From the NCBI RefSeq assembly GCF_036013745.1, contig NZ_CP107880.1, forward strand, positions 8,618,001 to 8,682,000: a stretch of 64,000 bases of DNA, read 5' to 3'. The stretch is from Streptomyces sp. NBC_00483 (GTDB lineage Bacteria > Actinomycetota > Actinomycetes > Streptomycetales > Streptomycetaceae). Positions 1 through 64,000 of this stretch are shown here, piece by piece (the stretch's first letter is position 1; each line of letters begins with the position of its first letter). The notes below the pieces were generated by a model. That model had not been told where the DNA came from. It searched no databases and was given only the letters and a program-made list of their open reading frames with translations. The position numbers and the translations under genes are program-made.

Positions 1-1
1 C

Positions 2-175
2 GATCTGCGGGCCATGTGCAGCAAGCTCGCCAACTGCGATGTGCGTTTCAAGGTCGAGGTGCCCAAGTCCGTGAAGGTGCTGCGCAACGGCCGCCCCACG
101 GATCTCAAGGGGGCCAAGAGCCAGGCTGCGGGCAGCCCGTCGCAGGCCGCCACCGCCATCCGGACTCGGGTGTAA
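2..175 (+). CDS. C-terminal tail of an unidentified protein (5' end outside window)
   Basis: The frame beginning at base 2 is open from the window edge to a TAA at 173-175, giving 57 residues. The segment has two cysteines near its start (MCSKLANC), a basic stretch, and an Ala/Ser/Gln-rich end that looks disordered. Codon choice is strongly G/C at third positions, so it is probably coding. It ends 13 bases before the ABC transporter ATPase gene and could belong to the same transcript. I do not recognise the family; the visible part is too short to assign a role. Confidence 0.6.
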   Translation, partial: DLRAMCSKLANCDVRFKVEVPKSVKVLRNGRPTDLKGAKSQAAGSPSQAATAIRTRV

Positions 176-188
176 GGGAGCCACCGGC

Positions 189-1112
189 ATGCTGGAACTC
201 ATCGACATCACGAAGGTCTACCGGGGCGGCAAGCGTGCCGTGGACGGGATGACCCTGCGCATGGAGAGCGGAATGGTCGGCCTGCTCGGCCCCAACGGCG
301 CCGGCAAGTCCTCGCTCATGCGGATCGCCTCCACCGTCACCCGCCCCACCAGCGGGCAGGTCGTGTTCAACGGCACCGACGTGGTGGCCAAACCGGACGT
401 GCTGCGTCAGGCCCTCGGCTACCTGCCGCAGGACTTCGGCGTCTACCCGAACCTGACCTCACGGGAGTTCCTCTCCTACCTGGCCGCGGCCAAGGGCCTG
501 TCCGCCCGCTCCGCACGCGCACGTATCGACGAACTTCTCCAACTGGTCAACCTGACAGAGGCAGTCAAACGACCCCTGGGCAAGTACTCCGGGGGCATGA
601 TGCGCCGCGTCGGCATCGCCCAGGCATTGCTCGCCGACCCGCAAGTGATCATTGTCGACGAGCCCACCGCGGGCCTCGACCCCGAAGAACGCGTCCGCTT
701 CCGCAACCTGCTCAGCGATCTGGCCGCGGACCGCGTGGTCATGCTCTCCACCCACATCGTCTCCGACGTCGAGTCGGTCGCCGCCGACATCGCGGTCGTC
801 GCACAGGGGCGGCTACTGCGCCGTGGCTCCCCCGAGGACCTCCTCGCCGCGGTGGACGGCTGGGTGTGGGACGTCCTCGTGGACCCGGCCGATGTCGCCG
901 CCGTACGGGAGCGTCACCTCGTCTCCCGGATGGTGCGCACCACCAGCGGTGTACGGGTGCGGCTGATCACTCATGTGCCGCCGTACGCCACGGCGCAGCC
1001 AGTCACTCCCGACCTTGAGGACGCCTATCTGGCGATCGTCAACCAAGTCGGCCCGAAGAGCAGCGAGTTCACCTCGCAGGACCGGACCGTGGACCTGAGG
1101 GGCGGCTGGTGA
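189..1112 (+). CDS. ABC-2 type exporter, ATP-binding subunit
   Basis: A 307-residue nucleotide-binding protein that would power the membrane partner encoded next. Walker A (GPNGAGKS) lies at about residues 34-41, the signature YSGGMMRRVGIAQAL at about 132-146 and Walker B (VIIVDEP) at about 154, followed by a D-loop and a switch histidine (LSTHI). The C-terminal 80 residues form the accessory region common to drug or lipid exporter ATPases. The start at 189 is preceded by a GGGAG ribosome site. Its stop overlaps the start of the permease gene, so the two are translationally coupled. The substrate cannot be told from the sequence. Confidence 0.93.
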   Translation: MLELIDITKVYRGGKRAVDGMTLRMESGMVGLLGPNGAGKSSLMRIASTVTRPTSGQVVFNGTDVVAKPDVLRQALGYLPQDFGVYPNLTSREFLSYLAAAKGLSARSARARIDELLQLVNLTEAVKRPLGKYSGGMMRRVGIAQALLADPQVIIVDEPTAGLDPEERVRFRNLLSDLAADRVVMLSTHIVSDVESVAADIAVVAQGRLLRRGSPEDLLAAVDGWVWDVLVDPADVAAVRERHLVSRMVRTTSGVRVRLITHVPPYATAQPVTPDLEDAYLAIVNQVGPKSSEFTSQDRTVDLRGGW

Positions 1113-2728
1113 TGGGTGCTCTCTTCCGGCTCGCGGCAGCCGACTTCTGGGACCGGGTGAGGCGCCCGGCGTACGCGGCGATCCTCTGCGCCGCGGTCGT
1201 TCTGGGCTACCTCGCAACGCCCGGCAAGGACGCCGGCTGGGTCGTGATGCAGATCGGCCGCTACCGAGGCGAGTACAACAGCGCCTACATCGGCATGGTC
1301 GTCGCCCTCGCGGGCGCGGTCTGGCTCTGTCTCGGTGGTTTCTATGTCGTACGCAATGCCATCTCCCGCGATGAGAGCACCGGTGTGGGACGGCTGCTCG
1401 CGGCCACCCCGATCAGCAACGCCACCTATCTCCTGGCGAAGTTCCTGAGCAGTGTGCTGGTCCTGGCCTCCATGCTGGGTGTGCTCGTGGTCACCGCGGT
1501 GGTCATGCAGCTGGCGCGTGGCGAGGTCCTGGCCATCGATCCCGTGGAACTGCTCAAGCCCTTCGTGCTGATCGCACTGCCCCTCATGGTGTTCACCGCG
1601 GCCGCGGCGCTCCTTTTCGAGACCATCCCGCTGCTGCGGGCGGGGCTCGGCAACATCCTCTGGTTCTTCATCTGGGCGTTCATCGCCATCGGCGGGCAGT
1701 CGCCCAACGCCCCGCTCGGCGGGATCGGTGTGCACGGCGTCGTGCAGTCGCTCGGCGGTGACATGAGGGCCCAGGGCATCGACCCCTCCAAGGTCGGCGA
1801 GTTCAGTCTCGGCCTGACCCTGGTGGACAAGCCGCTCGACACGTTCGTCTGGCACGGCTTCGGCCCCGATGCCGACTATCTGCTCTCGCGGTTCGCCCTG
1901 GTCCTGATCGCGGCAGCCCTTGTCCTCGTCCCGGCCTTGTGGTTCCCGCGCTTCGACCCGGCGCGCGGTCGTGAGGTGGCTGATCCGGCGCGGCAGAATC
2001 GTGCCGACGACTCCCGGACCTTCCCGGGCACCCCTGCCGTCGTCCTGTACGAGGAGCCCGGCGCCGCCGGCCCCGATGCCTTCGGTGGCGTCCCCAAGAC
2101 GCCGGTCAAGCGCGGGAACGGGGCCCTGCGCCTGCTGTTCGGGGAGGTGCGCATCCTGATCCAGGGCGTTCCGCTCTGGTGGTGGGGCGGAGTCCTCGCA
2201 CTCGCCGCGATCTCCCAGATGATCACCCCCGCGACGGGCGTCGCCAGGTTCCTGCTGCCGATGTGCTGGATCTGGCCCGTGCTGATCTGGTCCCGGCTCG
2301 GCACCCAGCGCCATGAATCCGGGGTCGAGGCGATCCTCGGCGCCTACCCCACAGCCCGTCGCCGCATCGCCTCCGAGTGGGCAGCAGGCTTCCTGCTCAC
2401 CGCGGTCGCGGGCATCGGACCGGCCGTGCGGATGGCCACCGGATCGGACACCACGGGCCTCTTCCACTGGTTCCTCGGCGCGTTGTTCATTCCCTCCTTC
2501 GCTCTGGTCCTCGGCACGCTCAGCCGTACCCACCGCCTCTTCCAGGCCGCCTATCTGCCCCTCTGGTACGGCACGGTCAACGGCATCACGCCGCTCGACT
2601 TCATGGGCGCCCTCCGCGGGCCCGACGGAGTGCCGGTCGGCATGTCCCCGGGCCTGCTCATCGGCAGCACCGCGGTGATGCTCGCCATCGTCTTCGCCTC
2701 GAGCGCGGCCCGACGCGCGGCTTCGTGA
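1109..2728 (+). CDS. ABC-2 type exporter, permease subunit
   Basis: A 539-residue integral membrane protein with around ten hydrophobic segments in two blocks, separated by a polar stretch of roughly 60 residues (about 285-345). This two-block form fits large ABC-2 permeases that carry both halves in one chain. Translation can start at GTG 1109, overlapping the ATPase stop, or at ATG 1112; both give nearly the same protein. Together with the upstream ATPase it makes a complete exporter. A strong hairpin follows 30 bases after the stop, so the operon ends here. The substrate is unknown. Confidence 0.85.
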   Translation: MMGALFRLAAADFWDRVRRPAYAAILCAAVVLGYLATPGKDAGWVVMQIGRYRGEYNSAYIGMVVALAGAVWLCLGGFYVVRNAISRDESTGVGRLLAATPISNATYLLAKFLSSVLVLASMLGVLVVTAVVMQLARGEVLAIDPVELLKPFVLIALPLMVFTAAAALLFETIPLLRAGLGNILWFFIWAFIAIGGQSPNAPLGGIGVHGVVQSLGGDMRAQGIDPSKVGEFSLGLTLVDKPLDTFVWHGFGPDADYLLSRFALVLIAAALVLVPALWFPRFDPARGREVADPARQNRADDSRTFPGTPAVVLYEEPGAAGPDAFGGVPKTPVKRGNGALRLLFGEVRILIQGVPLWWWGGVLALAAISQMITPATGVARFLLPMCWIWPVLIWSRLGTQRHESGVEAILGAYPTARRRIASEWAAGFLLTAVAGIGPAVRMATGSDTTGLFHWFLGALFIPSFALVLGTLSRTHRLFQAAYLPLWYGTVNGITPLDFMGALRGPDGVPVGMSPGLLIGSTAVMLAIVFASSAARRAAS

Positions 2729-2759
2729 CGTCCGGAACTGCTCGGGCACCGCACAAAAG

Positions 2760-2798
2760 CCGGCCGGGGCCGCCCTTTTGCAGGGCGGCCCCGGCCGG
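2760..2798 (+). terminator. Strong hairpin terminator after the exporter operon
   Basis: A perfect 16-bp inverted repeat (2760-2775 and 2783-2798) with a 7-base loop TTTTGCA. It lies 31 bases beyond the permease stop, the normal place for a Streptomyces terminator, which usually lacks a U tract. Confidence 0.85.
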
Positions 2799-2871
2799 TG
2801 CACCGGAGGCCCGATCGCTCTGTGGTGCACGTGCGGGGTACCACCCCTGCGCCCACGGCACTTTGCTGTCC

Positions 2872-3072
2872 CTAGGACTTGAGTGCGGCGCGCAGGCGCT
2901 CCGCGTAGGCGCGGCGGCGTTCGGCGGGGAGCGCGTCGGGCTGCGGAGCCGAAGCGTAGAGATCGTCGCCGGGGTAGCGAGGGAAGAGGTGTTGGTGGAA
3001 ATGCCAGACGGTTTGGCCGCCGGCGGGCTCGTTCTGCTGGCGAGTGGAGACGCCCGCACAGTCGTATTCGGG
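2872..3072 (-). pseudogene. Truncated HIT-family hydrolase (3' part only)
   Basis: The minus strand encodes about 66 residues that match the C-terminal half of HIT (histidine triad) proteins: the segment GVSTRQQNEPAGGQ is followed by the triad HFHQHLFPRY and a short C-terminal tail ending in TAG at 2872-2874. A full HIT protein has roughly 60-80 residues before this. Here the reading frame upstream of about 3072 loses all similarity and no start codon or ribosome site is in a sensible place. The 5' half was therefore probably deleted, perhaps when the neighbouring sugar operon arrived. The substrate-binding and catalytic histidines are intact, but the fold is incomplete. Confidence 0.65.
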
Positions 3073-3210
3073 CTCCAGGTTCGGTGACTGACCAGCAGCC
3101 AGGAGCAGCGCCAAGCCGCGCCCGTCGGAACACGCCTCGTCGACGCCAAGCCCGCAGCCCCAGCACACCGTCCCAAGCCACCCTTGTCCCCGCCCACCCA
3201 TTCCGATACC

Positions 3211-3240
3211 GTATTTATTAAAGCCGGTTTCCATAAGGGG
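3211..3240 (+). promoter_or_regulatory. AT-rich promoter/operator region of the ROK operon
   Basis: The segment GTATTTATTAAAG (3211-3223) is strikingly A/T-rich in a 70% GC background and sits just before the ROK gene. It is followed by AAGGGG at 3235-3240. ROK repressors commonly bind A/T-rich sites of the TTTATTAAA kind, so this may be both promoter and autoregulatory operator. The operator role is inference. Confidence 0.35.
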
Positions 3241-4428
3241 ATGGGGGCGATGGACACCGCGATGGACACTGCACGGGAGGCCGTTCAGGCGGAGCGGGCG
3301 GCGAATCAGGTTGCGTGTCTGGGGGTGTTGGCCGAGGCCGATGGGGCGCGCACGATCGGTGTGATCAGTGAGGCCACCGGCCTGTCGCGGCCGACGGTGG
3401 GTGCCGTTCTCGACGACCTCGTCGACCTCGGAATGGTCGAGGGTGTCAGCGCTGCGACGGCAGGGCCCGGCCGGCCTGCCCGTGCTTTTCGGTTCGCGCG
3501 TGAGGGCGGCCTTGTCGCCGGGGTCGACCTGGGGCCCCGAGGGGCGCGCGCGGTCATCTGTGACCTGTCCGGTCGCCGGGCCGGTTACGCGGAAGTGCCG
3601 CCCCACAAGCACGCCGACCTCGCGTTGATTTCGCGCGCGCTCGACGCCGCGGCCGGTTCGTCCGACCTTGACCACGACCTCGGACGGCTGCGTGCGGTCG
3701 GTGTCGCGCTGCCCGGTGTCGTCGAGACGGACGGGCGGCTGCGTGCCAGTCTCGCGCTGCCGGACCTGGTCGGTCTGCCGGTCGCGGAGCTGCTGGCGAA
3801 GGACCTCGGCCGGCCCGTGGTCGTGGACAACGACATCAAGCTGGCCGGTCTCGCGGAGCAGCGCGCGGGCGCGGGCCGCGGATATTCCGATGTCGTCTAT
3901 CTGCAGATCGGTCACCGGCTGTCCGTGTCGGTCGTGTTGGACGGTTCGATCCGGCAGGGCAGTCATCGCCTCGCGGGCGAACTCGGTGCGCAGCGCGGCA
4001 TGCGCTGGACGCGGAACGCGCGGCGAGGGCAGTTGGTCTGGTCGTCGCGCCCGACGAGCGCGCAGGTGCTGAGCGCCGCCGCCGCGGGCGACGCCGACGC
4101 GCAGGCCGAAGTCGAGGACTTCTGCGCGCAGATCGCCGAGCGGGTCGCGACCGTGCTGCTGGTGGTCGACCCCGAGGTCGTGGTCGTGCGGGGCGGCGCG
4201 GCGAAGGACGTAGGAGCGCTGCTGCGGCCGCTCGAAGCCGCGATCGAGAAGGAGTTGGTCTTTCCCGAGCGTCCGTCGTTCGTCGCGTCCGGTCTGGGGC
4301 GCGAGGCAGTGGTGCTCGGTGCCGTCGGCAACGCGTTCGACCAGTGCGGTTCGGAGATCTACGGAGTCCACGGCTATCCCAGCCCATGGGCCCGCATCAC
4401 ACACGACGTGGAGGGGATCACCAAGTGA
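3241..4428 (+). CDS. ROK-family transcriptional regulator
   Basis: A 395-residue regulator with an N-terminal winged helix-turn-helix (about residues 20-75, including ISEATGLSRPTVGAVLDDL) and a C-terminal ROK sugar-kinase-like domain beginning with GLVAGVDLGPRGARAVICDL. The ATG at 3241 is chosen because AAGGGG precedes it; an in-frame GTG at 3184 would add 19 uncharged, unlikely residues, and ATG 3250 is an alternative. The kinase-like domain keeps VVDNDI and the glycine turns, but the usual zinc-binding cysteine cluster after the GELG motif is missing (here GELGAQRGMRW). It is coupled to the next two genes and probably controls them in response to a sugar. Confidence 0.88.
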   Translation: MGAMDTAMDTAREAVQAERAANQVACLGVLAEADGARTIGVISEATGLSRPTVGAVLDDLVDLGMVEGVSAATAGPGRPARAFRFAREGGLVAGVDLGPRGARAVICDLSGRRAGYAEVPPHKHADLALISRALDAAAGSSDLDHDLGRLRAVGVALPGVVETDGRLRASLALPDLVGLPVAELLAKDLGRPVVVDNDIKLAGLAEQRAGAGRGYSDVVYLQIGHRLSVSVVLDGSIRQGSHRLAGELGAQRGMRWTRNARRGQLVWSSRPTSAQVLSAAAAGDADAQAEVEDFCAQIAERVATVLLVVDPEVVVVRGGAAKDVGALLRPLEAAIEKELVFPERPSFVASGLGREAVVLGAVGNAFDQCGSEIYGVHGYPSPWARITHDVEGITK

Positions 4429-5270
4429 AGCTCGGAGTCAGTTCGTACTGCTTCCGCCAGCTCCTGAGCAGCGGCGAGATGGACCTGATCGGTGTTCTGG
4501 ACTGGGTCGCGGCCTCGCGGGCCGGGCACATCGAGATCGCCGCGACGGACGGGGCGTACTACCTGGAGAACGAACGCGTCGTACGTGACACGGCGAAGCA
4601 TGCCGAGGAAGTCGGCGTACCGATCGTCAATTACCTGGTGAGCGGCGATCTGAGGGAGGGCGACGGCAAGGAAGTCGACCTGCTGCGGCGGCAGTTGGAC
4701 GTCGCGCAGCGCTTCGGCGCCGGGATCTTCCGGCACGACGTCGCACCGTGGGCATGGCGTGAGCGGGACCCGGGGGAGTTCGAGTCGACCTTCGAGAAGG
4801 TCGTCGAAGGCTGCCGCGCGGTCGCCGACCACGCGGCGGAGCTCGGCATGGTGTCGACCATCGAGAACCACGGCTTCTTCATGAACGGCAGCGACCGTCT
4901 CGCCCGGCTCGTGCACGCCGTGGACCGTCCGAACTTCCGCGTCACGCTCGACCTCGGCAACGGCCTGTGCGTCGGCGAGGTACCGGGGAAGACCGCCGCC
5001 GGCCTGATCGACGTGGCGGCGTCCATCGGCGTGAAGGACTTCCACATTCGCCGCTCCGCGGGGGAGGGCTGGCTGAAGACGCTCGCCGGCGACTACCTCC
5101 TCGGCACCGTCTCGGGCCACGGCGACGTCGATCTGCCCGGCCTCCTTGCCCTGGTCGCCACGAAGCCCGACGTGCCGGTGAGCCTGGAATTCGAGGGCAT
5201 GGAAGCGCCACTGCCCGCCATCGAGCACTCCCTTGCGAACATTCTTCGACTGACGGAAGGCGTGGCCTGA
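4425..5270 (+). CDS. Sugar phosphate isomerase/epimerase (TIM barrel, AP-endonuclease-2 type)
   Basis: A 281-residue protein beginning KLGVSSYCF and containing the metal-ligand pattern of the xylose isomerase-like TIM-barrel family: a Glu in STIENHGF, an Asp in TLDLGN, a DFHIRR segment and a final Glu in VSLEFEGME. GTG 4425 overlaps the stop of the ROK gene (GTGA) and has GAGGGG ten bases upstream, so it is preferred over the in-frame ATG at 4344, which would overlap the regulator by 85 bases. It probably isomerises or epimerises a sugar or inositol-type intermediate, working with the dehydrogenase encoded two bases downstream. The exact substrate is not visible. Confidence 0.85.
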   Translation: MKLGVSSYCFRQLLSSGEMDLIGVLDWVAASRAGHIEIAATDGAYYLENERVVRDTAKHAEEVGVPIVNYLVSGDLREGDGKEVDLLRRQLDVAQRFGAGIFRHDVAPWAWRERDPGEFESTFEKVVEGCRAVADHAAELGMVSTIENHGFFMNGSDRLARLVHAVDRPNFRVTLDLGNGLCVGEVPGKTAAGLIDVAASIGVKDFHIRRSAGEGWLKTLAGDYLLGTVSGHGDVDLPGLLALVATKPDVPVSLEFEGMEAPLPAIEHSLANILRLTEGVA

Positions 5271-5271
5271 C

Positions 5272-6327
5272 ATGACGACCCGTATCGCAGTGATCGGCCT
5301 CGGGGCCATCGCCACCGAGCACTTGAGTGCCTACCAGAAGAACGACCAGGCCGAGCTGGTCGCCGTGTGCGACATCGACCCGGAGCGGGCAAAGGCCCGG
5401 GCCGAGCAGTTCGACGTGGAGCGGGCCACGACCGACGTCGAGGAGATCCTCTCCGACCCGGACGTGGACGCCGTGAGTGTCTGCGTGCCGAACACCCTGC
5501 ATGCCCCCATCGCCGAAGCGGCGCTGCGGGCCGGGAAGAACGTACTGATCGAGAAGCCGATGACGGTCACCGTCGCCGAGGCCGAGTCGCTGGTCCGGGC
5601 CGTCGAGGAGACCGGACAGGCACTACAGATCGGCTACGTACGCCGGTTCGCGCCGAACGCGCTGGTGACGAAGCGGTTCCTGGACGCGGGCGAGTTCGGT
5701 GACATCTACGCCGCACGCGCCACGCTGCTGCGCGCCGCCGGGAACCCGGGTGGGTGGTTCGGCGACGTGGAGCTGTCGGGCGGCGGTCCGCTGATCGACC
5801 TGGGCGTCCACATCATCGACCTGTGCTGGTACCTGATGGGCAGGCCGAAGGCGGTGTCCGCGTCCGGTGTCACGTTCGCGCCGCTGGGTGCGCGCGACAA
5901 CATTCAGAACCTCAAGCGGTACCGCGCCGCATCGGCGGCCCGGCCCAACACCGTGGAGGACTACGTCACCGCGCAGCTCCGCTTCGAGGACGGTCAGGTG
6001 CTCGATGTGGACACGTCGTACTCGCTGCACGCGCGCAACGAGATCAGTGTGCGCATCCACGGTGACAAGGGTGGCGCGGAGATCGAGCCCGAACTGCTGA
6101 TGCTCACCGAGCGGCACGACACACTCCTGCATGTGCGGCCGCAGATCGACTCGCTCGGCTTCGACTTCAAGGTCGGGTTCGCCAACCAGATCGACCACTT
6201 CCTGCGGATCTGCCGGGGCGAGATTCCGGCCGATGCCACCGCGGAACAGGGCCTGGAGATGGCCCGCATGCTGAGCGCGGTCTACGAGTCGGCGAAGAGC
6301 GGCGCCGAGGTGAAGATCGAGCGCTGA
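5272..6327 (+). CDS. Gfo/Idh/MocA-family NAD(P)-dependent oxidoreductase
   Basis: A 351-residue dehydrogenase. The N-terminal Rossmann fold shows IAVIGLGAIATEH (about residues 4-16). The family EKP motif (VLIEKPMTV, about 94-102) is present, and GGGPLIDLGVHIIDLCWY supplies the catalytic Asp/His pair in the C-terminal domain. It lies one base after the isomerase gene in the same transcription unit, which ends at a hairpin. Family members oxidise sugars, inositols or sugar acids. The pairing with a TIM-barrel isomerase suggests a short sugar or inositol catabolic route controlled by the ROK protein; this is inference. Confidence 0.9.
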   Translation: MTTRIAVIGLGAIATEHLSAYQKNDQAELVAVCDIDPERAKARAEQFDVERATTDVEEILSDPDVDAVSVCVPNTLHAPIAEAALRAGKNVLIEKPMTVTVAEAESLVRAVEETGQALQIGYVRRFAPNALVTKRFLDAGEFGDIYAARATLLRAAGNPGGWFGDVELSGGGPLIDLGVHIIDLCWYLMGRPKAVSASGVTFAPLGARDNIQNLKRYRAASAARPNTVEDYVTAQLRFEDGQVLDVDTSYSLHARNEISVRIHGDKGGAEIEPELLMLTERHDTLLHVRPQIDSLGFDFKVGFANQIDHFLRICRGEIPADATAEQGLEMARMLSAVYESAKSGAEVKIER

Positions 6328-6338
6328 CCTGGCCGATT

Positions 6339-6372
6339 CAGTTGCCCGGGATCGCCCCGTCCCGGGCAACTG
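6339..6372 (+). terminator. Hairpin terminator after the ROK operon
   Basis: A perfect 12-bp inverted repeat (CAGTTGCCCGGG at 6339-6350 and its complement at 6361-6372) with a 10-base loop, starting 12 bases after the dehydrogenase stop. Confidence 0.85.
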
Positions 6373-6489
6373 GCATGCCTTCGCCGTTCCTTGGCGGCCG
6401 CCCGGAACCGACTGCACCACCTGCGTCGGCCGGTGCGCCAGATGCACGGTCTGCAACGCGGATCACAGTTCAGTCGCCACTTCCAAAGG

Positions 6490-6499
6490 GGTCTAGACC
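6490..6499. promoter_or_regulatory. DasR-like (dre) palindrome upstream of sugar ABC importer
   Basis: GGTCTAGACC is a perfect 10-bp palindrome, 84 bases before the binding-protein start. It equals the core of the known DasR responsive element (consensus around TGGTCTAGACCA), although the flanking bases differ (GGGGTCTAGACCTC). DasR is the GntR-type repressor of N-acetylglucosamine and chitin uptake in Streptomyces. If functional, the importer would belong to that regulon; other GntR proteins use similar palindromes. Confidence 0.55.
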
Positions 6500-6583
6500 T
6501 CCTGGTGAGAACGTGGTGAGAATCTGCGTGCTCACGGGCAACAACACTTCCCTGCTGTACTGCTGCAAGAGGAGCCACCACCC

Positions 6584-7882
6584 ATGAACCGACGCGTCAT
6601 CGCAGCCACCAGCACCGCCCTGGCACTGGGGCTCACCGCTACCGCCTGTGGAGGGGGTGGCTCGGAGGCCGACGGCGGGACCGACGGCAAGGGCAGGACG
6701 CTCAGCGTGTGGGTCATGGAGGGGACCAACCCCGACGCGAAGCCCTTCTTCAAGGAGGCCTCCGCCGCTTTCGAGAAGAAGACCGGCGCCAAGGTCAAGG
6801 TCGAGTACCAGCAGTGGGCCAGCGCCCAGCGGAAGTTCACCACCGCGATCGAGGGCGGTGCCGATCAGGTGCCCGACGTCGCGGAGGTCGGCACCACCTG
6901 GGTTCCCGGCTTCGCGGACAAGGGGGCGCTCGTCGACGTCTCCAAGGAGGTCGAGAAGGCCGGCCTGTCCGACGACCTCGTCCCCGCCCTCAAGGACGCG
7001 GGCACCCTGGACGGCAAGCAGTACGGCATGCCCTGGTACGCGGGAGTCCGCTCGATCGTCTACCGCAAGGACATCTTCAAGAAGCACAACATCAAGCCCC
7101 CGACCAACTGGAAGGAGCTGCGCTCGGCCGCCAAGACCCTGAAGAAGGACGAGCCGAAGATGATCGCCTTCCCCGTCGCCAGCGGCGCGGAAATGTTCAC
7201 AACTCCCTTCATCTGGGGCGCGGGTGGCGAACTCGCCGTGGAAAAGGGCGGTAAGTGGAAGTCGGCCATCAACTCGAAGAAGTCCGTCGAGGGCATCACC
7301 GCCTACACCGACCTCGCCCTCAAGGACAAGGTGTCCCCGGCCAAGGTCAACACCTGGACAGAGAAGGAGGTCGGCGACGCCTGGAACAAGGGCGAGGTCG
7401 CCATGTCCCTCTCCGGCAACTGGACCCCGAAGGCCTTTGCCGAGGCCAACCCCGACCTCAAGGGCAACCTCGGCGCCATTCCGATCCCCGGCCAGAACGG
7501 CGGCATGTCCCCGTCGTTCCTCGGCGGCTCCTACCTCTCCGCGTTCAAGACGGACAAGCAGGCGCTGTCGTGGGAGTTCATCAAGCTCCTCACCACCGGC
7601 AAGTTCGCCAAGAAGTGGGCCGAGCAGAGCAGCTACCTGCCGCCCACCAACAGCGACCTCGACAAGATGCCCGACAAGGACGACGCGCTGGTCAAGCCGT
7701 TCGTCAAGCAGTTCAAGGACGGCGGCGCGAGCGTGCCCAAGGCCAAGTCGTACACCGAGATCCAGGCCACCCAGGTCATCCCGAAGATGGTCCAGTCGAT
7801 CCTCGCCGGCAAGGCCACGCCGCAGCAGGCGGCCGACAAGGCGGCCAAGGAAATGGACGCCATCTTCGCGCAGGGCGAGTGA
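6584..7882 (+). CDS. Sugar ABC importer, extracellular solute-binding lipoprotein
   Basis: A 432-residue family-1 solute-binding protein. It has a signal peptide with a lipobox-like end (TATAC, Cys at residue 22) followed by a Gly/Ser linker. The body holds typical landmarks: LSVWVMEGTNPDAKPFF, a PDVAEVGTTW segment, GMPWYAGVRSIVYRKD, and WNKGEVAMSLSGNW. It would capture a sugar at the cell surface for the permeases at 9469-11300. An IS110 element now lies between this gene and its permeases. There is no ATPase gene nearby, so the shared sugar-transport ATPase MsiK known in Streptomyces would be needed. The DasR-like site makes chitobiose or N-acetylglucosamine a candidate substrate, unproven. 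Confidence 0.9.
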   Translation: MNRRVIAATSTALALGLTATACGGGGSEADGGTDGKGRTLSVWVMEGTNPDAKPFFKEASAAFEKKTGAKVKVEYQQWASAQRKFTTAIEGGADQVPDVAEVGTTWVPGFADKGALVDVSKEVEKAGLSDDLVPALKDAGTLDGKQYGMPWYAGVRSIVYRKDIFKKHNIKPPTNWKELRSAAKTLKKDEPKMIAFPVASGAEMFTTPFIWGAGGELAVEKGGKWKSAINSKKSVEGITAYTDLALKDKVSPAKVNTWTEKEVGDAWNKGEVAMSLSGNWTPKAFAEANPDLKGNLGAIPIPGQNGGMSPSFLGGSYLSAFKTDKQALSWEFIKLLTTGKFAKKWAEQSSYLPPTNSDLDKMPDKDDALVKPFVKQFKDGGASVPKAKSYTEIQATQVIPKMVQSILAGKATPQQAADKAAKEMDAIFAQGE

Positions 7883-7935
7883 CACTCACGGTCGCACGGC
7901 CGAGCGGTGGGTAACTCCCACGCCGCACCCCTCAA

Positions 7936-8197
7936 TCCCCCGTTATGTTTTCTGCGGTCCTGCAAGAGGGCCGCTGGCCTCCGGGCCCGGCATGACTGTG
8001 TCCCCCTGTCCAAGATGACCTGGGGGGTGGTGTTCACCGGGCCCGAGAGGTGCCGTCGGAGACGCTGATAAGAGGCCCGACCACCGTCCGGTCCGGCGCA
8101 ATGCCGAGACAGTTCACGGACGGCAGGTCTGCATAACGTGGATGCGCGAGAACGACACCGACGCCAAGGCCAGCCGCACCAAAGGAGTTGAAGCACG
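7936..8197 (+). ncRNA. Candidate bridge RNA region of the IS110 element
   Basis: About 260 non-coding bases precede the transposase inside the element. IS110-group elements are known to encode a structured guide (bridge) RNA in this 5' non-coding end, with loops that pair to target and donor DNA. Short stems are visible, such as CCCCC (8002-8006) facing GGGGG (from 8022) with a 15-base loop and GGGCC/GGCCC-type pairings near 7970-7990. I could not fold the region or match its loops to the flanks, so this is placement by family knowledge. Confidence 0.4.
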
Positions 8198-9400
8198 ATG
8201 TTCGACACCAGCGACGTCGGCGTGTTCCTCGGCCTGGACGTCGGCAAGAGCACTCACCACGGCCACGGGCTCACCCCGGCCGGCAAGAAGGTCTACGACA
8301 AGCCACTGCCCAACCGCGAGCCGAACCTGAGGGCCGTCTTCGACAAGCTGGCCGCCAAGTTCGGCACCGTGCTGGTGATCGTGGACCAGCCCGCCTCGAT
8401 CGGCGCTCTACCGCTGACCGTCGCGAGAAACGCGGGCTGCAAGGTCGCCTACCTGCCGGGACTCGCGATGCGCCGAATCGCCGACCTCTACCCCGGCGAG
8501 GCGAAGACCGACGCAAAGGACGCCGCGGTCATCGCCGACGCGGCCCGCACCATGCCGCACACCCTGCGCTCGCTGGAGCTCACCGACGAGATCACCGCCG
8601 AGCTGACCGTGCTGGTCGGCTTCGACCAGGACCTCGCGGCCGAGGCCACCCGCACCAGCAACCGGATACGCGGCCTGCTCACCCAGTTCCACCCCAGCCT
8701 GGAACGCGTCCTCGGACCCCGGCTCGACCACCAGGCCATCCCCTGGCTCCTGGAACGCTACGGATCCCCGGCCACCCTGCGAAAAGCCGGACGCCGCAAG
8801 CTCGTTGAAGTGATCCGGCCCAAGGCCCCGCGGATGGCCGCCCGGCTGATCGACGACGTCTTCGACGCGCTCGACGAGCAGACCGTGGTGGTCCCCGGAA
8901 CCGGCACGCTCGACATCGTCATCCCCTCCCTGGCCCGGCAACTCGCAACCGTCCACGACCAACGCCGCGCCCTGGAAGCCCAGATCAACACCCTGCTGGA
9001 ACAACACCCTCTTTCCCAGGTCCTGACCTCGATGCCGGGGATCGCAGTCAGGACCGCCGCAGTCTTGCTGGTCACCGTCGGCGACGGCACCAGCTTCCCC
9101 ACCGCCGCCCACCTCGCCTCCTACGCCGGCCTCGCACCGACCACGAAGTCGTCCGGGACCTCCATCCACGGCGAACACGCACCACGCGGCGGAAACCGCC
9201 AGCTCAAGAGAGCCATGTTCCTCTCCGCGTTCGCGGCCCTGCACGACTCCACCTCCCGCACCTACTACGACAAGTGCCGGGCCAGAGGAAAGACCCACAC
9301 CCAGGCCCTCCTCCGCCTCGCCCGCCACCGCATCAGCGTGCTCTTCGCCATGCTCCGCGACGGCACCTTCTACGAACACCGAACCCCACGCCTCGCTTGA
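8198..9400 (+). CDS. IS110-family transposase (DEDD recombinase)
   Basis: A 400-residue transposase. The N-terminal RuvC-like domain shows FLGLDVGKSTH (first Asp), a VDQPASIG segment where many relatives have a Glu, and EAKTDAKDAAVIAD with the two last acidic residues. The C-terminal Tnp_20-type domain begins at LTSMPGIAVRTAAVLL and contains LASYAGLAPTTKSSGTS, which carries the serine thought to attack DNA. The ATG at 8198 has AAAGGAG upstream. The length is normal and there is no frameshift, so the element could be active. It sits inside a sugar-import operon. Confidence 0.92.
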   Translation: MFDTSDVGVFLGLDVGKSTHHGHGLTPAGKKVYDKPLPNREPNLRAVFDKLAAKFGTVLVIVDQPASIGALPLTVARNAGCKVAYLPGLAMRRIADLYPGEAKTDAKDAAVIADAARTMPHTLRSLELTDEITAELTVLVGFDQDLAAEATRTSNRIRGLLTQFHPSLERVLGPRLDHQAIPWLLERYGSPATLRKAGRRKLVEVIRPKAPRMAARLIDDVFDALDEQTVVVPGTGTLDIVIPSLARQLATVHDQRRALEAQINTLLEQHPLSQVLTSMPGIAVRTAAVLLVTVGDGTSFPTAAHLASYAGLAPTTKSSGTSIHGEHAPRGGNRQLKRAMFLSAFAALHDSTSRTYYDKCRARGKTHTQALLRLARHRISVLFAMLRDGTFYEHRTPRLA

Positions 9401-9468
9401 CGAAAGACATAGAGGCACCCCCTCCGCACCCCTCAACCCTCCCCGCACATCCGACCATTGAGAGCTCC

Positions 9469-10452
9469 ATGAACCGCTCGCTCGCCACCGGGACCGTGGA
9501 TGCCCCGGAGCGCCAGGGCAGCCGGCCGTCCGTGCCCTCGCCCGAGTCCGAACGCCTGCTGAGGCGTAAGCGCCGGACCACCCTCACCCGGCCCTGGCTG
9601 CTGCTCGCCCCCTCCCTCGTCGTCCTCGCAGGACTGCTGCTCTGGCCGATGATCCAGGTCGGGATCCTGTCGCTGCAGGACTACGAGGTGAAGTTCGGCG
9701 GCGGCGTCGCCACCTTCACCGGCTTCGACCACTACGTCGAACTCCTCAGCGGCGATCTGCTCTGGAAGACGGTGCTGCCCAACACCGCGTTCTTCGCGGT
9801 GGCCTGTGTCGGCCTGACGGTGGTGCTCGGCACCGCGATCGCTCTGCTCCTGGCCAGGCTCGGCCCGGTCTGGCGGACCATCTGCTCCACCGCGATCATG
9901 GCTGCCTGGGCGATGCCCGCGGTGACCGGTACCTACGTGTGGATCTGGCTCTTCCAGCCGGGCGACGGCCTGTTCAGCGCTCTGGTGGGCGGCTCCGACT
10001 CCAGCAACTGGTTCACCGACCGCCTCTCCTTCTACGCCATCGGGACCCTCAACGTGGTCCACCACGGCTTCCCGTTCGTCGCGATCACCGTCTTCGCCGG
10101 ACTCCTGACCATTCCCAAGGAGCTCTACGAAGCGGCGATGCTGGACGGCGCGAACGCCTGGCAGCGGTTCTGGAAGGTCACCGTGCCAGCCATCAAGCCG
10201 GTGTTCCTCGTGGTGACGATCCTGTCGACCATCTGGGACTTCAAGGTCTTCACGCAGATCTTCCTGATGCCCGGAGGCCAGGGCCAGAACGAGCAGGTCG
10301 AGAACCTCGGCGTCTACTCGTACCTCGAAGCCTTCGCCAAGGAAGACTATGGGACGGGCGCCGCAGCGGCGGTCCTGCTCACCCTCCTCCTTCTCGTGAT
10401 CACCATCATCTACATCCGCACCCTGTTCAGGCAGGGGGAGGAGGACCTGTGA
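9469..10452 (+). CDS. Sugar ABC importer, permease 1 (MalF type)
   Basis: A 327-residue binding-protein-dependent permease with six predicted membrane segments. The cytoplasmic coupling (EAA) loop is EAAMLDGANAWQRFWKVTVP at about residues 221-240, which docks the ATPase. The ATG at 9469 is chosen because the protein then begins with the usual short polar leader before RPWLLLAPSLVVLAG; the longer upstream frame overlaps the transposase. The gene starts 33 bases after the right-hand repeat of the IS110 element, so its native promoter or leader was displaced. Its stop overlaps the next gene (GTGA). Confidence 0.9.
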   Translation: MNRSLATGTVDAPERQGSRPSVPSPESERLLRRKRRTTLTRPWLLLAPSLVVLAGLLLWPMIQVGILSLQDYEVKFGGGVATFTGFDHYVELLSGDLLWKTVLPNTAFFAVACVGLTVVLGTAIALLLARLGPVWRTICSTAIMAAWAMPAVTGTYVWIWLFQPGDGLFSALVGGSDSSNWFTDRLSFYAIGTLNVVHHGFPFVAITVFAGLLTIPKELYEAAMLDGANAWQRFWKVTVPAIKPVFLVVTILSTIWDFKVFTQIFLMPGGQGQNEQVENLGVYSYLEAFAKEDYGTGAAAAVLLTLLLLVITIIYIRTLFRQGEEDL

Positions 10453-11300
10453 GCACCACCGACATGCCCGCCACGACGCGGTCCTCCCTCGGCTCCAAGG
10501 TCGGTCTGCCGGCAGCCGTCGCCGCACTCCTGATCTTCGCCCTCTTCCCGATCTACTGGATGGTCTCGACGGCTCTGGACCCGAGCGCCCAGAGCCGCGG
10601 AGCGAACCTCCTCCCCGGCGGCTTCACCTTCGACCACTTCAGTACGGTCTTCGAACGCGGCAACTTCGGTACGTACCTGGTGAATTCGGCGATCGTCGGC
10701 CTGGGTACGGTCGTGGTATCGGCGGCCCTCGCGCTGTTCGCGGCTGTCGCGGTCGCCCGCTTCAAGTTCAAGTTCCGCACATCCGTGCTGGTCATGGTCC
10801 TGATCGTGCAGATGGTGCCGCTCGAGGCGCTCGTCATCCCGCTGTTCATCCAGATGCGCGACTACGACATGCTCAACAGCCTCCTCGGCCTGACCATCGT
10901 CTACACCGCGCTCTCGCTGCCCTTCGCGATCTGGACCCTGCGCGGCTTCGTGCAGACCGTGCCCAAGGAGATCGAAGAGGCGGCGTACATCGACGGCTGC
11001 TCCTGGTGGCGGATGTTCCGCTCCGTACTGCTGCCGCTGGTCGCGCCCGGGCTCGTCGCCACGTCGATCTTCGCGTTCATCACCGCGTGGAACGAGTTCG
11101 TCTTCGCGTACACCTTCATGAAGAGCAGCGACAAGTACACGGCCGCGGTCGGCATCTTCCAGTTCTTCGGTGAGAACACCACCAGCTGGGGCCCGGTCAT
11201 GGCCAGCTCCACGCTGGTCACGGTGCCGGTTCTGATCTTCTTCGTGGCGGTCCAGCACCGGCTCGCCTCCGGCCTTGCGGCAGGAGCGGTCAAGGGCTGA
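10449..11300 (+). CDS. Sugar ABC importer, permease 2 (MalG type)
   Basis: A 283-residue permease starting at a GTG that overlaps the stop of permease 1. Six membrane segments are visible and the EAA loop reads EEAAYIDGCSWWRMFRSVLL at about residues 177-196. FPIYWMVSTAL near the N terminus is typical of the MalG group. With the binding protein at 6584 and permease 1 it completes the membrane part of a carbohydrate importer. Energising must come from an ATPase elsewhere, as usual in Streptomyces. Confidence 0.9.
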   Translation: MSTTDMPATTRSSLGSKVGLPAAVAALLIFALFPIYWMVSTALDPSAQSRGANLLPGGFTFDHFSTVFERGNFGTYLVNSAIVGLGTVVVSAALALFAAVAVARFKFKFRTSVLVMVLIVQMVPLEALVIPLFIQMRDYDMLNSLLGLTIVYTALSLPFAIWTLRGFVQTVPKEIEEAAYIDGCSWWRMFRSVLLPLVAPGLVATSIFAFITAWNEFVFAYTFMKSSDKYTAAVGIFQFFGENTTSWGPVMASSTLVTVPVLIFFVAVQHRLASGLAAGAVKG

Positions 11301-11350
11301 CCCCCTACGCCCCAGCCTCACGGTCCGTTGTTGCCCGGTACTGTCCAGGG

Positions 11351-11713
11351 ATGAGCGACGACATGGATCCCCTGCTGAAGCGCCTGACCGATCGAGTGGA
11401 GCGGGAGGGGCTCGCCCTGCCGATCACTCTGGTCGTGAACGGCACCACCATCACCGGAGAGGTCGTGCCGCACGCTGTGTGGGCCGGGCACATTGCGGAA
11501 CAGCTTGCAGACTCGGAGAGCCGGGCGAGCATATTCGCCGACGACTTCACGTGGGAGCAGAAGCAGCCCGAGCGTGATGGTGACTATCTGCATCTGAACG
11601 GAGGGAAGGTTGCCAGCGCCGGGGCTGTATTCCCTGAGCGCGGTGGCCTGTTCCGTATCCGGTTGGCGCACGTGAACGGTTGGTTCCTGGGGGAGATCCA
11701 GTCCCACGGGTGA
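11351..11713 (+). CDS. Small hypothetical protein (possibly GvpU-like)
   Basis: A 120-residue acidic soluble protein that begins SDDMDPLLKRLTDRVEREG and contains LALPITLVVNGTTITGEVVP. That beta-hairpin-like segment is reminiscent of proteins annotated as gas-vesicle accessory GvpU, but I see no other gas vesicle gene and would not assign that role. It stands alone between the ABC permease and a bidirectional hairpin. Its start has AGGGATG context only, so translation may be weak or leaderless. Function unknown. Confidence 0.65.
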   Translation: MSDDMDPLLKRLTDRVEREGLALPITLVVNGTTITGEVVPHAVWAGHIAEQLADSESRASIFADDFTWEQKQPERDGDYLHLNGGKVASAGAVFPERGGLFRIRLAHVNGWFLGEIQSHG

Positions 11714-11777
11714 GGGTGAGAGCGGTGGCGTGCCCGCCACTGGGGCAAGGGTGAGTGGGAACTTCGTCCCCTCATGA

Positions 11778-11814
11778 CACCGGGGCCGGCCGAAGAGCTC
11801 GGCCGGCCCCGGTG
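11778..11814. terminator. Bidirectional hairpin terminator between convergent genes
   Basis: A perfect 14-bp inverted repeat (CACCGGGGCCGGCC at 11778-11791 and its complement at 11801-11814) with a 9-base loop. It lies between the plus-strand small gene and the minus-strand PRC-barrel gene and can serve both. Confidence 0.85.
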
Positions 11815-11833
11815 GTCGTGATGGTTCGGACGG

Positions 11834-12184
11834 TCAGATGCGGCCCTTGCCGTAGTAGGTGCTGATCTGGTCGTGGTACCCGGCGTCTCCGACGTGCTTG
11901 TCCTTGTCGAATTCGGGGGCGTCCTTGATCTGTGCCTTTGAGCGGTCGACGTGAATCGTCCTGTTGACCGTGTCGATCCGGGACACTGTGCCTGCGGGCA
12001 GCAGGACATGCTTGCCGAAGATCCACACGCCGGTGTCGACGACGAGGTAGGCGGAGCCGACCTCGTCCGAGTGCTTGTCGACCTTGCCGATGCTGCCGTC
12101 GGTGGCCTCCACCTTGAAGCCGATCAGATCGGCTCCCGTGGTGTGGTTGCTCGTCGGCGGATAGCCCCACATGTTCTCGTTCAC
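11834..12184 (-). CDS. PRC-barrel domain protein
   Basis: A 116-residue protein whose first two thirds form a PRC-barrel: GADLIGFKVEATDGSIGKVDKH followed by a strand-rich YLVVDTGVWIFGKHVLLPAG. The C-terminal tail is polar and charged. GTG 12184 is chosen because AAGGAG lies six bases upstream; the in-frame ATG five codons earlier overlaps that site. Streptomyces often carries such stand-alone PRC-barrel proteins in stress regions, where they may bind partner proteins or RNA; no specific role is known here. The same frame stays open for another 156 codons upstream, but that part has non-coding character. Confidence 0.85.
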   Translation of the reverse strand: MNENMWGYPPTSNHTTGADLIGFKVEATDGSIGKVDKHSDEVGSAYLVVDTGVWIFGKHVLLPAGTVSRIDTVNRTIHVDRSKAQIKDAPEFDKDKHVGDAGYHDQISTYYGKGRI

Positions 12185-12825
12185 GTTCGGCTCCTTCATC
12201 GACGATGTACGGCCCGGAGCGCCCTGTCCAACGGTTCCGGCGCTCCTCGGATCGGCGGGTGCCCCCGCCCCGGGAATGAACACAGATGACCAAGGAGCAA
12301 CTGCGGCGCGGTTGCCGGGCGAACGTGAGGCCGCCGGATTCCCGGTCCGCCGAGTAGACGCTCCCCGCTGCGGTCCGACCTGCCGTGCCGCAGGCAGGGC
12401 GTGCCGGCTGTGAGGAACCTTCGGCGTGGGACTCTCACCGAGGTGCAGGCCGGGGGCCTGCCCTGCCTTTCTCGTTCTACCGCCCGAAGGACGCGCCCCC
12501 AGGAACGGGCTCACCAGCGCCGCCTGCTCGACCGGTGGTGCGGTGACCAGTTCGGTCTCATCGGCCCGCCACATGACCGGCTCATCCTCGTCGCGCCAGG
12601 TCAATCCCGTGTGCCACCGCGGCATGGCCACCCCGCACAAGGCAGCTGCCATCTCTGGTCCGTTGCCTCCCTGGGCCGCGATCCTGTCGATTCGGCCTCG
12701 CCCGCGCCTTGCCTGGCCACTGGACAGCTGACCCGCTCACGGGCCCTGTCCGTTCCCGTCCCTTCCGGATGCACGTGCGCAGGGGGTTGCCTTCGCGTGC
12801 ACTTCAACTCCTAGCGTTCGCGGGC
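12185..12825. other. 640-bp gap between divergent PRC-barrel and aldo/keto reductase genes
   Basis: No gene can be supported. On the minus strand 12480-12627 has G/C-ending codons and a plausible ATG at 12628, in frame with the PRC-barrel gene, but no ribosome site or recognisable domain. The rest shows only scattered short inverted repeats. The region presumably holds the two divergent promoters. Confidence 0.5.
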
Positions 12826-13869
12826 ATGGAGACGACCAACGTGAAGAACGGGACGAGCACCACCGCGACGCACGCGCCGTACACCAGGGTCCTTGGACGC
12901 AGCGGGATCGAGGTCAGCGCGCTCGGTTTTGGCTGCTGGGCCATCGGCGGGCCCTGGCAGGGGCTTGGCGGGGAGCCGCTCGGCTGGGGCGAGGTCGATG
13001 ATGCGGAGTCCGTGCGTGCCGTGCGCCGTGCGCTGGATCTCGGCGTGACCTTCTTCGACACCGCCGACGCGTACGGGACCGGGCACAGCGAGCGCGTGCT
13101 GGGGCGGGCGCTGGGCAAGCGACGGGCGGATGTCGTCGTGGCCACCAAGTGGGGCAACCTCTTCGACGAGGAGAGCAGGGTCCGCACGGGCGGCGACGAC
13201 TCACCGGCGTACGTACGGCGCGCGTTGACCGCGTCGCTGGCCCGGCTGGGTACCGATTACGTGGACCTGTACCAGCTGCATCTGTCGGACGCTGATCCCG
13301 AGCGGGCCGCGCTGCTGCGGGACGCCTGCGAGGACCTCGTGGGGGAGGGGCTGATCCGGGCGTACGCGTGGAGCACCGATGACCCGGAGCGCGCGGCTGT
13401 CTTCGCCGCGGGCCCCCACTGCGCGGCCGTGCAGCACCGCTGCAACGTCTTGCAGGATGCGCCCGAAATGCTCGCCCTGTGCGAGGAGTTCGACCTCGCG
13501 AGCATCAACCGCAGCCCGCTCGCGATGGGCCTGCTGACGGGGAAGTTCGTGCCGGGCAACACGCTCGCGACCACGGACATCCGCAGCGCTCCGCCTGCCT
13601 GGCTGCCGGGGTTCGCGGTGGGTGGCGGCGTCGATCCGGAGTGGCTGTCGCGTGTGGAGGCGGTGCGGTCCGTCCTCACGAGCCGCGGCCGTACCCTCGC
13701 TCAGGGGGCGCTGGCTTGGTTGTGGGCGCGCAGTCCGCGCACGGTGCCGATCCCCGGATTCCGGACGGTTGCCCAGGCGGAGGAGAACGCCGGGGCGATG
13801 GAGTTCGGACCACTGTCGGCGGGCGAGCTCGCCGAGATCGATCGTGCCATGGTCTCGCGCAGCTCATGA
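12826..13869 (+). CDS. Aldo/keto reductase
   Basis: A 347-residue NADPH-dependent carbonyl reductase with a TIM-barrel fold. The catalytic tetrad is recognisable: Asp and Tyr in FFDTADAYG, Lys in VVATKWGN and His in YQLHLSD. The NADPH-binding end shows SPLAMGLLTGKF and TVPIPGFRTVAQ. ATG 12826 starts the domain cleanly with YTRVLGRSGIEVSALGFGCW; the longer upstream frame is not codon-biased. The gene is monocistronic. Substrate unknown; such enzymes detoxify aldehydes or act on sugars. Confidence 0.9.
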   Translation: METTNVKNGTSTTATHAPYTRVLGRSGIEVSALGFGCWAIGGPWQGLGGEPLGWGEVDDAESVRAVRRALDLGVTFFDTADAYGTGHSERVLGRALGKRRADVVVATKWGNLFDEESRVRTGGDDSPAYVRRALTASLARLGTDYVDLYQLHLSDADPERAALLRDACEDLVGEGLIRAYAWSTDDPERAAVFAAGPHCAAVQHRCNVLQDAPEMLALCEEFDLASINRSPLAMGLLTGKFVPGNTLATTDIRSAPPAWLPGFAVGGGVDPEWLSRVEAVRSVLTSRGRTLAQGALAWLWARSPRTVPIPGFRTVAQAEENAGAMEFGPLSAGELAEIDRAMVSRSS

Positions 13870-13883
13870 CGGGGCGGCCGGCC

Positions 13884-13911
13884 GAAGTCCAGAGCGCGAA
13901 GTCCAGAGCGC
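13884..13911 (+). repeat. Tandem 14-bp direct repeat
   Basis: GAAGTCCAGAGCGC occurs twice in a row (13884-13897 and 13898-13911) just after the aldo/keto reductase stop. It looks like replication slippage in a spacer. Confidence 0.8.
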
Positions 13912-13973
13912 TGAACCGCTGTGTGTGAGGGAGCCAATTGGGGCCCTGAGACCTTGGGGCATAAGTTGACGGC

Positions 13974-15656
13974 ATGGTTGAGGGGGCGAACTCCGCGGCG
14001 CAGACCATGCCGCAGGAGCAGCAGAACAGGGGACGGCATGCCGTCCGACCGAAGAAGGACAAGGGCGGGCTGGCTCGTTCGTCGTTGCTGATGGCTGTCG
14101 GCACGGTGGTGTCACGGGCAACGGGACTGATCCGTCAGGTACTTCAGGCCGCAGCGCTCGGCACGGGTCTGCTGGCCAGTACGTACAACACGGCGAACAC
14201 CGTGCCGACGAGTCTGTACACGCTGCTGATCGGTGGCGCGCTCAACGCCGTGTTGGTGCCGCAGCTGGTTCGGGCCAGGGCAACGCAGCCTGATGGCGGA
14301 CGCGCTTACGAGCAGCGTCTGGTCACGCTCGTGGTCTGTGTGCTGGGTGTGGGGACGGCGCTGGCGGTGTGGGCGGCGCCGCAGATCGTGGGCCTGTACA
14401 TGCGGGACACCCCGGACAGTCACGAGGCGTTCGAGCTGACGGTGACGTTCGCGCGGTTCCTGTTGCCGCAGATCTTCTTCTATGGGCTCTTCAGCATCTA
14501 CGGGCAGGTGTTGAACGCCCGCGAGAAGTTCGGCGCGATGATGTGGACGCCGGTGCTGAACAACGTCGTGCTGGTCGGCATGTTCGCCGCCTATCTGGGG
14601 CTGATGACGGTTCCCGACCGGGTGGAGGACATCACCGCCGACCAGGTGCTGTTGCTGGGGATCGGGACGACGGCAGGCATCGCCGTGCAGGCCTTGGCGC
14701 TGATCCCGTTCGCGCGGGCGGCCGGTTTCCGTTTCCGCCCGCGGTTCGACTGGCGCGGCACGGGCCTGGGCAAGAGCGTTCACGCGGCGAAGTGGACGCT
14801 GCTGTTCGTCCTGGCCAACCAGGTCGCCCTGACGGTGGTCACGAATTACGCCAACGCCGCCGACCAGGAGCTGCCGCAGGCCGGCGCGGGCTACTCGGCG
14901 TACACCTACGCGCAGACCATCTGGATGCTGCCGCAGTCGATCGTGACCGTGTCCCTGGTGACGGCCTTGCTGCCGCGCATGAGCCGCGCCGTCGCTGAGG
15001 GACGCATCCCGGATCTGCGCGCGGACCTGTCCCGGGCGCTGCGGATCAGCGGCGTGGTCATCGTGCCCGCCGCGTTCCTCTTCCTCGCTCTGGGGCCACA
15101 GATCTCCTCGCTGCTGTTCGCCCACGGCGCGGCGGACGCCGACTCGGCCCGCCCACTGGGGTACATGCTGCAGGCCTTCGGACTCGGCCTCATCCCCTTC
15201 TCCGCCCAGTACCTCCTGCTGCGCGGCTTCTACGCCAGCGAGGACACCCGCACCCCGTTCCTCATGGCCGCCTGGATCGCGGGCGTGAACATCGCCCTGG
15301 CCACCGCCTGTCATGTGCTCCTGCCCGCCCGCTGGGCGGTCGTCGGCATGGCCGGCGCCTACACCCTCTCCTACGTGGCCGGTCTCGCACTCACCGCGCA
15401 TCTGCTGCGCAGGAGACTTGGGGACCGCATCGACGACGGCGACCTGCGCCGCACCTACGTGAAACTGTTCTGCGCCGCGGGACCGGCCGCAGGACTGGGC
15501 TGGGCCGCAGCGCGTGCGTGTGCGGGCCTGGGAAGCGGAACGTGGCCCACGGCCGTCGCACTGGCTACCGGGGCGCTGGCGACAGCCGTGGGGTACCTCC
15601 TCCTCGCCCGGCTGATGAAGGTCAACGAGCTGCGTCGCCTGCCCGGGATGCGCTGA
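13974..15656 (+). CDS. murJ: MurJ/MviN-family lipid II flippase
   Basis: A 560-residue integral membrane protein with about 14 hydrophobic segments. It starts with a basic cytosolic leader and then LLMAVGTVVSRATGLIRQVL, the signature opening of MurJ proteins, with further family segments such as GGALNAVLVPQLVRA, FYGLFSIYGQVLNAREKFG and LLLRGFYASEDTRTPF. MurJ moves lipid-linked peptidoglycan precursor across the membrane. Streptomyces normally has another MurJ near the replication terminus-distal cell-wall or parAB genes, so this may be a paralogue for development or a secondary metabolite lipid; that is inference. It stands alone with its own promoter. Confidence 0.85.
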   Translation: MVEGANSAAQTMPQEQQNRGRHAVRPKKDKGGLARSSLLMAVGTVVSRATGLIRQVLQAAALGTGLLASTYNTANTVPTSLYTLLIGGALNAVLVPQLVRARATQPDGGRAYEQRLVTLVVCVLGVGTALAVWAAPQIVGLYMRDTPDSHEAFELTVTFARFLLPQIFFYGLFSIYGQVLNAREKFGAMMWTPVLNNVVLVGMFAAYLGLMTVPDRVEDITADQVLLLGIGTTAGIAVQALALIPFARAAGFRFRPRFDWRGTGLGKSVHAAKWTLLFVLANQVALTVVTNYANAADQELPQAGAGYSAYTYAQTIWMLPQSIVTVSLVTALLPRMSRAVAEGRIPDLRADLSRALRISGVVIVPAAFLFLALGPQISSLLFAHGAADADSARPLGYMLQAFGLGLIPFSAQYLLLRGFYASEDTRTPFLMAAWIAGVNIALATACHVLLPARWAVVGMAGAYTLSYVAGLALTAHLLRRRLGDRIDDGDLRRTYVKLFCAAGPAAGLGWAAARACAGLGSGTWPTAVALATGALATAVGYLLLARLMKVNELRRLPGMR

Positions 15657-15766
15657 GTCCAGGCGGGCCAGCGGTCGTCGTCGCGTGGGGCCGAGCCTGC
15701 CGGTCGTGCGCCGCTTCGTACGCGAAGATGGTCGCGTTTCCCGGTTCGACTCGGCGGAGGCCGCGT

Positions 15767-16477
15767 ATGAGTACTCGTTTTCAGGAGATCGACTGGCGTC
15801 CCACGCCCCTGGGTGACATCAGCCTGCGCCGCAGAAGGGACCCGGCCACTGGTGAGGACGTGTACGAGGTGAAGCTGGGGGAGGAGTTCCTGATGTCGAG
15901 CCTCTTCACCGCGGCCGAGATCGAGCTTGCCCGGCTCGGCCTCGGCGTCCTTGCGGACACGGAGCTGGATGTCGCCGTGGGCGGTCTCGGCCTCGGATAC
16001 ACGGCTGGGGCCGCACTCGACGATCCGCGGGTGCGTTCGGTGACGGTGATCGAGGCGCTGGGAGAGGTGATCGATTGGCATCGGCGCGGGTACGTGCCAC
16101 TGGGCAGTCGTCTCACGTCGGACGACCGGTGTCGGCTGGTCGAGGGCGACTTCTTCGCGAGGGTCGCCGAGGGCGGTGGCCTGGACCCGAGTGAACCGGA
16201 CCGCCGCTTCCACGCCATCCTGCTCGACGTGGACCATTCTCCCCGGCACGTGCTGCATCCCCGGAACGCGGCCCTCTATCGGCCCGACGGGCTGCGCGCG
16301 CTTGCTCAACTGCTCGTTCCGGACGGTGTGTTCGCCCTCTGGTCGAACGACCCGCCGGACCGGGAGTTCGAAGCCGCGCTCGAGGAGGTCTTCTCGAGCG
16401 TGCGGAGCCACGTCGTGGAGTTTGCCAACCCCCTGCAAGGTGGGTCGTCCACCAACACGGTATACGTGGCGCGGTAG
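15767..16477 (+). CDS. Spermidine synthase-like methyltransferase-fold protein
   Basis: A 236-residue Rossmann-fold protein. The nucleotide-binding glycine loop appears as VAVGGLGLGYTAGAAL, followed by VTVIEALGEVIDWHRR (acidic residue for ribose binding) and AILLDVDHSPRHVL. The layout matches spermidine-synthase-like proteins of actinobacteria, which keep the fold but lack the gatekeeping loop of true aminopropyltransferases. ATG 15767 gives the start TRFQEIDWRPTPLGDISLRRR, usual for this group. It is monocistronic and ends at a long hairpin. Its reaction is unknown. Confidence 0.8.
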   Translation: MSTRFQEIDWRPTPLGDISLRRRRDPATGEDVYEVKLGEEFLMSSLFTAAEIELARLGLGVLADTELDVAVGGLGLGYTAGAALDDPRVRSVTVIEALGEVIDWHRRGYVPLGSRLTSDDRCRLVEGDFFARVAEGGGLDPSEPDRRFHAILLDVDHSPRHVLHPRNAALYRPDGLRALAQLLVPDGVFALWSNDPPDREFEAALEEVFSSVRSHVVEFANPLQGGSSTNTVYVAR

Positions 16478-16483
16478 TTGGTG

Positions 16484-16536
16484 GAGCGAGAGGCGGAGCT
16501 GCTGTGCCGGGCGGGCAACAGCTCCGCCTCTCGCTC
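16484..16536. terminator. Long hairpin terminator
   Basis: A 21-bp inverted repeat with a single mismatch (16484-16504 and 16516-16536) and an 11-base loop. It separates the spermidine synthase-like gene from the convergent ABC permease gene and can act in both directions. Confidence 0.85.
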
Positions 16537-16580
16537 AGGGCGGCACCCCGGCCGATCAACACCGGGCGACCTTCGACCAC

Positions 16581-17444
16581 TCACTGATCCCGCCGGTGGA
16601 CGCTGGTGACGGCGATCGCACATGCGGCGCATGCCCACACCGCGTACACGGTCCAGGCTCCACCGATGGTCCAGGGGAAGAGCGTCGGGGAATCTCCGAC
16701 CTCCACGAGCCGGAGCCACGCAGGGTAGGGCAAGGCGTGTTGGACGACCGCCGACCAGCGGCGGTCGTCGGTGAGGACGAGGGGCAGCACGAGGACGACC
16801 ACCACCGAGGTGATCACGGTGGAGGCGGTGTACCGGATGGCGGCGCCGAACGCGAGGCCGGCGAGCGCGCACACCGGGGCCAGCAGCGCGGAGGCCAGGA
16901 CGACACGGAAGGCTCCCGGAGCGCTGATGGAGACGCCCGCGTCCCGGCCGTCGAGGATCGCCTGCGTCACGGCGAACGAGACCCCTGCGACGAACGCGCC
17001 GAAGACGGTCGTGACCATGGTGACGACGACTGCCTTGGCTGCCATCACCGAGCGGCGGGCCGGGACGGCCGCGAACGTCGTCCGGATGGTGCCCGTGCTG
17101 CACTCGCCGATGATCGTGAGGGCGCCGATGACACTGAGGGCGAGGGCCATGAGCAGGGCCGCGTTCGCGCTGAAGGCCTGCTGCAGCGCGATCCCGTCGC
17201 CGGCGAAGGAGGCGCGGTCCTTGGACACCTGCAGTGTCCAGTGGCTGTACGTGTCGTAGGCGATGCCCGCGTTGAAGCCGACGACCGCCAGGGCGGTGGT
17301 CCCGTAGGCGATCCAGGTCGAGCGCAGCGACCGGTGTTTGATCCACTCGGCGGCGACCAAGTCCAGGAAGTGGGGGATGGGTTGGCGTTCGCGGGTGGCA
17401 AGTCCGCGACCGGGAACGTCCGTTGTCGTGATGGTCGCATTCAT
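16581..17444 (-). CDS. ABC exporter permease (ABC-2 family)
   Basis: A 287-residue membrane protein with six hydrophobic segments. The family landmark IGECSTGTIRTTFAAVPARR (about residues 112-131) is nearly the same as in the permease at 57458, showing the two are paralogues. ATG 17444 overlaps the stop of the ATPase gene (ATGA), so both are made together. It forms an exporter with the ATPase at 17441-18349. The divergent histidine kinase and response regulator probably control it. Cargo unknown; lantibiotic, peptide or lipid export is common for this group. Confidence 0.88.
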   Translation of the reverse strand: MNATITTTDVPGRGLATRERQPIPHFLDLVAAEWIKHRSLRSTWIAYGTTALAVVGFNAGIAYDTYSHWTLQVSKDRASFAGDGIALQQAFSANAALLMALALSVIGALTIIGECSTGTIRTTFAAVPARRSVMAAKAVVVTMVTTVFGAFVAGVSFAVTQAILDGRDAGVSISAPGAFRVVLASALLAPVCALAGLAFGAAIRYTASTVITSVVVVLVLPLVLTDDRRWSAVVQHALPYPAWLRLVEVGDSPTLFPWTIGGAWTVYAVWACAACAIAVTSVHRRDQ

Positions 17445-18349
17445 CGGGACTCTCCTCCGGGGAACTGGACACGGTCGGCGGTGAGTTCCATGAATGCCTC
17501 TTCCAGCGAGGCGGAGCGGGTAGCGAGTTCGTGCAGCGGGAGATCGTGCCGTCGGGCGATCTCGCCGGTCCGCACCGCGGTCAGGCCGGTCACGGTGAGC
17601 CGCTCTCCGTCCACGTGCACGGCCGCACCCTCGGCCGTCAGCAGGTCCCTCAGGGTGGTCGCGGCGGGTGTGGTCACGGTGACGTTCTGCCGGGTGCCGC
17701 GGGCCGAGAACTCGGCGAGGCTCTCTGCCGCGAGCAGCTCGCCACGGCCGATCACGACCAACTGGTCGGCGGTGTGCTCCATCTCCGACATCAGATGGCT
17801 GGAGACGAACACGGTACGACCCTCGGCGGCGAGCCGTCCGAACAGCTGACGCACCCACTTCACCCCTTCTGGGTCCAGGCCGTTGAGCGGCTCGTCGAAG
17901 AGCAGTACCGGTGGGTCTCCGAGCAGCGCGGACGCGATGCCGAGCCGTTGTTTCATGCCGAGCGAGAATCCGCCGATGCGGCGTCGGCCGACCTCGGCGA
18001 GACCTACCTCCTGCAGCACCTCGTCCACCCGGCCCCGCGGGATGCCGTTGCTGCGTGCCAGCGCAGACAGATGCGCCGCCGCGCTGCGCCCGCCGTGCAC
18101 ATCGTGCGCGTCGAGGAGGGAGCCGACATGACGCAGGCCGCGAGGGCGGTCACGGAAGGGCCGGCCCTCGATGGTGACTGTGCCGCTGGTGGGTTTGTCC
18201 AGGCCGAGGATCGCCCGGAGTGTGGTGCTCTTGCCGGAGCCGTTCGGCCCGAGAAATCCGGTCACCCGACCAGGGCGCACGGTGAAGGTCAGGTCTTTGA
18301 CGGCTGTCGTGCCGCCGTATCGCTTCGTGAGTTCCTTGACTTCGATCAC
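17441..18349 (-). CDS. ABC exporter ATP-binding subunit
   Basis: A 302-residue ATPase with Walker A GPNGSGKST, a signature-like loop GFSLGMKQRLGIASALL, Walker B VLLFDEPLNGLD and the switch VSSHLMSEMEHTAD. The C-terminal third is the regulatory extension typical of bacitracin/lantibiotic-type exporters. GTG 18349 is selected because the protein then begins IEVKELTKRYGG; the frame continues 18 codons upstream without a better start. The gene is divergent from the histidine kinase, with about 130 bases between them, and translationally coupled to its permease. It is closely similar to the ATPase at 56526. Confidence 0.92.
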   Translation of the reverse strand: MIEVKELTKRYGGTTAVKDLTFTVRPGRVTGFLGPNGSGKSTTLRAILGLDKPTSGTVTIEGRPFRDRPRGLRHVGSLLDAHDVHGGRSAAAHLSALARSNGIPRGRVDEVLQEVGLAEVGRRRIGGFSLGMKQRLGIASALLGDPPVLLFDEPLNGLDPEGVKWVRQLFGRLAAEGRTVFVSSHLMSEMEHTADQLVVIGRGELLAAESLAEFSARGTRQNVTVTTPAATTLRDLLTAEGAAVHVDGERLTVTGLTAVRTGEIARRHDLPLHELATRSASLEEAFMELTADRVQFPGGESR

Positions 18350-18426
18350 GGAGCCCACGGTGCCGTTCGGTGCCCCCGGTCGTCGTCGGACCAGTGCTGA
18401 CAATCGTCGGGCGCGCGTGTCGACCC

Positions 18427-18440
18427 TGGTTGTACGACCA
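18427..18440. promoter_or_regulatory. Imperfect palindrome in the divergent ABC/kinase promoter region
   Basis: TGGTTGTACGACCA is a 14-bp near-perfect palindrome (one mismatched pair) in the 133-bp gap between the ABC ATPase and the histidine kinase. It is a candidate site for the response regulator encoded at 19778. Confidence 0.35.
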
Positions 18441-18482
18441 CAGGCCGATGTTCCGTCGCGGGTACGCGCTTACGATCTCGGC

Positions 18483-19781
18483 ATGTCCGCCTCCTCACCC
18501 TTACCGTCGCCGCTGTTCAAGCGCATTCCGCCAGGTCTGTGGACGGCGCTGGTGTGGGTCGTGGCAGCGGTACAGCCCATCGTCCAGTACGTCCTGGTGC
18601 CGCATCAGCATGCGTACTCCCGCAGCTATCCCCAGGACGGCCTTGACGCGCTCACGGCCCGGGCGCTGCTCGCTCTTGCTCTCCTGCTGGTCCTGTCGGG
18701 CAGCGCGCTGCTGCGTCGCCGGGCCGCGGTGGCGTACGGTCTGGTGCTCGTCGGTACGGTCGTCCTGTCGGTGGCCTGGCGGCAGGACGAAGCTCTGCCC
18801 CTGCAGTTTCTGGGCGTGGATGTCGCCCTCTGCTACGTCGCGGCCACCCGGCCTCGGCGCACCGCGATCACCGCGACCGCCGGAGCGCTGGGCGTGCTCA
18901 CCGGATACCTCGCCCTGCGGTGGATCACGGGAGGGGAAGCCGGCACCGCCTCGGAACCGTTCATCGCCCTGACGGTCGTCATCGCCTGGCTCGTCGGCAA
19001 CTCGATACACCAAGCCCGTACTCACACTGCGGAGTTGCACGCCCGGGTCGCGGCCCAGGCGGTCACCGCCGAACGGCTTCGTATCGCCCGCGAGATGCAC
19101 GACACGGTCGCCCACAGCATCGGCATCATCGCCCTGCAGGCCGGAGCCGCGGCCCGAGTGGTGGAGACGCAGCCGGCCAGGGCCCGCGAGGCGATGATCA
19201 CCGTGGAACACGTGGGGCGAGAGACGCTGGCGGGCCTGCGACGGATGCTGGGCGCACTGCGGCAGGCTGACCAGGGACAGGCCGACCAGGGACATGCACA
19301 GGCCCCTCTGCGGCCGGCCGTCGGTCTGGCGGATCTGGAACAACTCGCCGCGACGACCACGGCCGCCGGTGTCCGCGTGGAAGTGCGGTGGCAGGGCGAA
19401 CGCCGACCGCTCCCCACGGACGTGGACCTCGCGGCGCTCCGGATCGTCCAGGAGGCGGTGACCAACGTCGTACGGCACGCGACTGTTGATCACTGTCAGG
19501 TGAAGGTCGAATACCGGGAGGACGAACTCCTCGTCGAGGTCGTCGACCGCGGGAAGGGCTGCGGCACAAACACGAAGAACATGACCACGAAGAACACGGA
19601 CACGAACACGAAGAACACGGACACCGGATTCGGTCTGGTCGGCATGCGGGAGCGAGTCGCCCTACTGGACGGGCACTTCACCGCCGGGCCGCGTCCGGGA
19701 GGCGGCTTCCGGGTAGCCGCCCGGCTACCGGTACCGACAGCGGCAGGCACCGAACCCGCAGAGAAGGCTGGAGCCAGATGA
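18483..19781 (+). CDS. Sensor histidine kinase, NarL type (HisKA_3)
   Basis: A 432-residue membrane kinase. About five hydrophobic segments fill the first 170 residues with almost no outside loop. The phosphoacceptor His lies in AREMHDTVAHSIG (about 203-215) and an N-box-like IVQEAVTNVVRHA precedes the glycine-rich GFGLVGMRERV. Two low-complexity inserts stand out: QADQGQADQG before the ATPase domain, and a TNTKN/TTKNTDT stretch (19567-19626) between the first glycine box and GFGLVG. The stop overlaps the response regulator start (ATGA). It probably senses membrane stress or an antibiotic and regulates the divergent exporter. Confidence 0.9.
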   Translation: MSASSPLPSPLFKRIPPGLWTALVWVVAAVQPIVQYVLVPHQHAYSRSYPQDGLDALTARALLALALLLVLSGSALLRRRAAVAYGLVLVGTVVLSVAWRQDEALPLQFLGVDVALCYVAATRPRRTAITATAGALGVLTGYLALRWITGGEAGTASEPFIALTVVIAWLVGNSIHQARTHTAELHARVAAQAVTAERLRIAREMHDTVAHSIGIIALQAGAAARVVETQPARAREAMITVEHVGRETLAGLRRMLGALRQADQGQADQGHAQAPLRPAVGLADLEQLAATTTAAGVRVEVRWQGERRPLPTDVDLAALRIVQEAVTNVVRHATVDHCQVKVEYREDELLVEVVDRGKGCGTNTKNMTTKNTDTNTKNTDTGFGLVGMRERVALLDGHFTAGPRPGGGFRVAARLPVPTAAGTEPAEKAGAR

Positions 19782-20440
19782 CCATCCGCGTGGTACTCGC
19801 CGACGACCAGCCCTTGGTCCGCGCCGCCCTGCAGATGGTCATCACCGACACCACGGACGTCCAGGTCGTGGGCGAGGCCGCTGACGGCGCCGAAGCGGTC
19901 CGACTGGCCGGGGAACTCACCCCCGACGTAGTGGTGATGGACATCCGGATGCCCGGCATGGACGGCATCGAAGCCACCCGCCTGATCACCACGGGCCCCG
20001 GCACCGCACGCATTGTTGTGCTGACGACCTTCGACGAGGACGACCACGTCTATGGGGCGCTGCGCGCCGGCGCATCCGGATTCCTGGTCAAGGACATGGA
20101 CTTGGACGACATCCTCGCCGCGGTCCGCATCGTGGCCGCCGGCGACGCCCTCATCGCACCGAGCGTCACCCGCAGACTGATAAAGGAGTTCGCCGACCGC
20201 CCCACGGCAACAGCGCCGCCACGACGGACAGAGCTCGAGCGCATCACCCAGCGGGAACGCGAGGTGCTCACCCTGGTCGGCAACGGCCTCTCCAACGCCG
20301 AAATCGCCGACGAGCTCTCCATCAGCGTCGCCACCGCCAAGACCTATCTGACCCGGCTCCTCGCCAAGCTCGACGCACGTGACCGGGTGCAACTCGTGAT
20401 CCTCGCTTACGAAGCGGGGCTGGTGGCACCGTCCTACTGA
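19778..20440 (+). CDS. NarL/FixJ-family response regulator
   Basis: A 220-residue regulator. The receiver domain has the acidic pocket (VLADDQPLVR), the phosphorylated Asp at about residue 52 (VVMDIRMPGMDG), the conserved Thr in VLTTFDEDD and Lys in FLVKDMD. The LuxR-type helix-turn-helix spans LTQREREVLTLVGNGLSNAE to about 205. It is translationally coupled to its kinase. Its likely target is the divergent ABC exporter at 16581-18349. Confidence 0.92.
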   Translation: MTIRVVLADDQPLVRAALQMVITDTTDVQVVGEAADGAEAVRLAGELTPDVVVMDIRMPGMDGIEATRLITTGPGTARIVVLTTFDEDDHVYGALRAGASGFLVKDMDLDDILAAVRIVAAGDALIAPSVTRRLIKEFADRPTATAPPRRTELERITQREREVLTLVGNGLSNAEIADELSISVATAKTYLTRLLAKLDARDRVQLVILAYEAGLVAPSY

Positions 20441-20444
20441 GCGA

Positions 20445-20597
20445 ACTCCCCCACACTCCTTCGAAGTCGACGTCGAGTTTGGGGGCGTACGTGTCGGCGT
20501 CCGTGACGTCGCCGCGGATGGCACCTTGTTCGCGTGCCCGGGCGGTGAGTGCCTCGACCGCGACGCAGAGGTCGGCGATCGCGTCCCGCCTGGCAAG
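20445..20597 (-). pseudogene. Probable TetR-family remnant (C-terminal fragment)
   Basis: Minus-strand codons after a stop at 20598-20600 read LARRDAIADLCVAVEALTAR and then AREQGAIRGDVTDADTYAPK. The motif of a hydrophobic helix followed by a-x-G-AIR-x-DVT is typical of TetR ligand-binding domains near their end. No helix-turn-helix or start codon is present, so only about 50 codons survive. A perfect TetR-style operator lies 160 bases upstream (20760-20775), which supports the reading that a regulator gene was deleted here. The similarity is short, so confidence is moderate. Confidence 0.35.
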
Positions 20598-20759
20598 TCA
20601 CCTCCTCGTTACCGCAGTTGCAGCTGGCGGCCCGTCCGGGCACCGGAGATGAGCAATCCCGTCCGGCTGACGCTCGTACGGCTCCAGGGCGGGGCGACCG
20701 AGTCCCACGCGCCGAACCTCAAGAGACGTCCACAACCAGGAGCCAACCCCGCTCCGGCG

Positions 20760-20775
20760 TACACCGTTCGGTGTA
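20760..20775. promoter_or_regulatory. TetR-type palindromic operator
   Basis: TACACCGTTCGGTGTA has perfect 7-bp arms around a central TT. This is the usual form of a TetR-family operator. It lies upstream of the TetR remnant and 181 bases before the DUF998 gene, so it may have controlled both. Confidence 0.55.
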
Positions 20776-20850
20776 TGACGTGCGCCAGAGGCGCAGGCGC
20801 AGGTGACCGCACGTGGACGACGACGTGAGGGGGCCGGACTTCTAGCTTGA

Positions 20851-20882
20851 GGGTGTCGGACTCGGGACCGGGTCCGACACCC
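20851..20882. terminator. Hairpin upstream of the DUF998 gene
   Basis: A perfect 10-bp inverted repeat (GGGTGTCGGA at 20851-20860 and its complement at 20873-20882) with a 12-base loop, 74 bases before the DUF998 start. It could be a terminator for upstream transcription or an attenuator in the leader. Confidence 0.5.
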
Positions 20883-20955
20883 CTCCTGTACGCCGGGCCC
20901 TGCGGTCATCGGGCTCGGCGGGGGAGGGGCCGGCCCCGATGGAAGGCAGGACTCC

Positions 20956-21651
20956 ATGTTGACTCAGACCGAATCGTTCTCCCGCCGGGACACCGACCGC
21001 CGGACGAGGACGGCCCCGGGCCGTCGCCTCGCGCTGTGGCCTGCCGCCGCCGTCGCCGCCTCGGTGGCAGCCATCGTCGCCGCGGACCTGGTCAACCCCG
21101 CCTACAGCCCGGTCACCGAGGTGATCAGCCGGTACGTGAACGGGAACCACGGCTGGCTGATCACGGCCGCGCTGCTCACCATCGGCGTCGCCTCGGCGGC
21201 GAGCGCGGCGCGGCTGCGGAGCGCCGACGTGTCCCGGACGGGGCGGGTCGCGCTCCTGGTGTGGGCCGCCGGGGTGTTCGTCGCCGGGATCTTTCCCGCC
21301 GACCCGCCTGGGCTGTGGGGGCAGCCGTCGCCGGCGGACATGGTCCACGGGATGGCCGCCACCCTTGCGTTCGTGGCGCTGCCGCTCGCCGCGCTCCTGC
21401 TCCACCGCGGTCTCGCGGCCCGTTGGGCGAGAGGCGCCGCACTCCTGCGGGTCGTCTCCCGGTTCTCGTTGGTCTCCACGGCCGTTCTGGTGGTGTTTCT
21501 GGGCGACGTGATGGGCGGGCCGTCGCTGTCGATCGGTGGGTTCCCCACCGTGGTCGGGCTCGTCGAGCGGATCGCGTTCGGCGCAGATCTGCTCTGGGTC
21601 GCGCTCGCCGCGGTCGCCGTCTCCCGCCCCGCGACGCGGCGTACGAGGTGA
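20956..21651 (+). CDS. DUF998-family membrane protein
   Basis: A 231-residue protein with six or seven membrane segments. It shows the DUF998 pattern: an N-terminal helix followed by NPAYSPVTEVISRYVNGNHGW, and VFVAGIFPADPPG in the middle. ATG 20956 is preceded by GGCAGGACTCC. The function of the family is unknown. The gene ends where the following histidine kinase frame begins, so the protein may be made with the two-component system and could be its sensor accessory or target. Confidence 0.8.
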   Translation: MLTQTESFSRRDTDRRTRTAPGRRLALWPAAAVAASVAAIVAADLVNPAYSPVTEVISRYVNGNHGWLITAALLTIGVASAASAARLRSADVSRTGRVALLVWAAGVFVAGIFPADPPGLWGQPSPADMVHGMAATLAFVALPLAALLLHRGLAARWARGAALLRVVSRFSLVSTAVLVVFLGDVMGGPSLSIGGFPTVVGLVERIAFGADLLWVALAAVAVSRPATRRTR

Positions 21652-21680
21652 ACGGCGGTGCGGATAGGCACAATTGCCCG

Positions 21681-22979
21681 ATGACCGGGGAACGGACCGC
21701 TACAGAGCCGACGGAATCGTACGCTGACGAGCCCACGGCACGGGAGGACGTCGTCGACGGCCGAGGCACGCGTCCGAGCCGGTCGTGGGCGTCGCCGGGA
21801 CGGCCCGTGATCGCCCTGGCGGCCGCGACGGCGGTGGCCGTGCCCACCGGAGAGGCGCTGGCGGGCAGCGGCCCGACCGTGGCCGGGACGGCCCCGCTCG
21901 CCGCCGGACTCGCCCTGGCGCTGTTGGCCGGGTGGCGGTGGCCGCTGGCCGCGCTGCTGGTCAGTGCGCAGATGGTGATCGCATGCCGGGCCGCAGGCCT
22001 GTTCGACGCAGGCTGGATCTGGCCTGCCTCCGCCGCGTACTTCGTGGCGGCGGCGTCGGAGCGGCCCGTGCGAGGGCGCCTTCGCCGACTCATGAGCTCG
22101 GGGCCCGCGCTCGCCGTCGCGGTCGGCGTCTTCCAAGTCGCCTTCGCCGCCAACTGGCAGTTGTTCGTGGCGGGCGCGGAGGCCCGCCAGGTGGTCGCCG
22201 GGCTCGGTGCGGAGACACTGTGGCTGGGCCTGGTGCTCGCCGCCGCGACCGCGTACCGCAACTGGCGGCGCTGGCGCGCGGAGCTGTCCGCCGGTCTGGA
22301 ACGGGAGGCCCGGGAGCGGGAGTTGAAGGCGCGTGGCCGCGCCGAGGCGGAACGGCTGCGGATCGCCCGCGAACTGCACGACGTGGTCGCCCACACCCTC
22401 ACCGTGGTCGGAGTGCAACTCCGGGTCGCCGTCGAGGCGATGGAGGATTCGCCCGAGGAGGCGCGGGACGCCCTGGACACCGCCCAGCGAGTGCGGACCA
22501 CGGCCGTCAACGATCTGCGCGCACTGCTCGGGGTGCTGCGGGACCCCTCCGACGCGGCGGGGCCGGCCATGGAACTCGCCCCGGAACGCGGGCTGGAGGG
22601 CATCGGCGACCTCCTCGCCCAGACCCGGGTCGCCGGCCTGAAGACCGGCGTCGAGATCTTCGGCGCCCCGGAGGCCGTTCCCGCGCCGGTGGCCCTCGCG
22701 GTCTACCGGATCGTGCAGGAGTCGCTGACCAACGCCATCCGGCACTCCGGTGGCGGGCGCGTCGACGTGACCCTGCGATGCGGGACGGACGTGGTGGACG
22801 TCCTGGTCCGCGACGACGGCAACGGCGGGGCGCCGCACGCGACCGCCGGATACGGCGTCCACGGAATGCGCGAGCGTGTCTCGGCCCTCGGCGGTACGTT
22901 TTCGGCTGGTCCCGCCGCATCGGACGACGGCCGCGGCGGTTACTCCGTCCGGGCCGTGATACCTGTGCCAAGGTACTGA
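21681..22979 (+). CDS. Sensor histidine kinase, NarL type
   Basis: A 432-residue kinase with an acidic leader of about 35 residues, four to five membrane segments and the HisKA_3 motif IARELHDVVAHTLT at about 226-239. The ATPase domain has IVQESLTNAIRHSGGG, a DDGNGGAP glycine box and YGVHGMRERVSALGG. ATG 21681 is preferred, but the in-frame GTG 21648 overlaps the DUF998 stop (GTGA) and would add 11 residues through coupling; neither has a clear ribosome site. The response regulator follows after two bases. The signal is unknown. Confidence 0.88.
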   Translation: MTGERTATEPTESYADEPTAREDVVDGRGTRPSRSWASPGRPVIALAAATAVAVPTGEALAGSGPTVAGTAPLAAGLALALLAGWRWPLAALLVSAQMVIACRAAGLFDAGWIWPASAAYFVAAASERPVRGRLRRLMSSGPALAVAVGVFQVAFAANWQLFVAGAEARQVVAGLGAETLWLGLVLAAATAYRNWRRWRAELSAGLEREARERELKARGRAEAERLRIARELHDVVAHTLTVVGVQLRVAVEAMEDSPEEARDALDTAQRVRTTAVNDLRALLGVLRDPSDAAGPAMELAPERGLEGIGDLLAQTRVAGLKTGVEIFGAPEAVPAPVALAVYRIVQESLTNAIRHSGGGRVDVTLRCGTDVVDVLVRDDGNGGAPHATAGYGVHGMRERVSALGGTFSAGPAASDDGRGGYSVRAVIPVPRY

Positions 22980-22981
22980 CC

Positions 22982-23680
22982 ATGACCATTACGGTGCTGA
23001 TCGCCGACGACCAGTCCCTGGTGCGGGCCGGATTCCGCAGCCTGCTGCGCAGGAGCCGGGACATCGACGTCGTGGGGGAGGCGGCCTCGGGCGGCGAGGC
23101 GGTGCAGACCGCGCGCGCCCTGCGCCCGGACATCGTCCTGATGGACATCCGGATGCCGGGAACCGACGGGCTGACCGCCACCGAGACCATCACCGGCGAT
23201 CCGGGCCTGGCCGGATGCCGGGTCATCGTGCTGACCACCTTCGAGACCGACGAGTACGTGTTCGCCGCGCTGCGCGCCGGGGCCAGCGGCTTCCTCAGCA
23301 AGGAGATCGAGCCGGAAGACCTTCGTCAGGCGATCCGCGCGGTGGCCGGGGGCGATGCGCTGCTGTCGCCGAGCGCGACCCGCCGGGTGGTCGAGGAGTT
23401 CGCGCAGCGGCCCGCCGTGACCCCGTCCGTGCTCCCGGACCGCCTCGCCGTGCTGACGTCCCGTGAACGCGAGGTGGTGGGCCTGGTCGCGGCCGGACTC
23501 TCCAACGAGCAGATCGCCGCGCGGCTCATGATCAGCCCGATGACGGCCAAGACCCATGTCACCAGGGCCATTTCCAAGCTGGGTGTCCGCGACCGCGTCC
23601 AGCTCGTCGTGCTGGCCTACGAGACGCGGATGATCCAGCCGGGCCACACCGTGGCCGACGTGCTGCAGCGCGAGCACTGA
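22982..23680 (+). CDS. NarL/FixJ-family response regulator
   Basis: A 232-residue regulator with receiver pocket VLIADDQSLVR, phospho-Asp at about residue 53 (VLMDIRMPGTDG), the Thr in VLTTFETDE and the Lys in FLSKEIEPED. The LuxR helix-turn-helix begins at LTSREREVVGLVAAGLSNEQ. It lies directly after its kinase. No ABC exporter accompanies this pair; the DUF998 gene upstream is the only obvious local target. Confidence 0.92.
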   Translation: MTITVLIADDQSLVRAGFRSLLRRSRDIDVVGEAASGGEAVQTARALRPDIVLMDIRMPGTDGLTATETITGDPGLAGCRVIVLTTFETDEYVFAALRAGASGFLSKEIEPEDLRQAIRAVAGGDALLSPSATRRVVEEFAQRPAVTPSVLPDRLAVLTSREREVVGLVAAGLSNEQIAARLMISPMTAKTHVTRAISKLGVRDRVQLVVLAYETRMIQPGHTVADVLQREH

Positions 23681-24056
23681 CGGCCGTCGACCCCCGGTAC
23701 GGCGGAGCGCCGCGGCTCGGGGCGCCCGGCCCGTACGGCCACGCCTCTCAGGCGCCTCTCCCAGGTACGCCTCCCAAATACCTTTACGCCACCCAGGCCG
23801 GCCGTTGGCGACACCAATGAGCTCAGGCCCTCTGTCGGCCCTTGATCGGTACCGCCTCCTGGCCGCGCTCCCTAAGGCGTACGCTTCTGGCAAGATCCAC
23901 ATCTGCCCTGCTCCGGACACGGGCCTTGGGACGGGTATGCAGGTGTAGCGGCGGATGATCTCGTGTAGAACGGCGAGCAGTTCAACGTCGGCGAGGGAAC
24001 TCGGAAGGCAGCGAGTGAGTTCCGGGACGTGTGTAGTGGAGCGACGGGGAGAGGTC
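23681..24056. other. 376-bp intergenic region, no gene supported
   Basis: The region has a pyrimidine-rich repetitive stretch around 23740-23780 (CTCTCAGGCG / CCTCTCCCAGG / CCTCCCA) but no frame with good codon bias and a start. It ends in GGGGAGAGG, the ribosome site of the zinc-ribbon gene. Confidence 0.5.
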
Positions 24057-24281
24057 ATGGCGAAGGTAGTTCGAGCGTCGTTGGGCGAGAAGTCGATCAC
24101 CTGTCAGGTCTGCGACGGTGACCTCTTTCGCGAACGAGGTGTGAAACTCAACAGCACCGGCGGCGAGTTCCTCGGACTGGCGTGGGCGGACGAGACCGCG
24201 ACGGGGCTGATCTGCTGGCACTGCGGGTTCGTTCACCTCTTCGTCAACCGAGAGATCCAGTTGCATCGCGTCAAGGTGTGA
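24057..24281 (+). CDS. Small zinc-ribbon-like protein
   Basis: A 74-residue protein with two CxxC knuckles: CQVCDGDLF at about residues 16-24 and CWHCGF at about 52-57, spaced like a zinc ribbon. ATG 24057 follows GGGGAGAGG by five bases. The body AKVVRASLGEKSITC and the tail HLFVNREIQLHRV are compact and beta-rich. Such proteins may bind nucleic acid or another protein, but no role is known. It is a single gene. Confidence 0.75.
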   Translation: MAKVVRASLGEKSITCQVCDGDLFRERGVKLNSTGGEFLGLAWADETATGLICWHCGFVHLFVNREIQLHRVKV

Positions 24282-24695
24282 CCCGCTGATCCTTGGCCAA
24301 CAGGTGATGCCTGCTCACACGGGCACCAGTGACAACCGAGTGGGAGATGGCCGGGCTCCGACTGTGAGGTGGCCCCCGGCAGGCTGTCACGCCTCCAGCA
24401 CGCCGGTGACCAGCAGCCGCTGACTGGGCGGGGCTCCCTGCCCCAGCGGAGGGGGCCATCCGTGACCGATTCGCGCAGGGCGTGAGCTTGGCCCCGTACG
24501 GGCGGCTGGTGACGTACGGAGCCGCGAGCGGTGAGCGGTGAGCTCAGCAGTATCCCCGTCACCGACCTGTTCGCCCTGCGATCCGTCACCGGCTTCTCCC
24601 TGCCGGCCGCGCATACGGCCGTCCCGTAAACGGTCTCCGTCTCAGGGGCGTCGGTGGACCGCTTGTAAATCGTCTTCACGGGGTACCAGAGGTCC
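24282..24695. other. 414-bp intergenic region, no gene supported
   Basis: Nothing beyond short repeats (GAGCGGTGA in tandem at about 24527-24543) and an inverted repeat near 24420-24450 (GGGGCTCCCTGCCCCAGCGG). It must contain the promoter of the acyl-CoA oxidase-like gene. Confidence 0.45.
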
Positions 24696-26657
24696 ATGAT
24701 CAACGATGCCTCCAAGTCCTCCGACGTCGACGTACAGGCCCTGACCGCGCTGCTTGACGGTGAGTACGCCGAGATCCGCGATCTGGTGCGCACGAATCTG
24801 TCGACGCACGCCTCCGTTCTCGAAGAGGCCGAGGAGCTCGGCATCGATGCGTTCCGTGAGCGGGTGCGCGAGCTCACGGTCGAACTGGCGGCCACCGGCC
24901 AGACGGGGATGGGGTTCCCGAAGGAGTACGGCGGGGGCGGTGACATCGGCGCCTCGATCGCCGCGTTCGAGACACTCGCCTACGGAGATCTGTCGCTCCT
25001 GGTGAAGGTGGGGGTGCAGTTCGGCCTCTTCGGCGGCGCGATCCTGCACCTCGGCACCGAGCGGCACCACCGGGCCCATCTACCGGATCTGATCACCGGG
25101 AAGCTGATGGGCTGCTTCGCGATGACCGAGACCGGGCACGGCTCCAACGTCCAGGCGCTCGGCACCGTGGCGACGTACGACACCGCGAGCCAGGAGTTCG
25201 TGATCACCACGCACGGCGACGCCGCGCGCAAGGATTACATCGGCAATGCCGCCCGGCATGCCGAACTGGCAGTCGTCTTCGCCCAGTTGGAGGTGGCTGG
25301 CAGGTCGGAAGGGGTGCACGCGTTCGTCGTGCCGATCCGTGTCGACGGCGCGACGGCACCGGGCGTACGGATCGAGGACGCCGGCCGCAAGATGGGGCTC
25401 AACGGAGTCGACAACGGTCGCCTCTGGTTCGACGGAGTGCGGGTGCCGCGCGAGGCGCTGCTCAACCGGTTCGCCGATGTCACGCCCGACGGCGCGTACG
25501 AGAGCCCGATCGAGAACCCCGGCCGCCGTTTCTTCACCATGCTCGGAACCCTGGTCCAGGGGCGGGTCAGCGTCGGTGGCGGCGCGATCAACGCGGCCAA
25601 GGTCGCCCTGGCGATCGCCACGAAGTACGCGGTGCGCCGTCGGCAGTTCGAGGCGGCGTCGGACGGCGAGGAGCAGCTGCTGCTCGACTACGGGATGCAC
25701 CAGCGCCGCCTGCTGCCGTTGCTCGCCCGCACGTATGCCCTGCACTTCGCCCAGGATGTGGTGCGTACCCAGTTGCACGAGGTCTTCTCGGGAGACCGGG
25801 ACGACGAGCAGGCGCGGCGGGAGCTGGAGGCACGGGCCGCCGGCACGAAGGCGCTGGGCACCTGGCACGCGACACGGACGATCCAGGAGTGCCGCGAGGC
25901 GTGCGGCGGCGCCGGCTACCTCGCCGTCAATCGGTTCGCCGCGCTCAAGGCCGACAGTGACGTCTTCACCACCTTCGAGGGCGACAACCACGTCCTGCTG
26001 CAGCTCGTGGCGAAGGGGCTCCTCACGAACTACGCGCACGAGTTCGAGGACCTCGACCAGCTCGGCATGGTCCGGTTCGTGACCGGTCAGGCCGTGGAGA
26101 CGGTCATCGAGAGGACGTCGGTGCACAAGCTGCTGGAGCGCGTGCGCGACCTGCTGCCCGGCGGCGACGAGTGGGACCAGGAGGCCGGTCTGCTCGACCG
26201 GGACTACCAACTCGCCATGGTCCGTTTCCGCGAGGAGCACATGCTCGCCGGCCTGGCGCGGCGGCTCAAGCGCGGGTTGGACGAGAAGGGCGATCCCGGT
26301 GTCGTCTTCTCCCACGTACAGGACCACGTGATCTCGGTGGCCCGCGCGCACGTCGAACGCCTGGTCCTCGAGGCGTTCGTCGACAAACTGCGCACGCTGC
26401 CGGACGGCGGGGACGACGGGAACGACGACGGCAACAAGGTCGCACTGGGGTTGTTGTGCGACCTGTTCGCGCTGTCCACCATCGAGTCCGACCGGGCGTG
26501 GTTCATGGAGCACGGCCGGCTGACCGTCCAGCGTTCCAAGGCGATCAGCCGTGAGATCAACAACCTCTGCCGAAAGGTCAGGCCGCTCGCGGTCGATCTC
26601 GTCGACGCATGGGGCATCCCGTCGGCGATGCTGCGCTCTCCGGACCTGGTGGGCTGA
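24696..26657 (+). CDS. Acyl-CoA oxidase/dehydrogenase family enzyme
   Basis: A 653-residue flavoenzyme. It has the acyl-CoA dehydrogenase core with the FAD/substrate signature CFAMTETGHGSNVQALGT (about 139-156). The FAD-binding segment REACGGAGYLAVNRFAALKAD and the catalytic Glu in TTFEGDNHVLLQLVAKGLL (about 427-445) follow. The extra C-terminal helical domain of about 200 residues makes it as long as peroxisomal acyl-CoA oxidases rather than 380-residue dehydrogenases. The reaction would be the first step of fatty acid beta-oxidation, passing electrons to oxygen or a flavoprotein. It is monocistronic. Confidence 0.88.
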   Translation: MINDASKSSDVDVQALTALLDGEYAEIRDLVRTNLSTHASVLEEAEELGIDAFRERVRELTVELAATGQTGMGFPKEYGGGGDIGASIAAFETLAYGDLSLLVKVGVQFGLFGGAILHLGTERHHRAHLPDLITGKLMGCFAMTETGHGSNVQALGTVATYDTASQEFVITTHGDAARKDYIGNAARHAELAVVFAQLEVAGRSEGVHAFVVPIRVDGATAPGVRIEDAGRKMGLNGVDNGRLWFDGVRVPREALLNRFADVTPDGAYESPIENPGRRFFTMLGTLVQGRVSVGGGAINAAKVALAIATKYAVRRRQFEAASDGEEQLLLDYGMHQRRLLPLLARTYALHFAQDVVRTQLHEVFSGDRDDEQARRELEARAAGTKALGTWHATRTIQECREACGGAGYLAVNRFAALKADSDVFTTFEGDNHVLLQLVAKGLLTNYAHEFEDLDQLGMVRFVTGQAVETVIERTSVHKLLERVRDLLPGGDEWDQEAGLLDRDYQLAMVRFREEHMLAGLARRLKRGLDEKGDPGVVFSHVQDHVISVARAHVERLVLEAFVDKLRTLPDGGDDGNDDGNKVALGLLCDLFALSTIESDRAWFMEHGRLTVQRSKAISREINNLCRKVRPLAVDLVDAWGIPSAMLRSPDLVG

Positions 26658-26672
26658 CCCACCAGGCTGTGC

Positions 26673-27188
26673 TCAGGGCGCGGTGTCGTGTTCGACTTCG
26701 AGTTCGCGCTTGAGGTTGTGCAGCGTCTTCTCGATGTTGCGTTGTTGGAACGTGGCGAACGTCTTCCCGGAGGTGGCGACACGGTCGAAGGCGTTGGCCA
26801 CGAATGTCGGCCAGGCGCGCCGGTCGTCGGTCCAGGTCTCCGTCACGCGGGTGCCGCTGCCGACCTCCTCGAACCGGTACTCCCAGGTGGCGATGGGGCC
26901 GCGCAGGAACGGCCGGCTGAGCCCGATCGCATGCACGCGGAACGCGAAGCGGTGACCCGGCTCGGCCGCTGTGACCGTGCATCGGGTCGTCCACCGGAAC
27001 GCTCCGCGCTTGTTGCGGCCGACGAACGTGGTGCCGGGGCCGGCCGGCCCCGCGGGTGACTCGTCCGTCGTGCCGAGGTTCTCGGGGCTCCAACGCCCCA
27101 TGTCCGCGGGGCGGCTGACGGCCTCGTACGCGGCGTCCGGCGACACGGCGATGGTGATGCTGTCGCTCACGGTGAAGACGCGGGCCAC
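26673..27188 (-). CDS. SRPBCC-family (polyketide cyclase/dehydrase-like) protein
   Basis: A 171-residue START-fold protein: VSDSITIAVSPDAAYEAVSR opens the domain and GRWSPENLG and TWEYRFEEVGSGTRVTETW are typical later strands. GTG 27188 is chosen because GGAGG lies six bases upstream; the longer frame starting at 27227 adds 13 unlikely residues. Members bind hydrophobic ligands in a deep cavity. It converges with the acyl-CoA oxidase gene with only 15 bases between the stops. Function unknown. Confidence 0.82.
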   Translation of the reverse strand: MARVFTVSDSITIAVSPDAAYEAVSRPADMGRWSPENLGTTDESPAGPAGPGTTFVGRNKRGAFRWTTRCTVTAAEPGHRFAFRVHAIGLSRPFLRGPIATWEYRFEEVGSGTRVTETWTDDRRAWPTFVANAFDRVATSGKTFATFQQRNIEKTLHNLKRELEVEHDTAP

Positions 27189-27268
27189 GGGGTTCCTCCA
27201 ACTGACGGCATTCGGCTTCCGACTCACGACGCGAACTTACTGCTGAGTAGGAGCATCGCATGTCGAGG

Positions 27269-27293
27269 GCATACCGAGCAGGAAGGGGGGTAC
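27269..27293 (+). promoter_or_regulatory. Candidate SigB/SigF-type promoter of the dps gene
   Basis: GCAT (27269-27272), 15 bases, then GGGTAC (27288-27293) fits the GNNT-N14/16-GGGTA(C/T) consensus of Streptomyces SigB-type promoters. It lies 33 bases before the Dps start. Confidence 0.4.
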
Positions 27294-27326
27294 GGGGTCG
27301 GGACAATCCCGTACGAGACAGGAGAT

Positions 27327-27890
27327 ATGACGTTGACCTCCGAGGCTGCCCCGAAGTACACCGTGCCCGGCATCACGGCCAAGGATGCCGGGACCATGAT
27401 CTCGCTGCTCCAGCAGCGTCTGCATGCGCTGAACGACCTTCATCTGACGCTGAAGCACGTGCACTGGAACGTCGTGGGCCCGCATTTCATCGCCGTGCAC
27501 GAAATGCTCGACCCGCAGGTCGACCGCGTCCGGGCCATGGCCGATGACGTCGCCGAGCGCATGGCCACCCTGGGCGGGGTCGCCCATGGCACGCCGGGCG
27601 CGCTGGTCGCGGAGCGCTCGTGGCAGGACTACAGCGTGGGCCGGGCCGATGCCATCGCCCATCTCGGTGCGCTCGATCTCGTCTACACCGGTGTGATCGG
27701 GGACCTGCGTGCCGCGGTCAAGGAGGTGGGAGCCGTCGACGCGGCCACCGAGGACCTGCTGATCGGGCAGCTGCGGGACCTGGAACAGTTCCAGTGGTTC
27801 GTGCGAGCCCATCTGGAGACCTCCGGCGGCACCCTCGCCACGGCCGACGCCTCCACCGAACTGGACGCGGCGCGTTCCAGCGCACGGTGA
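27327..27890 (+). CDS. dps: Dps-family DNA-binding ferritin
   Basis: A 187-residue mini-ferritin that oxidises and stores iron and protects DNA. The ferroxidase His and Asp/Glu ligands are in LKHVHWNVVGPHF and AVHEMLDPQVDRVRAMADD, the standard Dps arrangement. Helices C and D follow, with RDLEQFQWFVRAHLE near the end. It has a short N-terminal and a flexible C-terminal tail (about 20 residues), which in actinobacterial Dps proteins help DNA binding and assembly. GGAGAT precedes the ATG. Its place beside an anti-sigma ATPase and SigB-type sigma gene fits stress induction. Confidence 0.93.
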   Translation: MTLTSEAAPKYTVPGITAKDAGTMISLLQQRLHALNDLHLTLKHVHWNVVGPHFIAVHEMLDPQVDRVRAMADDVAERMATLGGVAHGTPGALVAERSWQDYSVGRADAIAHLGALDLVYTGVIGDLRAAVKEVGAVDAATEDLLIGQLRDLEQFQWFVRAHLETSGGTLATADASTELDAARSSAR

Positions 27891-28000
27891 CCGACACCGC
27901 GCCGACCGAGACAGGGCAGGTGCGTAACCCGGGCAACGTGTGGGGCCCTCCGGGTCGGGCAGACGAATACGGACCGATCCGATGAGAGCGGTGACCGCAC

Positions 28001-28444
28001 ATGTACGACGCCACAGCCGACGGCGTGATGACCGTTGTGGAAGCGGTGGGAACGGTGGAAACGGCACCAGAGCCGGAGTGCGAGGACATCAGCTGCGCGG
28101 ACGCCCGAATGCAGGTCCGCTCGGTACTGAAGGAGGCGTGCGGCGGCCTGTCCCTGGCCCGCGCGCAGCAACTGCGTGACGACGCGCTGCTCGTGGTGAG
28201 CGAGTTGATCACGAACGCGCTGCTGCACGCGGGAGCCGTGACCGGCTTCCGCGCCCGACTGGCCGGGAACGAGCTGCAATTGCGGGTCAGTGATGCCAGC
28301 CCTGAGGTGCCGAAGGACCTGTCGCCGGTGCTCGGCCGCCAGGGCGGGTACGGCTGGACGATCGTCCAGCGCCTGTGCTCGCGCGTGCAGGTCGACAGGG
28401 AGCCGGGTGGGAAGACGGTCACTGCTGTCCTGGCTCTGGCGTGA
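28001..28444 (+). CDS. Anti-sigma factor-type ATP-binding protein (RsbW/HATPase_c_2)
   Basis: A 147-residue protein with a GHKL fold: the N-box reads LLVVSELITNALLHAG, and the glycine segment GGYGWTIVQRLCSRVQV closes the ATP site. Such proteins bind and inhibit a SigB-type sigma factor and phosphorylate a STAS antagonist. It precedes a SigB-type sigma gene by 117 bases, suggesting that they are partners, although the STAS partner is missing here. Streptomyces has many such kinases with other roles, so the pairing is inference. Confidence 0.85.
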   Translation: MYDATADGVMTVVEAVGTVETAPEPECEDISCADARMQVRSVLKEACGGLSLARAQQLRDDALLVVSELITNALLHAGAVTGFRARLAGNELQLRVSDASPEVPKDLSPVLGRQGGYGWTIVQRLCSRVQVDREPGGKTVTAVLALA

Positions 28445-28475
28445 ACGCCGTGTGACAGGACACATCTGACCGTAT

Positions 28476-28500
28476 GTATACGCGCATGACATGGGGGTAA
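28476..28500 (+). promoter_or_regulatory. Candidate autoregulatory SigB-type promoter of the sigma gene
   Basis: GTAT (28476-28479), 15 bases, then GGGTAA (28495-28500), 62 bases before the sigma factor start. It resembles the GNNT-N15-GGGTA consensus, though the last -10 base is A. Confidence 0.4.
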
Positions 28501-28561
28501 CCGCAGGCGTACGAGGATGGATGCCCGAAGCTCACACGACGAGAGACAGGGGACAACGGCA

Positions 28562-29431
28562 ATGACCACCGCGGCAGTTCACCAGCAGACGCACATCACG
28601 GCCGACGAGGCCGAGGTGAATCTGATCGAGCGCGCCTATGCCGATCCTTCCTCTGTTCGCCCGAAGGACGCCCGAGAGATCGGGCGGCACTTCTTCGACC
28701 GCCTCGCTCGGCTGGAGGAGGGCACGCACGAGTACAGCTACGTGCGCAACGTGCTGATCGAGATGAATCTCTCTCTGGTGCGGTACGCGGCCGCCAGGTT
28801 CAGGCACCGTGGGCCCGAGGAGATGGAGGACATCGTCCAGGTCGGCACGATCGGCCTGATCAAGGCGATCGACCGGTTCGAGCTGACCCGCGAGGTCGAG
28901 TTCACGTCCTTCGCCGTGCCCTACATCGTCGGTGAGATCAAGCGGTTCTTCCGTGACACGTCCTGGGCCGTGCATGTGCCGCGCCGTCTGCAGGAGGCGC
29001 GGGTCGAACTGTCCAAGGCGAAGGAGGAGTTGAGCACCCGGCTGGGACGCTCGCCCTCGACGGCGGAGCTGGCGGAGCTGATGCAGCTCGACGTGGCGGA
29101 GGTGGCCGAGGCGCAGAAGGCGTCCAACGGCTACAACAGCGTCTCCCTGGACGCGGCGGTGAACGGGGCCGACGACGAGTCCGACACGATGCTTGCCGAG
29201 TTCATCGGCATCGATGAGGACCGCTTCGAGCTCGTGGAGAACTTCCACTCCCTCGCCCCGCTGATCGTGGACCTGAACGAGCGGGACCGGCGCCTGATCC
29301 ATCTCCGCTTCGTCGAGGAGCGCACCCAGCAGGAGATCGCCGACGAGCTCGGCTGCTCCCAGATGCATGTGTCCCGCCTGATCTCGAAGGTGGTCGCCCG
29401 GCTCCGCGAGGGGCTGATGGCGGCGGAGTAA
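28562..29431 (+). CDS. SigB/SigF/SigG-family RNA polymerase sigma factor
   Basis: A 289-residue group 3 sigma factor. Region 2 is clear: EMEDIVQVGTIGLIKAIDRF and FTSFAVPYIVGEIKRFFRD, the -10 recognition surface of the SigB/SpoIIAC group. Region 3 starts at VHVPRRLQEARVEL, and region 4 carries RFVEERTQQEIADELGCSQM, the -35 helix-turn-helix. ATG 28562 is used; ATG 28517 would add 15 residues. It is probably controlled by partner switching (the ATPase at 28001 and the phosphatase at 30251). It is 60-70% similar by eye to the sigma factor at 50633. Confidence 0.92.
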   Translation: MTTAAVHQQTHITADEAEVNLIERAYADPSSVRPKDAREIGRHFFDRLARLEEGTHEYSYVRNVLIEMNLSLVRYAAARFRHRGPEEMEDIVQVGTIGLIKAIDRFELTREVEFTSFAVPYIVGEIKRFFRDTSWAVHVPRRLQEARVELSKAKEELSTRLGRSPSTAELAELMQLDVAEVAEAQKASNGYNSVSLDAAVNGADDESDTMLAEFIGIDEDRFELVENFHSLAPLIVDLNERDRRLIHLRFVEERTQQEIADELGCSQMHVSRLISKVVARLREGLMAAE

Positions 29432-29486
29432 AGCCGTCTGGATGCCTTCTGGATGCCCACTGGATGCCTTCTGTAGAGAATTGAGT

Positions 29487-29519
29487 GCGCTGCGCCGCCC
29501 ATTCCGGGCGGCGCAGCGC
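29487..29519 (+). terminator. Hairpin terminator of the sigma factor gene
   Basis: A perfect 14-bp inverted repeat (GCGCTGCGCCGCCC at 29487-29500 and its complement at 29506-29519) with a 5-base loop, 56 bases after the sigma stop. Short GGATGCC(T/C)(T/A)CTG direct repeats lie between stop and stem. Confidence 0.85.
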
Positions 29520-29558
29520 CATGTTCACGGTGAAGTCGTCCGCGATCCCCGAAACGAG

Positions 29559-29608
29559 CGCGCCCGTGGTGGGCCGCTCCATGAAAGGGGCGGACCACCA
29601 CGGGCGCG
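29559..29608. terminator. Second hairpin between convergent sigma and CsbD genes
   Basis: A 19-bp inverted repeat with one mismatch (29559-29577 and 29590-29608) and a 12-base loop, 35 bases beyond the CsbD stop on the minus strand, so it probably ends that gene. Confidence 0.75.
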
Positions 29609-29643
29609 AGCGCGGTGAATTACGGGCGCGAGCGTGGTGAATT
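29600..29643. repeat. Tandem 22-bp repeat at the 3' end of the CsbD gene
   Basis: ACGGGCGCGAGCGCGGTGAATT (two blocks, 29600-29621 and 29622-29643) with one mismatch. It overlaps the terminator arm and touches the CsbD stop codon; probably slippage. Confidence 0.75.
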
Positions 29644-29816
29644 CAGCGCTTGCCGATGTCCTTGGTCTTTTCCTTGGCCTGGCGGGCGTCGCCCTTCATT
29701 TGCTGGGCGCGGCCTTCTGCTGTGAGGCGTTCGTTGCCCACGGCGCGTCCGGCGGCTTCCTTGACGGCGCCAGTGACCTGCTCGGTCTTTGCCTTGGCCT
29801 TCTCGCCGGCGGTCAT
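29643..29816 (-). CDS. CsbD-family stress protein (57 aa)
   Basis: A short gene read on the minus strand: it begins MTAGEKAKAKTEQVTGAVKE, continues with AAGRAVGNERLTAEGRAQQM and ends KTKDIGKR, the standard CsbD pattern (k-x-G-x-vKe-x-G-x-x-x-gn-x-x-l-x-a-e-G-x-x-q). CsbD proteins are small, charged and induced by the general stress sigma factor in Bacillus; their molecular role is unknown. AAGGAG lies 11 bases before the ATG. It converges with the SigB-type sigma gene, which fits a shared stress regulon, although I see no GGGTA promoter immediately upstream. Confidence 0.88.
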   Translation of the reverse strand: MTAGEKAKAKTEQVTGAVKEAAGRAVGNERLTAEGRAQQMKGDARQAKEKTKDIGKR

Positions 29817-30004
29817 TTCCGCTCACACTCCTTGGCATCGACATCATGTGCTGCCCTCCGATTGGCCACTCTGCAGCGAGGCAAACATCCTCGAGGTCAG
29901 CCCGCGGCGAGCGGCGGCCGCAAGGGCCGGTGGTACCGATGGTGATGCGAGCCTGAACAAGGCGCCGAGCGGCGCGCGGCATGGGCAGTGGCGCGCGCTG
30001 AAGG

Positions 30005-30036
30005 GGTGGGCCCGGCCTGGGACGGCCGGGCCCACC
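30005..30036. terminator. Perfect hairpin in the CsbD/phosphatase intergenic region
   Basis: GGTGGGCCCGGCC (30005-30017) pairs with 30024-30036 around a 6-base loop. No plus-strand gene ends before it, so it may shield the phosphatase gene from upstream transcription or be a leader structure. Confidence 0.6.
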
Positions 30037-30222
30037 TCGCGTGCGTGAGATGAAGTGGGCTTCTCGAGAGAAAGTGCGGGCTCTGTCGCCGATTTCGGTT
30101 TGTCTCCGCCGTCTTGGGTACCCGGCGCGTGCTCTTGACGGCTCGGCAGTTTTTGTCGAGTGGCGGGGCCGTGGGTGCGCAAGGTCGGACGTGGTTGTCA
30201 AGGGTTCCAACGAAGGGTGGTG

Positions 30223-30245
30223 GGGTCCCGCACTGTGCGGGACCC
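30223..30245 (+). promoter_or_regulatory. Hairpin abutting the phosphatase start codon
   Basis: GGGTCCCGCA (30223-30232) pairs perfectly with 30236-30245 around the loop CTG. The stem ends two bases before GTG 30248 and five before ATG 30251. The only purine-rich ribosome site, GAAGGG (30212-30217), lies on the other side of the stem. Confidence 0.55.
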
Positions 30246-30250
30246 GCGTG

Positions 30251-31924
30251 ATGAAGTCCCCAACGGAGCCGGTGAGTTCCCGAAGCGCCAGACCTGCTGC
30301 CGGCCTCGGCGCGACGTACCCGTCGGTCACGGTGGACGGGGCGGGCCGCGTGCTGTCCTGCAGCGGCGAGGCCGTCGCCCTCCTGGAGGGTGTGCGGACC
30401 GGTGCGTTGCTCGCGGACGTGGCGCCTTCCTGGCTGGCCGAAGCGCACGCCGACATCGCCGGGGCCGCCGCGGACGGCGGAGCGGGTCCGTCCGCGGCGG
30501 TGAGAGGCCGCATCGGCGAGGCGACGGTGGACGCGTTCCCGAGCCGCGCGGCCGACGGCGGAGTGTCGTGGCGACTGGTCAACGACCGTGAACTGCGCAA
30601 CGTACAAGCGGAGTTGGCCCGCGAGAGGGCCCGCTCGCAAGTCCTGCGGGAGGTGTCCGGCGAGCTTCTGGCATCGCTGAACGTGGACCGATGCATGGAA
30701 GCGACCGCCCGCATGGCCGCGGCGCATCTCGCGGACGCGGCGGTCGTCGTCGGCGTCCGGTCCGGCCGCATGTATCCCGTCACCCGCTGCTCCACCGGCG
30801 GGCCGGTGGAGCAGGAGAAGGTCGAGCTGGATCCGCACAGCATGCCGGGCCTCGCGGAGGCGCTGGCGGGCTTCCCTCCCGTGCCCTCGCGATGGATCGA
30901 CCCGGGCCTCGTCCCGGACTGGGTGGTCCCGGAGCAGTTCACGGCCGGGCGGGCGCAGATCGGCTCCATCGTGGTGGTGCCGCTGCCCGGGCACGGTCTG
31001 CCGGCCGGGGCCATCGTGCTGCTGCGGCAGAGCCGGGAAGCGGTGTTCAGCGAATCCGAGGAGGCCCTCGTCCGGCTCTTCGCCGCCCGAGCGGGCGTGG
31101 CCCTGTCCTCGGCGCGCGTCTATGCCGAGCAGGTCCACATCACGGACGTACTGATGCGGGAGCTGCTGCCCCCGGCCCTGGAGAGCGTGCACGGCATCGA
31201 CTACTCCGGCCGCTACCGGGCGGCGTCGGCCACCGATCGGATCGGTGGCGACTTCTACGACGTGCATCCCGCCGACAGCGACGACGCGGAGACCTTCGTG
31301 GTCCTGGGCGACGTGTGCGGCAAGGGGCTCGAGGCCGCCGTACTGACCGGGAAGATCCGCAACACGATCGAGGCGCTGCTGCCGTTCGCCGCCGACCACC
31401 TCAAGCTGCTCGCGCTGCTCAACAACGCGCTGCTGTCCTCGCGCCATTCACGGTTCGTGACACTCGCCCTGGCCTCCGTCCGGCGTGATGGAAGCCGCGT
31501 GCGGCTGCGGGTCTCCAGCGCCGGACACCCCGCCCCGCTGATCCTGCGTGCCGACGGACGGGTGGAAGAGGTGGACACCAAGGGCGTGCTGATAGGAGTC
31601 CTCCCCACGGACCAAGTCACGATCACCACCGCGGCCGTAGACCTCGCACCGGGGGAGACCTGTTTCCTCTACTCCGACGGCGTCACCGAAGCCCGCGGCG
31701 GCCCGCTCGGCGATGTGATGTTCGGCGAACAGCGCCTGCACAACACGCTGTCCGAGTGCGCGGGCCTGCCCGCCCAAGCGGTCACCGAACGGCTCCAGAT
31801 GGTCACCGCGCAATGGGTCGGCGACGGGCCGCACGACGACACGGCCGTACTGGCCATCACCGCGCCGCCCACCAGCCACCACGTGGCCGTGGACGGACAC
31901 ACCCGAGGCAGATTCGCTTCATGA
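30251..31924 (+). CDS. GAF-domain PP2C (SpoIIE-type) phosphatase
   Basis: A 557-residue soluble phosphatase. An N-terminal PAS-like segment of about 110 residues leads through a coiled region (ELRNVQAELARERARSQVLRE) into a GAF domain (about 140-290). The C-terminal SpoIIE/PP2C domain has its metal ligands in DRIGGDFYDV, VLGDVCGKG, YSDGVTEAR and HDDTAVLAI. ATG 30251 (or GTG 30248) is chosen because codon bias begins there. The enzyme would dephosphorylate a STAS antagonist and so release a SigB-type sigma factor. Its stop overlaps the cobalamin-binding protein gene (ATGA), suggesting that protein supplies the signal. Confidence 0.88.
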   Translation: MKSPTEPVSSRSARPAAGLGATYPSVTVDGAGRVLSCSGEAVALLEGVRTGALLADVAPSWLAEAHADIAGAAADGGAGPSAAVRGRIGEATVDAFPSRAADGGVSWRLVNDRELRNVQAELARERARSQVLREVSGELLASLNVDRCMEATARMAAAHLADAAVVVGVRSGRMYPVTRCSTGGPVEQEKVELDPHSMPGLAEALAGFPPVPSRWIDPGLVPDWVVPEQFTAGRAQIGSIVVVPLPGHGLPAGAIVLLRQSREAVFSESEEALVRLFAARAGVALSSARVYAEQVHITDVLMRELLPPALESVHGIDYSGRYRAASATDRIGGDFYDVHPADSDDAETFVVLGDVCGKGLEAAVLTGKIRNTIEALLPFAADHLKLLALLNNALLSSRHSRFVTLALASVRRDGSRVRLRVSSAGHPAPLILRADGRVEEVDTKGVLIGVLPTDQVTITTAAVDLAPGETCFLYSDGVTEARGGPLGDVMFGEQRLHNTLSECAGLPAQAVTERLQMVTAQWVGDGPHDDTAVLAITAPPTSHHVAVDGHTRGRFAS

Positions 31925-33144
31925 CCACATCAGACGTCACCACACACGCCACATCAGATGTCACCACACGCACCACATCAGGCGTCACCACACACACCGC
32001 ATCACACGCCACGTCAGACATCACCGCACACACCGCATCAGGAGTCACCGCACACAGGGCGGCGCCCAGTCACGACGAACTCCGCGAGCAGTTGTGGCGC
32101 GCGGCGGTCGACTGCGACGTGATCCATGCCGTGGCCCTCGTACGGTATGCCGTGGGCGACGGCACTTCCTCGCAGGTGCTGGCCGCGGCGGAGCGGACGC
32201 TGCTGCAGCTGATCGCGCCGGTGCAGGAACGCGTCGGCATCCAATGGGCGGCCAACGCCATCACGGTGGCGCAGGAGCACGCGGCGACCGCCATCAACGA
32301 ACGCTGCGTCTCTGCCGTCGCCGATCTGGCCGCTCCCGCACTGGCCGACGCGGCGCCGCTGGGCCGGGTGACGGTGGCCTGCGTGGACGGTGAATGGCAC
32401 GCCCTGCCCGCCCGCCTGGTCGCCGAGGTGCTGCGCCTGCGCGGCTGGCACGTGGACTACTTGGGCGCACAGGTCCCCACCGAGCACCTCATGGCCCACC
32501 TCCACCAACGGCCGACCGACGCCGTACTGCTGTCCTCGTCGATCTCCGCGCATCTGCCCACCGCCCACACGGCGATCAGCGCCTGCCAGGCCTCCGGCGT
32601 CCCCGTCATGGCCGGCGGCGCCGCGTTCGGCCCCCAAGGCCGTTACGCCCACCGCATGCAGGCCGCCTGGGCCCCGGACGCCCTCGGTGCCCACACCCTG
32701 CTGAAGCAGGGCCTCGAACGGCCCACCGCGGACGCGGCCCGCCTGCCCGACCTGGACCTGCCGCATCTGAACGACCAGGAGTACACGCTAGTAAGGCAGA
32801 CGAAACGGCAGCTGGTCACCCAGACCCTCACCGACATCGAGGACGCGTTCCCTCCCATGCGCTCCTACACCGAGTACCAACTCGAGCGCACCGCCGAGGA
32901 CATCGACCACATCGTCACTCACCTGGCCACCGCCGTGTACGTCGACGACGCCGACCTGTTCACCGTCTTCATCACGTGGACCGCCGACATCCTCCGGGCC
33001 CGGAACGTCCCGCCGCAGAGCCTGCTGCCCGCCCTCGACTCCCTGCGGCGCCAACTGAACGACTTTCCGCGCGCCACCGGCATCCTCACCGCCGCGCGTA
33101 CCGCCCTTGCCGTTCCCGCACCCGCTCCCGGACAGCCCGCATGA
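31921..33144 (+). CDS. Cobalamin-binding photosensor-like protein without DNA-binding domain
   Basis: A 407-residue protein translationally coupled to the PP2C phosphatase. The first 45 residues are a Thr/Ser/His-rich tandem repeat (units like TSDVTTHT). Next comes the four-helix cap of B12 photoreceptors with the motif W-x9-EH (QWAANAITVAQEHAATAIN). A Rossmann B12-binding domain follows (VTVACVDGEWHALPARLVAE), whose E-x-H supplies the lower axial histidine. These are the CarH/LitR features that sense light through adenosylcobalamin. A MerR DNA-binding domain is absent, and about 110 extra helical residues follow at the C terminus. I infer that it relays light or B12 status to the phosphatase. 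Confidence 0.8.
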   Translation: MTTSDVTTHATSDVTTRTTSGVTTHTASHATSDITAHTASGVTAHRAAPSHDELREQLWRAAVDCDVIHAVALVRYAVGDGTSSQVLAAAERTLLQLIAPVQERVGIQWAANAITVAQEHAATAINERCVSAVADLAAPALADAAPLGRVTVACVDGEWHALPARLVAEVLRLRGWHVDYLGAQVPTEHLMAHLHQRPTDAVLLSSSISAHLPTAHTAISACQASGVPVMAGGAAFGPQGRYAHRMQAAWAPDALGAHTLLKQGLERPTADAARLPDLDLPHLNDQEYTLVRQTKRQLVTQTLTDIEDAFPPMRSYTEYQLERTAEDIDHIVTHLATAVYVDDADLFTVFITWTADILRARNVPPQSLLPALDSLRRQLNDFPRATGILTAARTALAVPAPAPGQPA

Positions 33145-33162
33145 CGGGGTCCTCGGCGCCCC

Positions 33163-33306
33163 TCAGCGGCGGCGCAGCCGAGCGAGCCATCCGCGAGCCT
33201 GGGCCTGCCTGCGGGGGTCCGATGCCGTCCGGCGCGCCCTCGCGATCGTCCGCCTGCCCTGCGGGCTGCGGCTGTACTGCTTGATCCGGTTGAGAATGCC
33301 GGCCAT
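33163..33306 (-). CDS. Small basic protein (47 aa)
   Basis: A short minus-strand gene encoding MAGILNRIKQYSRSPQGRRT and then a run of Arg/Ala-rich helix to ARLRRR. GGAGG lies five bases before the ATG, and a SigB-like promoter (33374-33398) is about 70 bases upstream. Similar 45-50 residue, very basic peptides are common beside stress genes in Streptomyces, with no known function. Charge suggests nucleic acid or membrane binding. Confidence 0.65.
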   Translation of the reverse strand: MAGILNRIKQYSRSPQGRRTIARARRTASDPRRQAQARGWLARLRRR

Positions 33307-33373
33307 GAGTCCTCCATGATGTCTGTCGTTCTTCGACAAGAGCAGCGTCACTGCATCCTCGCTCTCTCTGCTG

Positions 33374-33398
33374 CTACCCGGGAAGCGGTACAGAACAC
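33374..33398 (-). promoter_or_regulatory. Candidate SigB-type promoter of the small basic protein gene
   Basis: On the minus strand GTGT (33398-33395), 15 bases, then GGGTAG (33379-33374). It fits the GNNT-N15-GGGTA pattern seen upstream of the dps and sigma genes. Confidence 0.4.
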
Positions 33399-33466
33399 AA
33401 AAGCGGGCACTCGGGAGTCAATGACGTCAACGACGTCAACTACACCGACGAGGAACAGGACTTCAC

Positions 33467-33646
33467 ATGTTCGCCATTGCCGCCGCCGTGCTGTTCTTCC
33501 TGGCATTTCTGATCAACGCCGCCGACATCTCGACGAACGACGTCTTCACCTCCGTGAACGTCATGCTCCTCGGACTCACCGTTCTGGCACTCCATCTGGC
33601 GGGAGCCGGAGGCTGGGCGAGCAGCAGGACGTCGCGTCGACGCTGA
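33467..33646 (+). CDS. Small membrane protein (59 aa)
   Basis: A short gene encoding two hydrophobic helices: FAIAAAVLFFLAFLINAA and, after a polar loop (DISTNDVFTSVN), VMLLGLTVLALHLAGAGGW. It ends in a basic tail SSRTSRRR. GAGGAACAGGA precedes the ATG. This layout is that of small Streptomyces inner-membrane proteins found in stress regions. It is divergent from the basic 47-residue gene and has no known role. Confidence 0.7.
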   Translation: MFAIAAAVLFFLAFLINAADISTNDVFTSVNVMLLGLTVLALHLAGAGGWASSRTSRRR

Positions 33647-33718
33647 ACTCGGGGGCTCATGACCCGGGGGCTCATGAAATGAGTCGCGTGGTGCGGCGGG
33701 TGCCGGAATACTGCCTCG

Positions 33719-34756
33719 GTGACTGCTGCCTCGGTGACCGCTACCGCGCTGCCCGAACTCCTTCGCCCCCGTGCCCTGAAGCCCGGAGATCTGGTCGTTG
33801 TCGCGTCGCTGTCCGGGCCGCTGCAGGCCCAGTACGAGCCCGACCTCGAGCAGGCGGTGGTCGTACTTGAGCGGATGGGATTCCGTGTGCGTCGGGCGCC
33901 GCTCCTCGAAGCGGGGCGGCACCATTGGTGGAGTGCGGCAACACCGGCGGAAACCGCCGGGGAATTCAACGCACTTCTGCGTGATCCCGAGGTGCGCGCC
34001 ATCATCGCGCATGACGGCGGCAGTTCAGCACTCGGCTACCTCGACCTGATCGACGTCGAGGCGATCGTCGCCGACCCCAAGCCGATCCTCGGTTACAGCG
34101 ACATCTCACTGCTGCACCTCGTGCTCTTCGCGCGCACGGGGCTGGTCGGCTTCCACGCCGACGTGGCCACGCCTGGACTCGGCGGGCACTGGCAGTCCGC
34201 GCCCGCGGCACGCAGGGCGGAACTCGAGAAGCTCTACTCGACGTTGCTGACCGGCGAGGAGGCGATCGGTGCGCTGCCGACCACCCCGTCGTGGGAGTGC
34301 TGGCGTGCCGGTCGCGCCGAGGGACGACTGATCGGCGGGCTGCTCAATCGCATCGTGCTGGCACAGGCAACGCGTTACGCGCTGCCGCTCGAGCGGTTCG
34401 ACGGCGCGGTGCTGTTCTGGGAGGAGATGGGCTGCCAGGCGGCCCATGTGTGGAGCTACCTACAGGTGCTGCGGCACAGCGGCATCCTCGACCGCATCTC
34501 CGGCATGGTCGTGGGAATCCCGTGCGCGATCGACGGACTCGACTCGCCCGACGCCTCCCCGTCCCTGCCCGAGATGGTCCTCGACGTCCTCGGTGACCGC
34601 GACATCCCTGTCCTGGGCAACGTCGAGTTCGGACACGCCGGCCCGAACCTCCCGATGCCCGTCGGTACTCGCGTCGCCCTCGACGCGCAGCAGCGGACCT
34701 TGTCACTGCTCGAACCTGCGGTACGTCCGCTCAAAGTGACCGGCCCGGACGACTGA
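33719..34756 (+). CDS. S66-family LD-carboxypeptidase (MccF/LdcA type)
   Basis: A 345-residue serine peptidase. ALKPGDLVVVASLSGPLQ is the usual opening, the nucleophile Ser lies in PILGYSDISLLHL and AIIAHDGGSSALGYLD precedes it; the Glu and His of the triad are in FWEEMG and NVEFGHAGPN. Family members cut the LD-peptide bond of recycled murein or inactivate peptide-nucleotide antibiotics such as microcin C. GTG 33719 or GTG 33734 are possible starts, within a small direct repeat (TGCCTCGGTGAC), and neither has a clear ribosome site. It is a single gene. Confidence 0.85.
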   Translation: MTAASVTATALPELLRPRALKPGDLVVVASLSGPLQAQYEPDLEQAVVVLERMGFRVRRAPLLEAGRHHWWSAATPAETAGEFNALLRDPEVRAIIAHDGGSSALGYLDLIDVEAIVADPKPILGYSDISLLHLVLFARTGLVGFHADVATPGLGGHWQSAPAARRAELEKLYSTLLTGEEAIGALPTTPSWECWRAGRAEGRLIGGLLNRIVLAQATRYALPLERFDGAVLFWEEMGCQAAHVWSYLQVLRHSGILDRISGMVVGIPCAIDGLDSPDASPSLPEMVLDVLGDRDIPVLGNVEFGHAGPNLPMPVGTRVALDAQQRTLSLLEPAVRPLKVTGPDD

Positions 34757-34790
34757 GCAACACGAACAGTGCATTTCTTTATGGCACCTG

Positions 34791-34964
34791 CGGATCCTGC
34801 GTTACTCGTCGGGCTTCAGTCAGCAAGGCGTCATCCGGCGCGAACGCAGCCTCACCGACCGGCGTGCCATCCAGATCGTCCTCACCGACCAGGGCCGGGA
34901 CCTGGTGGTGGAGGCCCGCGAGCGATGGCGGGGGCGATGGGAGCGGGCACTGGGCGATGAGCCG
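34791..34964 (+). pseudogene. MarR-family regulator remnant (C-terminal part)
   Basis: The frame from 34791 reads RILRYSSGFSQQGVIRRERS and then LTDRRAIQIVLTDQGRDLVV. The DRRA-x-x-x-x-LT-x-x-G pattern is the wing of MarR winged-helix domains, followed by the C-terminal dimer helix. The recognition helix and all N-terminal residues are missing and there is no start. About 58 codons survive, running into a PPOX fragment in another frame. Confidence 0.6.
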
Positions 34965-35127
34965 GGGCGTGGAGATCCGCGGTCATGCGGAAGTCCTCGC
35001 CGTGGACGACCCGCCCGGCGCTCCGGGGATGACGGCCCAGGAGATCATCCGCATCCACCCCGCGCGGATCATCAGCTGGCACATCGACCCAGCCATGCCC
35101 GACGGCCGTTCCATCGACATCGGTTGA
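34957..35127 (+). pseudogene. PPOX/F420-dependent flavin oxidoreductase remnant (C-terminal part)
   Basis: From ATG 34957 the sequence MSRGVEIRGHAEVLAVDDPP leads to EIIRIHPARIISWHID. The R-G-x-x-I-x-G-x-A-E-V and R-I-x-P-x-R-I-x-S-W patterns match the last third of pyridoxamine-oxidase-like (split-barrel) proteins. The first two thirds are missing. It overlaps the MarR fragment by eight bases, so two broken genes were joined. A possible third fragment on the minus strand lies at about 35130-35230 but cannot be named. Confidence 0.6.
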
Positions 35128-35248
35128 GGACGCCGCGCAGATCGTCGGCGAGGGCGGCGTCGAAGGCGTCGGCGGTGACGCCGGGCAAGTGCGCGCGGTG
35201 GCCGTCGCGTGTTGTGCGAGGCGAAGTGCCGCGTGCGGATCTCCTCGC

Positions 35249-36181
35249 TCAGTTGAAGGGTGGCGCCGAGCCGGTCCGCATCTCACCCGCGTTCGGCGGC
35301 TCGGCCCCCGCCCGCGAGCAGGTGATCGCCGCCGCGCGGGCGGCGAAGGCGAGCACTTCCCTCCAGGTGCGGCCCGGGGCCGAGGCGAGGGCCCGCGCCG
35401 AGAGGAGGTCCCGCTCGGACAGCGCGTACAGCAGCGCGGCGTTCACGGTGTCGCCCGCGCCGATCGTGTCCACGACGTCGACGCGTTCGCCGGGCACGGA
35501 GAACTCCCGGCCGTCCCGGGTGAAGACCGTCAGGCCGTCGCCGCCACGGGTGATCACGACGGCGGCCGGACCTGCCGCGAGCCACCCCTCGACATCGGGC
35601 CCCAGCCAGTCCGCGTCCTCCTCGCTCAGCTTCAGCAGGGAGACATACGGCAGCCAGCTCTTGAAACGGGCCCGGTAGGCGTCCGCGTCCGGGATGAGGC
35701 CGGCCCTGATGTTCGGGTCGAGGGCGATGAAGATCCCGCGCCCCGCCTCGCGCCGCATCAGCTCCTCGTACGCGCTCGCCCCCGGTTCGAGGATGAGCGA
35801 GCACGTCCCGAGCGACAACGCCCTTGTATCGGCCCCCAGTTCACCCGGCAGCTCGAAGAGCCGGTCCGCGCTGCCCTCGACGTAGAAGCTGAACGCGGCA
35901 GAGCCGCCCGCGTCGATCGAGGCGAGGGCGAGCGTGGTCGGCTCGGGGCCACGCTGGATGAGTCCGGTGCCCACCCGCTCGGCGCGCAGCCGCTCGACGA
36001 GCGCGGCGCCGAACGCGTCCGTCGAGATCCGCGAGCAGAAGGAGACCCCCGCCCCGAGCCGCCCGAGCGCGATGGCCGTGTTGTACGGGCCACCACCGCG
36101 CGCGGGCAGCAGGGACGCGGTCACGTCACCATGGGCCTGCGGCACCAGGTCGATCAATGCCTCACCGGCGACGACGATCAC
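35249..36181 (-). CDS. PfkB-family sugar kinase, probable fructokinase
   Basis: A 310-residue kinase. It begins VVAGEALIDLVPQ and has the N-terminal PfkB signature around GGGPYNTAIALGRLG and the C-terminal signature VDVVDTIGAGDTVNAALL, with the catalytic Asp in GAGD. GTG 36181 has AAAGGA upstream at normal spacing. It is read in the same direction as the sucrose-type permease gene, 90 bases downstream of it. The context of three GH32 enzymes makes fructose the likely substrate; ribose or other ketoses are possible by family alone. Confidence 0.88.
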   Translation of the reverse strand: MIVVAGEALIDLVPQAHGDVTASLLPARGGGPYNTAIALGRLGAGVSFCSRISTDAFGAALVERLRAERVGTGLIQRGPEPTTLALASIDAGGSAAFSFYVEGSADRLFELPGELGADTRALSLGTCSLILEPGASAYEELMRREAGRGIFIALDPNIRAGLIPDADAYRARFKSWLPYVSLLKLSEEDADWLGPDVEGWLAAGPAAVVITRGGDGLTVFTRDGREFSVPGERVDVVDTIGAGDTVNAALLYALSERDLLSARALASAPGRTWREVLAFAARAAAITCSRAGAEPPNAGEMRTGSAPPFN

Positions 36182-36199
36182 AGGGATGTTCCTTTCGCA

Positions 36200-36259
36200 A
36201 AACTGCTGGTGCTGAAACTGCTCGTGCTGAAACTGCTCGTGTTGAAGCTGCTCGTGCAG
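36200..36259. repeat. Four tandem 15-bp repeats
   Basis: AAACTGCT(C/G)GTG(C/T)TG repeats at 36200-36214, 36215-36229, 36230-36244 and 36245-36259, with one or two changes each. The array fills almost the whole gap between the permease stop and the fructokinase start. Confidence 0.85.
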
Positions 36260-36271
36260 AGGGGGCGGGGC

Positions 36272-37603
36272 TCAGACCTTGGCCGGTTCGGGAGCCGGCT
36301 CCGTGACCACCGGCGCCACGGCCTCCGGCAACCCCTTCCCGTCGGTCCGCAGCGTGCGGACCGAGATCAGGGTGAACGCGGCGACGAAGCCCGACATGAT
36401 CAGGTACGTGTGGGCGTAGCCGATGCTGTCGTAGCCGATGCCCGCGAGCGGGGAGATGACGGCCGCGCCGACCTGCGTCGCCAACTGGAAGCCGACGAGG
36501 TAGATCGAGGACGAGAGCCGGGGCTCGAAGTGCCGGTTGATGTACTTGAAGATCGCGATCAGCATGATCGGCAGCTCGACCGCGTGCAGGAGTTTCACCG
36601 CGGAGATCGCGACCGGATCGGTGACAAGGCCGGACAGACAGATCCGGGTCGCCATGATGCAGCCGGAGACGAGCAGTGACCGCTTCGGCCCCAACCGGTT
36701 GACCAGGAACGGCGCGAGCGCCATGCCGCCCGCCTCCAGGAAGACCTGGACGGAGTTGAGGTCGCTGTACATGCGGTTGCCGTCGGCGGTGGTGGAGAAG
36801 AGCGAGGCGAAGTACGAGGGGAACATCGCGTCGTACGTGTTGTACGTCGCCGTCACCGCGACCACGAAGAGCAGCAGCCCCCAGAACGCCGGGTACGCGA
36901 GGAGCGACTTCACGTCGGCGACCGAGACGGATGACGCGGCATGGTCGACGGCGGCGGCCCGGCGGCCGTTCGTCACGCGGATCGCCACCAGGAGCACGAC
37001 GAAGACGGCGGCGGCGACGGAGGCGGCCCAGAAGTTCAGGTCCGGGTCGATGTTGAAGAGGCGCCCCGCGAAGAAGGTCGCCGCGGCCCAGCCGAGCGAC
37101 CCGAACATCCTGGCCCGGCCGAACTCGAAGCCGTGGAAGCGGCCGAGCCGCTCGGCGTAGCTCTCCAGCGTGGCGACGGCGACCGCGAACGCCATGGCCA
37201 GATAGGCGGAGCCGACGATCAGGCCGAGCGCGAAATGGGTCTTCAGGAGCGGGCCGTAGACGTAGATGTACATCGGGCCGACGAGCAGCATCAGGCCGCC
37301 GACCCAGTACAGAAGGTTCTTGCGCAGGCCGAGGCGGTCCTGGATGAAGCCGTAGACCGGCATGGTCAGCAGGCAGCCGATGGCGTTGGCGCTGACAACC
37401 AGGGAGCTGCGGCCCGCGCTCAGTCCGATGTCCTGCGTGAGCCAGATGGAGAACAGTGACCAGGACAGCGACCAGGTCACGAAGAACATGAAGAGTGCCG
37501 CGCTGATCAGGGTGAAGTTCAGGCCGCGCCTGCTTCTCCCCGGGGCGGTCGCGGCGGGGCTCTGAGCCGCTCGGCTCTCGGTGGCCGGGCTCTGGGTGGT
37601 CAT
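36272..37603 (-). CDS. MFS sugar:proton symporter, OHS/LacY-RafB-CscB type
   Basis: A 443-residue transporter with 12 membrane segments. It matches the oligosaccharide:H+ symporter group: FWSLFS-like opening (TWSLSWSLFSIWLTQDIGLS), GFIQDRLGLRKNLLYW after helix 2-3, RARMFGSLGWAAATFFAG and the late HAVELPIMLIAIFKYINRHF. CscB and RafB take up sucrose and raffinose. ATG 37603 follows GAGGGAGC and avoids a repetitive upstream frame. It is divergent from the GH32 gene at 37790, with LacI-type palindromes between, so it most likely imports sucrose for that enzyme. Confidence 0.88.
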   Translation of the reverse strand: MTTQSPATESRAAQSPAATAPGRSRRGLNFTLISAALFMFFVTWSLSWSLFSIWLTQDIGLSAGRSSLVVSANAIGCLLTMPVYGFIQDRLGLRKNLLYWVGGLMLLVGPMYIYVYGPLLKTHFALGLIVGSAYLAMAFAVAVATLESYAERLGRFHGFEFGRARMFGSLGWAAATFFAGRLFNIDPDLNFWAASVAAAVFVVLLVAIRVTNGRRAAAVDHAASSVSVADVKSLLAYPAFWGLLLFVVAVTATYNTYDAMFPSYFASLFSTTADGNRMYSDLNSVQVFLEAGGMALAPFLVNRLGPKRSLLVSGCIMATRICLSGLVTDPVAISAVKLLHAVELPIMLIAIFKYINRHFEPRLSSSIYLVGFQLATQVGAAVISPLAGIGYDSIGYAHTYLIMSGFVAAFTLISVRTLRTDGKGLPEAVAPVVTEPAPEPAKV

Positions 37604-37684
37604 GGGCGCTCCCTCGCGCTGGGCACTGCGGTGTCCCGCGCAGCGCCGACTCATGATGCCGGAACAGACTGTTCCGGTCCTTTC

Positions 37685-37722
37685 CTCACACGTGTCCTTA
37701 CACGTGCCCTTACACGTGCTAG
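37685..37722. promoter_or_regulatory. Tandem 12-bp CTTACACGTG operator array
   Basis: Three direct units, CTCACACGTGTC, CTTACACGTGCC and CTTACACGTGCT followed by AG, occupy 37685-37722. The last reads CTTACACGTGCTAG, close to the palindrome CTAACNCGTGTTAG found elsewhere in this locus. Each unit carries a CACGTG core, so the array can be read as stacked LacI-type half sites. Confidence 0.5.
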
Positions 37723-37732
37723 GGCGGGTCAA

Positions 37733-37746
37733 CTATCACGTGTTAG
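37733..37746. promoter_or_regulatory. LacI-type palindromic operator in the sucrose promoter region
   Basis: CTATCACGTGTTAG, 43 bases before the GH32 start. It differs by two bases from CTAACTCGTGTTAG at 46247, near the levanase gene. The pair of LacI genes in the locus supplies the likely binders. Confidence 0.55.
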
Positions 37747-37789
37747 GTTCCGGTTGGCAAGAGGCCGATTTCAAGAAAGTGACATCACC

Positions 37790-39175
37790 ATGACTGAGGC
37801 AGACGACCGGAACATCCCGAGTCACCATGTACGTCCTGCCGCCGGGCAGTGGTGCAACGACCCCAACGGGCCGCTCTTCCACGCCGACCGCTACCACCTC
37901 TTCTTCCAGCACAACCCCGGCGCCCCGGTCTGGGGAGACATCCACTGGGGCCATGCGTCGAGCCCCGACCTTGTCACCTGGACCGACGAGGGCATCGCGC
38001 TCGCACCGACACCCGGCGGCCGGGACGCACGCGGCGCCTGGTCCGGCTGCGCGGTCGTCGACGACGGGGTGCCCACCGCCGTCTACACGGGCATGGACCG
38101 CGACGACGGCATCGGCTCGGTGATGCTGGCCCGCGCCACGGACGACCTGATCACCGAGCTGAAGGCCGAGCCCCAGCCGGTCGTCGCGGGACCGCCGCCC
38201 GGCCTCGACCTCGTCGCCTTCCGCGACCCGTACCTCTTCTCGTACGAAGGGCAACGCTGGGCCCTGATCGGCGCGGGACACCGGGGGAGCGGGGCCGGGG
38301 ACGTGCTGCTCTACCGCGTGGACTCGCTCACCGAGTGGACCTACGCCGGTTCGCTCGTCGACGCCGCCGACCCGGTGGCGGGCCGGATCGCCGGACCCGC
38401 CACGGCATGGGAGTGCCCGGCACTGCTGCCGACGGGCGACGGCCGCTGGGTGCTGCTCCTCTCGCTGTGGATCGACGACATCACGTACTCGACGTCGTAT
38501 CTCGTCGGCGACCTGCGGGCGGCGGGCGACGGCCTGCGTTTCGTGCCCGCGACCGGCGGAATGCTCGACCACGGCAGGGACTTCTACGCCCCCACCGCCC
38601 TGGTCGAGGACGACCGCACCCTGCTGTGGGGCTGGAGCTGGGAGTCACGCACCGAGCAGGAGTCCGTGGCCGCGGGCTGGGCGGGCTGCCTCACCCACCC
38701 GCGCGAGATCGGCGTCCACCCGGACGGCACCCTGCGGCTCGCCCCCGCCCGCGAGTTGACCGCGCTGCGCGGGACACCGCTGCCCGTCGGCGCGGACCTT
38801 CCTGCGGCGTACGAGATCGAACTCGATGTACGGGTCGGCCTGCCCGACAGCGAGGTGGTCCTGAGCCTCGGCTCGGCGGTGTCCCTCAGGGTGAACCCGA
38901 CCCGCGGGACGCTCGTCCTGGACCGCACCGGCACTCCCGCGACGGCGTCGCATCCACTGCCCCGGACGCCCGAGGCGATCGCGAGCGTGCCCGGCGGCAC
39001 ACGGTCCCACCTGCGGGTCCTGATGGACGGCCCGCTGATCGAGGCGTTCGTCGACGAGCGGGCGATGCTCACGGAGAAGGTGTATCCCGCTCCCGTGGGG
39101 CGTTACGAGGTGACGGTGGTGCGTGGCTCGGCGGAGGTGGAGACGCGGGCTTGGGAGTACGGCGGTCGGCACTGA
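37790..39175 (+). CDS. GH32 beta-fructofuranosidase (cytosolic sucrose hydrolase)
   Basis: A 461-residue family-32 glycoside hydrolase. The three active-site motifs are present: nucleophile Asp in WCNDPNGPLF (about residues 21-30), transition-state stabiliser in AFRDPYLF and the acid/base Glu in WECPALL. The C-terminal beta-sandwich follows. There is no signal peptide, so it acts in the cytosol, hydrolysing sucrose or short fructans to fructose and glucose. ATG 37790 is the first good start; AAGAAAG is a weak ribosome site. It is divergent from the MFS permease and shares its operators. Confidence 0.9.
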   Translation: MTEADDRNIPSHHVRPAAGQWCNDPNGPLFHADRYHLFFQHNPGAPVWGDIHWGHASSPDLVTWTDEGIALAPTPGGRDARGAWSGCAVVDDGVPTAVYTGMDRDDGIGSVMLARATDDLITELKAEPQPVVAGPPPGLDLVAFRDPYLFSYEGQRWALIGAGHRGSGAGDVLLYRVDSLTEWTYAGSLVDAADPVAGRIAGPATAWECPALLPTGDGRWVLLLSLWIDDITYSTSYLVGDLRAAGDGLRFVPATGGMLDHGRDFYAPTALVEDDRTLLWGWSWESRTEQESVAAGWAGCLTHPREIGVHPDGTLRLAPARELTALRGTPLPVGADLPAAYEIELDVRVGLPDSEVVLSLGSAVSLRVNPTRGTLVLDRTGTPATASHPLPRTPEAIASVPGGTRSHLRVLMDGPLIEAFVDERAMLTEKVYPAPVGRYEVTVVRGSAEVETRAWEYGGRH

Positions 39176-39228
39176 CGTGTCCAGTCGGAGACGGCGCGGC
39201 CGGGAACGCTCAGTCGGCTCCGGCTCCT

Positions 39229-40263
39229 TCAGCGGGCCCCCGTCGGCGGGCAAACCGAGTCCCGGGTGACCACGGGGCACGTCAGGCGGCGCGCGGTCTC
39301 CCGGTCCACCGGCTCGTCCGCCTCGGAGGCGTCGAGGAGCATACGGACCGCGGTCGCGCCCATCTCGTGGTGCGGGAGCGCGATCGTCGTCAGGGCGGGG
39401 ACCAGGTGGCCGGCCATCTGGTCCTGGTCGTCGTAGCCGACGACCGACAGTTCGGTGGGTACGTCGATGCCCAGGCGGGCCGCGGCGAGCAGCGCGCCCG
39501 TGGCCATCCGGTCGTTCGCGCAGACCACGCCCGTCGGCCGGGCAGGACCGTCGAGCACCCGCATCGCCGCCGCGTACCCTTCGTCGATCTGCCAGCCCGC
39601 GCGGAGCACCCACTCCTCGCGCGCGGTGATCCCGGCGGCCCGCAGTCCGTCGCGGAAGCCGCGCGCCCGGTCCGACGCGGCGATGTCACCGGTCGAGCCG
39701 CCGAGCAGCGCGATGTCGCGGTGTCCCGCCTCGATGAGCACATTCACCGCGGAACGGCCGCCCTTGCGTTCGTTCGGCACCACCGAAGCGTACGAACCGG
39801 GCTTGCGCGGCAGGCAGTTGGCGAGCACGGCCCGAGACGGGTCGATGCCCTCGGGTACGGCGGTGCGGCGCATGGACATCGCCGCGTACACGATCCCGTC
39901 CACCCGGCGGGCCCGCAGCTCGGCGACCGCCTCCGCCTCGGCGGCCGGGTCGAGGCGGGACTCCATGAGCAGCACCTGGTGCCCGCGCTCACGGGCCGCC
40001 TCCATCGCGCCGAGCACCAGACGGCCGGCGAACGGGCTCGTCGCGATCTCGTCGCTGAGCAGTCCGATCACCGCGCTGCGCTGCTTGCGCAGCGAGCGCG
40101 CCACTTCGTCGGGGCGGTAACCGAGTTGATCGGCGGCCTTCCTGATCCGCGCTTGGGTCTTGGCGGAGAGGTTCCCCGCGGCGCGGCCGCTGAAGACGAA
40201 GGACACGGCGGCGCGTGACACCCCGGCAAGCTCGGCGACATCGAGGGCGGTGGGGCGGCTCAC
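39229..40263 (-). CDS. LacI-family transcriptional regulator (sucrose/fructan locus)
   Basis: A 344-residue repressor. The LacI helix-turn-helix is TALDVAELAGVSRAAVSFVF at about residues 5-24, with the hinge LGYRPDEVARSLRKQRS, followed by a periplasmic-binding-like ligand domain (VIGLLSDEIATSPFAGRLV). GTG 40263 starts directly at the helix-turn-helix. It converges with the GH32 gene at 37790 and diverges from a second LacI gene with which it shares more than half its residues. It probably binds the CTAAC-type palindromes and responds to sucrose or fructose. Confidence 0.9.
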   Translation of the reverse strand: MSRPTALDVAELAGVSRAAVSFVFSGRAAGNLSAKTQARIRKAADQLGYRPDEVARSLRKQRSAVIGLLSDEIATSPFAGRLVLGAMEAARERGHQVLLMESRLDPAAEAEAVAELRARRVDGIVYAAMSMRRTAVPEGIDPSRAVLANCLPRKPGSYASVVPNERKGGRSAVNVLIEAGHRDIALLGGSTGDIAASDRARGFRDGLRAAGITAREEWVLRAGWQIDEGYAAAMRVLDGPARPTGVVCANDRMATGALLAAARLGIDVPTELSVVGYDDQDQMAGHLVPALTTIALPHHEMGATAVRMLLDASEADEPVDRETARRLTCPVVTRDSVCPPTGAR

Positions 40264-40278
40264 GTCGTGTCTTCTCCT

Positions 40279-40314
40279 GGTGGGTGGATTGGTGGGTGGA
40301 TCGGTGGGTGGCCG
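40279..40314. repeat. 12-bp tandem repeat between the two LacI genes
   Basis: GGTGGGTGGATT, GGTGGGTGGATC and a partial third unit lie in the divergent region. A further 18-bp direct repeat (GGAGCGCCCGGCCATGTC and a one-base variant) follows at 40345-40380. Confidence 0.7.
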
Positions 40315-40455
40315 CGGGCGACAATCGGCACCGCCAGTATCGCCGGAGCGCCCGGCCATGTCGGAGCGTCCGGCCATGTCGGGACGCAGGGGGCGCGGCT
40401 AGGGTGACGTGGATCAAGGCAGGTCACCCGTGCGGCATCGAAGGGGGCGGGGAAC

Positions 40456-41523
40456 ATCGAGAACGCCGACAGCCTGGGCAGGGACGCGGACAGGTCCGAG
40501 CGGCCGACGTCGAAGGACGTCGCGCGTCTCGCCGGTGTCTCGCACACCGCCGTCTCCTTCGTCTTCAACGGCCGGGCCGAAGGCAATCTCTCGCCCGCCA
40601 CCCAGGCGCGCATCCGCAAGGCCGCCGAGCAACTCGGCTACCGGCCCAACGCCGTCGCCCGCGGCCTGCGCCGCCGTCGAACGGCCGTGATCGGCCTGGT
40701 CACCGACCACATTGCCTCGTCGCCTTTCGCCGGGGCGCTGCTGCGCGGCGCGATGGAGACCGCCTGGAACCGTGAACACCTGGTGCTCACCGTCGACTCC
40801 ACCGGCGACCTCGCCAAGGAGGACGCGGCCGTCGCCGAGCTCCTGGACCGGCGGGTGGACGGCATCATCTACGCCGCCATGTCCCTGCGCTCCGCCCGTG
40901 TCCCCGCGGGCCTGAAGCGCACCTTCGCGGTGTTCGCCAACTGCCTTCCCGGCGACGGCTCGCTGGCCGCGGTGATCCCCGCCGAGCGGTCCGGTGGCCG
41001 GGCGGCGGCCAAGCTCCTCCTCGACGCGGGGCATCGCAGGGTCGCCCTGGTCGGCGGGCTCGACGACATCGCGTCGGCGGAGCGCCTGCGCGGTTTCCGG
41101 GACGCGCTGCGGACGGTGGGGGAGCGCGCGGGCGAGGACCGGATCGTGCGCGGCGGAGGCGAGATCTCTGCCGGCTACGCGGGAGCGATGCGCCTGCTGG
41201 ACGGCGTGCCGGCCGAGCGGCGCCCCACGGGCATCGTCTGCTACAACGACCGGGTCGCGGCGGGTGTCCTGCACGCCGCGGCCCGGCTCGGCATCGACGT
41301 CCCCGGTGAGCTCTCGCTGGTCGGCTACGACGATCAGGAGCACATGGCGGGGTTCCTGGACCCGCCACTGACCACCGTCGCGTTGCCGCACCGTGCCATG
41401 GGGGAGGTGGCGACGGGGCTGCTTCTGGACGCCATCGAGAACGCCACGCCGCCTGCCGTGGAGGTCCGGCGTCTGGAGTGTCCCGTGGTGGTGCGTGACT
41501 CGGTGGGGCCGCCTCGTTCGTGA
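40456..41523 (+). CDS. Second LacI-family regulator, lacking a canonical start codon
   Basis: A 355-codon frame encoding a full LacI protein: helix-turn-helix SKDVARLAGVSHTAVSFVFN, hinge LGYRPNAVARGLRRRRT and ligand domain VIGLVTDHIASSPFAGALL. The frame is open from the stop at 40405, but contains no ATG, GTG or TTG before GTG 40687, which lies beyond the DNA-binding domain. ATC 40456 has GGGGGCGGGG before it and is one base from ATG, so it is taken as the start; CTG 40474 is another option. Either a near-cognate start is used or the gene lost its start. It precedes the convergent GH32 gene. Confidence 0.75.
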   Translation: MENADSLGRDADRSERPTSKDVARLAGVSHTAVSFVFNGRAEGNLSPATQARIRKAAEQLGYRPNAVARGLRRRRTAVIGLVTDHIASSPFAGALLRGAMETAWNREHLVLTVDSTGDLAKEDAAVAELLDRRVDGIIYAAMSLRSARVPAGLKRTFAVFANCLPGDGSLAAVIPAERSGGRAAAKLLLDAGHRRVALVGGLDDIASAERLRGFRDALRTVGERAGEDRIVRGGGEISAGYAGAMRLLDGVPAERRPTGIVCYNDRVAAGVLHAAARLGIDVPGELSLVGYDDQEHMAGFLDPPLTTVALPHRAMGEVATGLLLDAIENATPPAVEVRRLECPVVVRDSVGPPRS

Positions 41524-41578
41524 GGGCGCACATGTGGCAGCCCCGCGTCCCTGCGAAGCGCGCTTTGTCGAGGCCGAA

Positions 41579-43009
41579 TCACTCGTGCCCCGGCGGTGTC
41601 ACTTCCCAGCCGGTGACCCTCGCGCCTTCTCCGGCGACCGTCAGCTCGGCAATGTCGTCCGGGCGTGTGTAGATACGTTCTGTCGCCACCGCGCGGTCCG
41701 CCACGAAGAGTTCGAGCAAGGAGCCGTCGACCAGGATGCGGACGTCAAGTCCGGCTGGCGAGGCGGGAGTTGACGTCAGCGTGATCGATGCAGCGCCGTC
41801 GGGCCGTTCGCGGGGCCAGCCGGTGCGGTCCAGCGTCGCCGTGCCCGCCGCCGGGTCGAGCGTCAGCGTCAGCTCCGCGCCCGACGCGGCCCGTAGCAGC
41901 GTGATCGTGGTGGATGCGACGGCGGTGACCTCGATGTCGTACGCGAGAGGGAGTGGCGTACGACTACCTTGCTCCGTCACGAACGGTGTCCGTGCGCGCA
42001 GGAGTTGGAGCTCCGGTGCTGGTCTTACGCGTACCGTGCCGTCGGGGTGCGTGCCGACGACCCGCGGCGCCGTCAGGACACCGGACCAGCCGGCCTCGTC
42101 CACCTCCCGCTGTCCCCGAGCCTCCCAGGACCAGCCCCACAGCAGATTCCGGCCCGCTGCAGTGTCGTGCAGCACGGCCGGTGCGTAGCAGTCCCTGCCC
42201 AGATCGAGCGGGCCGCCGACGCGAGGAGTGAAGCCGGTCAAGTCCCCGTCGCGTCCAGTGGTGAGACGGCCCGTCAGGTACCCGGTCGACAACGGAGATC
42301 CGTCCCACAGCGACACCACCAGCGTCCAGTCGCCGCCGTCCCCCTCGAACAGCTGAGGGCACTCCCAGCCCACCGCGCCGTCGCCGAACGCCTTCTCCGC
42401 CACCGGATCGTGCCCATCCACCAACACCCCTGCGAAGCGCCAGGACTTGAGGTCGTCGCAGTCGTACAGGAGGACCGATGGTGTGCCGTCGGCGTGGCCC
42501 GCGCCGACCACCGCCCAGCGGCGCCCGCCGTGCCGGAAGACGAACGGGTCGCGGAACATCGTCACGTCAAGGCCCGGTGGCGGTCCGGAGACGACCGGCT
42601 CGGGCAGCGTGCGCCAGGTCGTCAACTCCCGGGAGTCGGGGGATGCCTGGGCCAGGCAGATGGTGCCGAGCCCGGTGTGTGCGTGGTCCACGCCGGTGTA
42701 GACGGCGGTCGGGACACCCGCGTCGGACACCACACAGCCCGACCAGCAACCACCCTCGTCCGGGCCGCCCGGTGTCGGGGTGAGCGCGATGGGGTGGTGC
42801 TCCCAGTGTGCGAGGTCGGCGCTGGAGACATGGCCCCAGTGCATGTTCGTGTGTATGGGGGCGTCGGGGTTGTGCTGGTAGAAGAGGTGGTAGCGGCCGC
42901 GCCAACGGAAGGGACCGTTGGGGTCGTTGATCCAGTTCGCGGGAGGTCTGACCCGGAAGCGCGGGGCGTGGGCATCGTTCTCGTCGGGTTCGAGGCGGTG
43001 CGTGCTCAA
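41579..43009 (-). CDS. GH32 beta-fructosidase (cytosolic)
   Basis: A 476-residue family-32 hydrolase with the nucleophile in ANWINDPNGPF (about 24-34), MFRDPFVF and the acid/base Glu in GWECPQLF. It has no signal peptide. A TTG start at 43009 overlaps the stop of the permease gene (TTGA), the last member of the ABC operon, so it is translationally coupled to import. It would hydrolyse the fructo-oligosaccharides brought in by the transporter. About half of its residues match the GH32 at 37790, including the WSGC and YTG-D segments. Confidence 0.88.
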   Translation of the reverse strand: MSTHRLEPDENDAHAPRFRVRPPANWINDPNGPFRWRGRYHLFYQHNPDAPIHTNMHWGHVSSADLAHWEHHPIALTPTPGGPDEGGCWSGCVVSDAGVPTAVYTGVDHAHTGLGTICLAQASPDSRELTTWRTLPEPVVSGPPPGLDVTMFRDPFVFRHGGRRWAVVGAGHADGTPSVLLYDCDDLKSWRFAGVLVDGHDPVAEKAFGDGAVGWECPQLFEGDGGDWTLVVSLWDGSPLSTGYLTGRLTTGRDGDLTGFTPRVGGPLDLGRDCYAPAVLHDTAAGRNLLWGWSWEARGQREVDEAGWSGVLTAPRVVGTHPDGTVRVRPAPELQLLRARTPFVTEQGSRTPLPLAYDIEVTAVASTTITLLRAASGAELTLTLDPAAGTATLDRTGWPRERPDGAASITLTSTPASPAGLDVRILVDGSLLELFVADRAVATERIYTRPDDIAELTVAGEGARVTGWEVTPPGHE

Positions 43010-43830
43010 CGGTTCACTCCAGCGGATGTGATGCCCTCGCGCAGCGGGCGCTGGCCGACGGCGAAGACGGCGATGGCGGGGATCATGGAGAGCACGACGC
43101 CCGCGAGAACCACGGACACGGATCCGGTGCCGAGGTTGCCCTGGAGCGAGACCAGGCCGAGCGGCAGCGTGAAGTTCTCGGTCGACGTCTCCAGGATCAG
43201 CGGGCGGAAGAACTCGTTCCAGTGGTAGTTGAAGGCGAGGACGCCCACGATCGCCAGGCCGGGCGCGGCCAGCGGCGCGTACACCGAGCGGAAGATCCGC
43301 CAGGGTCCCGCACCGTCGATCATCGCCGCCTCACCGAGATCCTTGGGCATGCCGAGGAAGTACTGCCGCATCAGGAACGTCCCGAACGCGGTGGGCCAGG
43401 CGGGGACGATCAGTCCGAGCAGTGTGTCGGTCAGGCCCATCGACTTCAGGACCAGGAACACCGGGACGATCGTGACCTGCAACGGCACCATCATCGTCGC
43501 GAGGACGAGCCCGAACAGCGGCTTCTTGAACCGGAATTCGAGGCGCGCGAAGGCGTATCCGGCGAGCCCCGCGGTGATCATCTGGCCGACCGCGATCAGC
43601 GCGGTCACCAGGGTCGAGTTGAGCGCGTACAGCCATACGTCGATCTCCGCGAAGACCTGACGGTACGCCTCGGTCGTCGGAGCGGACGGAATGAGCTGCG
43701 GGGGCAGGTCGAAGGACTCGGCGGGGGTCCGCAGCGAGGTGGACACGGTCCAGATCACCGGGCCGAGGGTGAGCAGCGCGACCACGGTCAGGCCGGTGAT
43801 CCGTGCCCAGGAGGACAGGCCGTACTTCAT
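43006..43830 (-). CDS. Fructan ABC importer, permease 2 (MalG type)
   Basis: A 274-residue permease with six membrane segments. The EAA coupling loop is EAAMIDGAGPWRIFRSVYAP at about residues 168-187. ATG 43830 is chosen; GTG 43839 three codons upstream is equally possible as neither has a strong ribosome site. It lies 23 bases after permease 1 and its stop overlaps the TTG of the GH32 gene. The substrate is inferred from neighbours: fructo-oligosaccharides from levan or inulin. Confidence 0.88.
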   Translation of the reverse strand: MKYGLSSWARITGLTVVALLTLGPVIWTVSTSLRTPAESFDLPPQLIPSAPTTEAYRQVFAEIDVWLYALNSTLVTALIAVGQMITAGLAGYAFARLEFRFKKPLFGLVLATMMVPLQVTIVPVFLVLKSMGLTDTLLGLIVPAWPTAFGTFLMRQYFLGMPKDLGEAAMIDGAGPWRIFRSVYAPLAAPGLAIVGVLAFNYHWNEFFRPLILETSTENFTLPLGLVSLQGNLGTGSVSVVLAGVVLSMIPAIAVFAVGQRPLREGITSAGVNR

Positions 43831-43853
43831 ACGGTTCACAGGGATCACCGGGC

Positions 43854-44798
43854 TCACTGGTAGTGGACGAATCGCCGGCTGAGCCGGAACTGGAGGGCCG
43901 TGACCGCGAGGATCAGGGCGAAGAGCAGCACGCCGACCGCCGAGGCCTCGCCGAACCGCAGCTGCTCGAAGGCGCTCTGGTAGATGACCATCACGACGGT
44001 GCGGGTGGAGTCGCCGGGCCCGCCGTCGGTCAGGACGTACGGCTGCTCGAAGACCTGAAGGGCGTTGATGATGCCCACCACGGAGGCGACGAGGAGGGTG
44101 GGCGAGAGCAGTGGCAGGGTGACGGCGAGGTGCTTGCGGATGCCGGTGGCCCCGTCCAGCGACGCGGCCTCGTGGATCTCCTTGGGGATGTTGTTGAGTC
44201 CCCCGATGAAGAGGAGGAAGGAGAAGCCGAACTGCTGCCAGACGTAGACCAGGACGACCGCCGCCATCGCGGAGTTCTCGGAGGTGAGCCAGGGGATCGG
44301 GTCGATGCCGACATGGCCGAGCAGCCAGTTGATCACCCCGAATTCCTGGTTGAAGAGGTACTTCATGACCACCGAGATGGATGCCGCGGACAGCACGAGC
44401 GGGAAGAAGAACGCCGAGCGGAACGCCGAACGAAGCCAGCCTGGCAGCCGGTTGTTGAGTGTCAGCGCGAGGGCGAGCGCGAGCAGCATCTGCAGGGCGA
44501 CCGCGAAGAACATGAAGATGAGGGTGTTGGCGAAGGAGACGCGGACCGTGTCGTCGGTGAAGGCCTCGCGGTAGTTGTCGGTCCCTGCGAACGTCGGTGG
44601 GTCGATGACGTTCCAGTGGAAGAAGCTCAGGACGACGGACCCGACGATCGGTACGACGGTGAAGACGAGGACGCCGATGACGGTCGGCGCGAGGAAGAGC
44701 GTGGCAAGGAGGCGTGATCCACGGTCCCGGGCGGTGGGCCGGGGCTCCGGCTTCCCGACGGCGGCCTTCGCCTCTGCCCTGTGCTGGGTGGTCGTCAT
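43854..44798 (-). CDS. Fructan ABC importer, permease 1 (MalF type)
   Basis: A 314-residue permease. A basic leader of about 30 residues precedes LLATLFLAPTVIGVLVFTVV, and the EAA loop reads EAASLDGATGIRKHLAVTLP near residue 207. Six membrane segments are visible. ATG 44798 overlaps the stop of the binding-protein gene (ATGA). There is no ATPase gene in the operon, so the multipurpose ATPase MsiK is the likely motor. Confidence 0.9.
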   Translation of the reverse strand: MTTTQHRAEAKAAVGKPEPRPTARDRGSRLLATLFLAPTVIGVLVFTVVPIVGSVVLSFFHWNVIDPPTFAGTDNYREAFTDDTVRVSFANTLIFMFFAVALQMLLALALALTLNNRLPGWLRSAFRSAFFFPLVLSAASISVVMKYLFNQEFGVINWLLGHVGIDPIPWLTSENSAMAAVVLVYVWQQFGFSFLLFIGGLNNIPKEIHEAASLDGATGIRKHLAVTLPLLSPTLLVASVVGIINALQVFEQPYVLTDGGPGDSTRTVVMVIYQSAFEQLRFGEASAVGVLLFALILAVTALQFRLSRRFVHYQ

Positions 44799-46222
44799 AC
44801 GTCACGCTCCATGGCCTTCTCCAGATCGCCCTGCAGCCGCCGCAGTGCGGGACGCACCCCGCGTGGATCGGCGAGCGCGGTGCCGGTGTGCTTGAGGAGG
44901 AGCTGCTCGACCTCGGCGACCTGGGGCGGTGCCGGGATCGGTCCTGTGGTGGGGAACTTGTCGAGGGTGTCGTAGAAGACCTGCCAGTTCGTCGGCCCCG
45001 TCTTCGCGTAGCGGGCCGCCTGAACCATCGAACGACGGGCCGGAGTCGTCTGGTTGGCCACGAAGAGCTCGGCGAGGACGTCCTTGCGCACGGAGTACTT
45101 GATGAACTCCCAGGCCGCGTCCTGTTTCTTCGACGTACGCAGGAGCGCGAAGCCGGCGGCGCCGAACTGGTGGCGCTGGGTGCGCCAGCGGGGGAAGTAC
45201 TGCACGTCGTACTCCGTGCGCCGCATGCCCGCGTCGTGCAGTCCGCCTGCCCAGAAGCCGCCCGCAGGGGTGACACCGACGCGGCCGGTGGAGAAGACAC
45301 CGACCAGGTTGTCGCCGTTTCCGCCCTCGGGGCGTGAGCAGAGCCGGTCCTGGATGAGCGAGGCCAGATGGTCGTAGACCTCCTCCACGCGTTCATGGGT
45401 GGCCTGCGGGGTGCGCCAGCGGAAACCGCCGCCGCGGCCACGGCGTTGGGCCGCCGGATAGAAGCCGTCCCAGAGCCAGTCGCCGCCGGGCGCCTTGGAC
45501 TCGGCGAGGATGTTCGTGTCGTTGGCGAACAGCCAGGGGACGACTCCGCCCCACAGCCGGTTCGTCCAGAAGTACGGCGTGAAGTGCGAGCCGCCGGTGC
45601 GCTTCATGTCCCGCAGCAGCGCCGTGAAGTCGTCCCGGGTCCAGTCGGGCGGCGGCAGTTCGGCCCCCGCCTTCTTCAGGACCTCGCTGTTGAGATACAT
45701 GTCGGCCGCGTTGAACTCGACGGGGAGCTGATAGAGGCTCCCCTCGTACATCATCGACTCGACGAGGGACGGGTGGACGTCCGCGAAGTACTCGCGCAGC
45801 TCGTCCGCGTCGCGCCGCACCAGGCCGTCGAGCGGGACGCCGAGGCGCTGGGCGAAGAGCTGCACGCCCTCGGTGGCGACATAGACGAGGTCGGGTTCGG
45901 TGCCCGCGGCGATCTGGGTGAGGATCTTGGCGAAGAAGTCCGACCAGTCGGTGGCCTGGATCGGCAGCAGGCGCAGCTTGATGTCGGGGTGCAGCTTCCG
46001 GAAGCCCTCGCGCAGAGCGCGCTGTGCCGCCGGGTCGAAGGTGGAGCCGAGCGTGGCGACGACGAGCGAGTCGCCGTCCCGGCCGGGGATGTCGGCGCCG
46101 GTGAGCCGGTCCCAGCTCGCTGCGGTGCCGGCGAGTGCGGCGGCGCCGGCGCCGTAGCCGCCGTAGCGCAGCAGGGTGCGGCGGGGGAAGGTGCGGTCGG
46201 GAAGGTGGGGCGAGTCGGTCAT
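44795..46222 (-). CDS. Fructan ABC importer, Tat-exported solute-binding protein
   Basis: A 475-residue family-1 binding protein. The N terminus has a twin arginine (FPRRTLLRYGGYGAGAAALAG) and no lipobox cysteine, which is unusual because most Streptomyces sugar-binding proteins are lipoproteins. Landmarks are LRLLPIQATDWSDFFAKIL, EPDLVYVATEGVQLFAQRLG and LFANDTNILAE. It begins the minus-strand operon and is divergent from the secreted levanase gene, with shared palindromes between. Without a lipid anchor it may be held by a hydrophobic uncleaved signal or be released; this is inference. Confidence 0.85.
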   Translation of the reverse strand: MTDSPHLPDRTFPRRTLLRYGGYGAGAAALAGTAASWDRLTGADIPGRDGDSLVVATLGSTFDPAAQRALREGFRKLHPDIKLRLLPIQATDWSDFFAKILTQIAAGTEPDLVYVATEGVQLFAQRLGVPLDGLVRRDADELREYFADVHPSLVESMMYEGSLYQLPVEFNAADMYLNSEVLKKAGAELPPPDWTRDDFTALLRDMKRTGGSHFTPYFWTNRLWGGVVPWLFANDTNILAESKAPGGDWLWDGFYPAAQRRGRGGGFRWRTPQATHERVEEVYDHLASLIQDRLCSRPEGGNGDNLVGVFSTGRVGVTPAGGFWAGGLHDAGMRRTEYDVQYFPRWRTQRHQFGAAGFALLRTSKKQDAAWEFIKYSVRKDVLAELFVANQTTPARRSMVQAARYAKTGPTNWQVFYDTLDKFPTTGPIPAPPQVAEVEQLLLKHTGTALADPRGVRPALRRLQGDLEKAMERDV

Positions 46223-46246
46223 CGGATGGCCTCACTCATGAAGGGC

Positions 46247-46260
46247 CTAACTCGTGTTAG
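46247..46260. promoter_or_regulatory. LacI-type operator CTAACTCGTGTTAG
   Basis: The arms CTAAC and GTTAG are perfect inverted repeats around TCGT. It lies 25 bases upstream of the binding-protein start on the minus strand, suited to repression of the ABC operon, and matches the palindromes at 37709-37746. Confidence 0.6.
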
Positions 46261-46329
46261 TAAACTTCCGTGACCCAGATGATGAGAACCCTGTTACGCC
46301 GGTGTCAAGGCCCTTGCCGCGCTTGACCT

Positions 46330-46341
46330 TTAACGAGTTAG
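46330..46341. promoter_or_regulatory. Second LacI-type operator, TTAACGAGTTAG
   Basis: An inverted TAAC/GTTA pair around GA, 132 bases before the levanase start and preceded by TTGACC (46323-46328), which may be a -35 element. The half-sites match the CTAAC/GTTAG consensus with shorter spacing. Confidence 0.5.
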
Positions 46342-46472
46342 GTCTACAGTCCTGTCCCAGCGTGGACCGGCGCCGTCGAGCGAGGTCCCGCCTTGGGCCG
46401 CCAGTGTCACGAGCCAGAGCCGCCGTGTCAGAAAACGTGTCAGGAAACGTGTCAGGAAAGGGACGAGTGACG

Positions 46473-48026
46473 ATGCGAGACATGACCAGAAGGACGCTGA
46501 TCCGGGCCGGAGCCGTGGGCGCGGCGCTGGCCGCGATACCCGCGGGATCGGCGGCCGCCCTGAGCGGCAAGTCCCGTAAGCAGAGCGCGAGTTACCGCGC
46601 CGAGTACCATTTCACGGTCCCCGACCAGTGGAAGAACGACCCGCAGAAGCCGATCTGGATCGACGGCGAGTACCACTACTACTACCTCTACAACGCGGAC
46701 TATCTGGCCGGCGGCACGTCCACCGGCACGGCCTGGCGCCTGGCCACCAGTACCGACCTGGTCTCGTTCAAGGACCGGGGCATCGCGATCCCCAAGGACA
46801 CCACCTCCAACGGCGACGTCTGGTCCGGCTCCGCGGTGGTGGACACGGACAACACCGCGGGCTTCGGCGCGGGCGCGGTCGTCGTCCTTGCCACCATGCA
46901 GCCGGACGGGACCACCAACGGCCAGGCCCAGTACCTGTGGTACTCCACCGACAAGGGGCGCACCTTCAAGAACCACGGCACCGATCCGGCCGTCCCCAAC
47001 CCGGGCGTGCAGGACTTCCGCGACCCCAAGGTGGTCCGGGACGAGGAGCGCGGCCGCTGGGTGATGGTGCTCGCCGAGGGCACCAAGGTCGGCTTCTACC
47101 ACTCCGCGAACCTCAAGGACTGGACACACGTCGGCGACTTCGTGAAGGAGGGCATCGGCGTCCTGGAGTGCCCCGACCTGTTCCGCGTCACCACGGCCGC
47201 CGGCACCGCGAAGTGGGTGCTCGGGGTCAGCGCCAACGGCAAGGCGTCCGGTCTGCCCAACACCTACGCGTACTGGACGGGCGAGTTCGACGGCACCACG
47301 TTCACGCCCGACGCGCCGGAGCCGCAGTGGCTGGACCACGGCTTCGACTGGTACGGCGCCGTCACCTTCGAGAAGCACGCCCCGAGCGGCGCCGTCGACC
47401 CGGCAGTCCGCTACGCGATCGGCTGGCTCAACAACTGGGACTACCCCAACACCACTCCGACCATCGACGCCGACGGCTTCAACGGCACGGACTCGATCGT
47501 CCGCGAGATCACCCTGCACCGCGCCGCGTCGGGCACCCACTACCTGGCGTCCCGCCCGGTGCAGGCCCTGGACCAGCATGTCTCACGGACCGTCGACCTC
47601 GGCGACGTGACCGTCGACGGCCAACTGGTCCTCGACTACACGGGTACGGCGTACGAACTGTCCACCGAGATCACCTGGGACCAGCTGACCGGCGCGGGCG
47701 TCCAGCTGCGCAGGTCCGCCGACGGCAGCCGGCACATCGACGCGGGCGTGTACGGGGACTACGCCTTCGTGAACCGCCGGGGCGCCGCCAACCCCGACAC
47801 CTCCGGCAAGTGGCAGGAGAGCAAGAGCCCCTTCGACGCATCGGCCCACAAGGTCACGCTGCGCGTCCTGGTCGACCGCACCTCGGTCGAGGTGTTCTTC
47901 GACGACGGCCGGCACACCCACTCGTTGGAGGCGTTCCCCTACCTCACGGACACCCGGCTCGCGCTGTTCACGGTCGACGGCAAGGCGGTCTTCAGGAACA
48001 CCGTGATCCGGGAGTTCACCGTCTGA
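46473..48026 (+). CDS. Secreted GH32 levanase/inulinase-like enzyme
   Basis: A 517-residue exported hydrolase. The twin-arginine signal reads TRRTLIRAGAVGAALAAIPA with cleavage near AAALS. Active-site motifs are QWKNDPQKPIW (nucleophile Asp; the usual NDPNG is changed to NDPQK), DFRDPKVV and LECPDLF (acid/base Glu). NDP-x-K variants occur in the levanase/exo-inulinase side of the family. A C-terminal beta-sandwich follows (DRTSVEVFFDDGRHTHSLE). It starts the plus-strand side of the divergent promoter with the ABC operon, so extracellular fructan cleavage and uptake are co-regulated. Direct repeats ACGTGTCAGGAAA lie in its leader (46434-46460). Confidence 0.9.
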   Translation: MRDMTRRTLIRAGAVGAALAAIPAGSAAALSGKSRKQSASYRAEYHFTVPDQWKNDPQKPIWIDGEYHYYYLYNADYLAGGTSTGTAWRLATSTDLVSFKDRGIAIPKDTTSNGDVWSGSAVVDTDNTAGFGAGAVVVLATMQPDGTTNGQAQYLWYSTDKGRTFKNHGTDPAVPNPGVQDFRDPKVVRDEERGRWVMVLAEGTKVGFYHSANLKDWTHVGDFVKEGIGVLECPDLFRVTTAAGTAKWVLGVSANGKASGLPNTYAYWTGEFDGTTFTPDAPEPQWLDHGFDWYGAVTFEKHAPSGAVDPAVRYAIGWLNNWDYPNTTPTIDADGFNGTDSIVREITLHRAASGTHYLASRPVQALDQHVSRTVDLGDVTVDGQLVLDYTGTAYELSTEITWDQLTGAGVQLRRSADGSRHIDAGVYGDYAFVNRRGAANPDTSGKWQESKSPFDASAHKVTLRVLVDRTSVEVFFDDGRHTHSLEAFPYLTDTRLALFTVDGKAVFRNTVIREFTV

Positions 48027-48040
48027 GCGGTCACGAGGAC

Positions 48041-48103
48041 GGGGCGTCCCGCTGCTGCGGGAACGGGCTGGGCGGCCCTGGCGGAACGGCTCGGGGACGC
48101 CCC
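48041..48103 (+). terminator. Large hairpin after the levanase gene
   Basis: GGGGCGTCCC (48041-48050) pairs with 48094-48103. The 43-base interval contains further short pairings, giving a branched structure 15 bases after the stop. Confidence 0.45.
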
Positions 48104-48197
48104 GACCCCGGCCGGCCACCCAGCCCTGTCCACGCACCGGCCATCAGCTGCGCACGCTCATGCGTATGGCCAGATCGGCCTTCGCCGACGCCTGGTG

Positions 48198-49817
48198 TCA
48201 GCGGAGCCACTGGCTCTGGTCGGCAGGGCGGTACAGGGTGATCGCGTTGGTGATCTTGTCGAGGACGAGGTGCCGGTAGGTCGCGTCCGTGACCTCGCCG
48301 TCGTATGCGAAGTGGGGGTCGCCCTGCAGTACTTGCAGGTCCAGGCGGCGTACCTGGGCGGTCGTCAGGACCCGGGAGTTGTGCAGGGTTCCGGTCAGGA
48401 CGGCGAGGAGGAGGCGTGTGCGGGCCAGCGGGGTGCCGGCCTCGACGGCGCGGATGTCGAGCAGTCCGTCGTCGAGCTGGGTGCGGTAGGTCGGGGCGAA
48501 GCCGGCCGGGTGGTAGATGCCGTTGCCCGCGAAGAGCAGCCAGATGCTGCGGGGGCGGCCGTTGATGGCCACCGAGAGCGGGCTGCCGGTGGCCAGGACC
48601 TTGGCCAGGCCCACGGCCAGCGCGGGCCACTTGCCGATGCGCTTCTCCAGGAGTTCCCGGGCGTGGACGAGTTCGGAGTACACGCCGATGCTGAATGTGT
48701 TGAGGAACAGCTGCTGTTCGCCGCTGCTGTGAGGGGCGGAGGGTGCCCCTTCGGACGGGCCCTGTGTCGCACCGTCTTCCGGGTCTGCGTGGGGGTCCTC
48801 GGGCCGTGTTGCCCGGCCTGCGTCGGCGGTGACTGCCTCGCCTGCCTGGATCGCGCGGGCGACATCCTCCAGGGTCTGGTTGCCGAGGTCGCCTGCGAAG
48901 TGGTTGAAGGTGCCGCCGGGGAAGACTGCGAGCGGTACGTGATGGCGGGCGGCCGTCGCGCTGGCCGCGTTGACGGTGCCGTCGCCGCCGCAGACGCCCA
49001 GCGCGCCGCCGTCCGCGACGGCGCGCAGCGCTGCCGCGTGGAGTACGTCCACGAGGTCGTCACCCGGTTCGAACACGGTGATCGCGGCTTCGGGAAGGAG
49101 CGTGCGCAGCAGTGTCGCGGTGTCCTGGGACCAGGAGATGCCGGAGGACGGGTTGACCACCAGGTGCAGGCCCTTGCCGTCCTTGAGGGCGGGTGCCGGT
49201 TTGCGTGGGGGAGCGGCGGCCGCCGCGGTGTCCGGCTTCACCGGCCACCAGCGGCAGGTCAGCAGTGCGGCGCTCGCACCTGCGATGACGCCGGCCGCCA
49301 GACGGCCGCGGTGCTGAAGGCTCTCGCGGTCGCGTATGTAGGCGAGCCCCGCGGCGAAGGGCAGCACGGCGAGGCCGTGGCGGGGCGACTCCACGGCGAC
49401 CGCGGAGGCGAACGCCGCGGCCGGCGCCAACGGGCTGGAGCGCAGAGGCGTGGCGCCCGGGCGGGGGACGTTCCTGGTGAGGGTATTCGTGCGGGGGCGG
49501 GTGGCGCGGGCGGCGGGTTTGGTCAGAGCCCGGTCCAGTACCGCGACGATGGCCACGGACCCGATGCCGCGCAGCGCGGCCCTGCGTCCGCTCCTGCCGC
49601 CCGAAAGCCCGAGCGCGGCAACCGCGCCCAGCCATACGGCGTCGTGTCCCGCGACTGTGCGGAGCATGCGGACCGCTGAGCTTCCGCGCAGGGGCCGCCC
49701 CTTCGTGGAGAAGGTGGAGAAGGCGGAGGAGGGGGAGGAAGCGGAGAAGGCGGAGAAGTACGCCTTCGGCCGCTTTCCCAGTCCTTGGATCTTTCCCAGA
49801 CGTCCAGATTGATTCAT
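48198..49817 (-). CDS. PAP2-diacylglycerol kinase-like fusion (lipid kinase)
   Basis: A 539-residue protein. Residues about 45-200 resemble a phosphatase-type membrane domain (PAP2) with HDAVWLGAVAALGLSG, SSPLAPAAAFASAVAVESPRHG and several hydrophobic helices. From about 220, a diacylglycerol-kinase catalytic domain follows: LHLVVNPSSG and VCGGDGTVN (nucleotide loop), then FPGGTFNHFAGDLG. This fusion is frequent in actinobacteria and probably remodels membrane lipids. The N-terminal Ser/Phe repeat (SAFSASSPSSAFSTFST) comes from a GAGAAGGCG-type DNA repeat at 49709-49760. ATG 49817 is the best start. Confidence 0.85.
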   Translation of the reverse strand: MNQSGRLGKIQGLGKRPKAYFSAFSASSPSSAFSTFSTKGRPLRGSSAVRMLRTVAGHDAVWLGAVAALGLSGGRSGRRAALRGIGSVAIVAVLDRALTKPAARATRPRTNTLTRNVPRPGATPLRSSPLAPAAAFASAVAVESPRHGLAVLPFAAGLAYIRDRESLQHRGRLAAGVIAGASAALLTCRWWPVKPDTAAAAAPPRKPAPALKDGKGLHLVVNPSSGISWSQDTATLLRTLLPEAAITVFEPGDDLVDVLHAAALRAVADGGALGVCGGDGTVNAASATAARHHVPLAVFPGGTFNHFAGDLGNQTLEDVARAIQAGEAVTADAGRATRPEDPHADPEDGATQGPSEGAPSAPHSSGEQQLFLNTFSIGVYSELVHARELLEKRIGKWPALAVGLAKVLATGSPLSVAINGRPRSIWLLFAGNGIYHPAGFAPTYRTQLDDGLLDIRAVEAGTPLARTRLLLAVLTGTLHNSRVLTTAQVRRLDLQVLQGDPHFAYDGEVTDATYRHLVLDKITNAITLYRPADQSQWLR

Positions 49818-49876
49818 GCGCTCGCTACACCTCTGCACATCCAGTCCACTGCGCGACGACCGGGCCGACCGTAGCG

Positions 49877-50314
49877 TCACGTCACCCTATCGGCGCCCGG
49901 CTTCCGTACGGTCGGCGGTTTACTGGAAGGCGGTGGCCAGGCGGGGCGATGTTCCGGGGGCAGGGCTGTGAGGGCCTGGCTCACGGTGGAGTAGGAGGGC
50001 AGCAGTTCGCTGCTGCCGGTTTGGGCGAGCAGATCGACCAGGCGGCGCCCGGAGCCGGCCAGCAGGAGCATCCCCTCGCGGCGCTCCAGCAGCCAGCGGG
50101 CGGCGAGCAGGCAGTTGAGGCCGCGTGAGTCACAGAACGTGAGCGCCGTGACGTCCAGCACCAGGTGCCGGTGCCCGGCCAGAACCCGGGACCCGATGGT
50201 GCGGAGGAAGAACTGCTCGCAGTCCTGGTCGAGTTCACCGCGCACCCGCAACACCGCGCAGTGCTCACAGTGCGTCAGGTCGGTGACGGACAGGCGGTTG
50301 GTCTGCGTGGACAT
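49877..50314 (-). CDS. STAS-domain anti-sigma factor antagonist
   Basis: A 145-residue RsbV/SpoIIAA-like protein. The phosphorylatable Ser sits in LDVTALTFCDSRGLNCLL at about residue 63, and VLRVRGELDQDCEQFF is the first STAS strand pair. An unusual HCEHC cluster lies near residue 13. A Pro-rich C-terminal tail of about 30 residues follows. ATG 50314 has AAAGGGA upstream. It is divergent from the SigB-type sigma gene at 50633 and would free that factor from its anti-sigma kinase, probably the protein at 51632. Confidence 0.88.
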   Translation of the reverse strand: MSTQTNRLSVTDLTHCEHCAVLRVRGELDQDCEQFFLRTIGSRVLAGHRHLVLDVTALTFCDSRGLNCLLAARWLLERREGMLLLAGSGRRLVDLLAQTGSSELLPSYSTVSQALTALPPEHRPAWPPPSSKPPTVRKPGADRVT

Positions 50315-50547
50315 CGCGGTTCCCTTTGGCCGTGTGGTCACGATGCGTGAGATGCGGCCGGCGCGGCCTCATCGTACGGAGTCTTCTTCCGGTTGCCCCG
50401 GTGGCTTCTTCCTACGCGCCGGAGTTCGCCAACAGGCGGTATTTTCCGTCTAGTTGGGTGCTGCAGGCTGTTGCGGTCGGTCGCTGTCCGCGGAAATGGG
50501 GGATACCGCCGCGGGCTTCGCGCATGTTACGGAGCGTCAAATTGCTG

Positions 50548-50572
50548 GTGTGCTCCGGAAGATTGCGGGTAT
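50548..50572 (+). promoter_or_regulatory. Candidate SigB-type promoter of the second sigma gene
   Basis: GTGT (50548-50551), 15 bases, then GGGTAT (50567-50572), 60 bases before the sigma factor start. It is the best match in the window to the SigB-type consensus and suggests autoregulation. Confidence 0.5.
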
Positions 50573-50632
50573 GAGGCGTGCACGCCGCACTCCCGACCGG
50601 GGGAGTGCCTTCGGATTGAGGGAGCGACGACG

Positions 50633-51538
50633 ATGCCCCAGGCCTCCAGCCATCCGGCACAGCGGACCGATGCACCCGAGCGACATATGGCCGGCCTCGG
50701 GAGCGCCGCCCCGTCGGCCGACGCCCCGGGCCTTCCGTCACTCTCCGACACCGACACCGACACCGATATGGACACGCTCGCGCCGGCGGACATCCGTGGC
50801 CTGTCGAAGTCGCTGTTCGCCCGGCTCGGCGAGGTGGAGGAGGGCACCCATGAGTACGCCTACGCGCGCAACACCCTCATCGAGCTCAACCTCAACCTCG
50901 TGCACTACGCCGCACGGCGCCTGCGTGCTCACGGCGATTCCTACGAGGATGTCGTGCAGGTCGGCACGATCGGTCTGATCAAGGCCATCGACCGGTTCGA
51001 TCTGCAGCGCGGCGTGGAATTCACGAGCTTCGCCCTGCCCACCGTCATGGGTGAGATCAAGCGCTTCTTCCGCGACACCACCTGGGCCGTCCATGTCCCC
51101 CGGCGCCTGAAGGAACTCAGCCTGCACCTCGACCGGGCGAAGACCCTCCTCGAGCAGGTCGACGGGCGCGCCCCCACCGTCGCCGAACTCGCCGCCCACC
51201 TCGGACTGGACGAGCACGAGGTCGCCGAAGGGCTGAAGGCGACCAATGGCTGCACCGCTGCCTCGCTGGACCGATCGGTGGACGCCGGCGAGCCCGACGA
51301 CACTCTGGCCGCCCACATCGGGTGCCACGACCCGGAGTTGGCCAAGGCCGAGAACCTTCAGGCTCTCAAGCCCCTGATCGCCGCCCTCGAGTCCCGGGAC
51401 CGAGAGCTCCTCGCGCTGCGGTTCGTCGACGAGCTGACGCAGGCGGAGATCGGACGCGAACTGGGCGTCTCGCAGATGCAGGTCTCCCGCCGCCTCACCC
51501 GTGTCCTGGACCGGCTCCGGGTAAAGCTCAGCGTGTAG
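50633..51538 (+). CDS. SigB/SigF-family RNA polymerase sigma factor
   Basis: A 301-residue group 3 sigma factor. An N-terminal extension of about 45 residues contains an acidic Asp-Thr run (DTDTDTDMDT). Region 2 has SYEDVVQVGTIGLIKAIDRF and FTSFALPTVMGEIKRFFRD; region 3 starts at VHVPRRLKELSLHL and region 4 has RFVDELTQAEIGRELGVSQM. ATG 50633 follows GAGGGAGCGA. It is paralogous to the factor at 28562. The surrounding STAS antagonist, anti-sigma kinase and GAF-ANTAR gene form a full partner-switching set. Confidence 0.92.
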   Translation: MPQASSHPAQRTDAPERHMAGLGSAAPSADAPGLPSLSDTDTDTDMDTLAPADIRGLSKSLFARLGEVEEGTHEYAYARNTLIELNLNLVHYAARRLRAHGDSYEDVVQVGTIGLIKAIDRFDLQRGVEFTSFALPTVMGEIKRFFRDTTWAVHVPRRLKELSLHLDRAKTLLEQVDGRAPTVAELAAHLGLDEHEVAEGLKATNGCTAASLDRSVDAGEPDDTLAAHIGCHDPELAKAENLQALKPLIAALESRDRELLALRFVDELTQAEIGRELGVSQMQVSRRLTRVLDRLRVKLSV

Positions 51539-51572
51539 GAAGCGGCCGGCGGGCCCTCGGGAGGATCGGGAT

Positions 51573-51623
51573 CCGTGGAGGCCCTGGGGAGCGGAGTCAC
51601 TCCGCTCCCCAGGGCCTCCACGG
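51573..51623. terminator. 23-bp perfect hairpin between convergent genes
   Basis: 51573-51595 and 51601-51623 are exact inverted repeats around a 5-base loop. It is the longest perfect stem in the window and ends both the sigma gene and the minus-strand anti-sigma gene. Confidence 0.9.
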
Positions 51624-51631
51624 CTGTGCGG

Positions 51632-52069
51632 CTACTCGCTGCTGCGGGCGCTGCTTCGGGGCAAGGTCGCTTGGATCGTCTTGCCGCTGGGGCCGGCGGT
51701 CACCGTGACCGACCGGGCCAGGTGGCGGACCATCGGCCAGCCGAAGCCACCGGTGCCGTCCGACATGTCGGGGGATCGTTCGTGGGGCGGTCGCCGATCG
51801 GCGTCGCTCACCGCGATCACGATGCTGTCCGCTCGGGCCTGCAGTTGCAGGGAGCAGCGGCTGCCGCGCGCGTGGCGGACGGTGTTGGTGACGAGCTCGG
51901 AGACGACGAGCTCGACACTGGCGGCGTCCTGCTCGTCGACTGACGGGTGCAGTCGGTCCAGAAAGTCGCGTGCCGTCAGCCGAGCCTGGGCTGCTGCTTC
52001 CGGTCGCTTGCGCAGTGCCACTCGTTCGTTGGCGCTGCTGTCTACTGTGTGTACCTGCTGCGTGGGCAC
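51632..52069 (-). CDS. Anti-sigma factor-type ATP-binding protein (RsbW-like)
   Basis: A 145-residue GHKL ATPase: the N-box is VELVVSELVTNTVRHARG, and the glycine segment GGFGWPMVRHLARSVTV lies near residue 110. A GTG start at 52069 follows AAGGAGGG. It converges with the SigB-type sigma gene and is the natural inhibitor and STAS kinase of this island. A GAF-ANTAR gene follows upstream on the same strand, 36 bases apart, so the two are probably co-transcribed. Confidence 0.88.
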   Translation of the reverse strand: MPTQQVHTVDSSANERVALRKRPEAAAQARLTARDFLDRLHPSVDEQDAASVELVVSELVTNTVRHARGSRCSLQLQARADSIVIAVSDADRRPPHERSPDMSDGTGGFGWPMVRHLARSVTVTAGPSGKTIQATLPRSSARSSE

Positions 52070-52105
52070 TCTTGGACCCTCCTTGTGCGTGTGGGGGTTG
52101 AGGGC

Positions 52106-52840
52106 TCAGGACACGAGGGCGGCCGGTCGGCGGACGTCCGCCCGCGCCCCGGCGGGTTGCAGGACGCCGTCGCAGGTGTCGAGCAGCGACTCGTGCCGGC
52201 GCATGCTGGTGACCCGCAGCCAGGTCAGCGCCTCGCCGACCGGGCAGTCCTCGCGCGCGGCGACGTAACCGGCGGCCTGGTGGACGCGTTCCCAGCGCGC
52301 CGCACGGGTGTCGGTGGCCCACACCGGCTCGGGACCGGCGGCGTCGGCGTGCATGGGCCTCCAGCGCAGGAGTTCCTCACGGGCGACCGCGGTGGCCCGT
52401 TCGGCCTCGGCGATCTGCGCCGGGCTCGGCGGGGCGGAGCGGGTGTAGTACAGGCAGATCACACCGAGCGGCCCGTGCCTTCGGTGCAGCGGCAGCGCCA
52501 GAACGTGCCGGAGCGTGGGGAGTTCGTCGGACCAGCTCCGCAGACGCGTACTGCGGCCGTTGTCATGGACGTCGGGGACGAAGGTGGTCCGCGCCCCCAG
52601 CGCGGCGTCGACCGAGGGCCCCTCCGCGTGGGCGAACTGGGCGGCCTCGGCCTGCAGGGCGCCTTCGTCGCTGGCGTACAGCAATTGCCACTGCTCAAGC
52701 CGGGGGAGCAGGGACATCGTGGCGTGCTGCGCGCCCAGCGATTCGGCGAAGGCCGTGCACAACCTCCTCGGCAGGGCCCGGCGCCCCACGGCCGCCGCGA
52801 GCGACACGTCGTGAACGATCGACCGGTCTTCCTCCAGCAT
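52106..52840 (-). CDS. GAF-ANTAR domain regulator
   Basis: A 244-residue protein. A GAF sensor domain fills residues about 25-155 (SLLPRLEQWQLLYASDEGAL, LALPLHRRHGPLGVICLYY). The C-terminal ANTAR three-helix bundle is ARWERVHQAAGYVAAREDCP followed by VGEALTWLRVTSMRRHESL. ANTAR domains bind paired hairpins in nascent RNA and prevent termination. ATG 52840 has AAAGGA at good spacing. It probably senses a small molecule or redox state and adjusts expression of stress genes; the target is unknown. Confidence 0.82.
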   Translation of the reverse strand: MLEEDRSIVHDVSLAAAVGRRALPRRLCTAFAESLGAQHATMSLLPRLEQWQLLYASDEGALQAEAAQFAHAEGPSVDAALGARTTFVPDVHDNGRSTRLRSWSDELPTLRHVLALPLHRRHGPLGVICLYYTRSAPPSPAQIAEAERATAVAREELLRWRPMHADAAGPEPVWATDTRAARWERVHQAAGYVAAREDCPVGEALTWLRVTSMRRHESLLDTCDGVLQPAGARADVRRPAALVS

Positions 52841-53085
52841 GCGCCTCACTTCCTTTCTGGACGGGCCTTTGCCCTCCAGCGTTTGCGTCGGCGCCGCTGC
52901 GGAACGTGCCTGCCGCGACGCGGGGATGGAGATCCGCCTACCACCCGCGCACCGGTTTCACTCGTCCAATTATTTGGATTGCACTCGCGTACGGGAACAC
53001 GGCGATGCGCCACTCCGTCGGGCGAGTGTTCTTTGTGCGCAGGCGGGCAACCGAGAGTGCCGCGTGTGTCGGTGGGCGCCGCGGC

Positions 53086-53499
53086 TCAGGACCGGGAGGA
53101 GGTGGCGCTGCCGGCCTGGGCGCGGTTGGCGTGGATCTCGTCGTGGTGGCCGGCGACCCAGCCGATCAGCTGCGTGACGATCTCGTGCAGGCCGCGGCCG
53201 AGCGGGGCGAGGGCGTACTCCACGCGCGGCGGCACCTCGGCGTAGGCGGTGCGCGTGATCAGGCCGTCGTCCTGGAGCTGGCGCAGCGTGTGGGTGAGCA
53301 TGCGCTGGGAGATGCCGGGGATCTGGCGCTGCAGGTCGGTGTAGCGCAACGGGCCGTGCTCCAGGACGGCGACGATCAACATGCTCCACTTGTCGCCGAC
53401 CCGGTCAAGGACCTGCCGGACGAACGCCATGTGGTCGGCGGGGATGCTCGCGCACGGCCCGATCGCAGCCGCCATCTCCATATCGGTGCTGTCCTGCAT
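53086..53499 (-). CDS. HxlR-family transcriptional regulator
   Basis: A 137-residue winged helix-turn-helix protein. FVRQVLDRVGDKWSMLIVAV is the typical start of the domain; LRYTDLQRQIPGISQRMLTH is the recognition region and RTAYAEVPPRVEYAL the wing. A Cys near residue 12 (GPCASIP) is the only one before the domain, where many redox-sensing HxlR proteins have theirs. ATG 53499 is favoured as GGAGAGGA then has correct spacing. It is divergent from the azoreductase gene and probably represses it in response to electrophiles or quinones. Confidence 0.88.
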   Translation of the reverse strand: MQDSTDMEMAAAIGPCASIPADHMAFVRQVLDRVGDKWSMLIVAVLEHGPLRYTDLQRQIPGISQRMLTHTLRQLQDDGLITRTAYAEVPPRVEYALAPLGRGLHEIVTQLIGWVAGHHDEIHANRAQAGSATSSRS

Positions 53500-53605
53500 G
53501 GCGCCCATTCCTCTCCGTCACGCACACCGGTGTGCCTTTTGTACCGGCTTCCATACTGGCGCATCATGGCGTTACGAACAAAAGAGAGGAATTGGAGGTC
53601 AGGGC

Positions 53606-53692
53606 ATGAAAGTAGAGATCTGGGCCGAGGTCACCTGCCCCTGCCCCGTCCTTGACCCGCCACCCCACCCCGCCCCCACCCCATCTCCGTGA
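53606..53692 (+). pseudogene. Truncated FrnE/DsbA-family gene (N-terminal 13 codons remain)
   Basis: A 28-codon frame begins MKVEIWAEVTCP, the invariant start of FrnE-type DsbA oxidoreductases (usually M-x-V-E-I-W-x-D-x-x-CPWC), and has a perfect GGAGG ribosome site. After the first active-site Cys it turns into a Pro-rich run and stops at 53690-53692. The rest of the roughly 230-codon gene is gone. It sits between the HxlR promoter and the azoreductase, so its leader now serves the azoreductase transcript. Confidence 0.55.
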
Positions 53693-53706
53693 AAGGCACA
53701 ACTGCC

Positions 53707-54357
53707 ATGTCGTACCTGCTGCACATCGACTCTTCCTCGCTCGGCGAGGCGTCCGTCTCCCATCAGGTCGCTCAGTCCTTCCGTGACCAGTGGCAGGGTC
53801 CGGTCGTCCACCGCGACCTCGCCGCCTCGCCGGTGCCGCACCTGAGCGCCGCGGGCATCACAGCCCGCATCACCGACCGGGACCAGCACACTCCCGAGCA
53901 GGCGAAGGCGGCCGCGCTCCAGGACGAGCTGATCGAGGAGTTCCTGGGCGCCGACGCGTACCTGTTCACGGTGCCGATGTACAACCTCTCGATGCCGTCG
54001 GTGTTCAAGGCGTGGCTCGACCAGATCGTCGTCACGGACCGCACCCTGATCTTCAACGGCCCCTCCCCGGTCGCGGGCCGTCCGGCCCTGCTGATCTCCG
54101 CCCGGGGCGGCGGCTACGGCCCCGGCACCCCCAACGAGGGCCTCGACTACGTGGTGCCCACCCTGGAGGCCGTCCTGGGCCACGACCACCTCCTCGGCCT
54201 GGACGTCACCACCGTGATACCCGAGCTGACCATGGCCCCCGTGACTCCGGCCATGGCCCCGCTCCTTCCCCTGCACGAGGCGTCCATGACGACCGCCCAC
54301 GACAAGGCCCGCACGCTCGCGACGACCTTTGACACGTCGCTCCAACAGGCCGTATGA
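53707..54357 (+). CDS. azoR: FMN-dependent NADH:quinone/azo reductase
   Basis: A 216-residue flavodoxin-fold enzyme. The FMN phosphate loop is LLHIDSSSLGEASVSHQVAQ, and the FMN ring contacts are in FTVPMYNLSMPSVFKAWLDQ and LLISARGGGYG. AzoR enzymes reduce quinones and azo compounds with NADH and protect from thiol stress. ATG 53707 follows AAAGGC. Divergent HxlR control is the usual pairing for such reductases. Confidence 0.9.
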   Translation: MSYLLHIDSSSLGEASVSHQVAQSFRDQWQGPVVHRDLAASPVPHLSAAGITARITDRDQHTPEQAKAAALQDELIEEFLGADAYLFTVPMYNLSMPSVFKAWLDQIVVTDRTLIFNGPSPVAGRPALLISARGGGYGPGTPNEGLDYVVPTLEAVLGHDHLLGLDVTTVIPELTMAPVTPAMAPLLPLHEASMTTAHDKARTLATTFDTSLQQAV

Positions 54358-54480
54358 GACACGGGAGTTGTACGTAAGCGGCCCTGCGCGATCAGCGTCT
54401 CGTACCAGGCGCGTACCAGGGCCGACCGCTACTCCCAGAGGCGTATGCGGCCCGGCCCGACAGCCCATACCGTGAAGGGC

Positions 54481-55734
54481 GTGACGACCCCCGACCGCCT
54501 GCCTCTTCGGGCGCTGCCGCCACGCGCGACCGACCTTCTCGTGGTGGCGGCGGTCGGCCTGCTCACCGGGTCGGATCTCGCGGTCAATGATCCCGGGTAC
54601 ACGCAGGCCGACTGGTTCAGCCGGCTGCTTCTCGGGGTCTCGCTCGGCGCGCTGGTGTGGCGCAGGAGCCTGCCCCTGCCGGTCGCGGCGATCACCGGAG
54701 CTGCTTGCGCGGCCTGGGCCCTGTACGGGCACATCGGTGAACTCCTGAATCTCCCGGTCATCGTCGCGCTGTACACCGTGGCGGTCACGGGCCGTCGGCG
54801 CCGCACCTGGTGGACCGGTGTGGTCGCGGCGCTGGTCTCGGGGGCGGTGGCGCTGCGGGTCGGGTTCGACGTGGCCAATCCGCAGGGGTTGCCGCTGCTG
54901 GAGATGATCTGGCCGCTGGTGCCGCTGCTGCTCGGTGAAGTAGTCCGTACGAGAAGGCAGTTGACGCAGGAGTACGCGGCCAGGGCCGCCCGCGCGGAGG
55001 AGGACCGGGAGCGGGAGGCGGCGCGGCGGGTGCGCGAGGAGCGGGTGCGGATCGCCCGCGAGCTGCACGACATCGTCGCCCACACGGTGACCGCGATGAC
55101 GGTGCAGGCCGGGGTGGCGCTCGACGCGCTCGACGCGGAGCCGGAGGTGTCGCGGCGGGCGATGCGGCAGGTACGCGAGTCCGGAAAGGGGGCGGTCCGG
55201 GAGCTGAAGGCCACGGTCACCGTGCTCCGCGCGTCGGATGGCGAGGCGGCGGAGCCGGCCCCCGGTCTCGGCCAACTCCCCTCGCTGGTCGAGCGGTTCG
55301 GCGGCAGCGGTGTCGCCGTGACGCTGGCGCAGGAGGAGGCCATCACCGGAGTGCCGCAGATGGTGGAGCTGGCGACGTACCGGATCGTGCAGGAGGCGCT
55401 GACCAATGTCGTCAAGCACGCGGGGGCCCGGCACGCGGCGGTGTCGGTGCGGGCCCGAAGTGGCGTGCTGCGTGTGGAGGTCGTGGACGATGGCACCACC
55501 GCCATCGCCACCGCGGGCGGCGCAGGTGGTTTCGGGCTGGTCGGGATGCGTGAGCGGGCTGTCGCTGTGGGCGGCACCATCGAATACGGTCTGCTCCCCG
55601 GTGGCGGTTTCCGGGTCGCCGCCTGGCTGCCGACGGCGTCCGCCGATGGGCTCCCGCCCGCGTCCGAGGACATCCCCGATCCGCTCACCACCGACATCCC
55701 GGATCCGCTCACCACCGAAGGAGAAGCGCGATGA
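54481..55734 (+). CDS. Sensor histidine kinase, NarL type
   Basis: A 417-residue kinase with about five membrane segments in the first 145 residues, a coiled stretch rich in Glu/Arg, and the phosphoacceptor motif IARELHDIVAHTVTAM near residue 193. The ATPase domain has IVQEALTNVVKHAGARH and GFGLVGMRERAVAVGG. The C terminus ends with a duplicated DIPDPLTT unit from a 24-bp tandem repeat at about 55675-55720. GTG 54481 is used. It overlaps the response regulator (ATGA) and precedes the ABC exporter, forming a sensor-exporter module like that at 16581-20440. Confidence 0.9.
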   Translation: MTTPDRLPLRALPPRATDLLVVAAVGLLTGSDLAVNDPGYTQADWFSRLLLGVSLGALVWRRSLPLPVAAITGAACAAWALYGHIGELLNLPVIVALYTVAVTGRRRRTWWTGVVAALVSGAVALRVGFDVANPQGLPLLEMIWPLVPLLLGEVVRTRRQLTQEYAARAARAEEDREREAARRVREERVRIARELHDIVAHTVTAMTVQAGVALDALDAEPEVSRRAMRQVRESGKGAVRELKATVTVLRASDGEAAEPAPGLGQLPSLVERFGGSGVAVTLAQEEAITGVPQMVELATYRIVQEALTNVVKHAGARHAAVSVRARSGVLRVEVVDDGTTAIATAGGAGGFGLVGMRERAVAVGGTIEYGLLPGGGFRVAAWLPTASADGLPPASEDIPDPLTTDIPDPLTTEGEAR

Positions 55735-56399
55735 CCGTCCGCGTGGTGCTGGCCGACGACCAGACAGTCGTCCGCGCGGGCTTTCGCGCCCTGCTGGATC
55801 TCACCGACGACCTGGTGGTGGTGGCCGAGGCGGCGGACGGGCTCAGGGCGGTCGAGGCCGTGCGCACGACCCGCCCGGACGTCGTGCTGATGGACATCCG
55901 GATGCCCGGCATCGACGGCATCGAGGCCACCCGGCGCATCGCCGCCGACCGCACCCTGGACGGCGTCCGCGTGCTCATGCTGACGACATACCGCGTCGAC
56001 TCGTACGTCTTCGAGGCCTTGCGCCACGGAGCCGCCGGCTTTCTGCTCAAGGACATCGAGCCGGACGACCTGCGCTCGGCCATCAGGACGGTCGCCGCGG
56101 GGCAGAGCCTCCTCGCCCCCGCGGTCACCCGCTCCGTGGTCGAGGAGTTCGCCCGCCTCAAGGCCCCGGAGGCGGCAGGGGCACAGCGCCTGGCCCCGCT
56201 CACCGACCGCGAGCGGGAGGTGATGGCGCTGGTCGCGGCGGGACTCAGTAACGAGGAGATCGGCAAGGAGCTGATCATGAGCCCGCTCACCGCGAAGACC
56301 CACGTCAGCCGGGCCATGACGAAGCTTGGCGCGCGGGACCGGTCGCAGCTGGTCGTGATCGCGTACGAGACCGGTCTGGTCCGCGCCGGGGACCGCTGA
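55731..56399 (+). CDS. NarL/FixJ-family response regulator
   Basis: A 222-residue regulator with VLADDQTVVRAGF, phospho-Asp at about residue 53 (VLMDIRMPGIDG), MLTTYRVDS and FLLKDIEPDD in the receiver, and LTDREREVMALVAAGLSNEE at the helix-turn-helix. It is coupled to its kinase. The tandem palindrome-bearing repeats directly after its stop (56416-56489) are the likely binding sites, allowing it to switch on the ABC exporter. Confidence 0.92.
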   Translation: MTVRVVLADDQTVVRAGFRALLDLTDDLVVVAEAADGLRAVEAVRTTRPDVVLMDIRMPGIDGIEATRRIAADRTLDGVRVLMLTTYRVDSYVFEALRHGAAGFLLKDIEPDDLRSAIRTVAAGQSLLAPAVTRSVVEEFARLKAPEAAGAQRLAPLTDREREVMALVAAGLSNEEIGKELIMSPLTAKTHVSRAMTKLGARDRSQLVVIAYETGLVRAGDR

Positions 56400-56415
56400 C
56401 CCCGCGCTCTTGTCC

Positions 56416-56489
56416 ACTCCTGCGGGAGTAGTGACCGACTCCCGGCGCAGGCTACTCCTGCGGGAGTAGCGGCCGACTCCCGGCGCAGG
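56416..56489. promoter_or_regulatory. Duplicated 36-bp repeat with CTACTCCTGCGGGAGTAG palindrome
   Basis: 56416-56451 and 56454-56489 differ at only two positions. Each carries ACTCC-TGCG-GGAGT(AG), an inverted repeat with 5-7 bp arms, followed by GACTCCCGGCGCAGG. The pair ends 36 bases before the exporter gene. NarL-type regulators of such modules in Streptomyces bind similar ACTCC/GGAGT palindromes, so this is a probable double operator overlapping the promoter. Confidence 0.6.
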
Positions 56490-56525
56490 ACGTCGGAACG
56501 CTCCGCCGTCCCTAGCGTCGACGAC

Positions 56526-57461
56526 ATGATCGAGGCAACGGAACTCACCAAGCGATACGGCGACAAGACCGCCGTCGACCGACTCTCCTTCACCGTCCGC
56601 CCCGGGCGGGTGACCGGCTTCCTCGGCCCCAACGGCGCCGGGAAGTCGACCACCATGCGGCTCGTCCTGGGACTCGACGCCCCGACCGCCGGACGGGTCA
56701 CGGTGGGCGGCAAGAGGTACGGGGATCTCGCCGCACCGCTGCGCACCGTCGGCTCGCTCCTGGACGCCAAGGGCGTGCACGGCGGCCGCTCCGCCTACCA
56801 GCACCTCGCCGGACTCGCGGCCGGCAACAACATCCCGCGCCGCCGCGTCGACGAGGTCCTGGACCTGGTCGGCCTGCCACAGGCGACCGCCAGGCGCCGC
56901 ACCAAGGGCTTCTCGCTCGGCATGGGCCAGCGCCTGGGCATCGCCGCCGCGCTGATCGGCGATCCCGAGGTGCTGATCCTGGACGAGCCGGTCAACGGCC
57001 TGGACACCGAGGGCATCCGGTGGATCCGCGACCTGATGAAGTCGCTTGCCGCACAAGGCCGTACGGTCTTCCTCTCCTCGCACCTGATGAGCGAGATGGA
57101 GCTGACCGCCGACCACCTGATCGTGATCGGCAGGGGCCGCCTCCTCGCGGACACCACCATGCGCGACTTCATCGAGACCAACTCCCGCGCCCACACGCTG
57201 GTGCGCTCCCCGGAGCCGGAGAAGCTGCGCGCCCTGCTGGAAGCCAAGGGCGCCCGCGTACGTCTGGACCCCCGGGGCGACTGGCGGGTCGAGGGCCCCG
57301 GCGCCGCCACGATCGGCGACCTCGCCCGCGACAACGGCCTCGCCGTGCACCAACTGACCCCCGCTCACTCCTCGTTGGAGGAGGTCTACACCGCCCTGTC
57401 CCAGGACGCGGCCGAGTACCGCACCGCTTCCGTACGTAAGACCGAGGAGACCTTGCGATGA
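56526..57461 (+). CDS. ABC exporter ATP-binding subunit
   Basis: A 311-residue ATPase with Walker A GPNGAGKSTT, signature-like GFSLGMGQRLGIAAAL, Walker B VLILDEPVNGLD and SSHLMSEMELTAD. It begins IEATELTKRYGDKTAVDRLS and matches the ATPase at 17441 along its length. Its stop overlaps the permease start (ATGA). Expression is probably driven by the response regulator through the repeats upstream. Confidence 0.93.
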   Translation: MIEATELTKRYGDKTAVDRLSFTVRPGRVTGFLGPNGAGKSTTMRLVLGLDAPTAGRVTVGGKRYGDLAAPLRTVGSLLDAKGVHGGRSAYQHLAGLAAGNNIPRRRVDEVLDLVGLPQATARRRTKGFSLGMGQRLGIAAALIGDPEVLILDEPVNGLDTEGIRWIRDLMKSLAAQGRTVFLSSHLMSEMELTADHLIVIGRGRLLADTTMRDFIETNSRAHTLVRSPEPEKLRALLEAKGARVRLDPRGDWRVEGPGAATIGDLARDNGLAVHQLTPAHSSLEEVYTALSQDAAEYRTASVRKTEETLR

Positions 57462-58261
57462 CGACCACTCATGCCACCAACCCGGCCCCGGCACTCACCG
57501 GACTCACCGGCGCCCGCGCCGGATACGTACAGGCCCTCGCCTACGAGTGGATCAAGTTCCGCAGCGTTCGCTCCACGGTGTGGACGACCGCCGCGACCAC
57601 CCTCCTGCCGGTCGTGGGCGCGGTGTTCGTGGCGGCGACCGGCAGCCTGCAGCGCGACGACACCGTCCTCGGCGGCAGCCTCACCCTGGCGGTCGTCGGG
57701 CAGATGCTGGCCGCCGTGGTCGGTGTGCTCCTGGTCACCGGCGAGTACAGCAGCGGCACCATCCGCACCACGTTCGCCGCCAACCCACGCCGCGCGACCG
57801 TCCTCGCGGCCAAGGGCACCCTGATCGCCGGACTGCTGTACGTCCTGTCGCTGGCCTCCTGCTCCCTCGCCTACTTGGCCGGCGACGCCATGCTCGACGA
57901 CGGGACATACGCGCAGGGCCGACCGCTGCCCGCTCTGTTCGGCGTCGCGGGATCCTTCGCGGTGGCCGGGCTCCTCGGCCTCGCGGTCGGCACGCTCGTA
58001 CGCCACTCCGCGGGCGCTGTGACCACCGTCATCGGCCTGCTGCTCCTGCCGTCCCTGTTCGGCCCGCTGTTCGGCGACGCGCAACGCTGGGTCGCGGGCA
58101 TCTCGCCGACGGCGGCCCTGGAGAAGCTCACCCAGACCTCGGACGCCACGGCCGAGACGGTCGGCAGCCTCGGCCCCTGGCCCTCACTGTTGCTGGTCGC
58201 CGGATATACGGCGGCACTGGTGCTCGCCGCGGGGGCGGTGCTGCGCCGCCGTGACGCGTGA
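57458..58261 (+). CDS. ABC exporter permease (ABC-2 family)
   Basis: A 267-residue membrane protein with six hydrophobic segments. The landmark TGEYSSGTIRTTFAANPRR near residue 95 parallels the permease at 16581. It forms an exporter with the preceding ATPase. The cargo is unknown; antibiotic, peptide or lipid export is common in such kinase-linked modules. Confidence 0.88.
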   Translation: MTTTHATNPAPALTGLTGARAGYVQALAYEWIKFRSVRSTVWTTAATTLLPVVGAVFVAATGSLQRDDTVLGGSLTLAVVGQMLAAVVGVLLVTGEYSSGTIRTTFAANPRRATVLAAKGTLIAGLLYVLSLASCSLAYLAGDAMLDDGTYAQGRPLPALFGVAGSFAVAGLLGLAVGTLVRHSAGAVTTVIGLLLLPSLFGPLFGDAQRWVAGISPTAALEKLTQTSDATAETVGSLGPWPSLLLVAGYTAALVLAAGAVLRRRDA

Positions 58262-58396
58262 GCCGAGAGGCTGTCGACGGCGGCACAGCACGTGCCCGGG
58301 CATCGATGGCGGTGTCAGACCGCCATGCCTCCCATCTTCCAGACCGACAAGGACGTGACGGTGCTGCCCTCGCCGAAGAGTGTGTCGGCAGCCCCG

Positions 58397-59473
58397 TCAG
58401 CCGAGGGATGGGCTGTACGTGCGACCGATCCGGCGGATCTCCTCCACCGGATATGGGGTCTGCCTGCTCTCGCGCTGGAACTTGAGGTTGAAGTCCGATA
58501 TCACGGCGGCGATCGGCGCGTGCCGGGCGAGGATCGCCGCGGCCTCCTCCGGGATCCCGGTGGGACGCTTGCCCTCTGCGTAGGCACGCACCAGCTCGTA
58601 GCGGCCGTCCCGGTCCTCCCGCCGGTATCCGTACAGAGCGGTGACCAGCCAGTTCACCAGATACGTGGCGGTGTAACAGCGGTCGTAGGTCTGATGCCGG
58701 TCGAAGAAGTCGGCCTCGTCCTGCGACAGTTCGAACTGGGAGGAGATTGCGAGGCCGTAGTCTGCGAAGTAGAGGTGCTGCCCGTCGGTCAGGATGTTCT
58801 CGAAGTGTGCGTCGAAGTGCAGGAGCCAGCGGTTGTTCATGAACGAGACACCGGCCGCAAGTTCCCTCTCCACCATGGCGCAGGCCCGGTTGGTGGCCTC
58901 GTCGCCTGCTTCGACCTGAGTGCCCAGCCACTGGTGCAGGTTCTGCGGGATGTACTCCAGGAACAGCGCGACGCTCGCCGAGGACTGCTGGAGAGCCTCG
59001 ATCCGGCGGCGTACCTGCGATCCGCCGCCCCGGTAGGCAACAGCCCGTTCGACGTCGGCCAGGTCCTCGGGCAGGGGCGTCATGTCAGGCAACACCCGCC
59101 AGTGGTACATCAGGGGGAAGCCCTCGTGTTCCGCCGAGAGCACCCAGTTCGTCGTCATGGTGTGCGCGGCGAGCTCTCTCCAGGCTCCGAAGCCCGGCCC
59201 GGCGATGGTGCCGACGCCGTAGTGGCAGCAGACGGGCAGTTCGAACAGGTTTGCCGTGGACCGGACGTGCTCAGGTTGTCTCTCCAAGTCGGTGAGGGGC
59301 ACCCGCTTTACGAAAACCGGGGTTCCGGCGACCTCCAGCAGGGACGACTTCCCGCCGATGCCGGATCCGATCGGCACGGCCGTGTCCACAAGCTCGCGCA
59401 GCGCGTGATCACTGCGCAGGGCGAGGGATGTGGAGACTGCGCTGTGGGCAGTGAGACGCGCACCGCGAGACAT
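58397..59473 (-). CDS. Protein kinase-fold protein of unknown substrate
   Basis: A 358-residue protein. A kinase-like small lobe appears in PIGSGIGGKSSLLEVAGTPV followed by VFVKRVPLTDLE (the Lys of the ATP site). The catalytic loop is WLLHFDAHFENILTD (H-x-D-x(4)-N) and the metal loop YFADYGLA replaces DFG with ADYG. No regulatory domain is visible. ATG 59473 follows the stop of the PLP enzyme by one base (TGACATG), so the two are translationally coupled. It could phosphorylate a small molecule or protein made or cleared with that enzyme. It is not clearly an aminoglycoside phosphotransferase. Confidence 0.75.
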   Translation of the reverse strand: MSRGARLTAHSAVSTSLALRSDHALRELVDTAVPIGSGIGGKSSLLEVAGTPVFVKRVPLTDLERQPEHVRSTANLFELPVCCHYGVGTIAGPGFGAWRELAAHTMTTNWVLSAEHEGFPLMYHWRVLPDMTPLPEDLADVERAVAYRGGGSQVRRRIEALQQSSASVALFLEYIPQNLHQWLGTQVEAGDEATNRACAMVERELAAGVSFMNNRWLLHFDAHFENILTDGQHLYFADYGLAISSQFELSQDEADFFDRHQTYDRCYTATYLVNWLVTALYGYRREDRDGRYELVRAYAEGKRPTGIPEEAAAILARHAPIAAVISDFNLKFQRESRQTPYPVEEIRRIGRTYSPSLG

Positions 59474-59474
59474 G

Positions 59475-60524
59475 TCAGGAACTCTCACTGTTGGCTCCAC
59501 CTGGACCGCGTGTGATGACAGACCTGGATGCGCCGACCCAGCGGTGATAGGCGTCCACGTCGACGTTGCTGCCGCACACGATGGTGACGACATGTCGGCC
59601 GGCGAAGCGGTCACGGTCTTCGAGGATGGCCGCGATGCCGAGCGCGGCCGACGGTTCGACGACGAGGCCGGCGTGGTCGAGGAGCATCCGCATACCGGCG
59701 ATGATCGACGCCTCCTGGACCAGGACGGCGTCGTCGGCGACCAGGAGGAGGTCGTGAAGGACGGCCGGGATGGGGCGCCGGCCGGCGACGCCGTCGGCGA
59801 TGGTGTCGGTCGAGTCGGTGGTGACGACCCGTCGCCTGCGCCACGAGTGTGTCAACGCCGGTGCGCCGAGCGGCTGGACGCAGATCACCTCGACCTCGGG
59901 TGCCAACGCCTTCACCACATGACCCACGCCGGTGGCCAGCGCCCCGCCGCCGAGAGCGATCAGGACGGTGTCGAACGACGGCGCGGTGCCCACCAGTTCC
60001 AGACCGATGGTCGCCGCGCCTTCGCAGGTCTCGATGTCCAGGCTGTCCTCGACCAGCCGGATGCCGTCGTGCCGTGCGATGGCCGCCGCCCGCTCGCGAG
60101 CCATCTCGTGGTCGCCGTCCACCAGCTCCAACCCGGCGTCCAGTGCGCGAATGCGGTCAAGTTTGGCCCGCATCGCGAAGCGGGATGCGACGACTGTGAC
60201 GTCGAGCCCCCGGCCGCGACCGGACCACGCGAGGGCTTGGCCGAGGTTGCCCGCGCTCGCGCACACCACGGCTCGTGAGGCCTTGCCGGCGAGCAGGCTC
60301 GCGACCACCTCGGTGCCACGGGCCTTGAAGCTGCGGACCGGGTTCGCCGTTTCGAGCTTGATGCTCACCGTGCACCCGAGGCCGGGCTCCAGCGCCTCGC
60401 AGCGGTACAGCGGAGTGTCGAGAAAGACCGGGTCGATCAACCGGCGGGCCGCCCGGATCCGAGCGATGTCGAGTCGCGTCTGCTGCACGACACAGCAGCG
60501 TAGCGCCACCGGTGTTGGCGCCAT
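59475..60524 (-). CDS. PLP-dependent threonine/serine dehydratase-like enzyme
   Basis: A 349-residue fold-type II enzyme. The PLP lysine is in PVRSFKARGTEVV, the phosphate-binding glycines are in VLIALGGGALATGVGHV and the substrate loop in CASAGNLGQALAWSG. It resembles biosynthetic or catabolic threonine dehydratases and hydroxy-amino-acid dehydratases. ATG 60524 is taken; GTG 60488, giving VQQTRLDIARIR as the start, is also likely. It is upstream of and coupled to the kinase-fold gene. Substrate unknown, possibly an unusual amino acid. Confidence 0.82.
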   Translation of the reverse strand: MAPTPVALRCCVVQQTRLDIARIRAARRLIDPVFLDTPLYRCEALEPGLGCTVSIKLETANPVRSFKARGTEVVASLLAGKASRAVVCASAGNLGQALAWSGRGRGLDVTVVASRFAMRAKLDRIRALDAGLELVDGDHEMARERAAAIARHDGIRLVEDSLDIETCEGAATIGLELVGTAPSFDTVLIALGGGALATGVGHVVKALAPEVEVICVQPLGAPALTHSWRRRRVVTTDSTDTIADGVAGRRPIPAVLHDLLLVADDAVLVQEASIIAGMRMLLDHAGLVVEPSAALGIAAILEDRDRFAGRHVVTIVCGSNVDVDAYHRWVGASRSVITRGPGGANSESS

Positions 60525-60641
60525 GAGCAACTGGCTGGATTTGCAGGGAGGTTGAGGTGTCGTGCTGCGGCGGGTTCCTCGGGGGGTTCGTTCGACGAGG
60601 TGATCGCACGCCGGCGCGGCTGGGCGGACTCGACAAGCTTG

Positions 60642-60689
60642 ATCGCCATCGCCATCGCCATCGCCATCGCCATCGCCACCGCCGTCGCC
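60642..60689. repeat. Hexanucleotide microsatellite (ATCGCC)6
   Basis: Six perfect ATCGCC units (60642-60677) and two variants (ACCGCC, GTCGCC). It lies between the IclR stop and the dehydratase start on the minus strand. Confidence 0.85.
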
Positions 60690-60713
60690 AGGGCGGAGCG
60701 CGCTGTCCGAGCC

Positions 60714-61472
60714 CTAACCGAGCCGCGCGCCGAGTTCGGTGGCGGCCGCGACGACAGCGTCACCGAGGAGGGCGAGTTTGGCGTCGGTCCGCCTCGCCGG
60801 GCCGGATACGGACAGCGCACCGCAGGCCACGCCCTGCCGGTTCCGTACCGGGGCGGCCACCGCGCAGAGGTCCCGTTCGCTCTCTTCCAGGTTGGTGGCG
60901 TAGCCGGTCTCCCTCACCTTCTCGAGCTCGGCCTCGAGCGCCCGGCGCGTGCTGACCGCGTGCTCGGTTCCGCCTCGCAGTCGCGCGCCCGGATAGCGGC
61001 GCCGCAACTCTTCGCGGGAGAGCTCGGCGAGCAGAGCTTTCCCTGCGGCAGACGCGTGCGCCGGGCCTCGCTGCCCTGTACGCAGCCCGGCACGGATCAC
61101 CTGCTGGCTCTCCACGCCTTCGATGAAGACGGTCTCCGTGCCTTCCAGGACGAGCAGATGCGCGGTCTCGGAGGTGGCTTCGACGAGCCTTTCGAGCAGG
61201 AGACGCGCTTCGTCGCGGAGGGAGACCGCCCCCATCACGGCGATGCCGAGCCTGGCCAGGGCGGGACCAGGTCCGTAGCCCTTGGTCTGGGCGTCCTGGC
61301 GGAGCAGGTCGCGGGCCTGCAGGGTGGTCAGCATCCGATGGGCGGTCGACCTGGCCACCCCCAACTCGGCGGACACGTCGGCGACTCGCAACGACGGTCT
61401 GTCCACCAGCATCAGCAGGATCCGCGCCGCGTTGTCGATCGATTCCACCGGGTAGGCGGCCGACACTGCCAC
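60714..61472 (-). CDS. IclR-family transcriptional regulator
   Basis: A 252-residue regulator: the N-terminal winged helix-turn-helix is LRVADVSAELGVARSTAHRM and the C-terminal effector domain shows RGPAHASAAGKALLAELSRE and NLEESERDLCAVAAPVRN. GTG 61472 follows GGAGGGGTC. It is divergent from the VOC/FAH/hydrolase operon, with a perfect GTTCTGCT palindrome between, and probably represses that operon until an aromatic or similar acid is present. Confidence 0.92.
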   Translation of the reverse strand: MAVSAAYPVESIDNAARILLMLVDRPSLRVADVSAELGVARSTAHRMLTTLQARDLLRQDAQTKGYGPGPALARLGIAVMGAVSLRDEARLLLERLVEATSETAHLLVLEGTETVFIEGVESQQVIRAGLRTGQRGPAHASAAGKALLAELSREELRRRYPGARLRGGTEHAVSTRRALEAELEKVRETGYATNLEESERDLCAVAAPVRNRQGVACGALSVSGPARRTDAKLALLGDAVVAAATELGARLG

Positions 61473-61586
61473 GACCCCTCCATCTCGCCGTCGTCACCGC
61501 GGCTGTTCTGGTGATTGAACTGCATTTCGCCAGCCAGAATAGTCGCCACAGTGGCCTCCATGCCACCGATGCGCCGCCCATTCTGT

Positions 61587-61603
61587 GTTCTGCTGAGCAG
61601 AAC
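61587..61603. promoter_or_regulatory. IclR-type palindrome GTTCTGCTGAGCAGAAC
   Basis: Eight-base arms GTTCTGCT and AGCAGAAC around a central G, in the divergent region. It is a likely operator for the IclR protein. Confidence 0.6.
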
Positions 61604-61659
61604 GCAAGCGGCTCCGCGGAACACATCACCATTGACGGGGTGCCGTGGCGGAGTTACTT

Positions 61660-61686
61660 TGCAGAACATGATCTGCCCTGCAGAAC
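61660..61686. promoter_or_regulatory. Paired half-sites TGCAGAAC upstream of the catabolic operon
   Basis: TGCAGAAC occurs at 61660-61667 and 61679-61686, 19 bases apart, just before the AGGAGG ribosome site. It repeats the half-site AGCAGAAC of the palindrome at 61587, so IclR could bind both places. Confidence 0.45.
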
Positions 61687-61705
61687 ACTGTTTAGGAGGA
61701 TCGGC

Positions 61706-62284
61706 GTGACGACTTCAACGCCGTCCGTCGCGGAACTCGGCCATGTGGGCCTGCGCTGTCACGACGTAGGTCGGCAACTGGCGTTCTACACCGACGTACT
61801 CGGGCTGACGGTCACCGACCACGACGAACGGCTCGGCATCTGGTTCCTGTCCGCCCGGCCGGACACCGAGCATCACGAACTGCTCCTGGCCGAGGGCCGG
61901 GACGCACCACGCGGGATCGGACTCATCCAACAGGTGTCCTTCCGGTGCGCACGCTTCGAGGACGTCCTCGGCTTCCATCGGCGTTTCCGGGAGCACGACG
62001 TCCGGCTCGACATGATCGTCTCGCACGGCAATGCCGTCGGCGTCTACTTCTACGACCCCGAGGGCAACCGGTGTGAGGTCTATTGGCGGACCGGGCTCGT
62101 GGCACGACAGCCCTTCGTCGAGCACATCGACATCGAGACCGACCCAGACGAGCTTCTGGACGCCATCCGGGCTTCGGTCGAGCGCCACGGCGCGACGGGC
62201 TTCACCGAGCAGAGCTACCGCGCCTGGACGCGCGAGCAAGCGGTGGCAGCCGATGCCGCCACAGCCAAGGAGGTGGGGCAGTGA
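61706..62284 (+). CDS. VOC-family protein, extradiol dioxygenase-like
   Basis: A 192-residue vicinal-oxygen-chelate protein. The metal ligands typical of extradiol ring-cleaving enzymes are placed as His in LGHVGLRCHD, His in IVSHGNAVGVYFYDP and Glu in GNRCEVYWRTG. It is half the length of two-module catechol dioxygenases, like one-domain members. GTG 61706 has AGGAGG six bases upstream. It begins an operon with a FAH-family hydrolase and an alpha/beta hydrolase, the enzymes expected after ring cleavage. The aromatic substrate is unknown. Confidence 0.85.
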   Translation: MTTSTPSVAELGHVGLRCHDVGRQLAFYTDVLGLTVTDHDERLGIWFLSARPDTEHHELLLAEGRDAPRGIGLIQQVSFRCARFEDVLGFHRRFREHDVRLDMIVSHGNAVGVYFYDPEGNRCEVYWRTGLVARQPFVEHIDIETDPDELLDAIRASVERHGATGFTEQSYRAWTREQAVAADAATAKEVGQ

Positions 62285-63225
62285 AGTTCGTTCGTTACGC
62301 GGACGGCACGTCCTCGCGCGTCGGCGTGGTGGACGGCGACCTGGTCCGGGTTGTCGACGGTCCGGCGGACCTGCTGCCTCTCATCGAGGCCGGCGAGGCC
62401 GAGTTGCTCGCTGCCGGACGGACCGCGTTGCGGCGCGGTGCGGCCGTGCCCCTGCCGGACATCGTTCCCTTGTCGCCGATCGCGACGCCTCCGACCGTCC
62501 GCGACTTCTACGCCTTCGAACAGCACGTCCGGGCAGGGCGCGCCTGGCGGGGCCTCGAGATGGACCCCGACTGGTACGAGCTGCCCGTCTTCTACTTCTC
62601 CAATCCCTACGCCGTGATGGGCTGCGGGCCGGTGCCGATGACACCGGGTGCGGAGCGTTTCGACTTCGAACTGGAGGTCGCCGCGGTGGTGGGGCGCGGC
62701 GGCCGCGACCTGACTGTCCAGGACGCCGAACAGGCCGTCGCCGGTTACTGCGTACTCAACGACTGGAGTGGCAGGGACGTTCAGCAGCGCGAGATGAAAC
62801 TGTCGATGGGGCCGGTGAAAGGCAAGGACACCGCGACGAGCCTCGGCCCGTACTTCGTGACCCCGGACGAGATCGCCGACTTCCGCGAGGGCAACGGACA
62901 CCGACTCGAAATGACCTGCGCGGTCAACGGCGTCCCCTACTCCCGCTCCCTGTGGTCGGACATCCACTGGTCGTTCGGCGAAATGATCGCCTACGCGTCC
63001 CGCGGCGCCGAAGTGCGGCCCGGTGATGTGATCGGCTCCGGCACCTGCGGCACCGGCTGCGTCATGGAGCTCTCCCGCACGCACGACTCGGCGACCTACC
63101 CCTGGTTGCAGCCGGGCGACGAGGTCGTCGCGGCGATCGAAGGTCTCGGCGAGTTGCGCAATACCGTCACCGAGGCGGCGCCGGTCATTCCGTTGCGCCG
63201 CTGCACCGACGGAGCCGCGCGCTGA
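62281..63225 (+). CDS. Fumarylacetoacetate hydrolase family protein
   Basis: A 314-residue hydrolase or hydratase. The core starts at TVRDFYAFEQHVRAGRAWRG, and the metal-binding Glu pair appears in FDFELEVAAVVGRGG. Asp and Lys residues are in LNDWSGRDVQQREM and GPVKGKDTATSLGP, and GDVIGSGTCGTGCV closes the site. GTG 62281 overlaps the dioxygenase stop. Such proteins hydrolyse or decarboxylate ring-cleavage products (fumarylacetoacetate, 2-hydroxyhepta-diene-dioate and relatives). Confidence 0.88.
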   Translation: MKFVRYADGTSSRVGVVDGDLVRVVDGPADLLPLIEAGEAELLAAGRTALRRGAAVPLPDIVPLSPIATPPTVRDFYAFEQHVRAGRAWRGLEMDPDWYELPVFYFSNPYAVMGCGPVPMTPGAERFDFELEVAAVVGRGGRDLTVQDAEQAVAGYCVLNDWSGRDVQQREMKLSMGPVKGKDTATSLGPYFVTPDEIADFREGNGHRLEMTCAVNGVPYSRSLWSDIHWSFGEMIAYASRGAEVRPGDVIGSGTCGTGCVMELSRTHDSATYPWLQPGDEVVAAIEGLGELRNTVTEAAPVIPLRRCTDGAAR

Positions 63226-64000
63226 TGGAGGCTCCCATTTCGGTGGTGGACGATCCCGCCAAGCTTCGGGCCGCGTTGCTGCGTGCCATGCCGATGTCCC
63301 GCATGCTCGATTACGGCATGGACCACGGGGACGCCACCCACCTGGCCCATGCGGACGTCTCCGAACCGTGGCATGAAGTCGCGGATCGCCTGGCCGAGGC
63401 GCAGTTGACCCGTGCGGAGGCGGCCGCCGACCGAGGCGATGTCGAGACCGCGGTCGCGTGCTACCGCCGGGCAACGGCCTCCCTGATCTTTGCGCAGATG
63501 GCCTTCAACACCGACCACCCGGCCAAACGCGCGCTCTACGTCCGGCTCACCCGGGCCTACCAGGCCGCGGCCGAGCTAGACACCGAGCTGCGCGTGGAAC
63601 GGCTGTCGATCCCGTTCCGGCAGAGCCACTGCACCGCCTGGTTCGTGAGTCGCTCCGGCGCCCGCCCTGGCCCCACGGTGGTCATCGTCGGCGGGCAGAG
63701 CGGTTGGGGCCCGGCCTTTCATCAGCAGGCCGAAGCCCTGGCCCGGCGCGGACTGTCCGCTGTCCTGCTCGAGACACCGGGCCAGGGTGATACACGCATG
63801 GCCGGCGGACTCCACCTCGACGGGCACGTGGACCGAGCCTTCAGCGCTGTCCTCGACGCCGTGCGCGCCCGTACTGGCTACGACGGCCCGTACGGAGTGT
63901 GGGGAAACAGCTTCGGCGGTCTGCTCGCCGCCCGCGCCGCGGTGTACGACAGCCGCTTCGGCGCGTGCTGCGTCAACGGGGCCACCACGAAGCCGGAGCC
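63225..64000 (+). CDS. Alpha/beta hydrolase, FrsA/DHPON-hydrolase-like (3' end outside window)
   Basis: The frame from ATG 63225 (overlapping the FAH stop, TGATG) is open for 258 codons to the window edge. A helical N-terminal cap region (about 1-115) leads to the hydrolase core: PTVVIVGGQSGWGPAFHQQA (oxyanion segment), VLLETPGQGDTR and the nucleophile elbow VWGNSFGGLLAARA. The layout resembles 2,6-dihydroxypseudooxynicotine hydrolase and FrsA-like enzymes, which split C-C bonds of ring-opened or aryl-ketone compounds. It is the third gene of the IclR-controlled operon. Confidence 0.82.
   Translation, partial: MEAPISVVDDPAKLRAALLRAMPMSRMLDYGMDHGDATHLAHADVSEPWHEVADRLAEAQLTRAEAAADRGDVETAVACYRRATASLIFAQMAFNTDHPAKRALYVRLTRAYQAAAELDTELRVERLSIPFRQSHCTAWFVSRSGARPGPTVVIVGGQSGWGPAFHQQAEALARRGLSAVLLETPGQGDTRMAGGLHLDGHVDRAFSAVLDAVRARTGYDGPYGVWGNSFGGLLAARAAVYDSRFGACCVNGATTKPE

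Follow-up and report, generated by a model that had tools for sequence, protein, structure and literature searches.

Photocobilins are a known kind of photoreceptor, published with structures (PMC10979010), among which SasPcob from Saccharothrix syringae (PDB 8J2W, 8J2X) is standalone and AbDPcob (PDB 8J2Y) is a photocobilin-diguanylate cyclase. In SasPcob the His of the E-x-H motif is the lower cobalt ligand, and W61 and E71-H72 contact the photolabile adenosyl group (PMC10979010). The structure of standalone photocobilins is thus known, whereas their function was called less clear, and one sentence of the same paper, drawn from a network analysis, mentions SpoIIE, STAS and PP2C phosphatase as possible partners (PMC10979010). 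Related designs are found in the MerR-B12 repressors CarH/LitR, in RsbU/SpoIIE of Bacillus, which are PP2C-type phosphatases whose substrates are STAS proteins binding kinase/anti-sigma factors (PMC11418112), and in YtvA, the LOV flavin receptor within the stressosome through which blue light feeds SigB control (PMC4844311).

We analyzed 64,000 nucleotides of the genome of Streptomyces sp. NBC_00483 (contig NZ_CP107880.1, positions 8,618,001 to 8,682,000; hereafter the window), in which a putative photocobilin gene directly follows a phosphatase gene. The features of the region are as follows.

27327..27890, + strand: Dps-type ferritin (PF00210), possible stress-regulon member
28001..28444, + strand: HATPase_c_2 protein (PF13581, E 2.7e-10), probable anti-sigma kinase
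28517..29431, + strand: SigB/SigF/SigG-family sigma factor (TIGR02980), probable output; start possibly 28562
29643..29816, - strand: csbD, stress-response gene (PF05532, E 1.5e-14)
30251..31924, + strand: GAF-SpoIIE (PP2C-type) phosphatase, 557 aa (Pfam SpoIIE E 1.9e-40, GAF 26.8 bits)
31921..31924, + strand: ATGA stop/start overlap of phosphatase and photocobilin, read in the sequence
31921..33144, + strand: photocobilin (predicted AdoCbl and bilin photoreceptor), 407 aa (SasPcob match, eight key residues)
31924..32056, + strand: Thr-rich N-terminal extension with 24/60-nt tandem repeats (TRF and alignment)
32080..32316, + strand: four-helix B12 cap with W109-x9-E119-H120 (PF02607 at residues 54-132, residue map)
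32362..32637, + strand: Rossmann B12-binding domain with E158-x-H160 and H189 (PF02310 at residues 148-239, residue map)
32743..33114, + strand: C-terminal globin-like bilin domain with D327 and W353, limits approximate (SasPcob alignment)
33141..33284, + strand: 47-codon ORF at the position of the relatives' STAS gene, beginning in the photocobilin stop; lost partner

SasPcob aligned with the 31921-33144 protein over residues 56-398, nearly the full length (E 6e-76), with the same domain order, and its eight published chromophore key residues align as well. In the residue map, W109, E119, H120, E158 and H160 correspond to W61, E71, H72, E106 and H108 of SasPcob, the ligand motif reading E158-W-H160; the protein thus has the CarH-type B12 module expected of a photocobilin (W-x9/10-EH and E/DxH). 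The bilin-binding globin domain of photocobilins aligns from about residue 275 to 398, and D327 and W353 correspond to Asp270 and Trp296, so that the bilin-contacting pair is present, as judged by sequence only. The light-type B12 signature (GxxW, EH, GxxH, GxxxP; PMC11796333) was read by eye as G106-W109, E119-H120, G157-H160 and G182-P186. By every sequence feature tested, the predicted protein is a photocobilin, which probably reads biliverdin besides B12; one match to haem oxygenase, a source of biliverdin, was found in the genome. Unlike SasPcob, it has a repeat-rich N-terminus, not found in six aligned relatives, and its neighboring STAS gene has been lost.

The initial annotation had read the W-x9-EH cap and the E-x-H ligand without a MerR domain, and both readings were confirmed; Pfam detected B12-binding_2 and B12-binding but no MerR domain in the protein. 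It had also likened the protein to CarH/LitR. What stands is the reading as a B12-type photoreceptor that lacks a DNA-binding domain; the family, however, is that of the published photocobilins with their globin (PMC10979010). The protein shares the B12 module, the cap motif and the His ligand with CarH/LitR, but it lacks the MerR DNA-binding domain, carries the extra globin and would have its output through a phosphatase; membership in CarH/LitR was ruled out (54 bits with the NCBIfam CarH model, cut-off 400). The C-terminal globin domain had escaped the initial annotation, as had a paralogous pair elsewhere in the genome and the STAS third gene of most relatives. It is highly improbable that the protein is a corrinoid methyltransferase partner (MtbC-like) and not a sensor: although some sources label relatives as methanogenic corrinoid protein MtbC1, this identity was ruled out by the NCBIfam MtbC score (23 bits, cut-off 350), the W-x9-EH light-type motif and the bilin globin are present, and the neighbor clusters run through Pfam contained no methyltransferase, while one carotenoid-side cluster outside that set resembles one by eye.

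The GAF score of the phosphatase exceeds the Pfam cut-off (22.4 bits). Asp 334, 354, 476, 529 and 530, which we take to be catalytic in PP2C, fall within its PP2C motifs, and all five were kept in 153 of 153 phosphatases (those directly upstream of photocobilins with more than 200 bits). The overlap with the photocobilin gene was as annotated initially, and the same 4-bp overlap was found in relatives L035, L113, L114, L115 and L116. A search for conservation of the neighborhood, which had been proposed as a check, covered 118 non-redundant loci including the window. In 115 of them a phosphatase gene lies upstream in the same orientation, no more than two genes away, as it does in 43 of the 53 loci from other actinomycete genera; among Streptomyces regions it was upstream in 60/60, two of them damaged. 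Conversely, a close phosphatase was present in 69 of 199 Streptomyces genomes, 68 of which also have a photocobilin. Since the genome has just 32 SpoIIE matches in 10.24 Mb, such constancy indicates that the pair is not a chance neighborhood. The pairing also occurs in Nocardia and Amycolatopsis.

It is not obligatory, however, because among the ten photocobilins outside Streptomyces (of 53) without an upstream phosphatase, the upstream gene carries GGDEF in all three that were tested. AbDPcob has the same sensory core, and its enzyme is under photocobilin control, in trans too; its output is GGDEF, not PP2C, and its bilin Asp is His.

An alternative is a sensor of cobalamin status, which would tell the phosphatase whether the AdoCbl site is occupied or empty, light playing no essential part. 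In its favor, the phosphatase linkage persists while the bilin positions are variable (D327 present in 111/118 photocobilin rows, W353 in 106/118), AdoCbl binding alone lowers the activity of the published cyclase fusion (PMC10979010), and a CbiZ cobinamide salvage gene, a neighbor that would suit a light-gated module as well, lies two genes upstream in 6/118 loci. Nevertheless, most rows retain the bilin residues, the adenosyl-contacting W109 and E119-H120 are kept in 117/118, the remaining row being a gap, and in 8/118 loci carotenoid genes are found no more than five genes away (six of these loci belong to one seven-row clade). We give this explanation a small probability.

The usual third gene of the operon encodes an anti-anti-sigma factor of the STAS type. 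It directly follows the photocobilin gene in 85 of 118 non-redundant loci, by a profile built from STAS genes near photocobilins (84 of 118 by independent clustering, with Pfam checks on single representatives), and in 19 of the 53 loci from other genera. In the STAS set, 88 of 104 genes have a 4-bp overlap and 101 of 104 proteins have the expected phospho-Ser. The complete phosphatase-photocobilin-STAS operon occurs in Streptomyces, Streptacidiphilus and Mycobacterium/Mycolicibacterium. Five phosphatase places have no photocobilin match; among the four examined, three run straight into a STAS gene and the fourth (L311) has decayed photocobilin and STAS pieces.

In the window, the 33141-33284 ORF at this position has no STAS similarity and no Pfam match, and tblastn with 104 STAS proteins gave short chance-level matches only, among the matches listed, at the site. 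An intact STAS gene is present in L035, a decayed one in L112 (match limited to residues 49-137 of 139) and none in the window. The genome has 16 Pfam STAS matches, none beside the pair, and a search for a close orthologue found none (best 33% identity, E 1.9e-8). With the STAS gene gone and no close substitute, the substrate of the phosphatase must lie elsewhere. An odd STAS-sigma fusion is encoded elsewhere in the same genome.

This series of states, together with the genome-wide result and the decayed operon in L311, would also fit a copy that is decaying or uncoupled, its genes being relics or having been taken up by a non-sigma pathway. The paralogous pair (L034) bears on this reading from both sides: it belongs to a seven-row set without an adjacent STAS gene, yet the entire set retains the pair. 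Against decay, the photocobilin and phosphatase genes of the window are undamaged and still encode the chromophore residues and the PP2C Asp residues, and the linked sigma factor has been kept. We regard decay or uncoupling as unlikely, though worth some weight.

The sigma factor, the anti-sigma ATPase, dps and csbD reported by the initial annotation were all found, although the ferritin scored slightly below the cut-off of the NCBIfam Dps model (112.8 bits against 114). The sigma factor is above the TIGR02980 cut-off (282.7 bits against 234) and groups with the photocobilin-linked sigma factors of L113, L112 and L035; a protein 64% identical to the HATPase adjoins the sigma gene in L113. Thus the HATPase and SigB-type sigma genes of a SigB-type module lie close to the pair. 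Sigma linkage is usual among the nearest relatives of the window (7/8 loci) but is not general: a sigma gene lies within five genes in 13/118 loci, and no sigma gene was seen close to any of the seven L034-set loci. Note that the enrichment test for sigma genes near photocobilin loci is rough, assuming 9000 genes and independent loci, and that HATPase genes, within five genes in 49/118 loci, were not counted as support. Gene runs of sigma, STAS, HATPase, phosphatase and photocobilin were found in L263, L113, L116 and L124; some of the closest relatives of the window are among the carriers of such runs.

As for regulatory sites, an exact 23-bp dyad at 30223-30245 recurred in 1 of 80 named loci (L110, a 99% relative), and any dyad of at least 9 bp in the tested region was found in 7/112 loci, window included; because of this rarity, a conserved operator was rejected as a general feature. 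A riboswitch was likewise rejected, no Rfam match being found at 26000-36000, and a promoter and terminator scan of 29430-33800 gave nothing beyond shuffles.

The best explanation, which we consider probable, is that the two genes encode a phosphatase module gated by light and feeding a SigB-type sigma factor via STAS and HATPase proteins. The photocobilin would bind AdoCbl through H160, the adenosyl group lying at W109, E119 and H120, while D327 and W353 would probably receive biliverdin. Light, either green or red relayed by biliverdin, would break the Co-C bond and change the quaternary structure, as has been shown for published photocobilins. The photocobilin may then act in trans on the co-translated GAF-PP2C phosphatase, altering its activity; we infer this control from the constancy of the pairing and from published in vitro work in which a photocobilin affected a diguanylate cyclase domain supplied separately. 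The phosphatase would dephosphorylate a STAS protein, which would bind the HATPase anti-sigma factor and free the SigB-type sigma factor, the one at 28517-29431 being the likeliest end of the path; these steps are suggested by the operon content and the known biochemistry of SpoIIE/RsbU. In most relatives the target STAS would be the one encoded directly downstream, and in this genome one encoded elsewhere.

Partner switching, as the initial annotation had proposed, is the best-supported output on genomic grounds: the conserved phosphatase-photocobilin-STAS order, the sigma/STAS/ATPase runs and the three photocobilin-free phosphatases followed by STAS support it, whereas the window itself has no receiving STAS. 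Since none stands beside the pair, we assign the locus to partner switching solely as working like such a module. It resembles RsbU/SpoIIE in the type of phosphatase and its presumed substrates, but the proposed input is a separate photocobilin, not RsbT. YtvA also feeds light into SigB control, but it is neither a B12/bilin receptor nor a direct phosphatase partner.

The design had been thought undescribed, but the SpoIIE/STAS link had already been suggested in the SasPcob paper; beyond that network hint, we add the gene order itself, the extent to which it is conserved, and the STAS gene in third place. A near-invariant partner gene, followed by a third gene of that partner's classical substrate type, gives these proteins a concrete, directly testable target and pathway. 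More tentatively, and with somewhat less than even confidence, we suggest a widespread actinobacterial green/red switch, in which a photocobilin with two chromophores would control, in trans, the PP2C phosphatase translated together with it and so release SigB-type sigma factors. In the lineage of the window this switch would have been rewired, its dedicated STAS having decayed and the signal now passing to an unlinked STAS, perhaps the STAS-sigma fusion. If true, a trans-acting, light-controlled PP2C phosphatase would be usable as a tool, and many actinomycetes would route green and red light to their general-stress sigma factors, beside the known CarH/LitR repression route.

The two genes analyzed lie directly next to each other as follows.

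30251-31924, + strand: gene for a GAF-SpoIIE (PP2C) phosphatase, directly 5' of the photocobilin gene
31921-33144, + strand: photocobilin gene, its start codon within the phosphatase stop (ATGA)

The initial annotation had described a B12 receptor beside a PP2C phosphatase, and this overall observation was confirmed: the W-x9-EH and E-x-H motifs were both found in the 31921-33144 product, the ATGA overlap of the two genes was read in the sequence, and Pfam recognized two B12 domains only, with no DNA-binding domain. Its identification of the receptor stood for the B12 motifs but overlooked the C-terminal bilin globin. In a search against solved structures, the crystallized photocobilin of Saccharothrix syringae (SasPcob, PDB 8J2W/8J2X) matched residues 56-398 (E 6e-76), whereas the match of the CarH entries was confined to residues 91-257 (E 3e-9 to 6e-8). 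The key residues W61, E71, H72, E106, H108, H137, D270 and W296 of SasPcob, as named in the available text of PMC10979010, aligned with W109, E119, H120, E158, H160, H189, D327 and W353, and the protein also carries the four-motif light signature as given in the available text of PMC11796333. Because of the SasPcob match, the eight aligned residues and this signature, the product is a photocobilin on all sequence features tested. It is 99% identical to that of Streptomyces sp. NBC_01016, and its Thr-rich N-terminus, derived from tandem repeats at 31924-32056, is absent from six aligned relatives. The window chromosome (10.24 Mb, Streptomyces) has one match to haem oxygenase, an enzyme that is a source of biliverdin.

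The search for neighbourhood conservation that the initial annotation had proposed showed a same-strand phosphatase upstream in all 60 Streptomyces places (the window and 59 fetched from the 86 further matched places), with damage in two (L070 and L080). It was present in 78 of 80 named loci, the best of 516 found in GTDB species genomes, in pieces in some; L136 had none and L146 a fragment only. Once genes were called and photocobilins that were 92% or more alike were removed, the set came to 118 non-redundant loci (window included); the phosphatase was at most two genes upstream in 115 and directly upstream in 114. Outside Streptomyces, it was present in 43/53 loci (all 55 such places of the class survey, less L258 and L260, where no photocobilin gene was called). 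In the reverse search, a close phosphatase (E 1e-70) was found in 69 of 199 Streptomyces genomes, 68 of which have a photocobilin (the exception being genome G111). The seven Streptomyces genomes with a photocobilin and without a phosphatase at this threshold all have a more distant or damaged one upstream (L070, L072, L075, L077, L079, L080 and L082). The phosphatase and the photocobilin form one unit, which is supported in both search directions. A perfect 23-bp dyad at 30223-30245, five bases 5' of the phosphatase ATG, is kept among the 80 named loci only in the 99% relative (L110).

Photocobilin matches (E 1e-30) were found in 75/199 Streptomyces genomes and in 65/394 genomes of the class. 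The window genome has two copies, the second of which is 64% identical and likewise directly behind a phosphatase. Two loci (L239 and L240) have a tandem pair of photocobilin genes flanked by one phosphatase and one STAS gene.

A gene for a STAS (anti-anti-sigma) protein lies directly downstream of the photocobilin in 84 (by clustering) or 85 (by profile) of the 118 loci, the calls being verified by Pfam on single representatives. In 88 of all 104 cases with STAS directly downstream, a 4-bp overlap joins the end of the photocobilin gene to the STAS start codon, and 101 of the 104 have the serine expected, by analogy with SpoIIAA/RsbV, as the phosphorylation site. In the 53 loci of other genera, the order phosphatase-photocobilin-STAS occurs in 19, and STAS-HATPase-phosphatase-photocobilin in five (HATPase, probable anti-sigma kinase). 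Five phosphatase places had no nearby photocobilin match, of which four were examined (the fifth, G167:C77, is a partial match). In L309, L310 and L312, a STAS gene directly follows the phosphatase, with no trace of a photocobilin found. L311 is a decayed operon in which the phosphatase frame is open, remains of the photocobilin lie at 3748-4144 and a STAS piece of 56 aa is left. Since the former three have no photocobilin, the phosphatase and STAS are able to stand together alone, consistent with the photocobilin as an added regulator. According to the available text of PMC11418112, the substrates of SpoIIE and RsbU are STAS proteins that bind kinase/anti-sigma factors, so that action of the phosphatase on STAS would be biochemically standard.

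No STAS gene follows the photocobilin in the window itself; the ATGA start is kept, but the frame of 47 codons that it opens shows no similarity to STAS. Among the nearest relatives, STAS is intact in L035, recognizable in L112 at no more than residues 49-137 of 139, and gone in the window, and the photocobilins of these three loci group together. Elsewhere the window genome has 16 STAS matches, and its best match to the L035 STAS has only 33% identity. Given this and the missing adjacent gene, the output in this strain must pass through a STAS protein encoded elsewhere, or has been lost. The second pair of the genome also belongs to a seven-row set without adjacent STAS, and we therefore say only that the window module works like a partner-switch input and do not claim a complete partner-switch module.

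Only 13/118 non-redundant loci have a SigB-type sigma gene at a distance of at most five genes, which is still above a rough background (based on 14 such genes in the window genome). The photocobilin tree places the window in a starred set of 15 rows. Seven of the rows are the paralogue's own set, with no SigB-type sigma found in 7/7 loci within the fetched 7-8 kb; the other eight, which form no clade by themselves, have one within about 8 kb in seven (exception, L114). The gene orders are as follows.

L035: phosphatase-photocobilin-STAS-sigma
L113: phosphatase-photocobilin-STAS-STAS-HATPase-HATPase-sigma
L116 and L124: sigma-STAS-HATPase-phosphatase-photocobilin-STAS-HATPase
L263 (another family): HATPase-sigma-STAS-HATPase-phosphatase-photocobilin-STAS

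The sigma neighbour in the initial annotation (28517-29431) is meaningful at the window locus, because one starred tree set holds it together with the sigmas linked to photocobilins in L113, L112 and L035, but such a gene is not a general neighbour of photocobilins. The window has a further SigB-type cluster, made up of STAS (49877-50314, -), sigma (50687-51538, +) and HATPase (51632-52069, -). Elsewhere in the genome, L313:4522-5793 (G000:C1:8828521-8829792) is a single open frame with a STAS domain fused to a SigB-type sigma, which the tree places close to the photocobilin-linked ones; on inspection by eye, the STAS part of this frame has Gly for the phospho-Ser, and no STAS domain was found in 120 listed of the 7820 matching database proteins.

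As evidence for light as the input, the adenosyl-contacting residues are present in 117/118 rows, with a gap in the remaining one. The bilin residues vary more (D327 in 111/118, W353 in 106/118), so the phosphatase pairing is independent of the bilin pocket. Carotenoid genes occur within five genes of 8/118 loci; six of these eight fall in one seven-row clade and so count as few independent events. A cobinamide salvage gene of the CbiZ cluster is two genes upstream of the photocobilin in 6/118 loci (L042, L049, L052, L160, L165 and L173; Pfam run on L165), and carotenoid-cluster genes start within two genes downstream in all of these except L052.

A 2022 photoglobin paper reportedly found this protein associated with B12 domains and with genes of signalling, and may already list PP2C neighbours. 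The available text of PMC10979010 ties the Saccharothrix photocobilin to SpoIIE/STAS in one sentence, from network analysis; no other link of these receptors to SpoIIE/STAS was found in the literature searched, among the matches listed. A known route by which light reaches SigB is the LOV protein YtvA (available text of PMC4844311). The interpretation first proposed, light or B12 signalling through partner switching, pointed mostly the right way but describes a kind of system that is not new. Our additions are the photocobilin identification, a three-gene order that is conserved and reciprocally supported, the sigma tie among the nearest relatives of the window, and the STAS loss in the window itself.

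As counter-evidence, the phosphatase was not found in 10/53 photocobilin loci outside Streptomyces. In all three of these ten that were run on Pfam (L267, L268 and L271), the gene directly upstream encodes a GGDEF protein, resembling the GGDEF output of a published cyclase fusion. Since some loci have the phosphatase and others GGDEF upstream, the photocobilin family has at least two outputs.
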